DNA of 64,000 nt from Sphaerolaimus hirsutus (lineage: Eukaryota; Nematoda; Chromadorea; Monhysterida; Sphaerolaimidae). The translations under genes were made by a program, and so were the position numbers. Shown here piece by piece: positions 1 to 64,000 of this stretch. The notes beneath the pieces are model-generated. The model was not told the DNA's origin. It did no database searches and was given only the letters and a program-made list of their open reading frames with translations. The DNA is taken from NCBI GenBank assembly GCA_964036195.1, contig CAXIWS010000562.1, positions 37,938 through 101,937 on the forward strand, read 5' to 3'. Positions within the stretch are counted from its first letter, which is position 1. Every line of letters begins with the position of its first letter.

Positions 1-3000
1 CATCGACCAGTCGATTTCCTGCAAAATCGGTGCAAGGTGTTTGGTTGCATGTGACTCGCCCAGCAACTTTCGCGCTTTATCTAAAATTTCATCATCAGCC
101 GTGGAATCGACAGGCAGCCGACTCAAACCGTCCGCAAAAGTATTTTCCTTTCCCTTTTTAAACTCGACTCGAACGCGCTGAGTTTTCATGTAAACACTCC
201 AGCGCGTTAATTTTGATTTTTCCTTTTTGTCGAGTGTTTCCACCAGTGCGCGGCAGTCCGTGCGCACTACTATTTCCATGCCATCCAGGATGTCCGAGAG
301 GCGCATGATCCCGAAGCTGATGGCCAGGGCCTCCAGCTGCGGGATCGACCACCCGTCCATCCCGACGGGAAGTTTTTTGGACACGTACGCCAGCGGCCGG
401 TATGTACCGTCATCTTGGTACTGGGCACACATGACGCCCAAGCCGTACGCACTGGCGTCCGATTCCAAGTAGAAAGGGCGATCATATCTTGGAAGACACA
501 ATAGCGGCCGGGTGCACAATATTTTTTTGATTTGATCCATATTTTGCAATTCAATTTCTGAAAAGGTCACGGGCGTTTTGTCGCCTTTTGGTACGCGCCC
601 TTTCAAATGGTCATACAACGGGGCAGTCAAATCGAGCCACCGATTTATAAAGTGGCTAAAATATTGAATTTGCCCTAACCAGGTCCGCAATTCTGTCTTA
701 GTACGCGGGACGGGCTGCTCCAAAATTGCGTTTACTTTTGACAATTTTGGGCGGACGCCGTCGGGCTGTATTTGGAACCCCAAATAATCCAACCTCGTTC
801 GCCAGAACTTACTTTTTTTCGGGTTCACTTTGAGATCTGCCCATCGCAGCCTGCACAGCACCCAGTAGATGTGCTCCAGGTGCCGCTCGTGATCCATGCT
901 GCTGATCAGGATGTCGTCCAGATAGCAGTGCACCCACGGTGAACGGATATCGTCATTCAGCTGCGACACAACAAGGTTCATGAGACGTTGGAAAGTGGCC
1001 GGCGCGTTGCACAGACCGAATGATAATCTGTTGCAGCGGAAAAGTCCCTCGCTGCACACAAACGCTATCATATCTTTTTCTGCGCTCGATGCAATTTCAA
1101 CGTGATGGTAAGCATCGCGGATGTCGATAGAACTGAAAATTTTCTTCCCGCCCAGTTCTTGAACCAAGTTCGCTATCCTTGGCAACGCGAAGGCGGATTT
1201 TACAGTGACGTCATTTAAAAACCGGCTATCGACACACACGCGCGGCCTACCATCTTCGCGCTTAGCCACCACCAGGGGCAGCCCCCATGGGCTCTCACAC
1301 TTCTCGATAACCCCCATACGTTCCCATTTTTCGATAGTGTCCTTAATTATTTCTCGTTTCGACGGCGGTTCATACCGCGCCTTCATTTTTACCGGTATCG
1401 CTCCTGGCACCATTTGGATACTATGTTTAATTAGCGGAGTGCACCCGATTTCCTCTTCCGTCAATGAAAACACATCATGAAAACGAGAAATTAAATTTTC
1501 AAATTTTTCCTGAACTTTTTCCGACAATTGTCCCCACTCTTCTTTTGGGAGTGCCGCTAAAATTTCCTTAGTTCTCTCGGGATTGGGTGCTACTTCAAAA
1601 ATAGGGTCGCCTTTTTCGGGCGCTTTTGGAAGCGTCACCGCGGAATTGGCAACCCGCCAAACGTGCGGCACCAATTGCATTTCCGCTAACTTTTCCCCTT
1701 TTTTGACACATATCGCCTTGTCGGAATGATTTGTGGCGATAACAGTAATATTCTTCTCAGGGCCGGGGTTTTCCACGACCGTGCCCATAACGTGCAGGCC
1801 CGATCGAAAAGCATCGTCTTGAGCATTTTTTGAATATGTCGGGGCGCTGTCAACCAAAAACAACCCAGTAGCTGATCCTCCATGTCCCCCACGTACCTGT
1901 AGAAAATCGTGCCGCTGGAGCTGCATCACGCGGGCCGATTGGGGCGGCAGCGTCATCTCGTTGACGGCCAACATGTCGAACGCGCTGGCGCCCGTTCTCA
2001 CGTCCGGCGACGGCTCTGAGTCGTAGCTTACTCGATTAACCGCGCTGCCGAATGGCAAACTAGTTTTTGGCGCGCGTGTCGAATTCGAATGTGTGGGATC
2101 GAATTTGTTGGCGCACGTACGTGTCCACTGGTAGTCTAGAATGAACTGTGCCAATTTGTGGCACTGGAGCGGCGCCAACAAGTCCGTTCCCAACAAAAAC
2201 TCTTTTCCAAAAGCAGTTCCCGGTTTTGAATCATTAATCACCATAACTGACGCGAACACGCGGTTGGTGTCACCATCCAGTGGGTTCACGTGTGTCAGCC
2301 GCATTGGATAAAAAGCGATATCGTCGCTGGAAATGTGCCCCCCTACCGTATTCAAACGATCTCCTTTGGGAGCAAACGTGAATTTTTTCATTTCCGTTTT
2401 TTTATCGATGCCGGCCCTGGACCATAATGAGGTCAGCATTGAAAGCGGGCAAATAGTGCAGCTCGATCCCGTGTCTAATAACACTGGGACCATCGTATCA
2501 AAAATCAACAAATTAGCTGTTGGCAAACAGCTAGGCAGCCGATTTGGAATTTTTTCTCCTTTTTCATTGATCGAGTTGACATTTTTCGGCGGATTTCTCC
2601 CCCCACAGGCGTCCGGCGAGGGGCCTAGTCTCACCGCGGCGGCGAACTGTCGCCGATTTTCCTCGCCTAACTGCGGATAACCAAGCCTTTGTACCGTTTG
2701 AAAAGTAGCGAGATTTCCTTGAAAATTGTCAACTCGATCGCAAGCGTCAACATTTTCCTCGTCTGGCGCGAACTGATCAGCGCGGGAGTTTTGCAATTCC
2801 TGCCAAAAACTCTCCCCGTGCGTACCTGTTTCATACTCCTCCTCACTTTGTCCAGTATTTGCTGCACGAGCGCCTCTGTACTGCGTGACTTTACGCTGCT
2901 GTCCGCCCGGCAGTTGCCGATTGAATTGACTTGGAAGTTGCCGAGGGGCGGCGCTTGTCGCCGCACCACTGCTCGCCGCGCGCCCACTCAGCCGATCGGC

Positions 3001-4719
3001 CATTTCCGGTCGGTACGCTCGCCCCTGAGGGTTAAACCAACAATTGTCAGGAGTGTGATAAATAACCCGGCCATAATGCAGTTTATGGCGGCATAGAGGC
3101 ACCCCTTCTCTCTCTGACGGAGTACTTTCCGTTACCGGTCGTGGGGCAGTCGAAGATTGATTAGATCGGTTTCCTGGGGCTGGGCCACCGGCCCGGCCCA
3201 CACGCCTATTTTGGAAAGGGTTTTCACGGCGAGTGCGTTTAATCGCTTCATCGCGCATTTTGTCCAGGACACCAATGACGTGGATTAATGGTTTGTCCGA
3301 ATATTGCAAATCATCCCAAACCCGCTCCAAAATGTGCGGTTCATATGGGATGCGTTTGTCGAGTGAATTCAGAATTTTTCGTCCGAGCGTGACGCGAACG
3401 TCACAATTTTGCGCGACAATCGCATCCGACATGCAATCCCGCAATCGGTTGTGGTATTGTAACACAGTTTCGTCAGTTTTTTGAGTAGCATTAAAAAAAT
3501 CAGCACCATCCCTGGTGCGTTCGCGTTGCCCGCGAACATACTGTGTCAATTGATCAAAAACAATGGCGGGATTATTCCTATCCCCGAAGCGAAGCGATTT
3601 CAAAATGTCTTCTGCTTTTCCTTCCAACTTTGACCCGAATAACAGTCGCCAAAAAACCGACCTCTGCTCTCGAGCGACCTGCATCTCCGCGGCCTGCGTC
3701 TGATCTCTCCACGCTTCAAGTTGCGCCAAGTTTCCGTCCGCGTTGAACACGTCGATCCCATCGAGCACACAAGTCATCTGAGATTTAGAATAGATCGATG
3801 TCAAGTTCGTCGGGAGCTCATGATACGGAACTGGTTCCTGATACGCTTGTCCCGCGGGCAAGTACGACGCGTACTCGGGGGCCCGCTCATGAGCAATTTC
3901 TGGCCGCCCTGTGGCGCCATACCGGTCATCTCGCTTATGTGAGGGCGATAGATTGTGATAGTAATTTTCCGGCGCGCGGGGCGCGCCCGATGGTAGCGAA
4001 AAATCCCTATCAACCTGATTTTGGCATCGTGCCAACTGAACCTTAGGTTGCTCATTCCGAGCGGGGTTCGCCACTGAGCGCTCATTTTGCTCCGCCCGGT
4101 GCGTCAACGCCGCGATGCGCCTTTCCTGCGCCTCGCAGCGGTCCATCAAATTCTCAACCATGTTCACCAACTCATTAACATTCACCTGGGACGTGTCCAT
4201 CCCGTGCCCCGAACTCACCGACATTTCGCCCTCCCTGAGCACTCCCGGCGGCGGCGGCACGCCCACCAGCCCGTTCTCGTCGTCCGTGTCCGACTTGAGC
4301 TGGTGCGGATCCTGTGCAGGGGGAGCGAACCCCAGGGGGGATTGCTCCCGGGGCTCGGGGTTTTGCGGAAAACGCGCGCTACTACTGCGGCGCTGCGCGG
4401 ACAATCGTCCCGCAGCAGCATCGACTTTAGCGGACGCAATTTCTCTCCTTAATTTCGCATGATAATGTCGGAAAAATGTCACTACGTGCCTGGCACCCGT
4501 GGCTGTGAGCGCCGAATTTTCATCCACATATCCGCGAACAAGTATTTCGGACCGACTCAGAAACTTTCCATTATCTCGAAAACACTTCAAAAGCGCGCCG
4601 TCCACTATTTGACCCGGTTTTACTGAACGCAGCAGGGTTTCTGAATCGGTCAAAATCCGCTCCAACTCGTGGGCAGACTTTTTCCGCCGACTAGGCACTA
4701 CCTCAGAAGCTCGGTCCAT
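1..4719 (-). CDS. Ty3/Gypsy retrotransposon gag-pol, 3' part off window
   Basis: One uninterrupted frame of 1573 codons runs from the ATG at 4719 to position 1 with no stop, so the protein continues outside the window. The first part is gag-like: charged, with Pro/Gly stretches, and a Cys/His cluster (CRHKLHYG then HTPDNC) near residues 540-560 in zinc-knuckle position. An aspartic protease signature LDTGSS lies near residue 747 (about 2465-2480). Reverse transcriptase covers roughly residues 1120-1300, with FGLCNAPATFQ and the catalytic YLDD at about 918-930. RNase H follows, with the FYLESDASAYG start near residue 1415 (about 440-475), and reaches ADGLSRLPVD. The integrase expected in Gypsy order would lie left of the window. 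Gag and pol share one frame. Coding is GC-rich relative to the surroundings and has no stops, so the copy may be young. Family assignment is firm; the clade is not determined. Confidence 0.93.
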   Translation of the reverse strand, partial: MDRASEVVPSRRKKSAHELERILTDSETLLRSVKPGQIVDGALLKCFRDNGKFLSRSEILVRGYVDENSALTATGARHVVTFFRHYHAKLRREIASAKVDAAAGRLSAQRRSSSARFPQNPEPREQSPLGFAPPAQDPHQLKSDTDDENGLVGVPPPPGVLREGEMSVSSGHGMDTSQVNVNELVNMVENLMDRCEAQERRIAALTHRAEQNERSVANPARNEQPKVQLARCQNQVDRDFSLPSGAPRAPENYYHNLSPSHKRDDRYGATGRPEIAHERAPEYASYLPAGQAYQEPVPYHELPTNLTSIYSKSQMTCVLDGIDVFNADGNLAQLEAWRDQTQAAEMQVAREQRSVFWRLLFGSKLEGKAEDILKSLRFGDRNNPAIVFDQLTQYVRGQRERTRDGADFFNATQKTDETVLQYHNRLRDCMSDAIVAQNCDVRVTLGRKILNSLDKRIPYEPHILERVWDDLQYSDKPLIHVIGVLDKMRDEAIKRTRRENPFQNRRVGRAGGPAPGNRSNQSSTAPRPVTESTPSEREGVPLCRHKLHYGRVIYHTPDNCWFNPQGRAYRPEMADRLSGRAASSGAATSAAPRQLPSQFNRQLPGGQQRKVTQYRGARAANTGQSEEEYETGTHGESFWQELQNSRADQFAPDEENVDACDRVDNFQGNLATFQTVQRLGYPQLGEENRRQFAAAVRLGPSPDACGGRNPPKNVNSINEKGEKIPNRLPSCLPTANLLIFDTMVPVLLDTGSSCTICPLSMLTSLWSRAGIDKKTEMKKFTFAPKGDRLNTVGGHISSDDIAFYPMRLTHVNPLDGDTNRVFASVMVINDSKPGTAFGKEFLLGTDLLAPLQCHKLAQFILDYQWTRTCANKFDPTHSNSTRAPKTSLPFGSAVNRVSYDSEPSPDVRTGASAFDMLAVNEMTLPPQSARVMQLQRHDFLQVRGGHGGSATGLFLVDSAPTYSKNAQDDAFRSGLHVMGTVVENPGPEKNITVIATNHSDKAICVKKGEKLAEMQLVPHVWRVANSAVTLPKAPEKGDPIFEVAPNPERTKEILAALPKEEWGQLSEKVQEKFENLISRFHDVFSLTEEEIGCTPLIKHSIQMVPGAIPVKMKARYEPPSKREIIKDTIEKWERMGVIEKCESPWGLPLVVAKREDGRPRVCVDSRFLNDVTVKSAFALPRIANLVQELGGKKIFSSIDIRDAYHHVEIASSAEKDMIAFVCSEGLFRCNRLSFGLCNAPATFQRLMNLVVSQLNDDIRSPWVHCYLDDILISSMDHERHLEHIYWVLCRLRWADLKVNPKKSKFWRTRLDYLGFQIQPDGVRPKLSKVNAILEQPVPRTKTELRTWLGQIQYFSHFINRWLDLTAPLYDHLKGRVPKGDKTPVTFSEIELQNMDQIKKILCTRPLLCLPRYDRPFYLESDASAYGLGVMCAQYQDDGTYRPLAYVSKKLPVGMDGWSIPQLEALAISFGIMRLSDILDGMEIVVRTDCRALVETLDKKEKSKLTRWSVYMKTQRVRVEFKKGKENTFADGLSRLPVDSTADDEILDKARKLLGESHATKHLAPILQEIDWSM

Positions 4720-4913
4720 ATCGAACACGACTCAAGCCCAAAACAGCCGAAAAACCACAAAAACCAATCCCTCTACCTGTCTACTCCGGCCGGGCGCCGA
4801 TGAAACCTCAACTGTGTCCCGGCGTCGGGCCCGTTTCCGCTGTTCGGCTGAGCGATCAGATCCACCTCGATGTCCGACTCGTCGCTGCTCGATTCGTTTC
4901 GGTGCCGGTACTC

Positions 4914-5490
4914 TGTAAAAAAAGGTTTATTAAAAAGAATCCCGTTTTCGATATCTCGGTGAGACCTCCAAAATCTGTTGTGACACAGACTCCTAAAGTG
5001 CAAGAACGCCCGGAAGCAACCGGGGTATTACGAGTGGAATTGGCAGCGTGCCAAGAATACCGTAGAACAGAGGCAAAGCGATGCCTAACTCAAGCGGCGC
5101 GTGTCCAGCGGGACACGGAGTCAAAGCCGAGCAACTCACCCATAGGCGTAAGCGCGCGCGTGATGACAGCAACCGCCGGCGAAGCCAAAATCAAAGCCAA
5201 AAAGCCAAGAAGCCAAAAAGCCAAAGAACAAGCCGAAAAACGCTCAGACGCGACTTTTGTTTATTTTACCAAAACTTCCAAGTGAAAGCCCGCCGGCTTT
5301 CACGCGCCCTTTTATGCACGCAGCGCTGCAGCTTCAGTGGGCGGAGCCTGCAGCTCCAAAGCTTATCCGTGATTAGCTAAGTGGTCGCCTAATCTCCGTA
5401 TCGGACCACTTATTTAAATTCGCGCGTAAAGCCCTGATAATCGAGGCGACGTTTGGGTCGCCTCAATGCAGATAGGAGTGCACTGCGACA
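4914..5490 (-). mobile_element. Candidate 5' LTR of the left-edge Gypsy element
   Basis: Reading on the minus strand from 5490, the sequence starts TGTCGCAG and ends in TTTACA at 4914, giving TG...CA-type ends. A TATA-like TGCATAAAAGG sits at 5307-5318 and an AATAAA close to the 3' end. The gag start lies about 195 bp further on. The partner LTR is outside the window, so these limits are a guess from termini and promoter signals. The 4720-4913 stretch would be leader containing the primer-binding site; no standard TGG-starting site directly follows the proposed end. Confidence 0.4.
5307..5318 (-). promoter_or_regulatory. TATA-like box in the candidate Gypsy LTR
   Basis: The minus strand reads TGCATAAAAGGG, in a GC-rich setting about 590 bp upstream of the gag ATG. 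It is the best core-promoter match in the candidate LTR. The assignment is by sequence alone. Confidence 0.4.
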
Positions 5491-6269
5491 TTACCGCAAA
5501 TAACCAATAAACGTATCATTAAAATGATAGCAAACCTGAAAATTCAGCTGCAGAAAGCACAGGGTCCTGTTGCCCTCGTTTGTCGATTACCACGAAATGG
5601 GTAGTGAATTGAGTAACAATTTTTTTCCTGTGAAATGTTTGAATTTGTGCAGACTAAATTTGTGTAAATTAATGTAGACAAAAAGGAAACGAATGTACGC
5701 AAAATATGAAAAACTCACAATTGTAACTACTTATTGAACATTAACATATTTACTTTGACCCATGGTGCGCATACACTGTACAAATATTCAGAAAATGGAA
5801 TGTCATAAAGATATTCATTCGCAACACTATACTATGCACACAATGAATTATTCCCCAGTCAAAATAAAGGAATCAGAGGTCAAAAATGCATCAGAGATGC
5901 ATCCATGCAAATGGCTGTGCACTGCTACATGCGCAGTGCACTGAGACAGGTATAAAATTTATTGCGCATGTCGCAGCGCACTCCCATTTGTATGGATACA
6001 CTGTACAAACAATATGACCTGTGCACAAAACTTGTGACTTGTGCACGAGTATAATGCACTTACATATACTTTGACATAACATTTCGGCATGAGTGCACAG
6101 AAACATTGCAGTACATTGAGACAGTTACAAAATTTAATAAGAAGAGAAATTTTTTCAAAAGATAAATATAAGTAAATACACTGACATAAAGATTCGTATC
6201 ACTGTAAATATAAAGTTTTGTCATGTGTGTAATTTGTCAACAACTAGACTAGTGCACAAGTCACAAGAC

Positions 6270-7252
6270 ACATTTTAAGTGCTTTTAAATATTTGGCAGC
6301 ACTGTGCTAAAAGTTTTTGGCATTTGTCTAATTAATAAAAATTTGACTAGTGCACAAGTCGCTTGCGTCGTGCACATGTTGCTTTGACTTGAAGCAGACA
6401 AATATGCGAAAGCTGTGGGGTGCAAGTTTACGTCATCTAATTAAATGTATTTATTTTTGTTGTAAATATTTCAATGACAATGGTTAAGATCGAAGCGTCA
6501 CAGTTATAAAATATTCAAATTTGTCTACAAAAAAACGACTGCAAGCTCATTTGAATTTGAATTTGAGAAATTTGAATTACAAAGTGAAATCGATCAAAAG
6601 AATTTCCGCTTCACATCCATGACTTGTGCGCGAGTCATAATAATCTGATGTAAATTTCGTGCTGTCGTGAACACAAATATTTCATTGTTTTACATTCGAT
6701 GGAGAAATGAACGTAAATGTCAAAATAAATGAAGCGACATTTCCTGTAGCATATTTTTTTGATGTTCCGATAAGAGATAGAATGGAAGTAGGTAAACAAA
6801 GTTGCTATCAGTTATTTGCCAATGACGCAGCGATGTTGTTTTCACTGACTTTAACATTTATGCCTCCACAATGATAAGAACATGCATTTGTTTTGAGCAC
6901 AACAGCACTGCACTTCAACAACTGCACTAAATACGCATTCAGTCTGATTCTATGTGCTAAAACATTTTATGAGCTTGGAGTTGTATTTTTTTAGACAAAT
7001 TTGAATATTTTATACCTGTGACGCTTCGATCTTAACCATTGTCATTGAAATATTTACAACAAAGATAAATACATTTAATTAGATGACGTAAACTTGCACC
7101 CCACAGCTTTCGCATATTTGTCTGCTTCAAGTCAAGGCAACTTGTGCACGACACATGCAACTTGTGCACTAGTCAAATTTTTATTAATTAGACACATGCC
7201 AAAAATTATTATTACAGTGCTACCAAATTATTTAAAAGCGCTTAAAATGGAC
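6270..7252. repeat. Large inverted repeat (two ~265-bp arms)
   Basis: The arm at about 6270-6535 is repeated in reverse complement at about 6985-7252 with few mismatches; both contain AGCTGTGGGGTGCAAG or its complement. The ~450-bp spacer holds a segment also found at 7500-7590. The structure fits a foldback-type or MITE-like element. No clear target duplication was found at the arm ends. Confidence 0.85.
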
Positions 7253-7440
7253 ACCTACCTCAGTGCAATGCACAAGTCGGAGCGCACTTCTATTCGCATG
7301 GATGTATTTTTGACATGTTTTTCCGATGTTTTTTGTGCTTCAAGTCCAAACGACTTTTGCACGTGTCATATTTCCTAAAATATGCATCCATGCAAATAGA
7401 AGTGCGCTGCAACATGCGCAGTGCACTGGGACAACTATAT
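7248..7440. repeat. Short inverted-repeat element (module 2 - 1 - 2')
   Basis: Module 2 begins the unit (CAGTGCAATGCACAAGTC) and its reverse complement ends it (ATGCGCAGTGCACTG), with module 1 in the middle. The whole unit could fold on itself. A second unit of the same layout is at 8528-8738. Confidence 0.7.
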
Positions 7441-8000
7441 CGATTTAAACACACTTTTTCTCATGCTCGAATTGAAAATAACTTGTGCAGAACACATGTG
7501 ACTTGTGCGCGAGTCATATAAATCTGATGTAAATTTTGTGCTGTCGTGAACACAAATATTTCATTGTTTTACATTCGATGGAGAAATGAAGCAACTTTTG
7601 CATGTCATAAACCGATAACTTTACGATCCTACAGTAAATCAAATTCAGGGTCGTAAAAGTATAGCATGTCAATAACAAATTTGGACCCGCGCAGCAATGA
7701 CCAGACGCGATATGTACTTGCAGCTAAATATGAAGTTGTCATAAATCATTGCCTTTGGCGGCGCTTTTTGTGAAATCGATCAAAAGAATTTCCGCTGTGG
7801 TTTATTACACTGTGCTGTGCTGTGCATTGTGGGAATTTCCTTTATTACACAAGTGCGATTGTAATGGCGGCATTGTCTTTGATATTTTATATAAGTTGCA
7901 CTCGTAAGAAATTCGGATCATTTGTTTGATCATTCCACTGTCACTTGATCTTTTTCAAAGTGACGAATGCACGCTGGCCATGCGGGTTACCTACAATAAA

Positions 8001-8300
8001 AATCAGTCATAATTGCGATTGCTCAAATGCTTAATCTCTTGCCTGTGGTGCAGTAAAAGATGATTATCTCTGCATGACATTCCAGAATTTCTCCTCATTA
8101 TGGAATCAGTCATATTTGCGATTGCTGAAATGCCTTAATCTTTTGCCTGTGGTGCAGTAAAAGATGATTATCTCTGCATGACATTACAGAATTTCTCCTC
8201 ATTATGGAATCAGTCATAATTGCGATTGCTACAATGCCTTAATCTCTTGCCTGTGGTGCAGTAAAAGATGATTATCTCTGCATGACATTCCAGTATTTCA
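8001..8300 (+). repeat. ~104-bp tandem repeat, three units
   Basis: Units begin AATCAGTCAT at 8001, 8104 and 8208 (periods 103 and 104). Each holds GCCTGTGGTGCAGTAAAAGA and a CTGCATGACATT block. The third unit merges into the 180-bp segment that is duplicated at 9112. Confidence 0.9.
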
Positions 8301-8420
8301 TTTTATTTGATGGATCATGGACATTATTTTTTTGTAGCCTTAGGCAACCACTTTGAGTTTTTCCTGACATAAAAGGAACGTTCATTTTTTTCAGCTACCA
8401 TTTGCGATCAAATTGTATAT
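8241..8420 (+). repeat. 180-bp direct duplication, copy 1
   Basis: This segment is nearly identical to 9112-9291. It runs from the last part of the 104-bp tandem unit to GATCAAATTGTATAT. Copy 2 ends 34 bp before the start codon of the four-exon gene. Confidence 0.92.
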
Positions 8421-8527
8421 GAATTGATTTGAAATGTAAAAAAAGCAATGTGAATTTTGTATTTACATTGATACATAACTGCTTCATTTACATACGTCAG
8501 TGCATGCACTAAAATTCACCCGTATCA

Positions 8528-8738
8528 AATGTACACCCGTCTCAGTGCACTGCACAAGCCTGAGTGCACTCCTATCTGCATGGATATATTTTTGACAGCT
8601 TTTTGCGTGATGTCTACTGCTTCAAGTCAAAGTGACTGGTGCACGACACATGCGACTTGTGCACAAATCAAATTTCCCACAATATACATCCGTGCAAATA
8701 GGACTGCACTGCGACATGCGCAATGCACTGACAAAGGT
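8528..8738. repeat. Short inverted-repeat element, second copy
   Basis: It has the same layout as the unit at 7248-7440. It starts with CTCAGTGCACTGCACAAG, carries a module 1 pair in the centre, and ends with an inverted module 2 (GCGACATGCGCAATGCACTG). The divergence between the two units suggests an older family. Confidence 0.65.
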
Positions 8739-9111
8739 GGTTGCACTAGATTCCCATGCAAATTAATCTTACATTTGTCTCAGTGTACTCGCGATTGCAT
8801 TTATATGCATTATAGAATATGTACTTATGCGCAATTTTTTTCTACTTAAACAATAGACAAATTATCTTTGAAGGGAATAGTTATGTAGGTCAATGCACAT
8901 GTTTACACTTACGTTTGCACTAAATTTCACTTTGTATCAAATTTACACCTGTCCCAGTGCACTGCGCATGTTGCAGCGCACTTCTACTTGCATGGATCTA
9001 TTTATACTATAGGAAATACGAATAGTGCACAAGTCACAGGTGTTGTGCACAAGTCATTTTGACTTGAAACAGACATTTGTGTATATTTTGTTTGCTTTTG
9101 AATCTAAATGT

Positions 9112-9291
9112 AATCTTTTGCCTGTGGTGCAGTAAAAGATGATTATCTCTGCATGACATTCCAGTATTTCATTTTATTTGATGGATCATGGACATTATTT
9201 TTTTGTAGCCTTAGGCAACCACTTTGAGTTTTTCCTGACATAAAAGGAACGTTCATTTTTTTCAGCTACCATTTGCGATCAAATTGTATAT
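9112..9291 (+). repeat. 180-bp direct duplication, copy 2 (upstream of a gene)
   Basis: Copy of 8241-8420. It ends at position 9291, just before the presumed 5' leader of the gene starting at 9326. Its last bases form an AT-rich TATATATTTTTT stretch with the adjoining sequence, so the repeat may supply part of that gene's promoter (inference). Confidence 0.9.
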
Positions 9292-9325
9292 ATTTTTTCG
9301 ACGCACGACAGCTTCGACAAAAACG

Positions 9326-11228
9326 ATGGGCATCATTTTTTCCGGCGCTATGTGGGCAACCATCTTCTTTTCCCTGTATGCCGGCATTGGTCAGTTCAAT
9401 TTTTTTATGGTGAATATTTATCTTTATAATTGAGCATACCGTATTTCCTCAAAATACCCCCCGGGGGGTGATTGTTTCATAGTGGTCCCGAGAGGGGGGG
9501 GGGGTTAAACGAGGGGGGGTATTTCGAGGGGGGGTCATTGTTTCACAAGAAAATTTTTGAAAACCAAGTACGAAATTGTCGTCTGAAACGTACGCAGACG
9601 TCGAAAAATGCAACAAAAACCGCAATTTAAAAGGTTCTGTAGACTAATATTAGTATGTAGATGGTATGTACACTGTTCTAACGTGACACCGACAGTGTTT
9701 AAACGTGTGTTCTGCAGTACACTGAACACAAACTACAGTTATTGTCATGTACGTTCCCTTTACACTCAATTTGGGGGGGGGGGTATTTCGAGGGGGGGGG
9801 TGATTGTTTCATAGTGGTCTCGAGAGGGGGGGGTCAAACGAGGGGGGGGGGGGGGGTATTTCAAGGGGGGGGGGGTATTTCGAGGAAATACGGTAAGCTG
9901 TGCCTTCATCGAGTACTTTTGCACAAGAAATTTATTGTTGTCAACCAACTTTGTATTTAGACCTATTCTTTAGTGAACAAGATGTTTTGCACAAGATATT
10001 TGAATGAATGTATTCATAATGAGTAATTCTAATTACATTGCGCAGCTCCATTGCTCAAATCGGACGCCCCCGCCCCCGCCCCCGCCCCATCTGTACCACG
10101 CAACGTCACCGATGACGCCAGTCGATCCCGCAGGGCGCTGGTCAATGTTACAGACCAAATTTTGGACAATGACGGTCAGTTACACTACATAAAATGCGTA
10201 ATTTGTTCATTAATTAATTACATTTCCTTCATTAACACTTCATTTTTCCGTATAATTGTGTAACACCTTTAAGACATTTTTAAACATGTAAATATTTACG
10301 ATGTTTTATACAAAATATGACTAGTGCACAAGTATTATGTGTTGTGCACAAGTTATTTTTACTTGAAGCTGAAAAATATGTAAATTTGTTTTGCTTTTGA
10401 ATTTAAACGTAAGTAAAATCCAAACTTTTGTCAAAAATGATGAGTTTAGAATGCAATCCTTATGTATCAATTAAAATACAATTTTGCAATGTCTTTTCCG
10501 TTTCGAGTCAAAATGACTTGTGCACAACACATTCGACTTGTGCAAGAGTAATATTTTCTATAATATAATGCATGCAATAGAAGTTAATACACTGTCACAT
10601 ACGCATCAGTCCAGTCTCATTTCGAACTGCAGGTGCACTGCGTGTGCAGCGTTCCCATAACAACAACGACGGGATGGAAGACGCTATGGGTGAACAGAAT
10701 GACACGAAGCCATGTTGCACTAACCTGTGCAAGCTGTACACCAAGCTGTTCACCACGATTGGCGAAATGGACACCGTCACTATTGAGGATGTTGTGAGTT
10801 CGCTTTTTTATAACTTCCAGTCATGTGCGTGCGTGCGTGTGTGCGTGTCTGTGCGTGTGTGTGTCTGTGCGTGTGTGTGTCTGCGTGTGTGTGCGTATGC
10901 GTGTGCGTGTGCGTGTGCGTGTGCGTGTGCGTGTGCGTGTGCGTGTGCGTGTGCGTGTGCGTGTGCGTGTGCGTGTGCGTGTGCGTGTGCGTGTGCGTGT
11001 GCGTGTGCGTGTGCGTGTGTGTAATGATTAATTCAATGCTATTTCCCAAAAAGTTCAATCACACTCTGTTCATTCTCCCAGAATCCGTCGTCCAGACACA
11101 TTGCCGCCACGGATGTACTGCTGGTGGTCCAAGTGACAATCATCGTTTTTGTAATTGTTTCCGCTTTAATTTTTCTAATTAACAAGAAGAAAGCGGCTCA
11201 TGTTCCAAATATTGTTCAACATGTGTAA
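9326..11228 (+). CDS. Small single-pass membrane protein, four exons
   Basis: Exons 9326-9389, 10046-10174, 10633-10793 and 11082-11228 join to 501 nt (166 aa plus stop). Junction phases match at every step: 1, 1, 0. Donors read GTCAGT, GTCAGT and GTGAGT; acceptors end in GCGCAG, ACTGCAG and CTCCCAG. Residues 1-19 (MGIIFSGAMWATIFFSLYA) form a signal peptide. The ectodomain of about 100 residues has an Ala-Pro run, two N-glycosylation sites (NVT), and a short cysteine cluster (CCTNLC). A hydrophobic helix (VTIIVFVIVSALIFLI) precedes a short basic tail. This is the layout of a type I membrane protein; the family was not recognised. Exons are clearly richer in G+C than the introns. Intron 1 holds a MITE and intron 3 a (GTGTGC)n repeat. 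An alternative last exon may exist at 11343-11445. Confidence 0.77.
9439..9893. mobile_element. CCGTATTTCC-type MITE in intron 1
   Basis: The ends CCGTATTTCCTC and GAGGAAATACGG are inverted repeats flanked by TA on each side (9437-9438, 9894-9895). Each end leads into runs of G or C broken by TATTTCGAGG-like subrepeats. It shares its interior (TGTAGACTAATA ... GTGTTCTGCA) with the element split at 56186-60180. Confidence 0.88.
10823..11022 (+). repeat. (GTGTGC)n microsatellite in intron 3
   Basis: About 200 bp of alternating purine-pyrimidine sequence, first irregular GT/GC and then a nearly perfect hexamer repeat from about 10894. Such sequence can adopt Z-DNA. The long Cys/Val or His/Thr reading frames across it are artefacts. 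Confidence 0.97.
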
Positions 11229-11342
11229 ATACCTCGTTCCTCGTTATTTTGCCCATTATTTTGACCGTATATTTTGCGCAGTTGGTGAAAATGACTTATA
11301 TTGACATTAGCAGAAATCAGAAATTGACATCAGAAAAATTAG

Positions 11343-11445
11343 CTGGGCATTAGTCACCTCCAACGAGGTGTCCGATCTGAGCGACGGGGACGCTCCCAGC
11401 GTGTCAGATCATGTACAGATTGCATGGACGTGTTTCTGTTATTGA
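11343..11445 (+). other. Possible alternative last exon of the membrane-protein gene
   Basis: A GC-rich island reads, after AAAAATTAG, 33 codons to a TGA and includes the acidic stretch NEVSDLSDGDAPSVSD. If exon 4 used the donor at 11226 (CATGT|GTAAAT) instead of reading its stop, the phases would match (2 to 1 nt). The membrane protein would then gain an acidic cytoplasmic tail. This rests on base composition and splice phase only. Confidence 0.33.
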
Positions 11446-11453
11446 TCTCCTCG

Positions 11454-12000
11454 GCTTCAAGTCATGGCGACTTGTGCACGACACACGTGACTTGTGCACA
11501 AGTCTAATTGTTGACAAAATGATTTAATTTGATTGATTTGAACAAAAACGTATCATCTCTGCTTCAAGTCATGGCGACTTGTGCACGACACACGTGACTT
11601 GTGCACTAGTCTAATTGTTGACAAAATGATTTAATTTGATTGATTTGAACAAAAACGTATCACCTCTGCTTCAAGTCATGGCGACTTGTGCACGACACAC
11701 GTGACTTGTGCACAAGTTTAATTGTTGACAAAATGATTTAATTTGATTGATTTGAACAAAAACGTATCATCTCTGCTTCAAGTCATGGCGACTTGTGCAC
11801 GACACACGTGACTTGTGCACTAGTCTAATTGTTGACAAAATGATTTAATTTGATTGATTTGAACAAAAACGTATCACCTCTGCTTCAAGTCATGGCGACT
11901 TGTGCACGACACACGTGACTTGTGCACAAGTTTAATTGTTGACAAAATGATTTAATTTGATTGATTTGAACGAAAACATATCTCCTCTGCTTCAAGTCAA
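11454..12000 (+). repeat. 107-bp tandem repeat with 214-bp dimer periodicity
   Basis: Units start GCTTCAAGTC at 11454, 11561, 11668, 11775 and 11882, with a partial sixth at 11989; all spacings are exactly 107. Each unit carries two copies of the GACTTGTGCAC motif. Units 2 and 4 share ACTAGTCTAA, units 3 and 5 share ACAAGTTTAA, so expansion was by dimers. The unit is the same module 1 that is dispersed at 5560-9325. Confidence 0.95.
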
Positions 12001-13127
12001 AGCGATTGATGTTGATTATGGAAAATTGACTTCTGCACTAGTAACATGTGTTGTGCACAAGTCTCTTTGACTTGAAATATGAAAAATGTTTTCAAAAAGG
12101 TGTAAAACGTTCACCAATGTCCTACTAATTAATTCTCTAATGTTTTTTTTTATGTCTATTTGAATTAGAAATGTGTCACCTGTACTTCCAATAAACACTT
12201 CACACATTCCAGTTGCAACACAAATTTATACTTGCACAATCCGCATTTGATGCAGTCAATAATTCTCTGCACCAAATGTCCCCAATCACTACATCTGCTT
12301 ATTTCACATTGCTACAATTGACTGCATATATTCATCGATAAATGCATCGAGTGAGTAATTAAAGTGGGTTGGGTGCGCTGGAACACTTATCGATTGCTCT
12401 ATTTATATATGCAAGTGCATTTTAAGTACAACGTGTGTTCTATTTCCAGTTCACACGCATTAATCTGCTTAATTTACGTAACTTGCTACTTAGTGGTTTA
12501 CATTTGCAAATTTATTCATTTGCGGCACCTAAGTGTGTTACATTCAACGATTCCTGAACTTGTACTTATGTTTTCATCTATTTATGACCTCTTTTTTGCA
12601 TTTCTATCAGTAGCCAAATCGAACTTGAGATGCGCGATATGAGTTACTAGTGCACAACACAATGTCTCTTTAATTACACCCCTAAGTTTGCCGATGCGCA
12701 ACACACTTCACTTGCGGATCAGGCCAAATCTGCTTAAATACATTCCACAATTAATCTCTCCGCAACACACTTCACTGGCGGACCGGAAAATTTCATTTAA
12801 TTACAGTTCCGGTACTCTGGTCCGGTAGTCACGTGGATTTGTGCACAAGTGCATTTTGCTTTGTATACGAAACAAAAAAGCTGTCTCCGCAAATGCAGTT
12901 ACTTGTGCACAAGTGATATTCTTATTCCACTTGTGCACAAGTTGAAATAGCCCGGTGTCATAACTATTGACACAGATGACCTGGGAATGTGATTTTTTGC
13001 ATGCGGTATCAGGAAATGTTTTCAAATGCGCATGGCAAATTGAAGAGCGATCGCACAACATTTAAAAAAATTATATATTATGAGACAATATAGTGTCATG
13101 CGCTAGTAAGTCATCTTCCATAAATTT
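12001..13127. other. AT-rich intergenic stretch with residual palindromes
   Basis: No supported gene. Isolated ACTTGTGCACAAGT palindromes occur near 12050, 12838, 12900 and 12940. Short cytosine-poor stretches without coding character fill the rest up to the Gypsy remnant. Confidence 0.6.
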
Positions 13128-16100
13128 TTGTTATTTGGAATTCTAAGCGGATCCATAATCAGTGAGTCGTGCTGTATAAGGAACACACCATTTAACATCG
13201 ATATAACACGTTTGAAATCTGCGCGACACACCGACTCCTGCAGTAGAACATGGTGCGCCCCTGCAGATGGCAGTAATTTGCTGCCAGGGGCCAAAAATGT
13301 GCCTGTCACAAATGACATTCAAAGGCAGTTGATCAAACACTGCAAATTAAACAGTGATGACCAGTCAATGCATGCTGCCCATGTACCACTGCACAAGAAT
13401 GAGCCACCCAGAGAAGTGCTCATAGGTCAGGTGCAAAATTTGGACAAAAGTGAATGGGCAAAAATGCTCAGCATTGGTGACTGCTCAGATGCAGAAAAAT
13501 CCAAGTTAGTGGATGCACTGTTTGAGCTGCGGCATGCATTTAGCTCCATGTAAAAAACAGATGCATGCCAAAATGTGGATGAGATTGGATGCACAGACGT
13601 GGAGCATGAAATTGACACTGGTGACACCCTGCCATTAAGAGTTCCACCAAGGCGCGTTCCACTTAGACTGCGCCCAGAGGTAGAAAAAATGCTCAAGGAC
13701 TTGCTTGACCAAGGGTGCATTGTCCCATCAAATAGCAATTACAGCAGTGCTTTTGTGTTAGTGAAAAAGAAAAATGGCTCATGGCAATTCTGTGTAGATT
13801 TTCACCAGTTGAATTTGAACACAAAGTGTGACAGTTATCCATTGCCCCACATGGATGATTTGCTGGATCTGTGGGCTGGGAGGAAATTTTTCTCCACCAT
13901 GGACATTAAATGTGGATATTACAACATCCGCATCAAAAAGGAAGATCAGCATAAAACTGCATTTACTGCGTTGGATCAGTTGTTTGAGTGGAAGTGCATG
14001 CCATTTGGGCTTCACTTGGCTCCGGCTACATTTCAAAGAGCCATCAACAACATGCTGATTGAACATAAAGGCTACTGCAGAGCCTACTTAGATGACATCA
14101 TTGTGGCATCCACCACACTTGAGGAGCACATTGCTCACCTGAAGGCAGTGATTGCAACAACATGCAAAGCTGGATTGAGACTGAATCCACACAAGTGCCA
14201 TTTTCTGAAAAACAAAATTCAGTATTTAAGGCATGTGATCAGTGGTGATGGAATCCATGTGGATTCAGACAGAGCCACAGCCATTCAAAATTACCCATTG
14301 CCTGCCACCAAAAAGAAGGCATTTCTTTCATGTGACTTGTCAGCTACATGCAACATTTTCACCACAACCTGTCCAAAAGGTTGGCGCCATTGCACAAATT
14401 TTTCCAAGCTGCTGAGAGCAGTAAGGCACAATTGAAATGGACACCTGAATTAGAGAAATTATTCAGGCAGATTTGCACTGAGATGGGTGATCCAAGGGCA
14501 TTAGCAATGCCTGTGCCAGGAAATGACTATGTGATAACCACTGATGCTAGTGCTGATGGATTAGGTGCTATGCTAGAGCAGGAAAATGAGCAAGGCAAGT
14601 TGCAGCCAATTGCTTTTGCTAGTTGTGTGACTGCACCTGTTGAAAAGCGCTACTGTGCCACTGAGTTTGAAGTGCTTGCAGTTGTTTATGCACTTCAAAC
14701 TTTCAGGCCATACATTACTGGAGATAAAGTGATAATTTAGTGGCTGATGTTCTTTCAAGGGCACCTGCTGGACAATTCCTGTTCGCATGGGGTAAAATGG
14801 CTCGATTGACCAGCCAGAAGTCACACTTGATACATTGTGCAACATCAACTTCATCAGTTTGTCACACATTTTAGCCAAATTGGCTGCACAGAAGGTAAGT
14901 GCTGTGCACAACATTGTATTGGCAAGTGACAAAGAGCGCAAGGACTTGTTGCGCTGGCATCATGAAGGGCGCTGGGCAGCACATGCAAGTGCCCAGAAAA
15001 CGTACCAGCGCCTGAGACCATTCTATGGTCATGGAACATGGCCCACACTTGCAGCTGATGTGCAAGAGTATTGCAAAAATTGCAACACATGCAAGCAGCA
15101 ATCAAATCGCTATGAGGTGCTGCCATTGATGCCAAGGCCACCTCCTGACCAGCTGCGTTGGCGCTGGCACATGAATTTTTCCACATTCATGCCAAGCATG
15201 TACAGAGGGCCAGGGCCGTATCCAGGGGGGGGGCGGGGGGGGCTGCAGCCCCCCCCCTCCCGGGGCGAGACCAAAAAGTGACCGGAAAATGCGACTTTTT
15301 CAACGTCAGCGTAAAAAATTTTGCGCGCAAGCGCGCATTCTTCACCAGACATAAGGTATTATCATCGGATTTGCTCCATGTGGCCACAAATCATTATAAA
15401 TACACTCGATGTTGTGTTTTTTTTGCTGTTTTGTATGTATATTTACATACATATACAGCATTCCATGGCGCTGACGCCAACGCCAATGGCGCCATGGCGT
15501 GGCGCCTACTAATGGTGCCAGCGCCATGGCGCCATTCCGCCACTATGTAGCTAAAATTTTAGGGGGGGGGGGCTGAGCCCCCCCCCCTCGCCGGCCTCCG
15601 TAAACAAGCAGCCCCCCCTGCTCAAAAATCCTGGATACGTCCCTGCAGAGGGCCAAAGTACTGCCTTGTTGCAATTGATGCCATGTCGCGTTTCATCGAG
15701 GCAAGGCACTGCAATGCAACTGATGCAAAAAGTGCAGTTAAACTGTACAATGAAATTGTTGACAGACATGGGGTCCCAGAAGAAATTGTGACTGACAGTG
15801 GGACTCATTTTAAGTGCCGTGAGTTTGAGACCGCTTTGCAGAAACACCAGACAGTTCTGCATGTGACCACACCTGGTTCCAAAACCAGCAATGGCATCTG
15901 TGAAAGAGCCATACGCACACTGCAAGATGTGCTGTCCAAGAAATGAGCTGATGACCACCGAGCTTGGCACCTGATCCTGCCTGATGCAGTGGCTGCCTAC
16001 AATGATACAGAGCATTCTGCTACAGGTGTGTCACCATTTGAAGCTCATTATGGCTCAAAGTGTGCAACAACTGGGCATGAGTTTGAAGTTGCACCGCCAC

Positions 16101-16402
16101 TTGTCAAATTTTGGCAGATGATCAATGAAAAAGTGGCAAATGCCCAAAAGAAAGCAGCAAGCTCTGCTTATGTCACAAATCCCACAACCAAGTTCAAAAT
16201 AGGTGATACTGTCTTTGTGAAAGATACACCTGCCATGGGAAGTCGCAAAGCAAAATTAGACTTGCCCAATTCCAAAGAGGGTGAAATTGTTTCATTCATT
16301 GTTCCATCACCCAAGGCTGCAACCATTAAATTCAGTAATGGTAAAGTGTGTGTTGTCCCCATTAACATGCTGCAGCCCCGTTCTTTAGTTACAGGTACTT
16401 AG
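13128..16402 (+). pseudogene. Degenerate Ty3/Gypsy pol (RT-RNase H-integrase)
   Basis: A broken pol is readable in pieces. 13128-13553 is the region before RT and ends in an in-frame TAA, after which 13575-14330 continues in the same frame with RT motifs (FSTMDIKCGYY, MPFGLHLAPATFQ, YLDDII). A deletion/frameshift near 14330 follows. 14348-14740 is RNase H (TTDASADGLGAML) cut short by a stop. 14835-15210 is the integrase zinc-binding part (CKNCNTCKQQ). 15654-15946 is the integrase core (VTDSGTHF, SNGICERAIR), ending in a TGA. Up to 16402 comes the C-terminal integrase region (SPFEAHYG). Gag, protease and LTRs were not found. The copy is dead by stops, deletions and a MITE insertion. It belongs to a different Gypsy lineage from the left-edge element. 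Confidence 0.93.
15211..15645. mobile_element. hAT-type MITE inside the Gypsy integrase
   Basis: The ends CAGGGCCGTATCCAGG and CCTGGATACGTCCCTG are inverted repeats, flanked by an exact 8-bp duplication CAGAGGGC (15203-15210, 15646-15653). Removing the element and one duplicate restores the integrase reading (Tyr-Arg-Gly-Pro-Lys). Eight-bp duplications and CAGGG ends are typical of hAT. Inside are G-run/C-run hairpins and a GGCGCCATGG patch that resembles the family at 39776-40901. Confidence 0.95.
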
Positions 16403-16958
16403 GAGAGGATCAACAGGAGACCAGTCAAGGAAATTAGGACCAGCACAGGTGATATTGTGATAAATTAGGTTTAGGTATTTGAGGTACTTCCTGCACCCCC
16501 CTGAGGAGTTAGCAGTGACTTCCAGTGATATCAATGATCCTAGGCATACAACAGTTAATTAACAAAAAGTTCATCTAGTGATATGTGTGTGATCCTCTTT
16601 CCCATTTAGTTGTTTAAATATGTGATATCTGAGCCCCACCAGGCCAGCAGACAGCACTGCAGCCAATGAACCAGCAACCACCAACCAGCTTCACCAACTG
16701 TACAACACTACTTTATAGTGTAAAAAGTGTGGGACTGGCACCGGGTGCCATTCCCAGACCCTATAAAATAACATGCAAAAAGCAAGTGTCAAAGAAAGCT
16801 ATGAAAAACATCAAATTTATTTCATTTGGATCAGTTCTTCTATAATTATCATGACATCTTACAGGGTCTGGTACTATGCCCCCGATTGTATTTCATCTGA
16901 TCCAGGCAGCATATAATGAAAAAATAATGCAAAAATCACCCCTACACTTGTTTTTCAG
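16403..16958. repeat. Gypsy 3' flank and a TGGGACTGG/CCCAGACCC inverted-repeat element
   Basis: The first part is non-coding flank of the Gypsy remnant. At about 16728-16880 the sequence GGGACTGGCACC ... CCCAGACCCTATAAAAT meets TTACAGGGTCTGGTAC at the other side. This matches the ends of elements near 32690-33010, 37120-37310 and 50917-51440. Confidence 0.55.
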
Positions 16959-19900
16959 GAGGATGTGGCAGTAAAAAGTGCAGTACAAGTGAAAAATGCA
17001 TGCATCTGCCGCGAGGGATATGCAAATTTAAAGGCACTAGCAAGTGCCCCGATGATCTGTGCCTAGGCACACATGGTCAGTTCACTGTTTATCTTTCATA
17101 GTGCAAATTAGTGATGTTAAAAGTGCCAGGACTTGCAATTGGCGTAGACCTACAGTATGGAATACACTGTCACTGTGCAGCCCTGGGACCAGTTCCATGA
17201 GTGGTAAAGTCAAGTGTAAAAGTAAAGAGTAAAGTAAAAATGCAAGAGTAAAGTAAAAAGTAGCCATGGCACTTTTACATAACTAGTGCAAATTTTCTTA
17301 TCAATCCCATTTGAAAAACCAGAGAATAAACCCTGCGACTACAATCCTTGTCCATTTGGAGAGACATGTGTGCACACTTGTTGTGAGGTTGTGGTCAGTG
17401 GTGGGTGTTTTCTCCCCTGTGTTGTGGCTTGTCAGGTTGGCTTGATGGTTGTTGTGTTGGCTTTTAGTTCAGGAAGTCCAGTGGTTTGGTTTGGGTACTT
17501 TATTTTAGCTTTGTCCAACAGTAATGGAAGGGAAGGTTTGAAGATGCAATAATGCTATGCAATGCTGTTGAATGTATTTTTGACTATAAATATGAATCTT
17601 ACTAAACATGAGGCTTGCTTTTATACTCCTCAGTTAGCACAAAAACTGTTTGCCAAACATCTAAAAACATGCAAACACTGCTCAGCGACAAGTCAGATGT
17701 TTGATCTATAAAATGCAAACATAGCTCAGCGACAAGTCGGCGGACCCTTCTTATGTAAATAAAACTTTCTTATGTAAATAGACCATGCATGGTACTTATA
17801 CAAACTGTAGTAATTCTTACTCTACTTGTGTAAACAGTAGTATTTTTTACTCTGCTATCCTAAAGTATATTTATCACTTTTCTTGCCAAGATGGCAACAC
17901 TCCCCAGAGGACAATGTGTGAAGCCACCAGTAATTCACCCAATGCTTGACTGCCCATTGATCACAGAATGTCTTCCCCTTGGATCACACAGTGTTGCTGA
18001 TATTTCACCAATGGTTGCCCAAGTTCATTGTGACCATCCTGAGCCAGTGTAACTTCACCTTTACCAACATTGTATTGTATAGTTTGTCCCAGTGTCTTGA
18101 GTTCCTTCTTGGAGTCATGGTTAATTGCCTTCTTGGGTTGCTCCTGCTTTGGTTTTGCCTTTGCCAAATTGGTTGTCAGTGTGAAACAAGTTCCAAACAT
18201 GTTGATGACTGCTCTGAAACATGTTCCCAATGCTCTGACTGGAAGCAGTGGAAGTCCCTTGCTCACTCTGTATGTCCCATACATGTACAGTCCATATCCA
18301 ATGAGAAATATTGCCCCTCCAATGAGTAGCAAGTTCAGGATGAACTGCACTGGTCCTTTCAGGATTCCATTGCACATTGAAGTACTCCCACTCAATGTCC
18401 CTTTGACAATATGACCAATTTCTTTGCCAATACCTTCATAAAATCCTCCAATGCCTGTGCCAACTCCAGCTATAGAATTCTTGATGACAGCTGGATCCAG
18501 TGCCCAGCTGGCTGTGTAGTCTGTCAGTTTCCTTGTCATCTGCTCCAGCTGCTGAAGCTTTTGAAAGTGGTAGTTTGCTTCCCATAAATTGAAGTTGATG
18601 TTGGCCAAGCTGATGTGGAAAATGCTTGATGCATTCAGTGTGAAGGCTGTCCATTTGCCTTTCCATGTCAATTCAATTGGTAAAGTTGATACATGGACAT
18701 GTCCTGGTCCATTTGCTGTTGTCCATTCACCATTGTTCAGTTGAAAATAATGGGGTGTGGCATGTCTGCAATCCTCTGTTGGTGAATGCTGCAGAAGATC
18801 TGAGCTGCCTGGACTAATGAAGTACAACTGTCCCCCTTGCTCAATTTGCACTGGGGTGTATTTGTAACAAGTCCCTTCATAATTTCCAGCAAAGTGCACT
18901 ATTTCAGGTTTCACTTTCTTGCACTCCCAGAATATTGCAGCTTCTCCTGCCCATTCTGCATGAACATCTTCTCTGCCCATCAATGCTCTGATGCCCATTG
19001 TTGGATTCAGCCTGAAGAATTGTCTGATCATATCCAATTGACTCTGTTTCATTGTGCACATTTGTTGCCACACCAGTCCAAATTCTCTTTTTTCCATTTC
19101 AAGAATCTTTTGAGCTGCATATTGAATTTTCCCCAACTCTACAGCCTCAATTGGTGCCTCAAAAATCTGGCTGATTGTATTGTTGTCTGTTTCTGGTTTG
19201 AATACAGTGAACTCTGTCTGCTCTGTTGTGAACTGCAGAAACACTGCACCCTGATCAACATAAAATGCATCCTGTGGCACACATTCTGTGTCTGCTGGCC
19301 ATTTATTTTTGTGTGTCACTGAATATGCACTCTGAATCTCTTCTATGATAACACTCTGTCTGCTGATGCTACCAACATATCTTCCTTGGAATTCATAGGC
19401 ACATTGATGCTTGAACCTTGTGCCATTCCAGACTGTCACAGCATGCATGACATCATGACAATATCCAGCCAGTGGAGAGCATGCTGACAGGTCTTGTAAG
19501 TCTGACACCAATCTATGCCCATCCAGTGATGCCACTTGTCCCTTTTCAATGACAAAATTAATTGCTTCATTCTTTTTGTCAATGCAGCACCACTTGTATT
19601 CCACATGAAGTGTCTGATTGGTTGACCATAAGTCATCATTGAGTTGTATTATTTGTTGCCTTTTCCATTTTTGTGTTTTGACTGCATTCCAGCATTCATT
19701 GGTATCCACTCTTTCAAATTTATGAATGTCTCCAATTATGCCCTTGCTGCCAAAAAATCCCATATTGGTTGTGATGATGTGATGGTCAATGTAGCATCTG
19801 TATGCTACTGCTTTTTGTGGCTCCAATCTTTGTGCCCACAAATTCACTTCCTGTTTCCTGACTTTGTCTGTGACAGGAAATTTGCAGTATATCTTATCTG

Positions 19901-22900
19901 GTATTGCAATTGCATGCCCATTTTTGGCCTTTGTACACAAGTTGAACTGTTTGTTGTACTGTTGCTGCCAATTGCCTGTTCCATTTGTACCAGACATGAT
20001 AGTTGATATGATGGTCAAAACTTGCAATCCCACCATGAAGAAATCTGCATATGTTTGCTGTCTTCTGGCTGTTCTGTGTGGATTCTTTCTGGCTTCTGGT
20101 GCTTGTGATGGCTGGTCTGATGGATTCTTGTCCATTGGATTGTCTTTGTCTTTGACATCCTTTTCTTGTCCTTGTCCATTATAGTCTTGAACTTCTAATG
20201 GACACAGATGTACAATTGGTCTCTCAATTTTGTTTCCACTTTTTAATTGTACTTCTGCACTTCTGATCCATCCATCTTTGCTTCTGTTCAACTTCTGAAT
20301 TTTTCCAAGCTTCCATGCACCTCTTGGTAAATTCTGTTCTTTGATCAGTACCACTGCACCAACTTTGGGTTCTGTGATTACATCTCTATTACTTTGTTTC
20401 CCAAAGTTGTATCTCTGTCTGTGCATATCCAGATACAGCTTCTGCCATAAATGCCATAATTTCTCCTTTTTCTGTTGAATTGCATCCCATACTTCTTTCA
20501 TTTTCTGTTTTTCATTTCTGGCTGGTGTATATTCTGGATCAGCATCCATACTTTGATGGCTTTTATCATCTGACATTAATTTTTCCACAGGATCTGATCC
20601 TGTGTGGTCCCCCAGCAGAAAATCCATTGGCCTCAGGACTTGGAGTGTGTCAATTGTGTCACCCACATATGTCAGTGGTCTGCTGTTTGACATCTTTTCC
20701 ACTTCTAAAACCATTGTGCTGAGTTCCATCCAGTTCAACAATGGGTTGTAATTTGCTGCCTGGGCTTTCTTCATGAGTTGTTTGATGATGCCCACAATTC
20801 TCTCATATACTCCACCTTGCCATGGTGCAAATGGAGTGATAAAATTCCACTGTATATTTGGCAGATTCCTGGCCAATTGTTTGAATTGTGGTACATTATC
20901 CAACCCAACTTTATGTGGTGTATTCCTCCTGCTCTCAAATCTGGTGAATGCCATTTGTGTCTCTGCTGCTGTCATATTTGGTACAAGCTCTAAGTGTGCA
21001 GCTCTTGTACTGAAGCAAGTGATCAGAAGGACATATGCCTTCTTGTGTGCCTTCTGTCCCAACTCATCTGCCACTTGATACCACAATGGGCCAAAGTAAT
21101 CCATGCCCACATGGTGAAATGGCCTGTGCAACTCCACCCTTTCTTTTGGCAGTGTTCCAAACACAGGTTGTTTGTATGGCCTTCCTGTGACCTTTCTGCA
21201 CACCACACAATGTTTGATGATATTGTGTATCATGATTCTACCCCTGTGGATCCAAAATTTCTCCCTGAGCTCTGCCAATGTCTGTGCTACACCAGCATGC
21301 ATTACCTTCCTGTGGTAATGTTCAGTGATCAACCTGGTGATGCATCCTTTCTGTGGCAAAAGATACAGTTCCTGGTTGCAATCTATGTCAGGAATTCTGG
21401 TCATCACTTTGACAATATTTTTGACACTGTCAAATTTCAGCTCCTTGGCAATGATGCCAAAGTGTTTCTGGAATGGCACATTCTGTTTCTGTGCCTCCTT
21501 GATGAGCTTTATTTGATCTGATGATTGAATGTGTTGTGTTACTCTGACCCAGTACTCAGTGGCTGCTTGCCATTCATCTTTCATGAATGGTGTCTCCTTT
21601 GTGTTCAAAGTGATTTGTTGACAAGCTGATTTCTTCTGGTGCTTGCTTTTCAAATATGCCACAAATCTCATCACTCTGATTGTTACCCTGAGTAACTTGT
21701 CCCATTTTGAGAACCTTTTTGGGTCAATCTGATAACTGTTTTCTGTTTCTGCCAGGAAATCCTTTGTTTCTGGCTCCTCTTGTGTAGTCAACCCAACCCA
21801 GATTGAAGATTTTGGCATAATGAACTCTTGTTCAATTTCTGGCTTCAAATCTGGTGGCATTGACTCATTGTCTGGTTGAAAATCTGGTGGCAACTCTGCT
21901 TGAAAACCCATTGGTCCTGTCCACCAAATATCCTTTTGCTGAAGTTCTTGCAGGTCACATCCTCTGGATGCAATGTCAGCTGGGTTGTCAGCTGTGTCAA
22001 TTTTGTTGACCTGCACACTTGTTTCAGTTTGAATGGTCTGGATTTCCAAAATCCTGTTTTTGACAAAACATGCCATTGTTTTGTTGGAGTGTAGCCACCA
22101 CAAACAGCAAATACTGTCTGTCCACAAGAAACTTTTGGCTATTTTCCACCCTTTCAGTTGTTTCTGTAGGAATTTGACCATTCTGGCTCCAATTGTTAAG
22201 CCCAATAACTCCAGCCTTGGAATTGTGATTGGCTTCCCTTTCTGCTGCTTGGGTGCCACTCTGGACTTTGCAAAAATCAATTTCATTGCAAATTTACCAT
22301 TCTCTAATTCTTGTCTGAGGTATGCTGATGCTGCATATGCCTGTTTTGATGCATCTGTAAACACATGCAATTCCATCATTTCTGAGGGCTTGATGGGTTC
22401 CAATGTCCTTGACCATTTGATCTGATTGACTTGTTTCTGTAACTCTTTGATTTCTGAAAACTTTTCATTGTATTGGTCTGGTACTTCTGTTTCCCATTCT
22501 AATTGACCTTTTGACTTGATTTCTGCCCAAATTTGCTGCATTAGGGCTTTCAGAGTAACTGTCACTGGGCACAGCATGCCCAATGGGTCAAAGATGGCTG
22601 AAATCAACTGAACCAGAACTCTTTTTGTCAACTTCTGTGGAAGTGGATTGTCTGCCCCTTTTGGTTTGCTGATATTGAGTGTGTCTGTTTCTGTGTCCCA
22701 ATGCATTCCAAGTACAGTGACTTCTTTTGTTTCACTCTTGTCATCTACATTGAAGCACTTTCTCAATTCTGCACTATTTGTGGTCCAATCCCTCATATTC
22801 ATTGATGCCAAATTGAATGCTGCTTTGATGACATCATATTTCTGTTTGGCCAGATCCACTGAATCCACACTGAAGATCAAATTGTCTACATAAATCCCAT

Positions 22901-25900
22901 CACTGATTCCCTCCAGCAATTGTGCTTTTGGCAAACTGCTATCCTCTACAAGGACTTGTAGGTGTTGTGTGATGACAGCACCCAGCAACCATGGGCTTGA
23001 AATCACACCAAATGGCATCCTGACAAATCTGTACAATTGAAGATTCTGCTCCATTACTGGTTTTGTTGGATCTTTGTACCACCACCATCTGGTCAAATCT
23101 CTGTCTGGCTCTTGTAACACCACTTGCAAGAATGCCTTTTCAATGTCTGCAATGATGCCAATGCTACCAGCTCTGAATCTCAGCAAAAGCCCAGCAAGCT
23201 CTGGCAAAATCACTGGCCCTCTATGCAAGCAGTCATTCAGACTGAGGTGATTTTTTATGCTAGCTGATGCATCATATACAATTCTTAGCTTTGTTGTTGT
23301 TTTGCCTGGTGTTTCTACTGGTTGGTGTGCCAGGTAATGGATCTTTCTGCTATCTGTTGGCTCACCAAACACCTTTTCTATGATGCCTTTCTTGAGCTGA
23401 TCCTCAATCACCTGATTGTATCTTTGGAGCAAATCCATCCCCTTTTCATCTTTGGAAAATCTGTTTGTCAGTGCTCTGTGCCTTTGTAATGACATTGCTT
23501 TGTTGTCTTGCAATTTCTCTATACAGTCCTTGTATGGCCATTTCACATGGTATCTGAGGTCTTTGTATTCAGTTGTTGCATGAAATTGCTGTGTTGCCTT
23601 TTCATCATCATTGATGACTGGACAATCTTTAATTTCAATTGTCTCTAATTCCCAGAATTCTTCAACTCTTGGGTTTGAAATTTGAGTGGAACTGCTATAA
23701 TGTCCATTGTTGATAGCCAGTTCATAATTCTGCTCAGTTACCTGGCTGACTGTAAAGACACCACTGTTCTGAGCTTCTTTGTTTGATGTACCATCCTGGC
23801 CATTGATCATCAGCCCAAATTTGCTTTTGACCACATGCATTCCAGATGGTAATTTGATTGTGCCCTGTTTGGTCAGGAAGTCCCAATACACATCCAAACC
23901 AAGGACTATGTCAGGGACACTCTGTTCTCCATTGGAGTTGATTGGTTCTGCAAACAACTTGTCTGCCTGTTGGCCCCACTTCTGATGGATGAATTCCCAA
24001 TCATCTTGTGACAAGTCCTGGTGGGGTTGAATTGTGGCCAGTGTTTCTATTGCATTTGCTGTGATTGTCTGCCTGGACCCATCCTTCAATTGCAAGTCCA
24101 GCTCCACAATCTCAGCATTGACATCCATTTTCTTTTTGGTCCCAAAGGTGCCCAGCCCAATAGTTACTGCAATTTTGGGTTGGAGCTTTAACTTCTTCAT
24201 GAACTCCTTTGACACAAATGTCCTTTGTGCCCCTGAATCCAAGAAAATCTTGGCACATTGCCAAGGTACTGACTGATCCTCTGGGTTATATGCCATTGCT
24301 TTGGCAGTTTGCATTCTGACTGGCCGGACTGAAATGTACCTGTTTCTGTTTCCATTTTGTTCACTGTTGCATTTGTGACATCTACTTCAACTGTTGACTT
24401 TATTGTCTGTTCTGTTGATTGCTGTAGCCTGTTTACTGCATTTTATCTGTTCAATTCTGTTGTTGAACTTGGTTTGCCTGCCATTGCCATGGCAGTCATT
24501 GTCTGTGGCTTGGTGCCTTGGTTGGTGGATTTGTGCCCACCACTGCTCTTGTTAAGTTCCTTTACTCCATTACTGAATGTTTCTGGACAAAGTGCTGAAG
24601 CATGTTGTTTTTTTACCTTGCAATAGAAGCATCTGAGGTTGGTCCTGCAGTCTCTTTTGAAATGTCCCTTTCTGGTGCACTTGGTACATCTGTCTTTTGA
24701 TTGCATCAATTTCTGCATTCTGTTTTGAGTTGTTGCATATTTTCTGCACTCTGAACTGAAGTGACTCCCTTCACAAAAGATGCAATATGGGTTGTTGTTG
24801 GTTGCTGAAGCTGAGAATGCACTGGTGGTTGTTATTGGTTTCTGATCTCTTTTCTGATGTAAATTCTTGCTGAAGTTGGATTCTTGTTTGTCTGATGTGT
24901 CTGTATCAGCCTCTTTCCTCTGTTCAATGATCTTCTCCAAACTGCTAAGAATGTTTGCAACTGACCATTCTTGATCTTCTCCTTTTATTTTGACAATTTC
25001 AAGTCTGATGTTACTTGGGATTTTGGATCTGATCATCTCAACTGTTGCATAATTGTTCATATCTTCATTCTGAGATCTGAGTTGATACACCAGTGATTGC
25101 ACCTCTCTGTGAAAACTCTGCAAGCTCTTGTAGTGCCCTTTTGGCTCTGGTACTTGCTGGAGCTTTGCATACAGTCTTCTTTTGATGTCTCTTGTCTTGC
25201 CATATTGTTTTTGCAGAATTTCAATGGCCAATTCATAATTTTGCTCAACCACCCTGATTCCTTTGATGGCATCAAATGCCTCCCCAGTCACATATTTCAG
25301 CAGATACTGGAACTTTGTGATGATGGCCATATCTGTCCTTTTGTGTATGACTTGCTCATATGACTGCCACCAAGCATCCCACTGGATGATGTCACCATTG
25401 AAGTCTCTCAACTCCAACTTTGGCAACTTGGCTTCCATCAACCTTGGTGTAGTCCTCTGAGTTGTATTTGACTGGCATTGTCCAGCTGTTGTTGTTGCTG
25501 AGTTTGAGTTCTGTTGTTGTGCCAGTGATGTTGTCCCTGTACCAGTGATTTTCTGTAGGTATTCCTCCAGTGACTGAATGCCAATCCTCAAACTGATTGC
25601 TTTATCCTCAAGCTGTTGAATCAGATTCAGATGTCCTTCTGGGCTCTCCAAGTGCTCTGCATACTTCTGCTCTTCTTCACTCTGAAGTACTTGGGATTCT
25701 TTCAGACCTTGATTTGAAAGGGCCTCTAAATTTGCCAGAACATTCCTCCACTCTGTGTCCCTCTCTGTCAATTTCTGTTTGCATGCTTCACATTTGTCTC
25801 TCAGGTTTGCCATAACCACTCTGACTTGTTTAGCCTTTGACACATTCTCATGAGTAGCACTCTCTTTGACATGTGTGAAAACTGGTGCTTCCTCTGCCAA

Positions 25901-28900
25901 CAGAGTCTTTGCTTGTTTCCTGTTCTGTCCCAGGACCTTTCTGATTGTGCCTGATCCCACAAGCTGTGGAACTGCATTGCCATATTCTGACTGTGCCCTG
26001 TCTCCAGTTGCAAGCTGCGCCATGTTGTGAGGTTGTGGTCAGTGGTGGGTGTTTTCTCCCCTGTGTTGTGGCTTGTCAGGTTGGCTTGATGGTTGTTGTG
26101 TTGGCTTTTAGTTCAGGAAGTCCAGTGGTTTGGTTTGGGTACTTTATTTTAGCTTTGTCCAACAGTAATGGAAGGGAAGGTTTGAAGATGCAATAATGCT
26201 ATGCAATGCTGTTGAATGTATTTTTGACTATAAATATGAATCTTACTAAACATGAGGCTTGCTTTTATACTCCTCAGTTAGCACAAAAACTGTTTGCCAA
26301 ACATCTAAAAACATGCAAACACTGCTCAGCGACAAGTCAGATGTTTGATCTATAAAATGCAAACATAGCTCAGCGACAAGTCGGCGGACCCTTCTTATGT
26401 AAATAAAACTTTCTTATGTAAATAGACCATGCATGGTACTTATACAAACTGTAGTAATTCTTACTCTACTTGTGTAAACAGTAGTATTTTTTACTCTGCT
26501 ATCCTAAAGTATATTTATCACTTTTCTTGCCAAGATGGCAACAACACTATGTTCAATAAAACTGCCAATTTACAGTTCTACAAATGCACTTCTGGTTAGT
26601 CAGCTGTGTATACAGATATCTAAGTCAACTAAGTTGTTCAAATCAAATCAAATCAAATTGGTTTACTTGACTCAGACCATGAAAGCCAAACGCAAGTAAA
26701 ATCACATTACACATACCGTATTTGCTTGAATAATTCCCCCCCTTGAATAATTCCCCCCTCGAATAATCTCCCCCTGTAAGATGAGCGAGGAAAAAATAAT
26801 TCCCCCCTCGAATAATCCCCCCCTCAAAGCATACGTCAATTTTTTATGTCTAATTTGGACAAGAATAGCATGTTATTGTGTAAATAAAGCATGTTTTGTC
26901 GAATGAGTTGATGGAAACATGCTTGAGAATTCTGATGAAATAATAATTCCTCCCCTTGAATAATTCCCCCCCCTTGAATTATCCCCCCCCTCAAAAAAGT
27001 CTGACGAAATAATAATCCCCCAGGGGGATTATTCATGCAAATACGGTATATTGTTGTTCGCACGTTTTTTGTGATGACAAAAACTTTTCAGCTTTACACC
27101 ATGTCTTTGTCATGAAATTCCTCGACAGATGCTGACATTACCTTGAAAACATTTCCTAGACTTTCCTTGATCTGCCTTGTTGCATCAAATTTCAAGTATT
27201 ACACAATTGTGCAGTTGTGCTATTTATAACTCCAAATTGTGCCATTTATAAAAATATATATTATTTGTTTTCAAATTTTTGATTTTCTGGTTTAAAGCAA
27301 AAGGACTGTTTGCAGCAAGAAGTGAACAAGTCCTAGTACACTTTTGTTTATTGATTTCACTGCAGAATTTTAGCAAACACCCTAATGGCATTCTATGGAC
27401 ACCCAATTTTTACATGTATGCAGGAGCTGAAAATTGAACACCTTTTTGTCAACATGCTTGATGGTAGGCATGAATGACACCAATTGGACACAGCATAGAC
27501 CATAGTCTTGAATCTGAAACTTAAAAATGCAATTTACTCAAAATCACATTTTGTGGACTTGCAAACTTTTCAAATTAGAGGCTTCAATTGTCATCACAGA
27601 AAAACCATGTGGACAACAAATAAGCAAAAGACAGAACTCACAGATGACGAGATGTGAATGTCTAGCCTAATGTGCTACATGTCACTGCGTAGGTCTCTGT
27701 GGCAACATCTGCACACCGCACCAGGTTTGCCTACCCAATCGCAACCGCAGGTCACATTGTGTGCCCCTTTTGAATGCTAAAAATGGTGTCTATGATGGGA
27801 ACAATGCCAATGGTTGGTTCATGGTTGACTGATTGCTTCACTCACAGTCACAGCAATAAAGGTCACAGCAAAAAATGGGGGTGTGGATGTGCGGTGAACA
27901 TTCATGAAGGTTTTTCACACTGATGATCCCCGATCAAGTATGCTAGCACATCCATACATGCACAACAAAAAATGGATCCGTGAAGCTTGTAGAAGCGGTC
28001 TGGATGCGTGTGAAGCGGCACGCTTCCACCAACATCACAAAAATCTCGGTGAAGGTTCTTCCACGCGCTTCACCTAGCTTTACCGCACGCTTTACGTGCA
28101 TCCAAACATGTGGAAGACACTTCACCGCGCTGGCGCTTCCACACGCTTCTCGTGCGTATAAATGTGCGTGGGAGCGCCATATAAGGAAGCGTGAAGTGTC
28201 TGCACGCAGATTTTCGTGATGTGTGTGGAAGCCTCAGCATGCTTGGTGAAGCGTCGGGAAGTGTTGGCGTGAAGACACTTCCCGACGCTTCACCGCGCAT
28301 CCACACACCCATTTTTTGCTGTGATGCCATGAAAATTTTCATGAAGACACTTCACACTTATAAATATGACACTGGAGAGCAAATTTATATGTTGGTAATG
28401 TGTGTGCAAGCACCAGCAGTGCAAAGTGTATTCCGTGGTTTTGATGTGTGTGAAGCAGAGTTGTTAAAATACCGGTATTTTTGGAAAGTGTAAGTGTAAG
28501 CGTAAATACACTTTCCAAATTTTGACTATGGATACTGTAAGTGTAAGGTATTTTTAAAATACCTAGGAAAGTGTAAAAAAAGTGTAAGTGTAAAAAATTT
28601 TTTTAGAAAGAGCTCTCACTGTTGAGCATCAGAAAACACCACTGTTTTCACCTTTAGATCAATTTATTTATCATTTTCATGCATTAGTTCACATTTTACT
28701 GCTGTATGAACAGCCGTATGAAACATTTCAGACTGTAACAAATTTAGTGGTATGAAGTTGCGTAATAATGGCACGTTTTCAGTGTTGATATTTTACTGAT
28801 TAAGCTGTGATAATCACTGTTTAAATACAAGAATGGACATACAGCAATAATGTAAGTGCAAAAGCCAGTGTCCACAGCAGGTGAAATTGATCTTGTCCTG

Positions 28901-31900
28901 TTTACAAAGTATGATGAAACTGTAGAATACCATGAGTACTGATCAAAGGTTGTAGATCAAAGGCTAGTTTGTACATTTGCCATATTTTCTACATTCAATG
29001 CATAACTGCATGTGTGCACTGTGCAGTTATTGTTTGTACATGACCCAGTTTTATGCTTCCTCAAATGCTTCAAACAGGGCCATCTGAAAGAAAAAAATAC
29101 ACTTTCTGTATCCGGGTATTTTGCCCAGGAAAGTGTAAAAAAAGTGTACGGGTATTTTATGAAAGTGTAAGTGTAAGGGTAAATAAAAATACCCATTTAC
29201 CCGGGTATTTCGGGTAAGTGTAAATACACTTTCGCAACTCTGGTGTGAAGTGAATGTACAGCTAGGTTAACCATGTTGTTGTGCCTGTACCACCATGTAT
29301 TTACATGTTTTTGCCCCAAGCACAATTTGAATTTTGGCACTGTAAGAGATGTCAATCAATATGCGTCTCTGCAGTGCCACCTCACTTTTAGGGGTATTGA
29401 AGACAGTGTTGTGTGCTTTTTAGGTCAGTTCAGTTGATTTTCCCTCTCTTTCACCTTCCCTCCCATTGCCCTTGCCCCAAGAGTGCAAATTGAATGGAAA
29501 ATGTTGACAGTATGAAGTCTATGTTGCACAGCAATGGTTTGAATTGGAAATCACTGCACCCAACATGAATGTTCCTCATCCTTGGCTACCAGCCTCTTAG
29601 AATCTGGTACTTTCTTGCTCAAAGTTCTCATCGCTGGTTCTTTTGATTGGAACTTGGGACTCACTTGTCCAATGGGTGTGAATACTGGGGTGTCAACACA
29701 TTTTTTATGGAAAACAGAAATCACAGCAAAAAATAGGTGTGTGATGCGTCGTGAAGCTTCTTGAAGTGCCTTCACGGTTCGCTTCCCGACGCTTCACGAC
29801 GCTGGTCTGCGCTTCCCGACGCTTCACAAAAATAGTTGTGAAGACACTTCACATAGCAAAAATTCTTCACGAAGCTGCACAATGTTGGTGAAAGGTCTTC
29901 ACTTCCGACGTCCCACTGTGATGTGTCTTCACAATGTCAGAGCTGTAGTGACGGCACTTCACATGAAAAAAGTGTGGTAATTTTAGTATTAATATGCTTA
30001 TTGACTGCATAACTTTATTATGAGGATGCGACGATAAGGTACATATGAAAATAAACTTAATGCATGACAAGATAATGGGAGATGGTAAATAGTACCTAAA
30101 TAAAGCAGCGAGAAATGTGACTAAACATGGCTCATTGAACTATATGGCACACATGCCCATCCATCCATCCTTGGCATTTGAATCATTTTTTTGCAGTAAA
30201 ATACAATTGGAAGTGTGAAGTGCCTTCAATAATCTCTTTTTTTTCTGAAGTGTCTTCACCAAGTGTCACAACGCTTCCACTGGAACTCGGCATCAGTTTG
30301 ATGCGTGTGGAAGCGTCAGCGTCGGGAAGTGCACTTCACAAAATTACAGGCTTCGTGAAGCTAGGTGAAGTGAGTGGAAGACACTTCACCGAAAACTTCG
30401 TGAAGTGTGTGGAAGTGAGTGGAAGTGTCTTCACAGAGTGCGCTTCCACACACTTCACGAACTTATTTTTTGCAGTGAATGGTAATGGAAAAAAATTCTG
30501 TGGCCGGAAAACGGAATGGAAAAAAAGTTTGCACTTGCCGGAAAACGGAAGAAAATTACAGCGGTTGGAAAACGAAAAACAAGGCTGGTACTAGTGATGT
30601 AAAGGCACCGGGGCACCGGTGCCCCGGTGCTGGGCACCGAAGGGCACCAGCACCGGTGCTGGTACCGTGCCATTGCAATCTTCAGGGGTGCCATGCCGGT
30701 GCCGGTGCCATTTTTTTCAGAATAGCACCGGTGCCGGTGCGGTGCGGTGCCATTTTTTTGCCGGTGCCAAAGGTGGTAGCACCAGGGCCAAAGTAAAAAG
30801 CACTGGGAAAGGCACCGGCCGAGGCTTCATGTGCTGTGCAATTTTGACCATAGTATGTCCTTATTCATATTTCAAAAAACAGCGATATATTTACCCAACC
30901 GTTTTCGCCTATTTTGTAAACCTCCCATCAAATAAATATACCTACTGTGAAATCCATTATACCCGATACATGATCTGATGACCGAATCTAAAATTTTGTT
31001 GAATTTTAAATCATTTTTATATTTTATATTTATCTTACTTGTTTGTTCAAAATTTGTTGTCAGTTTATGACAGAGATAGTTCCATTCTCTGTACAGCAAC
31101 GACTCCGATTAGTAGACAATAGTGGCTATGGACATTGCAGTGAATTAAATATTTTATCTTTAATTTGTAATCATTGTAATTGCTTCATAAAAGTGATTGC
31201 CACATCATTCTGATTATTATTAGTGCTCAACCATCAAAATCGGTTGAAAATTCATGGAAATATGCACTTCCAAAAGTGAGACCACTGAGAAACTGCCCGA
31301 TATTTACTTCAGAAATTCCAGCCCGGTGCGGTGCCTTTCGGTGCTAGCACCGGCAACCCGCCGGTGCCCTTCGGTGCCGGTGCCATTTTTTCCAAAAGGC
31401 ACTGGTGCCGGTGCAGTGCGGTGCCATTTTCTGGCCGGTGCCCCAGGGTGCCAGGTGCTCTTTTCATGTGTTGGCAAAGGTGCCGGTGCGGTGCGGTGCC
31501 ATTTTTCCCGGTGCCTTTAACATCACTAGCTTGTACACCGGAAATGGAAAAATTAAATTTGCACTGAAACAGAAAAAAAATTGCTGAAATTTTGCTGGAA
31601 AATGAAAAAAAATGCTGAAATATGCTGGAAATGGAAAAAAATGCTGAATTTTTTATGGAAAATAGAAAAAATTAACATAATTGAAAACCTGCATCCATGT
31701 TTACCAGTTTGCCTGAAACAGAAAACAGACAGTTGAGCCGGAAAAAAAGGAATATGAGGTGGATAAAACAGAAAATTGAGCCGGGAAAATGGAAAAAAAG
31801 TGGAAAAACAGAAAATTGAGCCAGAAAATGGAAAAAGCCAGAAAAACTAAAAATTCAGTGTAAATGTAAAATGAACCAGAATAATGGAAATGGAAACGAA

Positions 31901-32369
31901 AAAAAATTGTGGCTGGAAAACGGAACGGAAAACGGAAAAAAATTTTCAATGGCCGGGAAATGGAACAGAAAATGGAAAAAATTTGCCTTCGGAAAACGGA
32001 AACGGAAAATGGAAAACAGATATTTGACACCCTAGTGAAGACTGCCTGCCTGCTCTGGCACCCGTGTGTACAACAATGTCAAAAACACTTCATCATAAAG
32101 TTGATTATGTTGATAAAGGAAACATGTGCTAAAAATAATGCCACTTCTCATGCAACTTCCAGTTTCCAATGCATCAAACACCCATTTTTTCTGTGGATAC
32201 CATTGGAATTGTACAATGCGCAGGCAAATTTGTGCCATGCAAAGATCACACTGCCTGCTACCCGTACCGCGAGCCGGTCGAATGGTACTGCTGCATGGAC
32301 AAGAAAAACTTTCAACACAAGTGGAATGGGTCTGTTGCGTGTAAAATATGGAAGCCAGTAGATTTATAA
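16959..32369 (+). CDS. Cysteine-rich, probably secreted protein; one exon split by a BEL element
   Basis: Three exons are supported. Exon A is 16959-17075 (38 codons, six Cys, acceptor TTTTTCAG, donor GTCAGT). Exon B is 17323-17378 continued at 26549-26594. Exon C is 32224-32369, ending in TAA. All junctions are phase 1. Exon B reads CDYNPCPFGETC and, beyond the insertion, FYKCTS, a cysteine pattern like an EGF-type module. Exon C holds CKDHTACYPY and WYCCMD. The 5' exons, including any signal peptide, were not found. A donor at 32341 (TGCGT|GTAAAA) would instead continue in phase into candidate exons 33737-33815 and 34502-34590. The BEL insertion interrupts exon B between codons for Thr and Met, so this allele should not give a normal message unless the element is spliced out. 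Confidence 0.75.
17374..17378. repeat. 5-bp target duplication of the BEL element, left copy
   Basis: ACACT here and at 26544-26548 flank the LTRs. Five bp is usual for BEL/Pao. It pins the insertion point to within exon B of the cysteine-rich gene. Confidence 0.93.
17379..17899 (-). mobile_element. BEL 3' LTR
   Basis: 521 bp with ends TGTTG...CAACA. It matches 26023-26543 base for base as far as I can read. It contains ACCATGCATGGT and repeated TTATGTAAAT blocks. Confidence 0.96.
17961..24314 (-). CDS. pol: BEL/Pao pol polyprotein with env-like C-terminus, 2117 aa
   Basis: Domains in order: aspartic protease (FLDSGAQRTF near residue 26); Pao-type reverse transcriptase with YVDN at 22881-22892 (about residue 475); RNase H (HVFTDASKQAY near 647); integrase zinc-binding HH-CC (ending CVVCRK near 1045); integrase core (VGMDYFG near 1071, Asp in VGLDN, Glu in GGVYERIVG); and a C-terminal DUF5641-like part up to about 1400. 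A hydrophobic, signal-like segment near 1425-1443, a Cys-rich ectodomain with Asn-X-Thr sites, and a transmembrane helix near 1990-2012 form an envelope-like glycoprotein. YVDN replaces the usual YVDD. The frame is open for some 70 nt upstream of the ATG. Class of the glycoprotein is undetermined; chuvirus-, phlebovirus- or herpes gB-derived envelopes are known in other BEL elements. Confidence 0.93.
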   Translation of the reverse strand: MQTAKAMAYNPEDQSVPWQCAKIFLDSGAQRTFVSKEFMKKLKLQPKIAVTIGLGTFGTKKKMDVNAEIVELDLQLKDGSRQTITANAIETLATIQPHQDLSQDDWEFIHQKWGQQADKLFAEPINSNGEQSVPDIVLGLDVYWDFLTKQGTIKLPSGMHVVKSKFGLMINGQDGTSNKEAQNSGVFTVSQVTEQNYELAINNGHYSSSTQISNPRVEEFWELETIEIKDCPVINDDEKATQQFHATTEYKDLRYHVKWPYKDCIEKLQDNKAMSLQRHRALTNRFSKDEKGMDLLQRYNQVIEDQLKKGIIEKVFGEPTDSRKIHYLAHQPVETPGKTTTKLRIVYDASASIKNHLSLNDCLHRGPVILPELAGLLLRFRAGSIGIIADIEKAFLQVVLQEPDRDLTRWWWYKDPTKPVMEQNLQLYRFVRMPFGVISSPWLLGAVITQHLQVLVEDSSLPKAQLLEGISDGIYVDNLIFSVDSVDLAKQKYDVIKAAFNLASMNMRDWTTNSAELRKCFNVDDKSETKEVTVLGMHWDTETDTLNISKPKGADNPLPQKLTKRVLVQLISAIFDPLGMLCPVTVTLKALMQQIWAEIKSKGQLEWETEVPDQYNEKFSEIKELQKQVNQIKWSRTLEPIKPSEMMELHVFTDASKQAYAASAYLRQELENGKFAMKLIFAKSRVAPKQQKGKPITIPRLELLGLTIGARMVKFLQKQLKGWKIAKSFLWTDSICCLWWLHSNKTMACFVKNRILEIQTIQTETSVQVNKIDTADNPADIASRGCDLQELQQKDIWWTGPMGFQAELPPDFQPDNESMPPDLKPEIEQEFIMPKSSIWVGLTTQEEPETKDFLAETENSYQIDPKRFSKWDKLLRVTIRVMRFVAYLKSKHQKKSACQQITLNTKETPFMKDEWQAATEYWVRVTQHIQSSDQIKLIKEAQKQNVPFQKHFGIIAKELKFDSVKNIVKVMTRIPDIDCNQELYLLPQKGCITRLITEHYHRKVMHAGVAQTLAELREKFWIHRGRIMIHNIIKHCVVCRKVTGRPYKQPVFGTLPKERVELHRPFHHVGMDYFGPLWYQVADELGQKAHKKAYVLLITCFSTRAAHLELVPNMTAAETQMAFTRFESRRNTPHKVGLDNVPQFKQLARNLPNIQWNFITPFAPWQGGVYERIVGIIKQLMKKAQAANYNPLLNWMELSTMVLEVEKMSNSRPLTYVGDTIDTLQVLRPMDFLLGDHTGSDPVEKLMSDDKSHQSMDADPEYTPARNEKQKMKEVWDAIQQKKEKLWHLWQKLYLDMHRQRYNFGKQSNRDVITEPKVGAVVLIKEQNLPRGAWKLGKIQKLNRSKDGWIRSAEVQLKSGNKIERPIVHLCPLEVQDYNGQGQEKDVKDKDNPMDKNPSDQPSQAPEARKNPHRTARRQQTYADFFMVGLQVLTIISTIMSGTNGTGNWQQQYNKQFNLCTKAKNGHAIAIPDKIYCKFPVTDKVRKQEVNLWAQRLEPQKAVAYRCYIDHHIITTNMGFFGSKGIIGDIHKFERVDTNECWNAVKTQKWKRQQIIQLNDDLWSTNQTLHVEYKWCCIDKKNEAINFVIEKGQVASLDGHRLVSDLQDLSACSPLAGYCHDVMHAVTVWNGTRFKHQCAYEFQGRYVGSISRQSVIIEEIQSAYSVTHKNKWPADTECVPQDAFYVDQGAVFLQFTTEQTEFTVFKPETDNNTISQIFEAPIEAVELGKIQYAAQKILEMEKREFGLVWQQMCTMKQSQLDMIRQFFRLNPTMGIRALMGREDVHAEWAGEAAIFWECKKVKPEIVHFAGNYEGTCYKYTPVQIEQGGQLYFISPGSSDLLQHSPTEDCRHATPHYFQLNNGEWTTANGPGHVHVSTLPIELTWKGKWTAFTLNASSIFHISLANINFNLWEANYHFQKLQQLEQMTRKLTDYTASWALDPAVIKNSIAGVGTGIGGFYEGIGKEIGHIVKGTLSGSTSMCNGILKGPVQFILNLLLIGGAIFLIGYGLYMYGTYRVSKGLPLLPVRALGTCFRAVINMFGTCFTLTTNLAKAKPKQEQPKKAINHDSKKELKTLGQTIQYNVGKGEVTLAQDGHNELGQPLVKYQQHCVIQGEDIL
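24443..26023 (-). CDS. gag: BEL/Pao gag protein, 526 aa
   Basis: Nucleocapsid/capsid precursor. The N-terminal third is charged and helical with coiled-coil-like spacing. A DUF1759-type gag region of BEL elements lies near residues 195-320 (KLPKLELRDFNGD, FQYLLKYVTGEAFDAI). Three zinc knuckles follow near residues 415-485: CIFCEGSHFSSEC, CTKCTRKGHFKRDC and CFYCKVKKQHASALC. The ATG straddles the LTR/PBS junction; the next Met is about 70 residues on, so the first is preferred. The frame closes with TAA about 130 nt before the pol ATG, in a different frame. Confidence 0.93.
   Translation of the reverse strand: MAQLATGDRAQSEYGNAVPQLVGSGTIRKVLGQNRKQAKTLLAEEAPVFTHVKESATHENVSKAKQVRVVMANLRDKCEACKQKLTERDTEWRNVLANLEALSNQGLKESQVLQSEEEQKYAEHLESPEGHLNLIQQLEDKAISLRIGIQSLEEYLQKITGTGTTSLAQQQNSNSATTTAGQCQSNTTQRTTPRLMEAKLPKLELRDFNGDIIQWDAWWQSYEQVIHKRTDMAIITKFQYLLKYVTGEAFDAIKGIRVVEQNYELAIEILQKQYGKTRDIKRRLYAKLQQVPEPKGHYKSLQSFHREVQSLVYQLRSQNEDMNNYATVEMIRSKIPSNIRLEIVKIKGEDQEWSVANILSSLEKIIEQRKEADTDTSDKQESNFSKNLHQKRDQKPITTTSAFSASATNNNPYCIFCEGSHFSSECRKYATTQNRMQKLMQSKDRCTKCTRKGHFKRDCRTNLRCFYCKVKKQHASALCPETFSNGVKELNKSSGGHKSTNQGTKPQTMTAMAMAGKPSSTTELNR
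26005..26022 (-). promoter_or_regulatory. Presumed primer-binding site of the BEL element
   Basis: Directly after the 5' LTR the minus strand reads TGGCGCAGCTTGC, in the standard position and with the TGG that pairs with a tRNA CCA end. It overlaps the first gag codons. The tRNA was not identified. Confidence 0.65.
26023..26543 (-). mobile_element. BEL 5' LTR
   Basis: 521 bp with the same TGTTG...CAACA ends. Its last transcribed-strand base (26023) is also the A of the gag ATG. The element promoter should lie inside it. Confidence 0.96.
26544..26548. repeat. 5-bp target duplication of the BEL element, right copy
   Basis: ACACT, matching 17374-17378. Exon B coding resumes directly after it with ATGTTC. 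Confidence 0.93.
26716..27046. mobile_element. CCGTATTTGC-type MITE with CTTGAATAATTCCCCC subrepeats
   Basis: The ends CCGTATTTGCTTGAATAA and ATTCATGCAAATACGG lie between TA dinucleotides. The arms hold repeated TTGAATAATTCCCCCC units. It lies in the intron after the interrupted exon B. Confidence 0.85.
27047..27863. other. Intronic/intergenic stretch, no gene seen
   Basis: About 800 bp of AT-rich sequence without supported coding potential or a clear repeat. It would lie in the intron between exons B and C of the cysteine-rich gene. Confidence 0.5.
27864..28323. mobile_element. CACAGCAAAAAAT inverted-repeat element, copy 1
   Basis: The ends CACAGCAAAAAATGGG and CCCATTTTTTGCTGTG are inverted. 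Between them lie many GAAGCGT/CTTCAC repeats in both orientations. No convincing target duplication was found. Related copies: 29722-30477 and 57282-58666. Confidence 0.8.
28454..29242. mobile_element. CAGAGTTG hAT-type MITE, copy 1
   Basis: The ends CAGAGTTGTTAAAATACC and TTTCGCAACTCTG are flanked by an exact 8-bp duplication GTGTGAAG (28446-28453, 29243-29250). The arms carry GTGTAAGTGTAAG repeats and AAATACAC blocks. The interior matches 54046-54500. Confidence 0.95.
29251..29721. other. Unassigned stretch with a weak minus-strand reading frame
   Basis: A minus-strand frame from about 29700 to 29551 (TPVFTPIGQVSPKFQSKEPA ...) has a coding-like residue mix. No splice context or family was recognised. 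It may be a fragment of a mobile-element protein. Confidence 0.25.
29722..30477. mobile_element. CACAGCAAAAAAT inverted-repeat element, copy 2
   Basis: 756 bp, from CACAGCAAAAAATAGGTG to CTTATTTTTTGCAGTG. It is the reverse complement, with small differences, of the element at 57282-58666 once the insertion in that one is removed. It is full of CTTCACGA/GTGAAG repeats. Confidence 0.85.
30478..32033. mobile_element. GGAAAACGG hAT-type MITE, left end missing
   Basis: Arrays of GGAAAACGG/GGAAAATGG occupy both sides, and the right end AATTTGACACCCTA at 32033 matches the full copies at 37854-38839 and 57342-57973. The left TAGGGTGTC end is absent; the element abuts copy 2 of the CACAGC family. A second element (30592-31528) is inserted in it. 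Confidence 0.8.
30592..31528. mobile_element. TAGTGATG/GGCACC hAT-type MITE nested in the GGAAAACGG element
   Basis: It starts TAGTGATGTAAAGGCACCGG and ends GGTGCCTTTAACATCACTA. The flanks are GCTGGTAC and GCTTGTAC, a 7/8 target duplication. The arms are GGCACCGGTGCC repeats. The middle (about 30830-31310) shows no gene. Confidence 0.85.
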
Positions 32370-32439
32370 ATGCAAAAGCACATTTGTAAATGCAACAGAA
32401 ACTGTGTAGAAACTGCATTTCACTTACAATTATGACAAA

Positions 32440-33083
32440 AACCTCCTCCCCAATAATCCCCCTTAAATAACTCCCCCTCGCATAACTTTCAAGTCAAAAC
32501 GTAGCGATGAAAAAAACTCGCCTGGGGACTTATTCGAGAATTTACAGAGGAGAAATAATGAAAACATTAAAACACGCAGATATGGTGCAATGTGCGACAA
32601 GAAAATAGGCGCGTGCGTTATGGAACGCTGGGAACTGGGCACACTGCGCTGGACATTGCCAGGTGACAGCTGGTGGCAATCCCAAGCCCTGTAAAGTGTA
32701 AAGTAAAGTGTCAAATGTAAAGTCAAATGCAAAGTAAACTGTCCAATGCAAAGTCAAATGCAAAGTAAAGTGTCAATTGTGTATCCAAATCATATTTTTT
32801 GGTATCCAAATATTATGTTTTTGTATCCAAATCTTACTTTTTGACATACGATTTACATTTGACACTTTACCTTGCATTTGACTTTAAATTTGACACTTTT
32901 ACTTTGCATTTGACAGTTTACTCTGCATTTGACTTTACATTTGACACTTTACTTAACACTTTACAGGGCTTGGGACTGCTCCTGGTGGCAGTCCCAAGCC
33001 CTGTAAAGTGTAAAGTAAAGTGTCAAATGTCATGCAAAGTGTCCATTGTCATGACAAATGTAAAGTAAAGTGTCAATTGTCAT
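32440..33083. repeat. CCCTGTAAAGTGTAAAG inverted-repeat elements
   Basis: A small AATAATCCCCC/GGGGAC patch (32445-32530) precedes arms of TGTAAAGTAAAGTGTCAAATG repeats. These occur once forward (32688-32775) and once inverted (32860-32970), bounded by CCCAAGCCCTGTAAAG and CTTTACAGGGCTTGGG; a further arm follows at 32990-33080. Same family as 50917-51440 and 53018-53602. Confidence 0.75.
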
Positions 33084-33351
33084 TAGCGTTCTAAAAAATG
33101 GGTGATTATCAAAAAATATAATTAATATAATTTTAGAAAATCTCTCAAAAACAAAATATAATTAAATCTCTCTGTAAAACACTGAGAAAATATAAATAAA
33201 TATAGATGAGAGATTAAATTATATTTTTTTCTCATAAATAAAATATAATTTAATCTCTCTGGAAAAATCTGCAGACAATATAATGAAATAAGAGATTTTT
33301 TATATTTAATCTTACTTTTAAATATAAATCTCCCAGATTTTTGGAACGCTA
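33084..33351. mobile_element. TAGCGTTC hAT-type MITE with AAATCTCTC repeats
   Basis: The ends TAGCGTTCTAAAAAA and TTTTTGGAACGCTA lie between ATTGTCAT and ATCGTCAT, a 7/8 duplication. The interior is built of AAATATAATTAAATCTCTC units in both orientations. Related to the outer arms of the 56340-59940 element. Confidence 0.87.
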
Positions 33352-33736
33352 ATCGTCATGCAAAGTTCCATAACAAAATCGTTTCTTTTTTTGTTTTGAT
33401 TGACATTTTACATGACATTTGACACCTACTCTACACCCTACAGGGCTTGAAACTGCCCTCTGGAAAACCAATTTATAATTGAGAAGTGAAAATTCAAAAT
33501 AGAAGTATATTTATAAGTGAGAAGTCAAAAGGCAAAAACAATGACAAAATGACAATGGCGAGTGAAAAAATGTAACACTTTGTCTTTGAGAGCTTCATAC
33601 TTTCAAAAAGTACGCGTATAGACGAGTACCGGTATTTTTACACAAGGAAACGTAAACTTTTAGACGTAGTACTCGCGTATACCTATCAATCAAGTTAATG
33701 TAAATACGTTTTAACAACTATAACCTCCACTTCAAG

Positions 33737-34590
33737 ATCTCTCCGAGGAAGTGGGTGCGACAAACTGCGTCGATGCCTGCCCCTGTTGCCAACCAAAGGG
33801 CTGGCGCTGGCGCGGGTGAGACTAGAAATTTGTCGCAATCGCAGAGTTATGAAGATTGCTCGAGGCTGAAAGTGAATATTGATTTTACAATACTCTAGAG
33901 CAAGCCTATTTAGGGATACTGTATTTCCTCGAATTACCCCCCGGGGGTTTATTTTTTCAGAGTGAAAATTTTGAGAGAAAAACGTGAAAAATGCAACAAT
34001 AACCACCATTTATAAGTTTTTACAGCCTTATAAAAAGGATGTAGATGGTATAAACGATGTTCTAACGTAACACAGTAAGTGTTTTGAAAGTCTGTTATGC
34101 ATTTCCTGGATCACAAGTTCATAGTGCTCATTTTGAGGGGGGGGGGGTATTTCGAGGAAATACGGTAATTTTTTCTAAGCGTACCTGTTTATTTATGATT
34201 TTTGGTACCGGATTTGTCGTTTCACTGGGAATTTGTCGTTATGCTGTCACTGTTGTTAAAATGTACGTAGGTATATTTACTTGAAAAATATGTGTACGCG
34301 AGTACGCGGTAAATAAACAACTTCCCGGTCAGATCCGGCAGCCTAATTTAGATTGCATTCCGGATGAGACACTTCAATAATCTAAAAACTAAATTGAACC
34401 ACGGGAACAGGCACTAAAGTGAATCTCTGGTGGCCGCCCATCGGTGTTGGTAGGTTTTGTCTACACTCACCACAAATTTAAGCTCTCTAACCCACTCACA
34501 GCTGGAGATATGGCGCCCACAGTGTAAGACATCAAGTGGGTGCCGAACCTGTGCGGGACACTGAAAAAGCCAGAAAAATGTTTCAAATAG
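33737..34590 (+). other. Two candidate exons, possibly 3' part of the cysteine-rich gene
   Basis: 33737-33815 (acceptor CACTTCAAG, donor GTGAGA) reads SEEVGATNCVDACPCCQP, 25 codons with GC-rich third positions. 34502-34590 (acceptor CACTCACAG, donor GTACAT) reads 29 codons including RDTEKARKMFQ. Phases 1-2 and 2-1 match each other and match exon C if that exon is spliced at 32341. Minus-strand readings with good acceptors also exist over the second piece and just right of the first (33865, 34560), so strand is uncertain. Confidence 0.38.
33919..34165. mobile_element. CTGTATTTCC/AAATACGG MITE
   Basis: TA-flanked inverted ends (CTGTATTTCCTCGAAT, TTTCGAGGAAATACGG) with C-run and G-run subterminal parts. 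A near-identical copy is at 47808-48065. Confidence 0.85.
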
Positions 34591-34610
34591 GTACATCAAC
34601 CCACACTGTA

Positions 34611-35025
34611 CGTATTTCTCCGTTTATAACACCCGGGGGTTATACAAAATCGGAGCAATTTTCAGCGAACGTTTTAAAATCTTGTATAACACCCGGGTGT
34701 TAGGTCAGTGGGGGTACTATACATGGAATTTACATTCAACCGAACAAAACAGCAAAAAAGCATAATAATTACCATTTTCTTTCATTTTCTAAACATAATT
34801 GGAGAGCATATTGTTTTTGTTCCCAGCCCGCAGCTAATTCAATGGAAAAAATATGCGTGGTGCACGTGCTGTGCCGCGGAATTTCAATGAGTAGCGCCAG
34901 ATACAGTATTCAGACCATTCAATTTGAGCCATTTTTTGAAACCTTGTATAGCACCCCCGGGGTGCTAAAAAATTCTCTACCCCCGGGTGTTATGCACGGG
35001 GGGTGCTATAAACGGAGAAATACCG
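34611..35025. mobile_element. CGTATTTCTCCG MITE with AACACCCGGGGG subrepeats
   Basis: The ends CGTATTTCTCCGTTTATA and TATAAACGGAGAAATACCG are inverted and TA-flanked. The subrepeat TATAACACCCGGGTGTTA is itself palindromic. Confidence 0.85.
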
Positions 35026-35564
35026 TAGTGAGTCGCTGTAGCCCCTGCACTTTATGGGGCATAGAGGGGGGTTACAACTACATACCCCCGATTTTCAGCT
35101 TTCTACTCTCACCGTAGTGGGAGATAGAAAATCCATAGTGAAACTAAAAACAGGGGGTGGATCTGACCGGGAAAGTGTTTTCGTTTACATATACTTAAAA
35201 AAATGATTGTACTCATTTTTATCTGTACATTTTAAAAGTACAGACGTATTAAGAAAATGTATTTTTGTTGCTAAAATAACAATTTTTCATTGCTAAAATG
35301 AGAAAATCTTGAAGAAATAATATTATATTTCTAAAAAATACGAAATAATCACTAAAAACGACATTCATTATGTGTTCCAGTGTAAAAAACACTCTCACAT
35401 GCAAAAGTAGTAGCTTTCACATTTTCCATTGGAGAAGTACTCCCTTTTACATTTTACATTATCCTGCAAAGAAATAGTTTACTCACATTTACGCATGAGA
35501 ACAAGTAAAACAAATATTTTACATTTTCTATACTTTTTGGTGAGAAATACTTTGTTTCCATATA

Positions 35565-35934
35565 CCGTATTTCTCCTAATAGATTGGCATTACCTCCAAA
35601 AGAATGGCGCCTCCAATAGAACGGCAGGTTGAAATTACATTGTACAGATGCTGAAACACAACAATATTTAAGAAACTGATGGTGAGGACATCCAATGTGT
35701 TCAGAACTATGATTCAGGGTTTGTTCTGACATTTGGTTTTGTTTGAATTAATGCTCTGATATTCAAATGTCACCCATGTCTCTCTAACATATTTACCATG
35801 TTCAAATGAAAATAGGATGAAAAAGTTTGATAAAAAAATAAAACGGCAGCCTCCAATAGAACAGCACCTCCAATAAAATGGCAGGTAATAAATTTGACAA
35901 AAAAATAGAAAGGTGCCATTCTATTAGAAGAAAT
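35565..35934. mobile_element. CCGTATTTCTCCTAATAG MITE
   Basis: The left end CCGTATTTCTCCTAATAG is mirrored by CTATTAGAAGAAATAC near 35934. Subrepeats read CCTCCAATAGAACGGCA. It is another member of the TA-flanked set with its own subterminal motif. Confidence 0.75.
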
Positions 35935-36720
35935 ACTTTTGTCACACTTATATTGTCATTTTTTTCCAAGGTGATATTCATGAAAATCATTGCTTTATTA
36001 ACAGTTAAATGCATATGTACAGTACATAAAAATGAGTGAACTTCTCTTTCACTGTTTTGTGTATTTAGTTTTGCATACAAACAATCTAATTATAGTTCAA
36101 ATGGGACACCAATGGCAATACTTTTGATATTACTTAACCAAAGCTGTTACAGGCACATAAACTTTATCAAATAGATGTAATGTGCACAGAGTTCAATATG
36201 CACACAGTTAAGTAGGTTTGAGCAATATAAAATAACTCCTGTGCACTGAATCCCAATTATATCCCAACATTGCTATCATTCCCATTTCAACCATATACTT
36301 AATGAGATTATAACTATTGCCATCTCAAGCTCGTGCGTATTTTCAAATCACAATCACTGCAAATCACCAAAAATCACATGCAAAATTACAGCAATTTTTC
36401 AGGATCAGCAAGGATCAGTGCACCATCTTACTTTTCCACTATCCTTGTGCCTTAATAATCCTATCCTGCACCCTCCAAAAACAGCACAGCAGTCACCTAA
36501 TTCACAGTTTAGTACTGATTGATCATTGTTCTTTGCCAATACAACTGTTTTTGGATGTCTGCCAAGATTAGATTTTGCTGTTCCTGTTGTTCTAAGGCTG
36601 TGAAAGCTTGGACGTGGTGTGAAGCTTGATTGAATGCCTGGAACGAGGTTATAAAGAGGTTTTAGGTTTATAAATAGGTTTCATGTTCAAAGTAAAAGGT
36701 TGGTCTACGATGCATATGCT

Positions 36721-36837
36721 AAACTATATCCTCGAATATGTCCCCAGGGGAGTTATTTTTTCATCAGCGTTTTTGAAGGTGGAGTGATTCAAAGGGGAGG
36801 AGTTATTTTAGGGGGGTCTTATTCGAGGATATATGGT
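36721..36837. mobile_element. Short TATATCCTCGAATA MITE
   Basis: Inverted ends TATATCCTCGAATA and TATTCGAGGATATATGG enclose GGGGAGTTATTTT subrepeats. Confidence 0.65.
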
Positions 36838-37853
36838 ATTTCTCTTGCAACTGCTACTGCTAGAATGAAAAATGAGTATAACCATTCTTAAAAAAGTTCC
36901 AAAGTTAAGTTCAAGGCAAACATCCTTTCCAAAATTTTCAACACTCAATTCCTTTATTCAAAAATATTCACCCCCACCCTACCCCCCAAAGACTCACCCT
37001 TAACCCCTCTGTTGCACCATTCAATTCCCCTGTCACATTGCCTTAAATCAACCTTCTTGCACCTCCTATACCTAACCCTAGTTCCTTTCGCACCACACGG
37101 TGACCACTGAGTCCAGAGGGCAATACCAGACCGTGTAAAATACCCTTAAAATGCGAAATGTCATGCAAAGTGTCAATAGTCATGGAAAATCCCTGAAAAA
37201 TTGCAACTAGGTTTCGATTTTGCACGGCATATTACATGACTTTTGACACTTTGCATGACAGTTGACATTTGAAAGGGCATTTTACAGGGTATGGGACTGG
37301 CACCAGGTGCCAAATTTTGGCTTTTGGCCAGATTCTCCAGTGCTGCCATGGCTGAGCTTATCAGCCAATGGCAGTTGTGCCATTTGTGACTTTATGCTTG
37401 GATGAATGCCAAGAAAATGTCTTGTGTAGCTGATGTTTGAATTTTTTGACAGGGGGGAGCTGGTAGGGTGTGGTAGGTCTGTGATAGGACATTCTCTATT
37501 TTAATGTTGTTCACTAATTTCACAAAAATCTACAAACAACATAAATACCAGCTGAAAAATTGTTTCGCGCATCACCCTCTCCACATGGGTAAAAATTTGA
37601 GGCACGATTTTTCATGTGACTTCGCACTTTGAATACACACAAAACATGTGTTATTAATGAATCAATACTATATCAATTTATTGACTTTCCTTGTGAATTC
37701 TTTTCTAGTCATTTATCACTTTATTATGTATTAATTATTATTTATCTGGAGATTACCATTTTCATGTGTTCATTTCTGATAGGGGTCTCCGTTAATTTCA
37801 CCAGCTCCACCCATATAAGGGACTAATTCAAGGGGGTTGTACGTAGGGTGTCA

Positions 37854-38839
37854 AAAAAATTTTTTTACAGAAAACGGAAAACGGAAAGGTAAAAATTTTT
37901 CACTTTACGGAAAACAGAAAACGGAAAGTTATAAAAAAATTTCTGCCGGAAAACGGAAAACGGAACGGTAAAAAAATTCCACTCAGCAGAAAACGGAAAA
38001 CGGTAAGGTAAAAAAAATTGTCAGCCGGAAAACGGAAAACGGAAAAATGAAATGCCAGAAAACGGAAAACGGAAAGCAAAATTTTCACGGAAGCGGAAAA
38101 ATAAAGTGAAATTTGCATGGTAATAGGCAAATTTGCAGAAGGAAAACCTGCATGCAGGTTTGCCTGTTTGGCTTTGATTGTGGTAGCTGTACATTCTGCA
38201 ACTATGGATCATGCAAGTAACTTCACTTATAGTTCAAGCTTAACTGAACCAACAAAAAATCATCAAAAGGTAGCAAAAATACACTACAACAACAATAAGA
38301 ATTTTGCAAAAGTGAACCTTGATGTAACTGAACAGTAAAAAGTATACTCAGCGGACTGCAAAGTATGTGTCCGAAATTACTTTGTGTTTTTTTACAGATT
38401 TGGATACAGATAAAAATTATGAATGACAGAAGAACCTGGTAGTTAAAAACACCATAGTGGAAAAAGATAAATACAGATTGGAAAAACAATGGAAAAATGC
38501 CAGAAAACTGAAAATCGAGCCAGAAAAGAGAAAAATAGCCTGGTAAAACGGTAATGGAAAGGTAAAAATTTTTCAGCTGGAAAATGGAAAAATGGGCTGG
38601 AAAAACGGAAACGGAAAGGTAAAAAATTTTCAGCTGCCGGAAAACGGAAAACGGAAAGGTAAAAATTTTTCGGCTCCCAGCAAATGGAAAACAAAAAGGT
38701 AAAAATTTTTCGACTCCCGGCAAACGGAAAACGAAAAGGTAAAAAATTTTCGGCTGCCGGAAAACAGAAAACAGAAAGGTAAATAATTTTCCTGCGGAAA
38801 GGCGGAAACGGAAAACGGAAACAGAAATTTGACACCCTA
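37854..38839. mobile_element. TAGGGTGTC hAT-type MITE with GGAAAACGG arms
   Basis: The ends TAGGGTGTCAAAAAAATT and AAATTTGACACCCTA are flanked by an exact 8-bp duplication GTTGTACG (37846-37853, 38840-38847). Both arms are irregular GGAAAACGGAAAGGTAAAAA repeats. It lies about 50 bp downstream of the last recognised exon of the PAN-domain gene. Confidence 0.95.
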
Positions 38840-38890
38840 GTTGTACGTCAATCAAGGAAACTTTTTTACAAATATAACTTCCACACAAAC

Positions 38891-41800
38891 CTTCACTAGT
38901 GGCATGGTCCCAAAATCTGCGTCCGGAAAGTGTCTGTCTCACTGGCGGCTTTCCCCTCTGTAATCTGAGTGCATCTCTCAAAGGGCAGCCAGTCTCAAAA
39001 TAGTCAACTATATCGTTTTCTTCTTGCACGAATAGATCGAGTGCAGTGGTTCTATCTTCGGTGTTCAGGATGCAGTTAATTGTTTCTTCCTGGGAATTGC
39101 AAAATGGTAGTTTGAAGATTTAATTTGAAATTAAATGAGCTGGTTGTGAAAGGTAAAATATGTGTCTGGAACTGTCTTATGGAGAAAGTAGTAACAAACA
39201 TATTCATTGTGTTCAAATATGAGCAATATTGTCACAGCATACTGTATTTTCAGTCATAAAAGCCTAGAAATTTGAGTTGTTTCAAATTTGACGAAATGTC
39301 CCCCAAAAATCGATTTTTAAGTGTCGTGTTTTTCTGCTGGTAATGGTATAAATATTCAAAAAACCGTTTTCAAACCTTGTCATTTGTGTTTTGCATAATT
39401 AGTAAAAGTTCAAATCGACTCAAGTTCAAACAAATTCCCAAAATCTCACCTGAAAGTAGAACATGCCACTGGCGCATCTAAATCCATACAAATCAATGGC
39501 ATTCAAGCAATTATCCAGGCACTCTTCAAAACTCAATGCATCTACCACAGTTTCCGCGAAGCCAACCAGAATCATTTGGGGAAATCTGTCAAAGACTTCT
39601 GCACATGGTTCAGCCAAGTCAGCTGGGTAGGATGATGTAATTTGATTATTAGTTGTTTTTGTTCAAAATAATTGAATAATTTTTCTAAATTTTTCCATTA
39701 TTTCTGGAATGATTTGTATTAAGTGGGAATTCAAGCTACCTAGCTAGATAGGGGGCAGTGGATTATTGTTGGGACTAGTGATAGAATGGCGCCATGGCGC
39801 TGGCGCCATTTGAGGGCGCCAAAGGGCGCCGCGCCATGGCGCCATTGGCGCTTGGCGCCCTTTTTCTGTGGCGCCCTTGGCGCCTGGCGCCCACTTTCTG
39901 AAAGGCGCCATGGCGCCCTTGGCGCTTGGCGCCCTTTATCCGTGGCGCCCTTGGCGCCCGGCGCCCTGCCCTAAAAAGGGCGCCAAAATGGCGCCAGCAG
40001 GGTTTCAAGGTGAAGGCTGCGTAAACGGCAAAAATATAAAAAAGCGTCCGTGGATAATCGAAATTCACTGTAAAAATGGATGAAGTGGTCCCAGTGGATG
40101 GAAATGTTTCATCCAATGATTCAGCAGACGCGTCTCATGGATCAGAAGCTGAGAATAATAGACTGTTGAACTTGCAAACTCAAAATCAACACATTCAAAT
40201 CATCGTAATTTAGTTTTCAGCCACTTCGAGAAAACATCCATTGGAACCATCTGTTTAAAGTGGATGCATCGTTTTGTCAAATGACAGTTTCCATTGCGTT
40301 TTAGGTGAATGTGTGTGAGTGTGTGTGTATGAATTTATGGAGAGCAAAAATTTGTTGCTGGTTTCCTTTTTCTGCTGATTACGTCCTAGTGAATGTGTAC
40401 AATACAGTGTTATAGCAACATTTTTAGCACACGCAGGGTATCGTATGCACTTATTTATTCTGGCGCCATTGGCGCCTGGCGCCTTAATTTCCAAACGCCC
40501 TTGGCGCTTGGCGCCCTGTTTCTGTGGCGGGTGGCGCCCTTGGCGCCTGGCGCCCACTTTCTGAATGGCGCCATGGCGCCCTTGGCGCTTGGCGCCCTTT
40601 TTCTGTGGCGCTCTTGGCGCTTGGCGCCCTTTTTCTGTGGCGCTCTTGGCGCTTGGCGCCCACTTTCTGAATGGCGCCATGGCGCCCTTGGCGCTTGGCG
40701 CCCTTTTTCTGTGGCGCTCTTGGCGCTTGGCGCCCTGTTTCTGTGTCGCCCTTGGCGCCTGGCGCCCACTTTCTGAATGGCGCCATGGCGCCCTTGGCGC
40801 TTGGCGCCCTTTTTCTGTGGCGCTCTTGGCCCTTGGCGCCCAGTTTCTAAATGGCGCCATTGGCACCTGGCGCCCTTTTTTCTGGCGCTTTTTCATCACT
40901 AGTTGGGACCATCATTTGAGCTGACTGAAGCAAATAATTTCAGTAGAGCAGAAAGACCCCTTACCATCAACACATATTTTCTCATAATAATCTGCCTCTG
41001 GCTGCTGGAAAAGTTGTCCATTTCCAGTGGGAACACCCGCTTCCTCAGTAATGATGCAAGAAATTCCATCGAAATCGAATGATTTGCATGCTGCTTGTTC
41101 ACCATTGGGACCCTGTGTTTCAGGGTGAAAAATTTGTGGTAATGTGATTTTTTCCTTGATTTCTAGAGTGCTGATGCGAAATTGTTTTTTTTAACTTTGG
41201 GATTAAAAATGAATTGGTGAATATAATTTTTTGAATGCAATGATGGAAAATGGTAGCTTTTTCACAATAAATGATGTTTCTATCCAATGGCTCTACTACA
41301 CACACTAGTTTACAACCAAAAGTTTGAAGACTTGTAAATCAGCTTTGATAGCATCTGAGTTTACTGGAATGAGCATGTGCGTCAACTACAGTTTGTTTGA
41401 TCGGGATAAAAAAACTTTTTTTCGGTACAGTCAAAATGTGTTCACTGCGGATTTATGAGTTTTCAAAAAGTTTTGTTGAAAACTAGTGTGTGCAAGTACA
41501 CCAGCCCCTAATAATTATGGCACAAATTGCCAATACCGCCATTTCACTTTAACATCACTATCAATACAATCCATAGACCCGATAAAGAACACCCAAAAAT
41601 CGACCAAATTCTATCAACCTACACAATTATCGATGCAGGCGTCGATGCATTCTTGTCTCGACAATCCATCCAGGATTACATCGTCATTGTTCTGCAGGGC
41701 AAAACCTTCGATTCTGAGCAGACGAACCGTTTGCCCGCTGGCGCAGGATGCTGAGATGAAGTTATTTCGACATATTTTTCCGCAAATTTTGTAAGTTTTA

Positions 41801-44800
41801 AGTAGCGTTGCCGATCGAGTGCGTCAAAAACGCCAACGCGTGATAATTTTTAAGCGTCATCCGTTTTGAATTCTTGAAATTTTGTAGCTCAGCGCTCGAC
41901 ACCTGGTGCCAGTTCCGCAAAATGAGATGTGATAGGTGAAATGGCAAAAGCGAAGTAAAAATTTCCGTTCGCTTTTGCCAATTTCCTTCTCAATTCACTT
42001 GCCATTTCACTTGGCCTTTGCGCTTTTACTTCGCCTTTGCCATTTCACTTCTCATTTGGCGGAACTGGCCCCAGATGCGCACTTCACTCGTATGTGCATG
42101 CTCAGCACTAGTGATGGAAATCCGCCGTGGCGCTGACGCCTGATGGCGCTTTTGGCGCTTGGCGCCATTTTGCTGTGGCGCCATTGGCGCTTGGCACTGG
42201 GGTTCGGAAAAGCGCCTGGGCGCTTTTGGCGCTTGGCGACAAAGTCCTTTTTCAGGCGCTTTTTCAATCACTACTCAGCACACTGCGGAATGTTTGTCGG
42301 GCATATTTTGCCCATATTTCGACTGATTTCGAAGCTGAAAATCTGGGCCCCAGACACGTTTTTTTACGTTCTTAGTTTTCTACCTGATACAGTTTCAACC
42401 ATGTGAAAACAACAATTTTTTCTGTATTTTGAATCGTAATCTATTTTTAAACAAACACGACCAAATGTACAATGCAAATAGAAAAAAGTCACTGAATTTC
42501 CAATTCTCAAACTCTCAATTTAACAAACAACAACAATGAGTACCTATACAGGTTTTCCCATGTTTCTTCACTCCCCCTCCAATCCGCCAGATTCGTCACC
42601 CCCCCACCCCCCCCCCCCCAACCCCCATGCACTAACGTCCCTCCCCACACAGTGGACCCTGTGTAGTGCTCGCACTAGTAGTAGTGCTGTCGAGCGACGG
42701 GGGGCCCGGCGAAGAGCCCGTCGAGGGGGTCGGCGCGGGCGACGATCCCGGACTGGGGCTGCCGTAGCCATTGCCATTGGTGCCACCTGGGCATTGGCCC
42801 GTCGGCTCGTAGTAGTCGCGCAGGGCGTACGTGATTATTCTGGCGGGGGGGGGGTAAGTGAGAGTGTTTTAGGGGGTTATCGAGCAGCGTGTATTATATT
42901 TGGGTGTGCCCTGCAAAATGTCTAAGGTTGTATAAAGTGTCCTGTAAAGTGTCAAATGACCGGAAAAAATAAAAATACTTTTTTTGTATGTTACACGGCC
43001 TCGTACAGGACCTTTAGCACTTTGAACGACATTTGAAATTTTACATTGCATTTGAAATGAATTGTGCGCTAATTCTATACGCATAGAAAACAAAACTCTA
43101 AAAAGCCAAAAATTGTGTGTGATGTGCTGTGAGCGCGTCAAACTTATGTGAAGACGCTTCCTCCAGAACCTTTTGAAATTTCAGGTAAAGTGTCATCCCC
43201 ACACTTCACCTATTATAAACTATCACAATGATCAAAGTGTGTGAAGCGCACCTCACAAACAGTGTCAGCACAATTTGCAATGTTCGGGAAGCTGTGAAGC
43301 ATCTGCAGGTACAGTATGTGACTTTGTGACTTTGGCCATCGCCACAAAGACACTTCACAACACTTCACGGCACATCACACACCATTTTCACTGCGATGCT
43401 TATCAACCCCCCCCCTCAAAAAGCCCCCCCCCCCACCTGGCGGGGTACTGATTTCCCGTGTGCGCGAACAAATCGCACACATTATGCTGCACATCGAATA
43501 CAGCTGCGCGACATTGGTACGGCCCCTGGGCGCTGTCCAAACACACTTGCTTGCATTTATTTGCGTCAATATTGCTGCGTCGCTCATATGGCTGTGCGTT
43601 GACCACCGCGCAATTGGGGTACCGTCGGAAACAGGGGTCGCCTTTTTTTTGGGGGGTGCGTGATTTTTGGTCTTTTTGGGGTTATTATTGGCGGAGTTGG
43701 TCGAAGTACTGAACTTTTTTGAAGAAAAAACAAAGTTCGAGTACCTAAATGTGTACCTAATTGGAAATTTGAAATCATTTTCGAAAAACAAAACTTAAAA
43801 ATATCAATACTTTTTTCAAAGGGTTTGCCATCATTATGTCTACAGAAATTAAAAATAGTTCATTATGGTAAACTCAAAACCGGTTCATCAGTGTTGTAAA
43901 ATTTGGATGTCAACTGTGTAAATAAGAAGGCACATTTCAAATGTAAAAAATTCAGATCATTCACCTTTGAAAACCTACAAAAAAATATTCATCATTAACC
44001 CCCCCCCCCCCCAACAAACTAAGATCCGGTCCATTTCCTCCAGAACCCCCGCTACCGTAATTCCCTGGCGCGACGGCTGGCGCAAAAGAATTGACGCTAT
44101 ATTGTTGCGACGCTGGCTGCGGCTGGCCATAATTTGGGGTACCCAAGTTACCGCCGCCTGAAAAGCAACCGAAATTTTGTCGTAAATTCGAATTTGATAT
44201 TTTATGACTGTGGAATTTGGCAATGTGCCAACCGTATGGGGCGTCCGCGTGTCCAAAGTTTGTGGCCGATTGCAGGGGGGACGCGACATTCGCTGGGGGC
44301 TGTGTTAAGTGATATTTATGTAAAAGTTTTACAATGAAAAAAACTTTACAATGAAATGTTTCAACTAGGGTTGGGACGATATGACTTTTCGATATCGATA
44401 TTCGATATTTGATATTTTTTTCTGAAACTCGATATTCGATATTGATACGATATGGACCCTCGATATCGATATTCGATATTCGATATGAAAAAATGGTCGA
44501 TATTCAATATCGATATTTCGATAATTTGCTTTTTGTATAGCAGGGCAAATCTTATTTGGCATATTGTATTTCCATTTGGTCACAAACCCAATTGATCATC
44601 TCTCCTGAAAAGTAGATGATACAAATTTAAATGGCTTACAAGGATCAAAATGAGAAAATGATTTTAAAATGTAACAGATGTGATAATGAAAGGGCCGCCC
44701 CCAGCCATGAAATATACCAGCCCTATTTATAGGTGCCATGCCATGGTGCCATTGCTGTTCCCATGGTGTAATTAGCTATAAAACACACAAATATAAGATT

Positions 44801-47064
44801 TGCGCATTTATACAAGATTTGATGCTGTCGCAAGTGCTGAAACAAAAATCCCTGTCATCTGAGAACAAAGTGCACGCAAAATTTGGTAAAATTGCTCATG
44901 AAATCGCCTTCTAAAAGTGCCATTCCTGGCTTATTTGAAGTCAGGCCCAGGGAGGATAGAATATCGAAAATATCGAAAAAATGGTCGATATTCGATATCG
45001 ATATTCGATATTTTTTCAAAATTTTCGATATCGATATTCGATATTCGATATGAAAAAATAGTCGATATCCGATATTCGATATTCGATACGATATATCGTC
45101 CCAACCCTAGTTTCAACCAAATAGAAGTGAGCTATTTCAGAAAATGTGATACAGTAAATTTTATGAACAAATCAAATAGGCCAACTTTCTGTGGCTTGTT
45201 GTAGGCGCTTTTCGTTGGGTTACGGTATTCATTAGCTGTCCCAAAATTATTGAACCAGTTTCCACCTCCACCATTGTTAGTTAATGTCCGAGCATTTCTG
45301 TTACGCCACACTGGTGTCCCATAAATATCAGTACTAAACGCGCTATTGCCGATGAAATTACCACCGGAATTTTGAACCACATTTCGCACTGATGTAGGCT
45401 GGATGAAACTTTTTGGCACATTTTGAGGAAAATTTGAAATTGGTGGAGCTTGCAATCTCTGTCGATTTTGAGCATATTGATTTGTAGGTTGTCTATTTTG
45501 TAGGTTGTTTGAAATAGGTTGAGTTTTTAGGTTCTGATTTGACAGAGGCTGTGCAGGTACCCATGTATTGGTGGATTTTGTCTGCTGTTGATATGCATCT
45601 CCTGCCTGCCAAAAATTAATTTGGAGTTGTCAAATTCAGTTAGTGGTTAGCGATTTGATATGCTCTGTAAACCGCAGAGTATGCATCTCAAATTACTTAT
45701 ATCTTAGTCAATAATGCATGATCTTTTACAAAAAAAATTATCGAAAATGGGCTGGGTTACATGCAAGTGACAAACATTCTTTCCTTTAAGTTGTTTTTCT
45801 TCAGCTTTTAAAACAATTTTGATTTTTAATGACAGCATCATGATGGAGTGTTACCTTCAGGAAAATGCATAGCATGCAGTCTGCAGTGTGGATTATACAA
45901 GAAACATGCAACATTGCTAAGTAAATATGTTGACTTTTATATGATACTGTACTTTGTGAAGTTATAAAAATGTGAACACATGGTCAATACAATATAAAAG
46001 CTTACCATTCAGTGTCACTTGTCAGTGCCAGAATACACCTAAAGCCTGCAACAAAGTGTCAATTCCACAAGTGAACAAGTGACAAAGAATGTGGTTGGTG
46101 GATGTTAAGTTAGTTCTTGCAAGTAAACTGATAAATAACAAGTACTTTTATTTATTTACAAATTTACTTATCATTAATAACTCTACTTATCAGCTACATG
46201 CACATTTTCTTGTCACTCACTCCACAACCCACACCACAACATTAACATTTTAATGCATAAACCATCCAGCTATGAAAAGCACTTCCCTTCCCTCCCATTC
46301 ACATGCACAATTTACAGCAGTAGTTAACATGAAAAACAAACCCCATAATTATCATTTTGCTGCAATCCAAAAGCAGCCCCATTCCCATTTGTTGCCCCAT
46401 TTTGCTGGTTCCAACCATTTTGGCTTGGTGCCAAATTTTTTTGAGCTGCATCATTCTGACCATAACCATTGCTATTTGGTGGTGTCTGGCCATTATTGGG
46501 CAGATTGTTGTTGTTTTGTGGTGTTGGCACATAAGTCTGGTCATTCTGCTGTTGTGATGGTGGAATGTGCCCATCATTTGCCAAAGGCGGACTGTGATTC
46601 ACTGGATTCTCATAGGGTGATGTGTCTGTTTGTAATTGAGATTTAAAATTGTTTTGTATTTTGATGCTTTAAAAAGTTTTTTTATTTTTCAAAATTGAGA
46701 AATACCTGGTGCCAAAGGCGGTGGCGTTAATGAAGTCTCATACTGTGTTGGGGCTGATCCAGCTCCATTTGCATTGATAATCGTTTCATCATCAATTACA
46801 CCATAGTTTTGCTGTGGTGGCACTGCATCACTTGATGTTCCCCCTGGCTGAGAAGTGTAGAAAAAAATGAACAAGTTGAAGAAAAAAAACAGAAAAAAAA
46901 TGAAAACCAACATCAACACCCGTTGGCGCGCGTCGATTATACGCTGAATTTGAGCTGAAAAGCTGCGTACTTTTCAACTGCACCACTGAATATCCGCTGT
47001 GAAACTGGGCGAAAGTGCACCGGGCGGCCGATATAAAAAAGGAAGCCAAAATTAAATTGGCCAT
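38891..47064 (-). CDS. Secreted protein with three PAN/apple domains, multi-exon
   Basis: Exons (minus): 47064-46920, 46843-46706, 46625-46342, 45605-45186, 44299-44233, 44157-44000, 43641-43437, 42839-42637, 41750-41623, 41112-40965, 39622-39450, 39089-38891. Phases match at every junction except 44000/43641, where a 14-C run sits at the splice site and one base would restore frame. Residues 1-21 (MANLILASFFISAARCTFAQF) form a signal peptide. About 400 residues rich in Q, N, P and G follow. Three PAN/apple domains are encoded by exon pairs: NKCKQVCLDSAQ with ARIITYALRDYY; RQECIDACIDNC with ACKSFDFDGISC; FEECLDNCLNAIDLYGFRC with INCILNTEDRTTA. PAN domains bind proteins or carbohydrates outside the cell. 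About 750 aa are visible. The 3' end is not settled; candidate last exons at 33865 or 34560 fit phase 1. Confidence 0.85.
39776..40901. mobile_element. TAGTGATA/GGCGCC hAT-type MITE in a PAN-gene intron
   Basis: The ends TAGTGATAGAATGGCGCC and GGCGCTTTTTCATCACTA are flanked by an exact 8-bp duplication GTTGGGAC (39768-39775, 40902-40909). The arms are GGCGCCATGGCGCCCTTGG repeats at 39786-39990 and 40460-40890. The unique middle carries the small frame at 40076-40213. Confidence 0.95.
40076..40213 (+). CDS. 45-aa acidic frame inside a hAT-type MITE
   Basis: ATG in an AAAAATGG context opens 45 codons (MDEVVPVDG ... NNRLLNL) before TAG. The residue mix is acidic and Ser/Asn-rich, like the N-terminus of a nuclear protein. 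It lies in the unique centre of the GGCGCC element and could be the surviving first exon of its transposase or a captured host fragment. No homology was recognised. Confidence 0.3.
   Translation: MDEVVPVDGNVSSNDSADASHGSEAENNRLLNLQTQNQHIQIIVI
41300..41492. mobile_element. Short inverted-repeat element, AAGTTTGAAGACTTGTAAATC type
   Basis: CACACACTAGTTTACAAC is mirrored by GTTGAAAACTAGTGTGTG. The arms share AAATCAGC/GATTTATGAG blocks with the element at 55801-55966. Confidence 0.7.
41887..42076. repeat. Palindromic element with GCGAAGTAAAA/TTTTACTTCGC arms
   Basis: GCCAGTTCCGCAAAATGAG at the left is mirrored by CTCATTTGGCGGAACTGGC at the right. The interior is built of GGCAAAAGCGAAG and its complement. 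It lies in an intron of the PAN gene. Confidence 0.7.
42109..42273. mobile_element. Small TAGTGATG/GGCGC hAT-type MITE
   Basis: 165 bp from TAGTGATGGAAATCCGCC to GGCGCTTTTTCAATCACTA, flanked by an exact 8-bp duplication CTCAGCAC (42101-42108, 42274-42281). A short relative of 39776-40901. Confidence 0.95.
42930..43386. repeat. Two inverted-repeat fragments in a PAN-gene intron
   Basis: 42930-43060 holds CCTGTAAAGTGTCAAATG and its complement (family of 50917-51440). About 43110-43386 holds GTGTGATGTGCTGTGA mirrored by TCACGGCACATCACAC with CACTTCAC repeats, related to the CACAGC family. Confidence 0.65.
44366..45109. mobile_element. TAGGGTTGGGACGATAT hAT-type MITE
   Basis: The ends TAGGGTTGGGACGATAT and ATATCGTCCCAACCCTA are flanked by an exact 8-bp duplication GTTTCAAC (44358-44365, 45110-45117). 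Each arm is a CGATATCGATATTCGATATT array. It lies in the intron between PAN-gene exons ending at 45186 and starting at 44299. Confidence 0.96.
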
Positions 47065-47800
47065 GAACTTTTGGAACACAAACAATTTCCCGGTTGAAAT
47101 TTGAAGGCACATCTGTAAAATAACGACTAAATGGTATCGCGTTGTTTTTACCACCTGATAAATCTGGGACGCACAGAAAAAAAATCGAAATCAGGCCAAG
47201 CCTGTGGCTATGTAAACACGGGCGGTTTCGCAGCGCGTTCGAACACTCGAATGCGATATCCGATATTTATCTTTATTTGCTGATAAGCGCCGTTTAGAGT
47301 GCGCGCTCTGCAGTACCCGTTACCGTATTTCGATGAATAAAGTCACGCGCAAAATTTACAGTCGATATAAACCCGTAGTGAGAGCGATGTAATGTGATAA
47401 GAAAAATAATTTTTTTGTTTTTTTATTCACATTTGATACGGTAGATTTTGTTGAAAAGAGTGTGAAAAGTGGACTTTTTCGGACGCGCGTCAAACACTTC
47501 ACTCAGCTGCCGCGGCGCGGCGCGACTACGCGGGAAATTTTCCTGGTCTGTTCGGGAATTGCCGAGACAGTGACAGTGATTTTCTGATCATCTATGGATG
47601 AGTGATATGAAAAATGATAAGTTGTCAAGCGTCAAGTTAAACTTTAAGTATTTTCATTTGAAAATACTTGTCATAAGTATTTTCATTTAAAAACACTGTC
47701 ATAAGTATTTTCATTGAAAAATACTTGTCACTTGTTTTTGGGCTATTTTCCACCTTATTTACCATTTGCAACTACTTTTGTATATGAAGATAGATAAAAA
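47065..47800 (-). promoter_or_regulatory. Upstream region of the PAN-domain gene
   Basis: The first 500 bp upstream of the ATG are rich in CG dinucleotides (for example GCCGCGGCGCGGCGCG at 47508-47523), unlike the AT-rich surroundings. That fits an animal promoter. At 47640-47735, AAGTATTTTCATTTGAAAAT-like palindromic units recur three times. No firm TATA box or start site was chosen. Confidence 0.4.
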
Positions 47801-47807
47801 AGTGATA

Positions 47808-48065
47808 CCGTATTTCCTCGAATTACCCCCAGGGGGTTTATTTTTTCAGAGTAACAATTTTGAGAGAAAAACGTGAAAAATGCAACAATAACCACCATTT
47901 ATAAGTTTTTACAGCCTTATAAGGATGTAGATGGTATAAACGATGTTCTGACATAACACAGTAAGTGTTTTGAATGTCTGTTATGCATTTCCCAGACCAC
48001 AAATTCATAGTGCCCATTTTGAGAGGGGTATTTCAGGGGGGGGGGGGGATTTTGAGGAAATATGG
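47808..48065. mobile_element. CCGTATTTCC MITE, copy of 33919-34165
   Basis: TA-flanked, from CCGTATTTCCTCGAATTA to TTTGAGGAAATATGG. The interior (AACAATAACCACCATTTATA) is nearly identical to the copy at 33919-34165. Confidence 0.87.
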
Positions 48066-49315
48066 TATATATTTTAAGCAATTCATTTAACTCATCATAT
48101 CACATGCCATTTTGCTCTGTCATTTGCAAATTTATTGTAGGTGGAAATATAAAGATAAAACAGAAGAAAAAACTACAGAATCATGATTATTGAATGACTA
48201 TTGTGGATTAAGTGTCTCTGTAAGCAAGCTTAAATGGCAAATGTATACTTCCTGTAAATGGAAATTTAGAATGCCCATGAATATAATGGTTTCATTTTAT
48301 AGAATTGCTTGTTTTTCAAGAGCAAATTCACCTGAATACGAAGATTTCAAAATTTCAAACATTTTATTTTTTCAAAGTCATGTTGCCCAATTTTCAGTTT
48401 CCAGAGAGACATATATTTCAAATATTTAGTAAGCTTGCACATGTAACAAATAACCTGCTTTAACATGTTACAAGAAGTTATCTAAGTAGTGTAACATCCA
48501 AGTAAAGTTATTGGTGAAGTGGTGAAGTTGTGATAATGATGCATGTATGTGACATGTATTCTTCTGAAGAAAATAGAACACTCATCACTTCACTTAACTT
48601 TGCCCAGACCACAAAACTGAAGCATTGAAAAAATGTCAGGGAGATGTATATTTAAAAATTATCAGAAAATACAAAAAATGGATAGAGTTTATACCTTTCC
48701 AGCTTTTCTTAGAGAGATTTAAAATCACCAATTTATCAATGCCAGCCACCATCCCACCAATTCCGGACCAGACCAAACTTAACCGCGTATCCGCATGCCC
48801 ATTCTCCCTGTGCACATGCGTTATCCATATCACATCAAAATGATATCAATGCTCATGCGTCAATAGCGGTGCGGCAAACTGTCGCCGCGGCGGCGGGGCG
48901 GCATAAAAAAACAAACAATTGAATTGATTGTCGCTGCGTCGAGATGCGCGCAGCGCGTAAATTGCCGCGCGTTTGCGCGCCGCCGATCGGATATGGACTT
49001 TGAGTTGCCCGATTTTGAATGGTTTTTCGGGTTGCCCGAATTTTTGGGTTGAAAATTGTAGTCCGACATATTTATGTAATCATAACTTGACTGTAATGTC
49101 AATTTTCCGGTTTCTGGTTTCAGAATTTTCACTTCTCTGAAATCAGCTTTCTCTTTTCCGAAAAAGGCTTTTAAAATTTCACTCTTCCGTTTTCAGATTT
49201 TTGAAAGCTGAGAATCTTCTGCCTTCTATTTTTCGTAAGGTAGGTAATTATTCTAACACTTATCAGATGTTACTGTGTTATGTTAGAACAGGGTTCATAC
49301 GGTGTGAGTATTTAC
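48066..49315. other. Stretch with one weak exon candidate and a CpG-rich block
   Basis: Apart from the candidate at 48695-48807, nothing coding is supported. 48850-49010 is unusually rich in CG (GTCGCCGCGGCGGCGGGGCG) and could be a promoter or first exon of the same minus-strand gene. 49080-49250 holds inverted TTTTCACT/TCTTTTCCG repeats. Confidence 0.4.
48695..48807 (-). other. Candidate exon with a kelch-like motif
   Basis: Between an acceptor GTGCACAG and a donor GTATAA, 37 codons read ENGHADTRLSLVWSG then GGMVAGIDKLVILNL and KKSW. The GG...VILNL...W spacing resembles a kelch repeat blade. It is isolated and no neighbouring exon was found, so it may be a lone fragment or chance. Confidence 0.33.
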
Positions 49316-50146
49316 CAGAGTTGTACAAATACTGGTATTTTTGGAAAACGTAAACGTAAACGTAAATACCTTTTCCAAAGCCAAAGTATAAATACTAAAA
49401 CGTAAGGTATTTTAAAAATACCGGGGAAAACGTAAAATAAAACGTAAACGTAAAAATTATATCAAGTGCTTCCGCTATCAGAGAATACAAAAAAAAACAG
49501 AATGTTTTTTACAACATTATGGATGTTCATATGATCTCCATCAACATTTTCTGCTTACCTGTATTCTATATATATTTAGAATGATGGGATCGGGATATTG
49601 AATTGGGATTTAAGTTGGAATTTTGCGTCGTTGTCAACTTGTGGGTGTAGGGCCATAAGGTGCCAATTCCATAACAGGATAACTAAAAAAATTATGTGTG
49701 AGAAGTAATGGCAAGTTGTATGGCAAGTAAAAATTGAAAGAAAAGTAAATTTGTAAGTGAAATGGTAACTTAAAAGACAAATGGCCAGTCATGAGAAAAC
49801 ACTATAAATGTCTTTAACTTTTTAATTGCATTTCAGTTCTCCCTCACAAAAATACTTTCCTTCAACTTTTTACTTTTCACTTACAAATTGGTGTTGAGTT
49901 CTCCAATTGCGGAATTAGAACTCTTCAACATTAGAACATGTTGAACTCATCATATTACACTACATTTGTCAAACAATATTGTTCCGTGTAGCATATTTTT
50001 ACGTTTTCTCTGGTACCCGGGTAATTGTGCCAGGAAAACGTAACAAAGCGTAACGGTATTTTTGGAAAGCGTAAACGTAAACGTAAGTATAAATACCCGA
50101 ATAACCGGGTATTTTGGGTAAACGTAAATACGTTTTCGCAACTCTG
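49316..50146. mobile_element. CAGAGTTG hAT-type MITE, copy with AAACGTAAACGT arms
   Basis: The ends CAGAGTTGTACAAATACTGG and GTTTTCGCAACTCTG are flanked by an exact 8-bp duplication GTATTTAC (49308-49315, 50147-50154). It has the layout of 28454-29242, but the arm repeat is AAACGTAAACGTAAA instead of GTGTAAGTGTAAG. Confidence 0.95.
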
Positions 50147-50189
50147 GTATTTACATATGTATTACATATATAGGTAAGTCTATAGGGTC

Positions 50190-50385
50190 TTATACATGGC
50201 GGTTTTTGTTGCATTTTTCGACGTTTGTGTACGTTACAGACAACAATTTACCTAGTACTGGGATGTCGAAAAAATTCTGGCGAAAAAATAAACCCCCTCG
50301 AAACACCCCCCCCCCTCGTATAACCCCCCTCAAAAATTTCACTGAAACAATAGCCCCCCTGGGTGTATTTCGAGGTAATGCGGTA
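50190..50385. mobile_element. Partial CCGTATTTCC-family MITE
   Basis: It has the family interior (TTGCATTTTTCGACG, inverted), C-run subrepeats CCCCCTCGAAACACCCC and the right end GTATTTCGAGGTAATGCGG. The left end is not recognisable. Confidence 0.65.
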
Positions 50386-50559
50386 CGTATTTATTTTAAA
50401 GCAGCATTTTTTTAAATAATTTTTCAAATGACGGTTTTTTCGCTTGCCACGATTTTGTCTTGGCGCTTGGCGTTTCATGCATCAAAAAAAAAGCTTGCCC
50501 GAAAAAATGGTGTCGGACAGCGAGCCAATTAAATTCAGCCCCTGATATCCTACTCGCGC

Positions 50560-50900
50560 GTTTGACAATGTTTCAAGTTCTGCGCGCAAATGTTTGAAGA
50601 ATTCACTTGTGCACGCTGGAAATCGGAATTCTATACCTTATATAAGCGCGGAGAAATTCAGTTTAAATTTACTGGAATGAGGTGTCCGTTAACTACAGTT
50701 GACGAAAATGTAAAAAACTCAAATACCTAACTAAAATAATACCGGGAAACTTAAATGAGTTCACAGCTGATTTATGTATGAGTTTTCGATTTTTTAATAT
50801 CTGTAGCAAGCCACTTTATTTATCCATCTGCACGCAATCCAGAGAAGCGGGTTGAAGTGTTTTTGCAGTATAGACCTTTTCACAGTCAGTCCATTTCACA
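50560..50900. repeat. Element related to 41300-41492 and 55801-55966
   Basis: It shares TTTACTGGAATGAG, AACTACAGTTGACG and GCTGATTTATGTATGAG blocks with those elements. Its ends could not be placed. Confidence 0.45.
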
Positions 50901-50916
50901 AACATATGTATGATGC

Positions 50917-51440
50917 CACTCCCAGACCCTGTAAAATGCACTGTCAAATGTCAAGTGGCATGCAAAATGCCCTGTAAAATGTCAAATTGCATGCAAATTG
51001 TCAAAAGTCATGTAAAAAATATGTAACATGTCAAATACCATGTAAAATGCTCTGTAAAATGTCAAATGGCATGCAAAGTGTCGATTGTAATGTCAAATGT
51101 CCTGAAAAATGCTTAGGTATGTCATGCAATGCGTTAAAAGTTATGTAAAATTCCCTGTTTAATTACAAATGTCATGCGAAGTGACAAAAGTCATGTAAAA
51201 TTCCCTGTAAAATGTCAAATGTCATGCAAAGTGTCAAAACTCATGTAAAATGCCCTGGAAAAAATCAAATGTCATACAACGTGGCAAAAGTCATGTAAAA
51301 TTCCCTGTAAAATGTCAAATGTCATGCAAATTGTAAAAAAGTCATGTAAAATTTCAAGAGAAATGTCAAACATCCTATAAAAATAAAATAAACTTTGGTA
51401 TTTTACAGTGTATTTTACAACGTCTGGGACAGTGACCCCA
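50917..51440. repeat. CCCTGTAAAATGTCAAATG array element
   Basis: It starts CACTCCCAGACCCTGTAAAAT and ends ATTTTACAACGTCTGGGACAG. Between these, a unit of about 50 bp (CCTGTAAAATGTCAAATG ... GCAAAGTGTCAAAAGTCATG) recurs roughly eight times. It is an inverted-repeat element with an expanded internal array. Confidence 0.8.
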
Positions 51441-53017
51441 GCATAGACCTCTGTTTTGACAAATAGCGGAGGAACACAAACGCGCAATGTAACGGAGAAG
51501 TACCTAAATAAAAATATTCACAATATCACGCAAATGTTACTTCATCAGAAAAATGCGATCGAGCTGATTCGATGACAATGCATGCATTTTTCATGTTTTT
51601 TTTTTTTGTCGTTGCCGTGATGATTTATTACGATCTTGCATATGCTGATACGGGATTTTTGAAAGTTTGCAACAAATATTCTGCATAATAGCACGCAGAT
51701 TTTATTTAGGTATGCGTTGCGCACTTTTTCTGTCTGTTTTTGGATATTATTGAATGAAAGCTTAAGTTTATTTGGAATCCTGCGAAGTTCATTGTCGATT
51801 TCGCATGTTATAATTCATTATTTATCCATTGAAAACGCTACATGGCAGCGATGGAAATTATTTTTATCACAATAATGAATAAACTCAAAATTAGTGTTAT
51901 GTAAATGTGTATGTAATTTTTTATATTTTTATGGGCGATTTTATGGGTGGGGAAACCAGCACGTTTAATTTGAGAGAAAAAAAAAACAGTTGTTCATATT
52001 TCATGAGATGCAAATGATGTTTTATCAAATGATATATTTTTTTGCAAATTATATATTTTTCAATTTCCAAACATTTTCTTCCTGTTTTATTGCAATAATA
52101 TTAGAAAAGATGTTACTGGCTATATTAATTGTATTTTTTGGAAATTGTCGATTAAATCAAGTTGGAAAATTTTATAAATAAACGACTTTGATACTTACAT
52201 TTTAGAATATGAAGCACCTAGTGGCTATACTCCGGTTACTTTACACCTTGCACGTGTGGTTCCCGCTGGAAGTGTGCCAACAATGGTTAACGCGTGCCAG
52301 TTTTATAAAAAGATAACAAAATTGATTGTTGTAATTATGTTATTCATTAACATATTCACATCAATGAATTTTATCACATTTTTACGGAAATCGCATGATT
52401 TAATAATCATTGGCATGCTTCCAACATGAGACATAAATCAGTGCGGGGGCAGAGTATCATGTCCGCCGAGTATAGTAGGTGCCACAAACCGAAGTGTCAA
52501 GGCAACAAGTTCCGGCAAAATATACAAATTCTGGATAAATTTCTGTCCACACAACTTTAAAATACCTTTGAAAGTAAAGTGTTACAGCATACAGGAAACA
52601 ATTTAAAAATATAAAGTATTGTGCTTATAGAAAGACTTTCTACCGATTTTCAATGACAATGTAATCGTTATTTGAAACTTAAATTTGTCATACATTAAAA
52701 AAATTAAAAAATAAATGTTTCAATAAATCATTCACTAATCTTTACCATCGTCACCCGGCACGCGGAAAGTTCTGTCGCCGCCGCCGCCGCGCAAAATAAC
52801 ACGAAAATAAAGAGAAGCCGATATCCATACATACACGCCCATATCGATATCACTTTTTATATTTTACCTAGGCGTGTCTGAAAGTCTCATTTTACACACA
52901 TTTTTATTATGATCACGCATGAGTGCGACAAGAATCGCGTTTTGTCATAATTCACAATATATAGAAGAAAAAAGTCTAGGTGTAGTGATGGAAGAAATAG
53001 CACATGACGTTTTAGGG
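51441..53017. other. AT-rich stretch, no gene seen
   Basis: No supported exon or clear transposon. A short CG-rich patch is at 52750-52795 (GTCGCCGCCGCCGCCGCGC), similar to that at 48880. Confidence 0.5.
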
Positions 53018-53602
53018 GCAGCCCCACACCCTGCAAAGTGTAAAGTAAAGTGTCAAATGTCACGTAAAGTGTCAATTAAAATAAAACAGCCAAAGTTTCA
53101 TTTACCGTATATCCTTGAATAAGTACTCCCCCTTGAATAACACCCTCTTGAATAAGTCCCCCCTGTTGGCCAGGTGAGGAATAAAATAACTCCCCCTCGA
53201 ATAACTCCCCCCTCTTGAATAACTCCCCCCTATGGGTATTTAATCTGTGTATCCATGATGTGTATTTGAATGATTTGTATGCCGATGAACATGAATTTTA
53301 GCATGAATACCTTGTTTTTGTTGTTGTTGAAGTGTTAATGACCTGGATTACACGAGTTGATGGAATGCATTCATAAAATGAATAATGTGCAATGCAAGTT
53401 CTGAGGAAAAAATAACTCCCCCCTTGAATAACATCCCCCCTTGAATAAATCCCCCTCCAAAACCTCTGACGAAATAATAACTACCCTGGGGTCTTATTCA
53501 AGGATATACGGTACTTAACTTTTGACACTTTGCGTGACATTTGAAAAAAATTGTATGGCATTTTACATGATAGTTGCACTTTTAATTTTACAGGTGTGCG
53601 GG
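53018..53602. mobile_element. CCCTGCAAAGTG element split by a CCGTATATCC MITE
   Basis: The outer arms CCACACCCTGCAAAGTG (53028) and TTTTACAGGTGTGCGGGACTG (53588) belong to the TGTAAAGTG family. Nested inside at 53105-53511 is a TA-flanked MITE (CCGTATATCCTTGAATAA / TTATTCAAGGATATACGG) with CTTGAATAACTCCCCC subrepeats. Confidence 0.85.
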
Positions 53603-53886
53603 ACTGCCACCAGTTGAGACATCATTTAAAATGTCTGGAAAGAATTGTCAAATGTCATGAAAAATATAATGTGGGTCCACACCAATCAAAAACTAAAAAC
53701 TGTGGTTTTGGCACCAGTTCAAAAATGTGCTTTATTCACATTACTAGCGAAGTTTGCATAACGGCATATTACAGATTTTTAACATGGATGAGTTTCTGCG
53801 TGAGTGAATTAACACTGATTATGGGTATTCATTATCAATACAGGTTGATATACATTCAGGCATCAAAATTCTAACGAGTTAAAACC

Positions 53887-54670
53887 CAGAGTTGTTAAAA
53901 TACCGGTATTTTTGGAAAGTGTAAGTGTAAGCGTAAATACACTTTCCAAATTTTGAGTATGGATACTGTAAGTGTAAGGTATTTTTAAAATACCTAGGAA
54001 AGTGTAAAAAAAGTGTAAGTGTAAAATTTTTTTTAAGAAAGAGCTCTCACTGTTGAGCATCAGAAAACACCACTGTTTTCACCTTTAGATCAATTTATTT
54101 ATCATTTTCATGCATTAGTTCACATTTTACTGCTGTATGAACAGCTGTATGAAAAATTTCAGACTGTAACAAATTTAGTGGTATGAAGTTGCGTAATAAT
54201 GGCACGTTTTCAGTGTTGATATTTTACTGACTCACTATGTGATACACACTGTTTAAATACAAGAATGGACATACAGCAATAATGTCAGTGCAAAAGCCAG
54301 TGCCCAGCAGGTGAAATTGATCTTGTCCTTTTTACAAAGTATCATGAAACTGTAGAATACCATGAGTACTGATCAAAGGTTGGAGCTGGTGCACGTTTGT
54401 ACATTTGCCATATTTTCTACATTCAATGCATAACTGCACATGTGCACTGTGTAGTTATTTTTTGTACATGACCCAATTGTATGCTTCCTCAAATGCTTCA
54501 AACAGGGCCATATGAAAGAAAAAAATACACTTTCTGTATCCGGGTATTTTGCCCAGGAAAGTGTAAAAAAAGTGAACGGGTATTTTATGAAAGTGTAAGT
54601 GTAAGGGTAAATATAAATACCCATTTACCCGGGTATTTCGGGTAAGTGTAAATACACTTTCGCAACTCTG
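53887..54670. mobile_element. CAGAGTTG hAT-type MITE, copy 2
   Basis: 784 bp with ends CAGAGTTGTTAAAATACC and CGCAACTCTG, flanked by an exact 8-bp duplication TTAAAACC (53879-53886, 54671-54678). Sequence is close to 28454-29242 throughout, so both are from one recent burst. Confidence 0.96.
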
Positions 54671-55011
54671 TTAAAACCATGAATACAAATTTTCAGTATA
54701 ACTAGAATTACATTTCCAAACAAACGATTTAAAAAAATGCCTAAAAACCCTCACATTTTTATTGACATCCTGGAAAAAATTACTGTAATTTCGCAAAAAC
54801 CTGGTATTTACATGTACCTAAATATGTAAATGTATATAAATATTACACTTATAAATATAAGTGGTAGCCACAGTCCCAAAAACTTACCAAAGGGGTACCG
54901 AAAATGTTAACACACAAAACTCAGCTGATTAATTCGGGAAACAAATCACGGTGGATGATAAGGTGAAGGTTTTCCATAATTATATGGATGTTGATGTGCG
55001 TGAACATGTCT
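54671..55011. other. Short AT-rich stretch, no gene seen
   Basis: Presumed 3' flank of the His-rich exon candidate. No polyadenylation signal was assigned. Confidence 0.45.
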
Positions 55012-55191
55012 TTATCGATGTACATGCCCGTGTCCATGTGCTATATGTTCATGTGCATGTACGTGTCGATAATATTTAGGTTTATATCCGTTTCGATATT
55101 GAGGTCGATTTCCATGTCGATATTGTGGTTGATGTCCGTATCGATTTCCATAATTATTCACATTACGGTTTCCACCCTTAAAGCGTGAGCG
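55012..55191 (-). other. Candidate last exon of a His/Asn/Tyr-rich protein
   Basis: After a TAACCAG acceptor, 59 codons run to TAA. The product is basic and built of imperfect repeats (YGHQPQYRHG, RPQYRNGYKPK), ending in a histidine-rich tail (HVHAHEHIAHGHGHVHR). Such tails can bind metal, and similar repeats occur in secreted structural proteins. Directly upstream lies a decayed GGAAAACGG element (55200-55330), presumably in the intron. No other exon was found. Confidence 0.42.
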
Positions 55192-55371
55192 CTGGTTATG
55201 GAAAACGGAAAGGTAAAAAAATTTCACTTGGCGGAAAACAGATCATCAGAGGTAAAACAAATTCTGATGGAAATGGGAAAACAATAGGTTAAAAAATTCC
55301 ATCTGCCGGAAAACAGAAAACAGAATGTGGACCGAAAAGCATAAACATAATGTGGCCAAACAAGCTAGCTA

Positions 55372-55798
55372 CCGTATTTACTCGAAAAATTCCTCCCACT
55401 TGAATAATTCCCCCCTCGAATAATTCCCCCCTGCTAGACGAGTGAGGAAAAAATAATTCCCCCACTTGAATAATCCCCCCCCCCACAATGATGGAGAATA
55501 TATAATACACATTTACTAAAATGACAATCGATGAAATCAAAGCAAGCAAAATAGCAGTGCCTCGTTTGATTAATCGAATACAAAATATGCAGCACATTGG
55601 TGTGTAAGGATGCAAATGAATGTGCACTATGAATGGAAATTGGACGTACATGTGTATGTTGTGTGACGGAAACATACTTGGAAATTTTGACAAAAAAATA
55701 ATTCCTCCACTTGAATAATTTCCCCCTTGAATAGTTCCTTCCTCAAAAATGTCTGACGAAAAAATTATTCTCCAGGGGAATTATTCGAGTAAATACGG
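55372..55798. mobile_element. CCGTATTTACTCG MITE
   Basis: TA-flanked, from CCGTATTTACTCGAAAAATT to AATTATTCGAGTAAATACGG, with CTTGAATAATTCCCCCC subrepeats in both arms. Confidence 0.88.
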
Positions 55799-55800
55799 TA

Positions 55801-55966
55801 GTTTTCAACCGAAAATTTGAAACTCGTAAATCAGCATTTAACGCTTTTGAGTTATCTAGAATGTATCCTTTTTACACTCCGTCAACTGTAGATGATGAGT
55901 ACTTCATTCTAGAAAACTCAAATGCGTTCAGTGCTGATTTAAGAGTTTTCAAAATTTCGGTTGAAA
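55801..55966. mobile_element. 166-bp inverted-repeat element
   Basis: GTTTTCAACCGAAAATTTGA is mirrored by TCAAAATTTCGGTTGAAAAC over about 36 bp. A second inner palindrome (TCTAGAATG ... CATTCTAGA) lies in the middle. Related to 41300-41492. Confidence 0.85.
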
Positions 55967-57281
55967 ACTGGCTTGTGTGTACACATTGGTTCAATCTACA
56001 CTAACCCAATATTTTGAATGTGATCTCTTGTGGCGGGAAGGCCCTTCCAATAGATCATCAAGCCCAAATTGCAAATTTGGTACACCTGAAAATGTTGAAA
56101 ACAAGTAGAGTGAAAACTGGAATGTGCCACTTGATGGGAGGGTTCTACTAGGGGGTACCCCCAATGCTTCAATTATAAATATCTACCGTATTTCCTCGAA
56201 ATACCCCCCGGGGGGTGATTGTTTCATAGTGCTCCCGAGAGGGGGGGGGGGGGTTAAACGAGGGGGGTATTTCGAGGGGGGGGGTATTATTTCACCAGAA
56301 ATTTTTTTCAAATCCTAGTACAAAATCGTCGTTTGTGATTAGCATTGAAAAAAACAGCCGATTTTGAGAAAATATAATTAAATATTATCTCAGAAAATCT
56401 CTCAAGAAAAAATATAATTAAATCTCTTGGGTCATTTTCAAAAATATAATTAAATCTCTGAGAAAATCTCTTGCAGTTCAAAAAAATCTCATAAAATCTC
56501 TCAACTTAGATCAATTTAATCGATATTTCAAGTTGTTTGAACCATTGAGAGTAGATATTAAGCACATAATGTGTTGTTTAACCTTTTCATTCTTAATTTC
56601 ATATGATAACACATTCATATGATATTGTCTACTGGTGGCCAACGATGGGTAAGTTCTCAAATAAAAAAACACTTTCTGTGTTTTGAGTTTTTCAAAAATG
56701 AATACCTGTGTTTTGAGTTTTTTGAGTTTCTGTGTTTTATTAAAAAAAACTTGAGTTTCTGTGTTTTATTTCAGTGTTTTTTGAAAAAACTCAAGTTTTC
56801 CTGTAAAAACTCACGTTTTTTGGTAAAAACACAAGTTTTTTTGGTAAAAACTCAAGTTTTCTAAGAAAAAGTTGCATTTTACAGCATTTTGATGTGAAAA
56901 CAGGTTTTCTTATCATATATAGGTTTTGCTATAGGTTTTGCTGATATAGATGTTCCACATATTGAGGATCTGCATATTTGTTCATGTGTCAAAAAGTCCA
57001 CAAAAATGTCCACTACAGTCCACAAAATAAAAAAAATAAGCATGTCCACTCCACAGCATAAGCATCAACAAAATGTCAAAAAAACGACAATTCACACTGT
57101 ACAATAAAATACTTCAATGGATGTGCACTGTATGTTGTACTGTGTGATTTAAACTGAAACTATACTTGAACATGCACATCGTTGAAGCCTTTAACATATC
57201 TGAACTACTTACCTGTCCCAAAACACCTCATATAAAATTTCAACAAAAAATCACGTTCAAGAGAAAATGGGTTCATATGGA

Positions 57282-58666
57282 CACTGCAAAAAATAAGTTT
57301 GTGAAGTGTGTGGAAGTGCGCTCTGTGAAGGCACTTCCACTTAGGGTGTCAAAAAATTTTTTTTTACGGAACACGAAAACGGAAACGGAAAAAAAATTTC
57401 AGCGGCCGGAAAACGGAACGGAAAACGGAAAAAAATTTGCACTTGGCGGAAAACGGAAAAGGCAACGGAAAAAAATTTTCAGTGGCCGGAAAACGGAAAA
57501 AGGGGCCGGAAAAACGGAAACGGAAAAATGGAATTTGCATGGAAATGGAAAAATCTGCTGAAATTTTGCCAAAAAAACACGGTAAAATTCACTGAAATTT
57601 TGCTGGAAACAATATTTTTTTACATAATTGACAATCTGCACGACTGTTTACCAGTTTGGCTGGACCAGAAAACAGAAAGTTGAGCCAGAAAAGGGTAAAA
57701 TAAGGCGGAAAGCAGAAAATTGAGGTGGAAAACGGAAAAAAGGCGGAAAAACTGGAAATTGAGCCGGAAAACGGAAAAAAGGCGGAAAAACTGAAAATTT
57801 AACCGGAAAACAGAAAATGAGCCGGAAAAACGGAAACGGAAAAAAAAGTGGCCGGAAAACGGAACGGAAAACGGAAAAAAAATTTCAGCAGCCGGAAAAC
57901 GGAACGGAAAACGGAAAAAATTTGCCTGCGGAAAATGGAAACGGAAAACGGAAAACGGAAATTTGACACCCTACTTCCACTCACTTCCACACACTTCACG
58001 TCACCTAGCTTCACAAAGCCTGTAATTTTGTGAAGCGCACTTCCCGATGCTGACGCTTCCACACGCATCAAACTGATGCCAAGTTCCAGTGGAAGCATTG
58101 TGACACTTGGTGAAGACACTTCAGAAACGAGAGATTTTTGAAGGCACTTCACATACAATATTCACAGTGAAGACACTTCCAATTTTATTCTACCACAAAA
58201 AATGATTCAAATGCCAAGGATGGATGGATGGGCATGTGTGCCATATAGTTCAATGAGCCATGTTTAGTCACATTTCACGCTGCTTTATTTAGGTAGTATT
58301 TACCATCTCCCATTATCTTGTCACGCATAAAGTTTATTTTCATATGTACCTTATCGTTGCATCCTCATAATAATGTTCTGAAGTCAATCAGCATATAAAT
58401 ACTAAAATTACCACACTTTTTTCATGTGAAGTGCCTACACTACAGCTCTGACATTGTGAAGACACATCACAGTGGGACGTCGGAAGTGAAGACTCTTCAC
58501 CAACATTGTGCACTTTCGTGAAGCATTTTTGCTATGTGAAGTGTCTTCACAACTATTTTTGTGAAGCGTCGGGAAGTGCGGACCAGCGTCGTGAAGCGTC
58601 GGGAAGCAAACCGTGAAGGCACTTCAAGAAGCTTCATGACGCATCACACACCTATTTTTTGCTGTG
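57282..58666. mobile_element. CACAGCAAAAAAT inverted-repeat element, copy 3 (level 4)
   Basis: The ends CACTGCAAAAAATAAG and CTATTTTTTGCTGTG enclose an inverted copy of 29722-30477. It is interrupted near its left end by the element at 57342-57973. No target duplication was recognised for this family. Confidence 0.87.
57342..57973. mobile_element. TAGGGTGTC/GGAAAACGG hAT-type MITE (level 5)
   Basis: The ends TAGGGTGTCAAAAAATTT and AAATTTGACACCCTA are flanked by an exact 8-bp duplication CTTCCACT (57334-57341, 57974-57981). Same family as 37854-38839. It is the innermost, hence youngest, insertion of the nest. Confidence 0.96.
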
Positions 58667-59202
58667 GGAGATGCCTAGCGCCCAATATCCTGGGCACTGG
58701 CTTAAGGGACCCTCCACACTGTCAGTGGGCACTGGCATGTTAGTACACCACCTTGTCTCCAAAACTACTCCAAAACTTGACAGCAGCAAAATCTTTTTTC
58801 ATCATCAAATCATCACATTCTTTTGCAAAAACCATGTCAGCTCATCAGAAACATGTTGAATGAGCCTGATTAACTGCCTCATGTAAATACATATAAAAAT
58901 ACTATACACACATACATTATGTATCTTCATACTCACATTGTTCAGTTCAAATCATGTGCCTGAAAAAAACTCAAAAAACATTTCCGTATTTTCTGTGTTT
59001 CCGTGTTTCCGTGTTCTCTGAAAAAAACTCATTTGAGTTTCCATGTTTTTCAAAATTGCTGAGTTTCCGTGTTTCCGTGTTAAACAAAAACACGGAAACT
59101 CATTGAGTTTCCATATTTAATATGTGTGTTTTTCCATCGTTGCTGGTGGCACACTTTGTACTATCGTGTATTTAGTATCTGAATAATAAACAAAGATATA
59201 GT

Positions 59203-59442
59203 TTAGGCACATTTTTCCTCATAGTAGAATACATTACTTTCACGTGTGATGATCCCCACAGAATTTTCACTAAAATTTGTAACTATATTTACAAGGAATG
59301 CTATCAACTCTGTAGTCATTAAAATAGCTAGAACCCAGTGCATAAGTTTACCCATTGCACAAGTAGCAACATCCAGTGCCAATGTAGACCTAGTGATTAT
59401 GTACAGCCTGTACTTGAGCACTGGGTCTTCATGGGACTGCAG
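59203..59442 (-). other. Membrane-protein-like frame inside the level-2 element
   Basis: From an acceptor-like CCCCTGCAG, the minus strand reads about 79 codons to a stop at 59203 (SHEDPVLKYRLYIITRS then a hydrophobic HWVLAILMTTELIAFLVNIV). It lies in the element's own sequence. It could be a captured host exon; no family was recognised. Chance cannot be excluded. Confidence 0.27.
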
Positions 59443-60250
59443 GGGTTCAGTAGGGTTCAGGGGTTAAAACATTTATGTTTACTCAAAAATACATATACCT
59501 GAGTACTAAGTGAATACATCTAAATTTCCTCTGAAAAAGTACCAGTACTCTCTTTTATGTATACTTCTTGAAAGTATTTGAGTACAGAAAATGTATTTCA
59601 GATACCAAAACTTTTTTATTGGCTCTTTCATGCCATAGAACAGAAAAAGGGGAGGGAAAAACTACCAATAGGGAGAAAAATAGCCAAAAATGGGTATATA
59701 AGCAAATATATAGTTAAAAATAGATGAAAATTGGTAAAAAGCACATGAACTAGTGAATTTGAAGGTGAAAATGGACAAATATAGAGAGATTTTCTCGAGA
59801 GATTTTATCAATCAGGAGAAAATATAATTAAATCTCTCTGGAAAATCATTGGAAAAATATAAATCTCAGAAAATCTTATATTTTTTGAGATTTTCTGAGA
59901 TTTTTTAAATATAAATCTCCCAGAGATTTTTTCAATGCTATTTGTGATGTACACTGGGGTAGAAAAATGCATCTTTAACTGACATGTATAGACTCCTGTA
60001 GACTAATAGTAGTACGTAGATGGTATAGACACTGTTCTCACATGATTCCGACATTGTTTTAACGTGTGTTCTGCACTACGCAGAACACAAACTGCAGTAT
60101 TTGTCATGTACGATCTCTTTACACTCAATCTGGGGAGGGTATTTCGAAGGGGGGGGGGGGGGTATTTCGAGGAAATACGGTACCCCACCTATCCTAAGGC
60201 AAAATGTTTGGTTAACATCCCCAGCCACTCCCCACCAAATTGGCAAGCTA

Positions 60251-60343
60251 CCGTATTTCCTCGAAATACCCCTAGGGGGTTTATTTTTTCAGAGTGAGAG
60301 ATTTGAGGGGGCCAAACGAGGGGGGTATTTTGAGGAAATACAG
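60251..60343. mobile_element. 93-bp CCGTATTTCC MITE
   Basis: TA-flanked, from CCGTATTTCCTCGAAATA to TATTTTGAGGAAATACAG. It has almost no interior, so it is the minimal form of the family. Confidence 0.8.
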
Positions 60344-60619
60344 TATTTATTTTAACCAACCGTTTACCAACCGTTGTCTATATTGTTACCAACCGTTGTC
60401 TGTATAAAAATTATTTGTATATGAGTCAGTCTACGACTCAATAGCCACTCCAGGAACAAAAGCTGAACACCGAAAAAAAAATGAAAATTGTGAAAATGGT
60501 CCTAAGGTACTCCAATGGGTCCAGTAAGTTATGCAATACATGTAAAATTTTCATTCGCATATACTTGAAAGTGAATATTTCCAAAATGGGGCATTTCTGA
60601 CATAATTTGCTATTTGGTG

Positions 60620-63600
60620 CCCAACTATCAATACATAATAGCTATATTTTATACCATTGGAAAGCTGAAATTGTGAAGTTTCATTATCCACTGCTGACCA
60701 GTAGGTTCAATGTCATAAGTTTATACATAAGGTTTCAAAATGTACTGCATGAACTAATCTGGGTCAATCAAATCGCATGTGAGGCCAAAACTAAGGAGAC
60801 GTAACGGCTATATTTTATACCGTTGTGAAGCTGAGAACCTCCTCTTTCAGAATCAACAGCCTGCCCAGAGGCTCGCGTTAGCATTTTTATACCTAAGATT
60901 TCAAAACGTGCTGCACACACTACTCTTGGGTGATCGCATCGCATGTGAGGCCGGAACTAAGGAGACATAACGGCTATATTTTATACCGTTGCGAAGCTGA
61001 GAACCTCCTCTTTCAGAATCCACAGCCTCCCCGGAGGCTCGCGTTAGCTTTTTTATACCTAAGATTTCAAAACGTGATGTGCACCCTAATCTAGGGTTGA
61101 TTGTATCGCATGTGGGGCCGGAACCAGGAAAAACTCAATGCTGTGGTCTATACCATTGGAAAGCTTAGAAAATTCTCTTTCAGAAACTGCCACTCTCCAG
61201 AAGGTTCACTGTCACGATTTTATACATAAGATTTGAAAACGTGGAATGCGCCCCAATCAAGGGTTGATTGTATTGCATGTGAGGCCGGAACCAGGAAAAA
61301 CTGAATGCTGTGATTCATACCATTGGAAAGCTGAGATAATTCTTTTTCAGATAGTACCACTCTCCAGAAGGTTCACCGTCACGATTTTATACCTAAGATT
61401 TCAAAACATGCGGTTTGCAGAAATCCAAAGTTGATTGTATCGCATGTGAGGCCGGAACTAAGGAGACGTAACGGCTATATTTGGTACCGTTGCGAAGCTG
61501 AGAACATCCTCTATCAGAATCCACAACCTCCCCAGAGGCTCGCGTTAGGATTTTCATACCTAAGATTTCAAAACGTGCTGTGCGCCCTAATCTAGGTTTG
61601 ATTGTATCGCATGTGGGGCCGGAACCAGGAAAAACTGAATGCTGTGGTCTATACCATTGGAAAGCTTAGAAAATTCTCTTTCAGAATCTACCACTCTCCA
61701 GAAGGTTCACCATCACGATTTTATACATAAGATTTGAAAACATGGAATGCGCCCCAATCTATGGTCGATCCTATCGCATGTGAGGCCGGAGCCAGGAAAA
61801 ACTAAATGCTGTGATTCACACCATTAGAAAGCTTAGAACATTCTCTTTCAGAAACTGCCACTTTCCAGAAAATTCACCGTCACAATATTATACCTAAGAT
61901 TTCAAAACATGCGGTTTGCAGAAATCCAGGGTTGATCATATTGCATGTGAGGCCGGAACTAAGGAGACGTAACGGCTATATTTGATACTGTTGCGAAGCT
62001 GAGAACATCCTCTTTCAGAATCCACAGCCTCCCCAGAGGCTCGCGTTAGGATTTTTTACCTAAGATTTCAAAACATGCAGTTTGCAGAAATGCAGGGTCG
62101 ATCGTATCGCATGTGAGGCCGGAACTAAGGAGACGTAACGGCTATATTTGATACCGTTGCGAAGCTGAGAACATCCTCTATCAGAATCCACAGCCTCCCC
62201 AGAGGCTCGCGTTAGGATTTTTATACCTAAGATTTCAAAATGTGCTGTGCGCCCTAATCTAGGTTTGATTGTATCACATGTGGGGCCGGAACCAGGAAAA
62301 ACTAAATGCTGTGGTCTATACCATTGGAAAGCTTAGAAAATTCTCTTTCAGAATCTACCACTCTCCAGAAGGTTCACTGTCACGATTTTATACATAAGAT
62401 TTGAAAACATGGAATGCGCCCAAATCTAGGGTCGATCGTATTGCATGTGAGGCCGGAACCACGAAAAACTAAATGCTGTGATTCACACCATTGGAAAGCT
62501 TAGAAAATTCCCTTTCAGAAACTGCCACTTTACAGAAGGTTCACTGTCACGATTTTATACATAAGATTTGAAAATGTGCTGTTTGCAGAAATCCAGGGTC
62601 GATCGTATTGCATGTGAGGCCGGAACTAAGGAGACGTAACGGCTATATTTGATACCATTGCGAAGCTGAGAACGTCCCCTTTCAGAATCCACAGCCTCCC
62701 CAGAAGCTCGCGATAGGATTTTCATACCTAAGATTTCAAAACGTGCTGTGTGCCCTAATCTAGGTTTGATTGTATTGCATGTGGGGCCGGAACCAGGAAA
62801 AACTGAATGCTGTGGTCTATACCATTGGAAGCTTAGAAAATTCTCTTTCAGAAATCTACCACCCTCCAGAAGGTTCACCATCACAATTTAATACATAAGA
62901 TTTGAAAACATGGAATGCGCCCCAATCTATGGTCGATCGTATCGCATGTGAGGCCGGAGCCAGGAAAAACTAAATGCTGTGATTCACACCATTAGAAAGC
63001 TTAGAACATTCTGTTTCAGAAACTGCCACCTTTCCAGAAGGTTCACCGTCACGATATATATACCTAAGACTTCAAAACATGCGGTTTGCAGAAATCCAGG
63101 GTCGATCGTATTGCATGTGAGGCCGGAACTAAGGAGACGTAACGGCTATATTTGATACTGTTGCAAAGCTGAGAACATCCTCTTTCCAGCATCCACAGCC
63201 TCCCCAGAGGCTCGCGTTAGGATTTTTATACCTAACATTTCAAAACATGCAGTTTGCAGAAATGCAGGGTCGATCGTATCGCATGTGAGGCCGGAACTAA
63301 GGAGACGTAACATCTTTATTTTGATACCGTTGCGAAGCTGAGAACATCCTTTTTCAGAATCCACAGCCTCCCCAGAGGCTGTGGATTCTGAAAGAGGATG
63401 TTCTCAGCTTCGCAATGGTATAAAATATAGCCGTTACATCTCCTTAGCTCTGGCCTCACATGAGATGCAATCACCCAAGAGTAGTGCATGCAGCACGTTT
63501 TGAAATCTTAGGTATAAAATCGTGACAGTGAACCTTCTTGAGAGTGGTAGATTCTGAAAGAGAATTTTCTCAGCTTTCCAATGGTATAGACCACAGCATT

Positions 63601-64000
63601 TAGTTTTTCCTGGTTCCGACCTCACATTTGATGCTATCGACCCTCAATCAGGCCACACAGCATGTTTTGAAATCTTAGGTATAAAATGCTAACGCGAGCC
63701 TCTGGGGAGGCTGTGGATTCTAAAAGAGGATGTTCTCAGCTTCGCAATGGTATAAAATATAGCCGTTACGTCTCCTTAGCTCCGGCCTCACATGAGATGC
63801 AATCACCCAAGAGTAGTGCATGCAGTACGTTTTGAAAATCTTAGGTATAAAATCGTGACGGTTGAACTTTCTTGAGAGTGGTAGATTCTGAAAGAGAATT
63901 TGCTCAGCTTTCCAATGGTATAGACCACAGCATTTAGTTTTTCCTGGTTCCCGACCTCACATTTTATGCTATCGACCCTCAATTAGGCCACACAGCACGT
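60620..64000. repeat. ~167-bp satellite with 7-monomer higher-order repeat and inversion
   Basis: Monomers of two types alternate. Type A begins GGAACTAAGGAGACGTAACGG, type B GGAACCAGGAAAAACTGAATG; both continue with TATACCATTGGAAAGCT-like and AGATTTCAAAACATG blocks. Starts lie near 60787, 60955, 61122, 61288, 61455, 61620, 61788, 61955, 62113, 62287, 62456, 62620, 62787, 62957, 63124 and 63292, in the order AABBABB AABBABB AA. The 7-mer is about 1168 bp. At 63361-63385 (CAGCCTCCCCAGAGGCTGTG) the orientation flips and the array continues inverted to the edge. A diverged monomer starts it at about 60620. Frames here are not genes. Confidence 0.96.

Follow-up and report, generated by a model that had tools for sequence, protein, structure and literature searches.

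An LTR retroelement of the BEL/Pao superfamily with an envelope-like domain very probably (at a probability of about 0.87) inserted into the middle of three 3'-end exons of a cysteine-rich gene in the nematode Sphaerolaimus hirsutus, after two copies of the locus had separated. The filled copy lies in the window, the whole stretch of 64,000 nucleotides that was analysed, on an unplaced 102-kb contig (C471), and the empty copy lies on a chromosome-scale contig (C1) of the same assembly. The features of the filled copy, in window positions, are as follows.

16959-17075, plus strand: host exon A, cysteine-rich, phase 1-1, with open frame and splice signals
17323-17378, plus strand: host exon B, left piece, whose last bases are the first ACACT copy; uninterrupted in C1
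17374-17378, plus strand: left-hand ACACT of the target-site duplication, a sequence present once at the empty site
17379-26543, minus strand: LTR retroelement, BEL/Pao-type, 9,165 bp, inside host exon B
17379-17899, minus strand: 3' LTR, identical to the other LTR
17961-24386, minus strand: pol-env open frame, 2141 aa from stop to stop, 2117 aa from the first ATG at 24314
17961-20195, minus strand: C-terminal portion of the pol frame, envelope-like, 744 aa followed by a stop
24443-26023, minus strand: gag open frame, 526 aa, with DUF1759 and three CCHC-like knuckles
26023-26543, minus strand: 5' LTR, 521 bp, pairing with 17379-17899
26544-26548, plus strand: target-site duplication ACACT, right copy
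26549-26594, plus strand: right part of host exon B, carrying the fourth cysteine of the module, donor GTTAGT next
27693-27832, plus strand: host exon C, phase 1 in, stop TGA at 27830-27832
27855-27860: AATAAA, downstream of the exon C stop

The element is bounded on both sides by the ACACT duplication, and its LTRs, which start with TG and end with CA, match at 521 of 521 bases, as the first-pass annotation had read both from the sequence. The duplication length suggests integration through a 5-bp staggered cut; the element is antisense to the host gene. With the element and one ACACT removed, exon B is an open exon of 102 nt, phase 1 in and out, which bears out the proposal that its two pieces join in frame; the predicted phase-1 flanking introns are seen in exon A (phase 1 out) and exon C (phase 1 in). 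The postulated intact counterpart is present at C1:30610300-30610545: in alignment with the joined flanks, this segment has ACACT once and exon B uninterrupted and open, the empty site itself lying at C1:30610428-30610437.

Collinearity around the empty site extends over approximately 35 kb, window 16718-51906 corresponding to C1:30608794-30637816 in a chain of 21 blocks with 5.7% mismatch, a rate that takes in the last chain block, off the diagonal at C1:30696256. The LTR divergence of 0/521 has a 95% upper bound of 0.57%, about tenfold below that between the host copies. The insertion therefore postdates the separation of the C471 and C1 copies, barring gene conversion between the LTRs, and the recent age claimed for it holds.

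The assignment to BEL/Pao made from the sequence alone is upheld by the element's proteins. DUF1759 gag, DUF1758, Peptidase_A17 and DUF5641 are Pfam families characteristic of BEL/Pao, and all four were found above their cut-offs. The pol-env frame, searched in pieces, has the domain order DUF1758 protease, RVT_1, Peptidase_A17, Integrase_H2C2, DUF5641 and then the envelope domain, that is, protease, reverse transcriptase and integrase as in BEL/Pao (Belpaoviridae). The RVT_1 match was below its cut-off (E 1.5e-5), and RNase H (RT_RNaseH_2, E 0.094) and the integrase core (rve_3, E 0.08-0.18) gave sub-cut-off matches only. The reverse transcriptase piece contains the motif YVDN, as GIYVDNLI, and the gag ATG straddles the LTR edge. 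BEL/Pao elements have LTRs of 0.2-1.2 kb and a total length of about 4-10 kb (PMC8742986), ranges that include the lengths found here, and a primer-binding site complementary to tRNA-Arg or tRNA-Gly (PMC8742986). Twelve further LTR pairs were counted, and searches with the element proteins, which reach relatives sharing short exact words, returned only P0002 and P0003.

The envelope part has a hydrophobic leader near residues 52-70, a transmembrane-like segment at 618-636 and, at residues 238-510, a match to Monjiviricetes_fusion (PF24664) of 49.2 bits against a curated cut-off of 27; Glycoprotein_B and BDV_G fell below theirs. By this profile match, the domain is putatively class III-type and of the Monjiviricetes family. 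In a search of PDB sequences, no herpesvirus gB entry scored better than E 0.15, and the top match, a nanobody at E 6e-4, was taken as chance. An AlphaFold2 model from three sequences was too poor to use (mean pLDDT 29), the envelope was without a match in PHROGs, and scans of viral and GTDB contigs with the envelope alignment found no relatives.

The envelope-bearing belpaovirids of nematodes (Tas, Cer7 and Atlas) are reported to have the reverse transcriptase motif YVDN, and the Tas envelope to be weakly similar to herpesvirus gB, of class III (PMC9094657, PMC554778). Tas of Ascaris, Cer7 and Atlas resemble the present element in combining BEL/Pao genes, YVDN and an envelope from another virus lineage, whereas the Tas envelope is reported as weakly gB-like and the one found here matches Monjiviricetes_fusion best and gB only below cut-off. 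The mosquito Pao element Anakin is reported to carry a chuvirus glycoprotein (PMC7642597); by description it resembles the present element in that the LTRs of a Pao-type element enclose a glycoprotein of Jingchuvirales type.

The host gene was revealed by unfiltered open frames, which gave exon A, the left part of exon B and exon C. A splice-scored scan for cysteine-rich exons recovered none of the three; for A and B at least, the reason is that the donors GTCAGT and GTTAGT fall short of its threshold. The C1 copy and two C1 paralogues share the exon B donor context; the exon B acceptor scores low (73rd percentile of AGs), and the paralogues inspected by eye look similar there. The exon A protein is 97% identical to that of the C1 copy and has relatives at other loci. 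Exon B has four cysteines spaced C-x4-C-x5-C-x15-C. In the 54.8 kb outside the element, a four-cysteine spacing pattern has three plus-strand occurrences, which coincide exactly with exons A, B and C, and a single one on the minus strand. The plus strands of 30 Markov sequences averaged 0.43 occurrences and never exceeded 2, and when the 1.8-kb empty-site region was simulated in 2000 Markov sequences, none had two or more; the test is partly circular, since the pattern was derived from these exons.

Support for exon B that is independent of the pattern comes from six further paralogous loci in which it is open, at C1:30598.6 kb, C1:32342 kb, C1:32383 kb, C2:24454.6 kb, C2:24343.8 kb and on the unplaced contig C174, the last possibly just a second copy of C2:24454.6 kb. 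The exon therefore belongs to a gene family, and paralogues of exon C were found in several loci. The description of the exon as EGF-like found no support in Pfam: the exon chain matched no family at E up to 1, and only one of five family members gave an EGF-type match (EGF2_RECK, E 0.26). EGF domains have six cysteines including C-x-C, against four in exon B. Searches of protein, PDB and Pfam data with the host gene gave no usable relative, and upstream exons were looked for and not found. Scanning the window with Rfam and for tRNAs gave no hits. In the same assembly, COX1 on contig C762 is open with translation tables 4, 5, 9 and 13, not with table 2; AGA at what we take to be serine positions and AAA at what we take to be lysine positions suggest table 5. 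By impression, this COX1 seems unlike that of nematodes.

The filled and empty copies are probably two haplotypes, for which the sequenced individual would be heterozygous, and the insertion is likely polymorphic, although the empty copy could also be a duplicate. Under the latter, less probable explanation, the copies are duplicated loci on one haplotype and the insertion may be fixed. Of six blocks compared between them, five show 4-7% mismatch and the sixth, a short one, 2.2%, and indels are numerous; this mismatch exceeds the 1.2% between C174 and C2:24.45 Mb, the sole other unplaced and placed pair measured. Repeats overwhelmed the comparison with C408, which was meant to gauge haplotype divergence. 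The family is also clustered on C1 at 30.35-30.6 Mb, where two loci are 98.7% alike over 1.7 kb, as duplication would have it. Against this, C471 is small and unplaced, and among the 40 of 866 candidates scored, a 2.5-kb block of the stretch was matched over nearly its full length by C471 itself and C1 alone. Unplaced contigs that nearly equal a chromosomal locus in score (C444/C14, C530/C6) point weakly the same way, the query being a retroelement. The end of collinearity at window 16709 also suits duplicated loci, and to the left of it no match of C471 within C1:30542500-30702000 is longer than 496 bases, many of these matches being repeated; however, the C471 sequence tested there is repeat, comprising a second LTR element and the very high-copy C471:10001-20000, and such repeats could hide a shared flank. 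The allelic explanation is favoured over duplication.

It is unlikely that the gene copy was already decaying and the exon dispensable or dead when the element arrived. The dN/dS between the C471 and C1 copies, estimated from few sites, is 0.69, exon C accounting for 8 nonsynonymous changes, and an insertion of its own, another transposon, lies at the gene's stop codon in the C1 copy; but in both copies all three exons have open frames and retain their cysteines, and in C1 exon B is intact and the splice sites of A and B are preserved. An assembly chimera, to which the location on a small unplaced contig ending in a repeat array might point, is very improbable given that the 5-bp duplication is exact, the ends are TG..CA, the LTR pair is complete and another contig has an exact empty site.

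Read-through from exon B into the LTR would add 57 LTR-encoded residues before a stop, and the product would lose the module's fourth cysteine and exon C. Skipping of exon B would keep exons A and C in frame, because it comprises 34 codons with phase 1 on both sides. The insertion is nothing unusual in kind among exonic retrotransposon insertion polymorphisms, with which it shares a young element, a target-site duplication and an empty counterpart; it differs in that the exon is symmetric and the other copy has a different insertion in the same gene.

The locus provides, within one assembly, a clean before-and-after pair for retroelement insertion into a coding exon, sets a bound on its timing against the divergence between two host copies, and warns annotators that the C471 gene model is split by the element. 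The BEL/Pao family is young and multi-copy, and the class III-type envelope domain of this member bears on how retrotransposons gain viral entry proteins. Tentatively, an envelope-bearing YVDN BEL/Pao lineage with a class III-type fusogen may be moving now, having disrupted a clustered cysteine-rich gene on one haplotype, the gene on the other haplotype being altered by an unrelated DNA transposon, so that the animal may lack a copy of ancestral form and exon skipping may rescue the filled allele.

Insertion of the BEL/Pao-type element into exon B of a cysteine-rich host gene is documented by two copies of the locus in one assembly: a filled copy in the window, which spans 37938-101937 of the unplaced contig C471, and an empty copy on the chromosome-scale contig C1. 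C1:30610300-30610545 aligns to the joined window flanks and carries a single ACACT, blast blocks meet at this site (window 17199-17382 with C1 to 30610437; window 26544-26638 with C1 from 30610428), and exon B there reads ENKPCDYNPCPFGETCVHTMFNKTANLQYYECTSG, which is the intact exon that the first-pass annotation had expected without the insertion.

Features of the interrupted host gene and the element (window coordinates)
16959-17075, plus strand: exon A, fits phase 1 next to exon B
17379-17899 and 26023-26543, element on the minus strand: LTR pair, 521 bp each, identical at all positions
17961-24314, minus strand: pol frame, uninterrupted, 2117 aa counted from the first ATG
24443-26023, minus strand: gag frame, uninterrupted, with DUF1759 and three CCHC-like knuckles
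27693 to TGA at 27830-27832, plus strand: exon C, fits phase 1 next to exon B

The element lies antisense to the host gene, with a 5-bp target duplication, and breaks exon B after 56 nt. Removal of the element and one ACACT joins 17323-17378 to 26549-26594 as a 102-nt open exon with phase 1 on both sides, bearing out the proposed in-frame join. In the 54.8 kb outside the element, the pattern C-x(3,4)-C-x5-C-x(7,15)-C, picked after the exons had been seen, has three plus-strand occurrences (exons A, B and C) and a single minus-strand one, against a mean of 0.43 per plus strand and a maximum of 2 in 30 Markov sequences; because of that choice, more weight was given to the paralogues. Pfam and PDB searches for the host gene returned no usable relative, so that the EGF-like label has only cysteine spacing behind it. 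The exon B acceptor is weak in the window, and the paralogues, read by eye, likewise have no long pyrimidine tract before it. A 413-bp AATAATTCCCCCC-rich stretch (window 26639-27051) without counterpart on C1 begins 44 bp past exon B, with related sequence at 55370-55800. On the minus strand, 43406-43681 matches PAN_1 and 36957-37145 matches TSP_1 slightly below its cut-off; both are possibly exons of another gene.

The exon chain gave 51 matches in the window's own genome (348.5 Mb, 762 contigs). Of the loci that were read, the C1 copy and six others have an open exon B.

Loci with open exon B besides the C1 copy
C1:30598.6 kb
C1:32342 kb
C1:32383 kb
C2:24454.6 kb
C2:24343.8 kb
C174, unplaced contig

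Exons A, B and C follow in order on one strand at C1:30598-30599 kb, C2:24454 kb, C174 and C2:24342-24344 kb; the C174 locus and C2:24454 kb are 98% alike, and the former may represent a second copy of the latter. The window shares the donor context GGTTAGTCARCTGTGTAT with the C1 copy and with the two loci near C1:32.34-32.38 Mb; the remaining paralogues read have different letters at this position.

The BEL/Pao assignment is supported by the protein families matched in the element, and the LTRs, which start with TG and end with CA, have ACACT on either side, as first claimed. Profile matches along the pol-frame pieces run in the order DUF1758, RVT_1 (below its curated cut-off), Peptidase_A17, Integrase_H2C2 and DUF5641; RNase H and integrase-core profiles gave sub-cut-off matches only. 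The reverse transcriptase motif is YVDN, not YVDD (window 22665-23264, minus strand); PMC9094657 and PMC554778 report YVDN for nematode elements. The gag start codon at window 26023 spans the 5' LTR edge, so that the expected primer-binding-site stretch falls within the gag frame. A further retroelement is represented by fragments of its reverse transcriptase and integrase H2C2 at 13554-15278, plus strand.

The C-terminal 744 residues of the pol frame have a hydrophobic leader, a transmembrane-like segment and five N-glycosylation sequons, and match Monjiviricetes_fusion (E 2.8e-13, 49.2 bits, cut-off 27). Glycoprotein_B (E 4e-5) and BDV_G (E 1e-4) fell under their own cut-offs, gB entries in a PDB sequence search began at E 0.15, and an AlphaFold2 model was unusable. 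A nanobody entry ranking above the gB entries (E 6e-4) was taken as a chance match. Two relatives, P0002 and P0003, were found among 5.8 billion proteins, each with the same domain; P0002 opens with a stretch that matches DUF5641 weakly (E 0.015, under the cut-off), which suggests the same pol-env fusion. PMC9094657 describes Tas env as weakly gB-like, and PMC7642597 and PMC10084718 describe, respectively, mosquito Pao elements with chuvirus glycoproteins inside and such glycoproteins in further arthropods and nematodes; the family is described in PMC8742986 and PMC3118150. Given these published elements, an env-bearing BEL/Pao element with a putative class III-type fusogen is of an already known kind.

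With no difference in 521 bp, LTR divergence is below 0.57% at 95%, an order of magnitude under that of the host copies. The insertion is therefore young, as had been proposed, and later than the split of the two copies, barring gene conversion between the LTRs, which could lower the apparent age. An LTR query of the genome (best 40 of 107 candidates scored, 41 match rows, pairs counted from row positions) gave at least 13 same-strand pairs 6.9-10.6 kb apart, the element's own included, of which 10 are 8.3-8.7 kb apart. These pairs, one of them (C2:7436888-7446047) nearly identical to the element's LTRs, indicate that the family was probably active lately.

We consider the filled and empty copies to be alleles, with a probability of roughly two in three. 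Window 16718-51906 is collinear with C1:30608794-30637816 at a chain mismatch rate of 0.057 (21 blocks, including an off-diagonal last block at C1:30696256). Among 16 hand-listed gaps between 17 blocks, six are extra window sequence (9161, 413, 787, 2165, 970 and 746 bases; at most 2 extra on C1), and three are extra C1 sequence (946, 314 and 1943; at most 5 extra on the window side); in the remaining seven, both sides differ. That the copies are instead duplicated loci is possible, if distinctly less probable. Mismatch between them is 4-7% in five of six blocks and 2.2% in the sixth, as against 1.2% in the sole informative control pair, C174/C2 (contig C408 was uninformative as a second), and collinearity is lost left of window 16709. 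That break may be accounted for by a second LTR element (LTRs 489/490 identical, C471:32736-33225 and window 4976-5465) together with a very high-copy stretch, C471:10001-20000, which had 4197 first-look candidates and, among five scored, copies on C16, C4, C571, C10 and C289 that are as much as 99-100% alike across kilobases; for C471:1-10000 and 20001-37937 comparison was confined to C1:30.54-30.70 Mb. Duplication is opposed by the unplaced status of C471 and by a 2.5-kb block (window 45112-47600) that is matched over nearly its full length only twice, by C471 itself and by C1 (96%), among the best 40 of 866 candidates. The unplaced contigs C444 and C530 also score almost as high as their chromosomal loci on C14 and C6, a weak point because the query was a retroelement. 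At the contig end, window 60633-64000 is an array of tandem and inverted repeats.

The presumed C1 allele carries its own insertion, a 1,943-bp insert (C1:30614267-30616209) with termini CAGGGTTGG...CCAACCCTG between two GTTGAC copies, which we take to be hAT-like. It directly follows exon C's last sense codon; this copy therefore reads into the insert without stopping. Over 342 nt of exon the two copies differ by 11 nonsynonymous and 4 synonymous changes (dN 0.041, dS 0.060), weak evidence on constraint.

The main points of the first-pass annotation were correct overall. Judged from reading frame, read-through into the element would add 57 LTR-derived residues before a stop, and skipping of the symmetric exon B would keep the frame. 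The insertion event is ordinary in kind; its empty counterpart makes it unusually well documented, and an envelope-bearing, probably recently active element lifts its significance somewhat.
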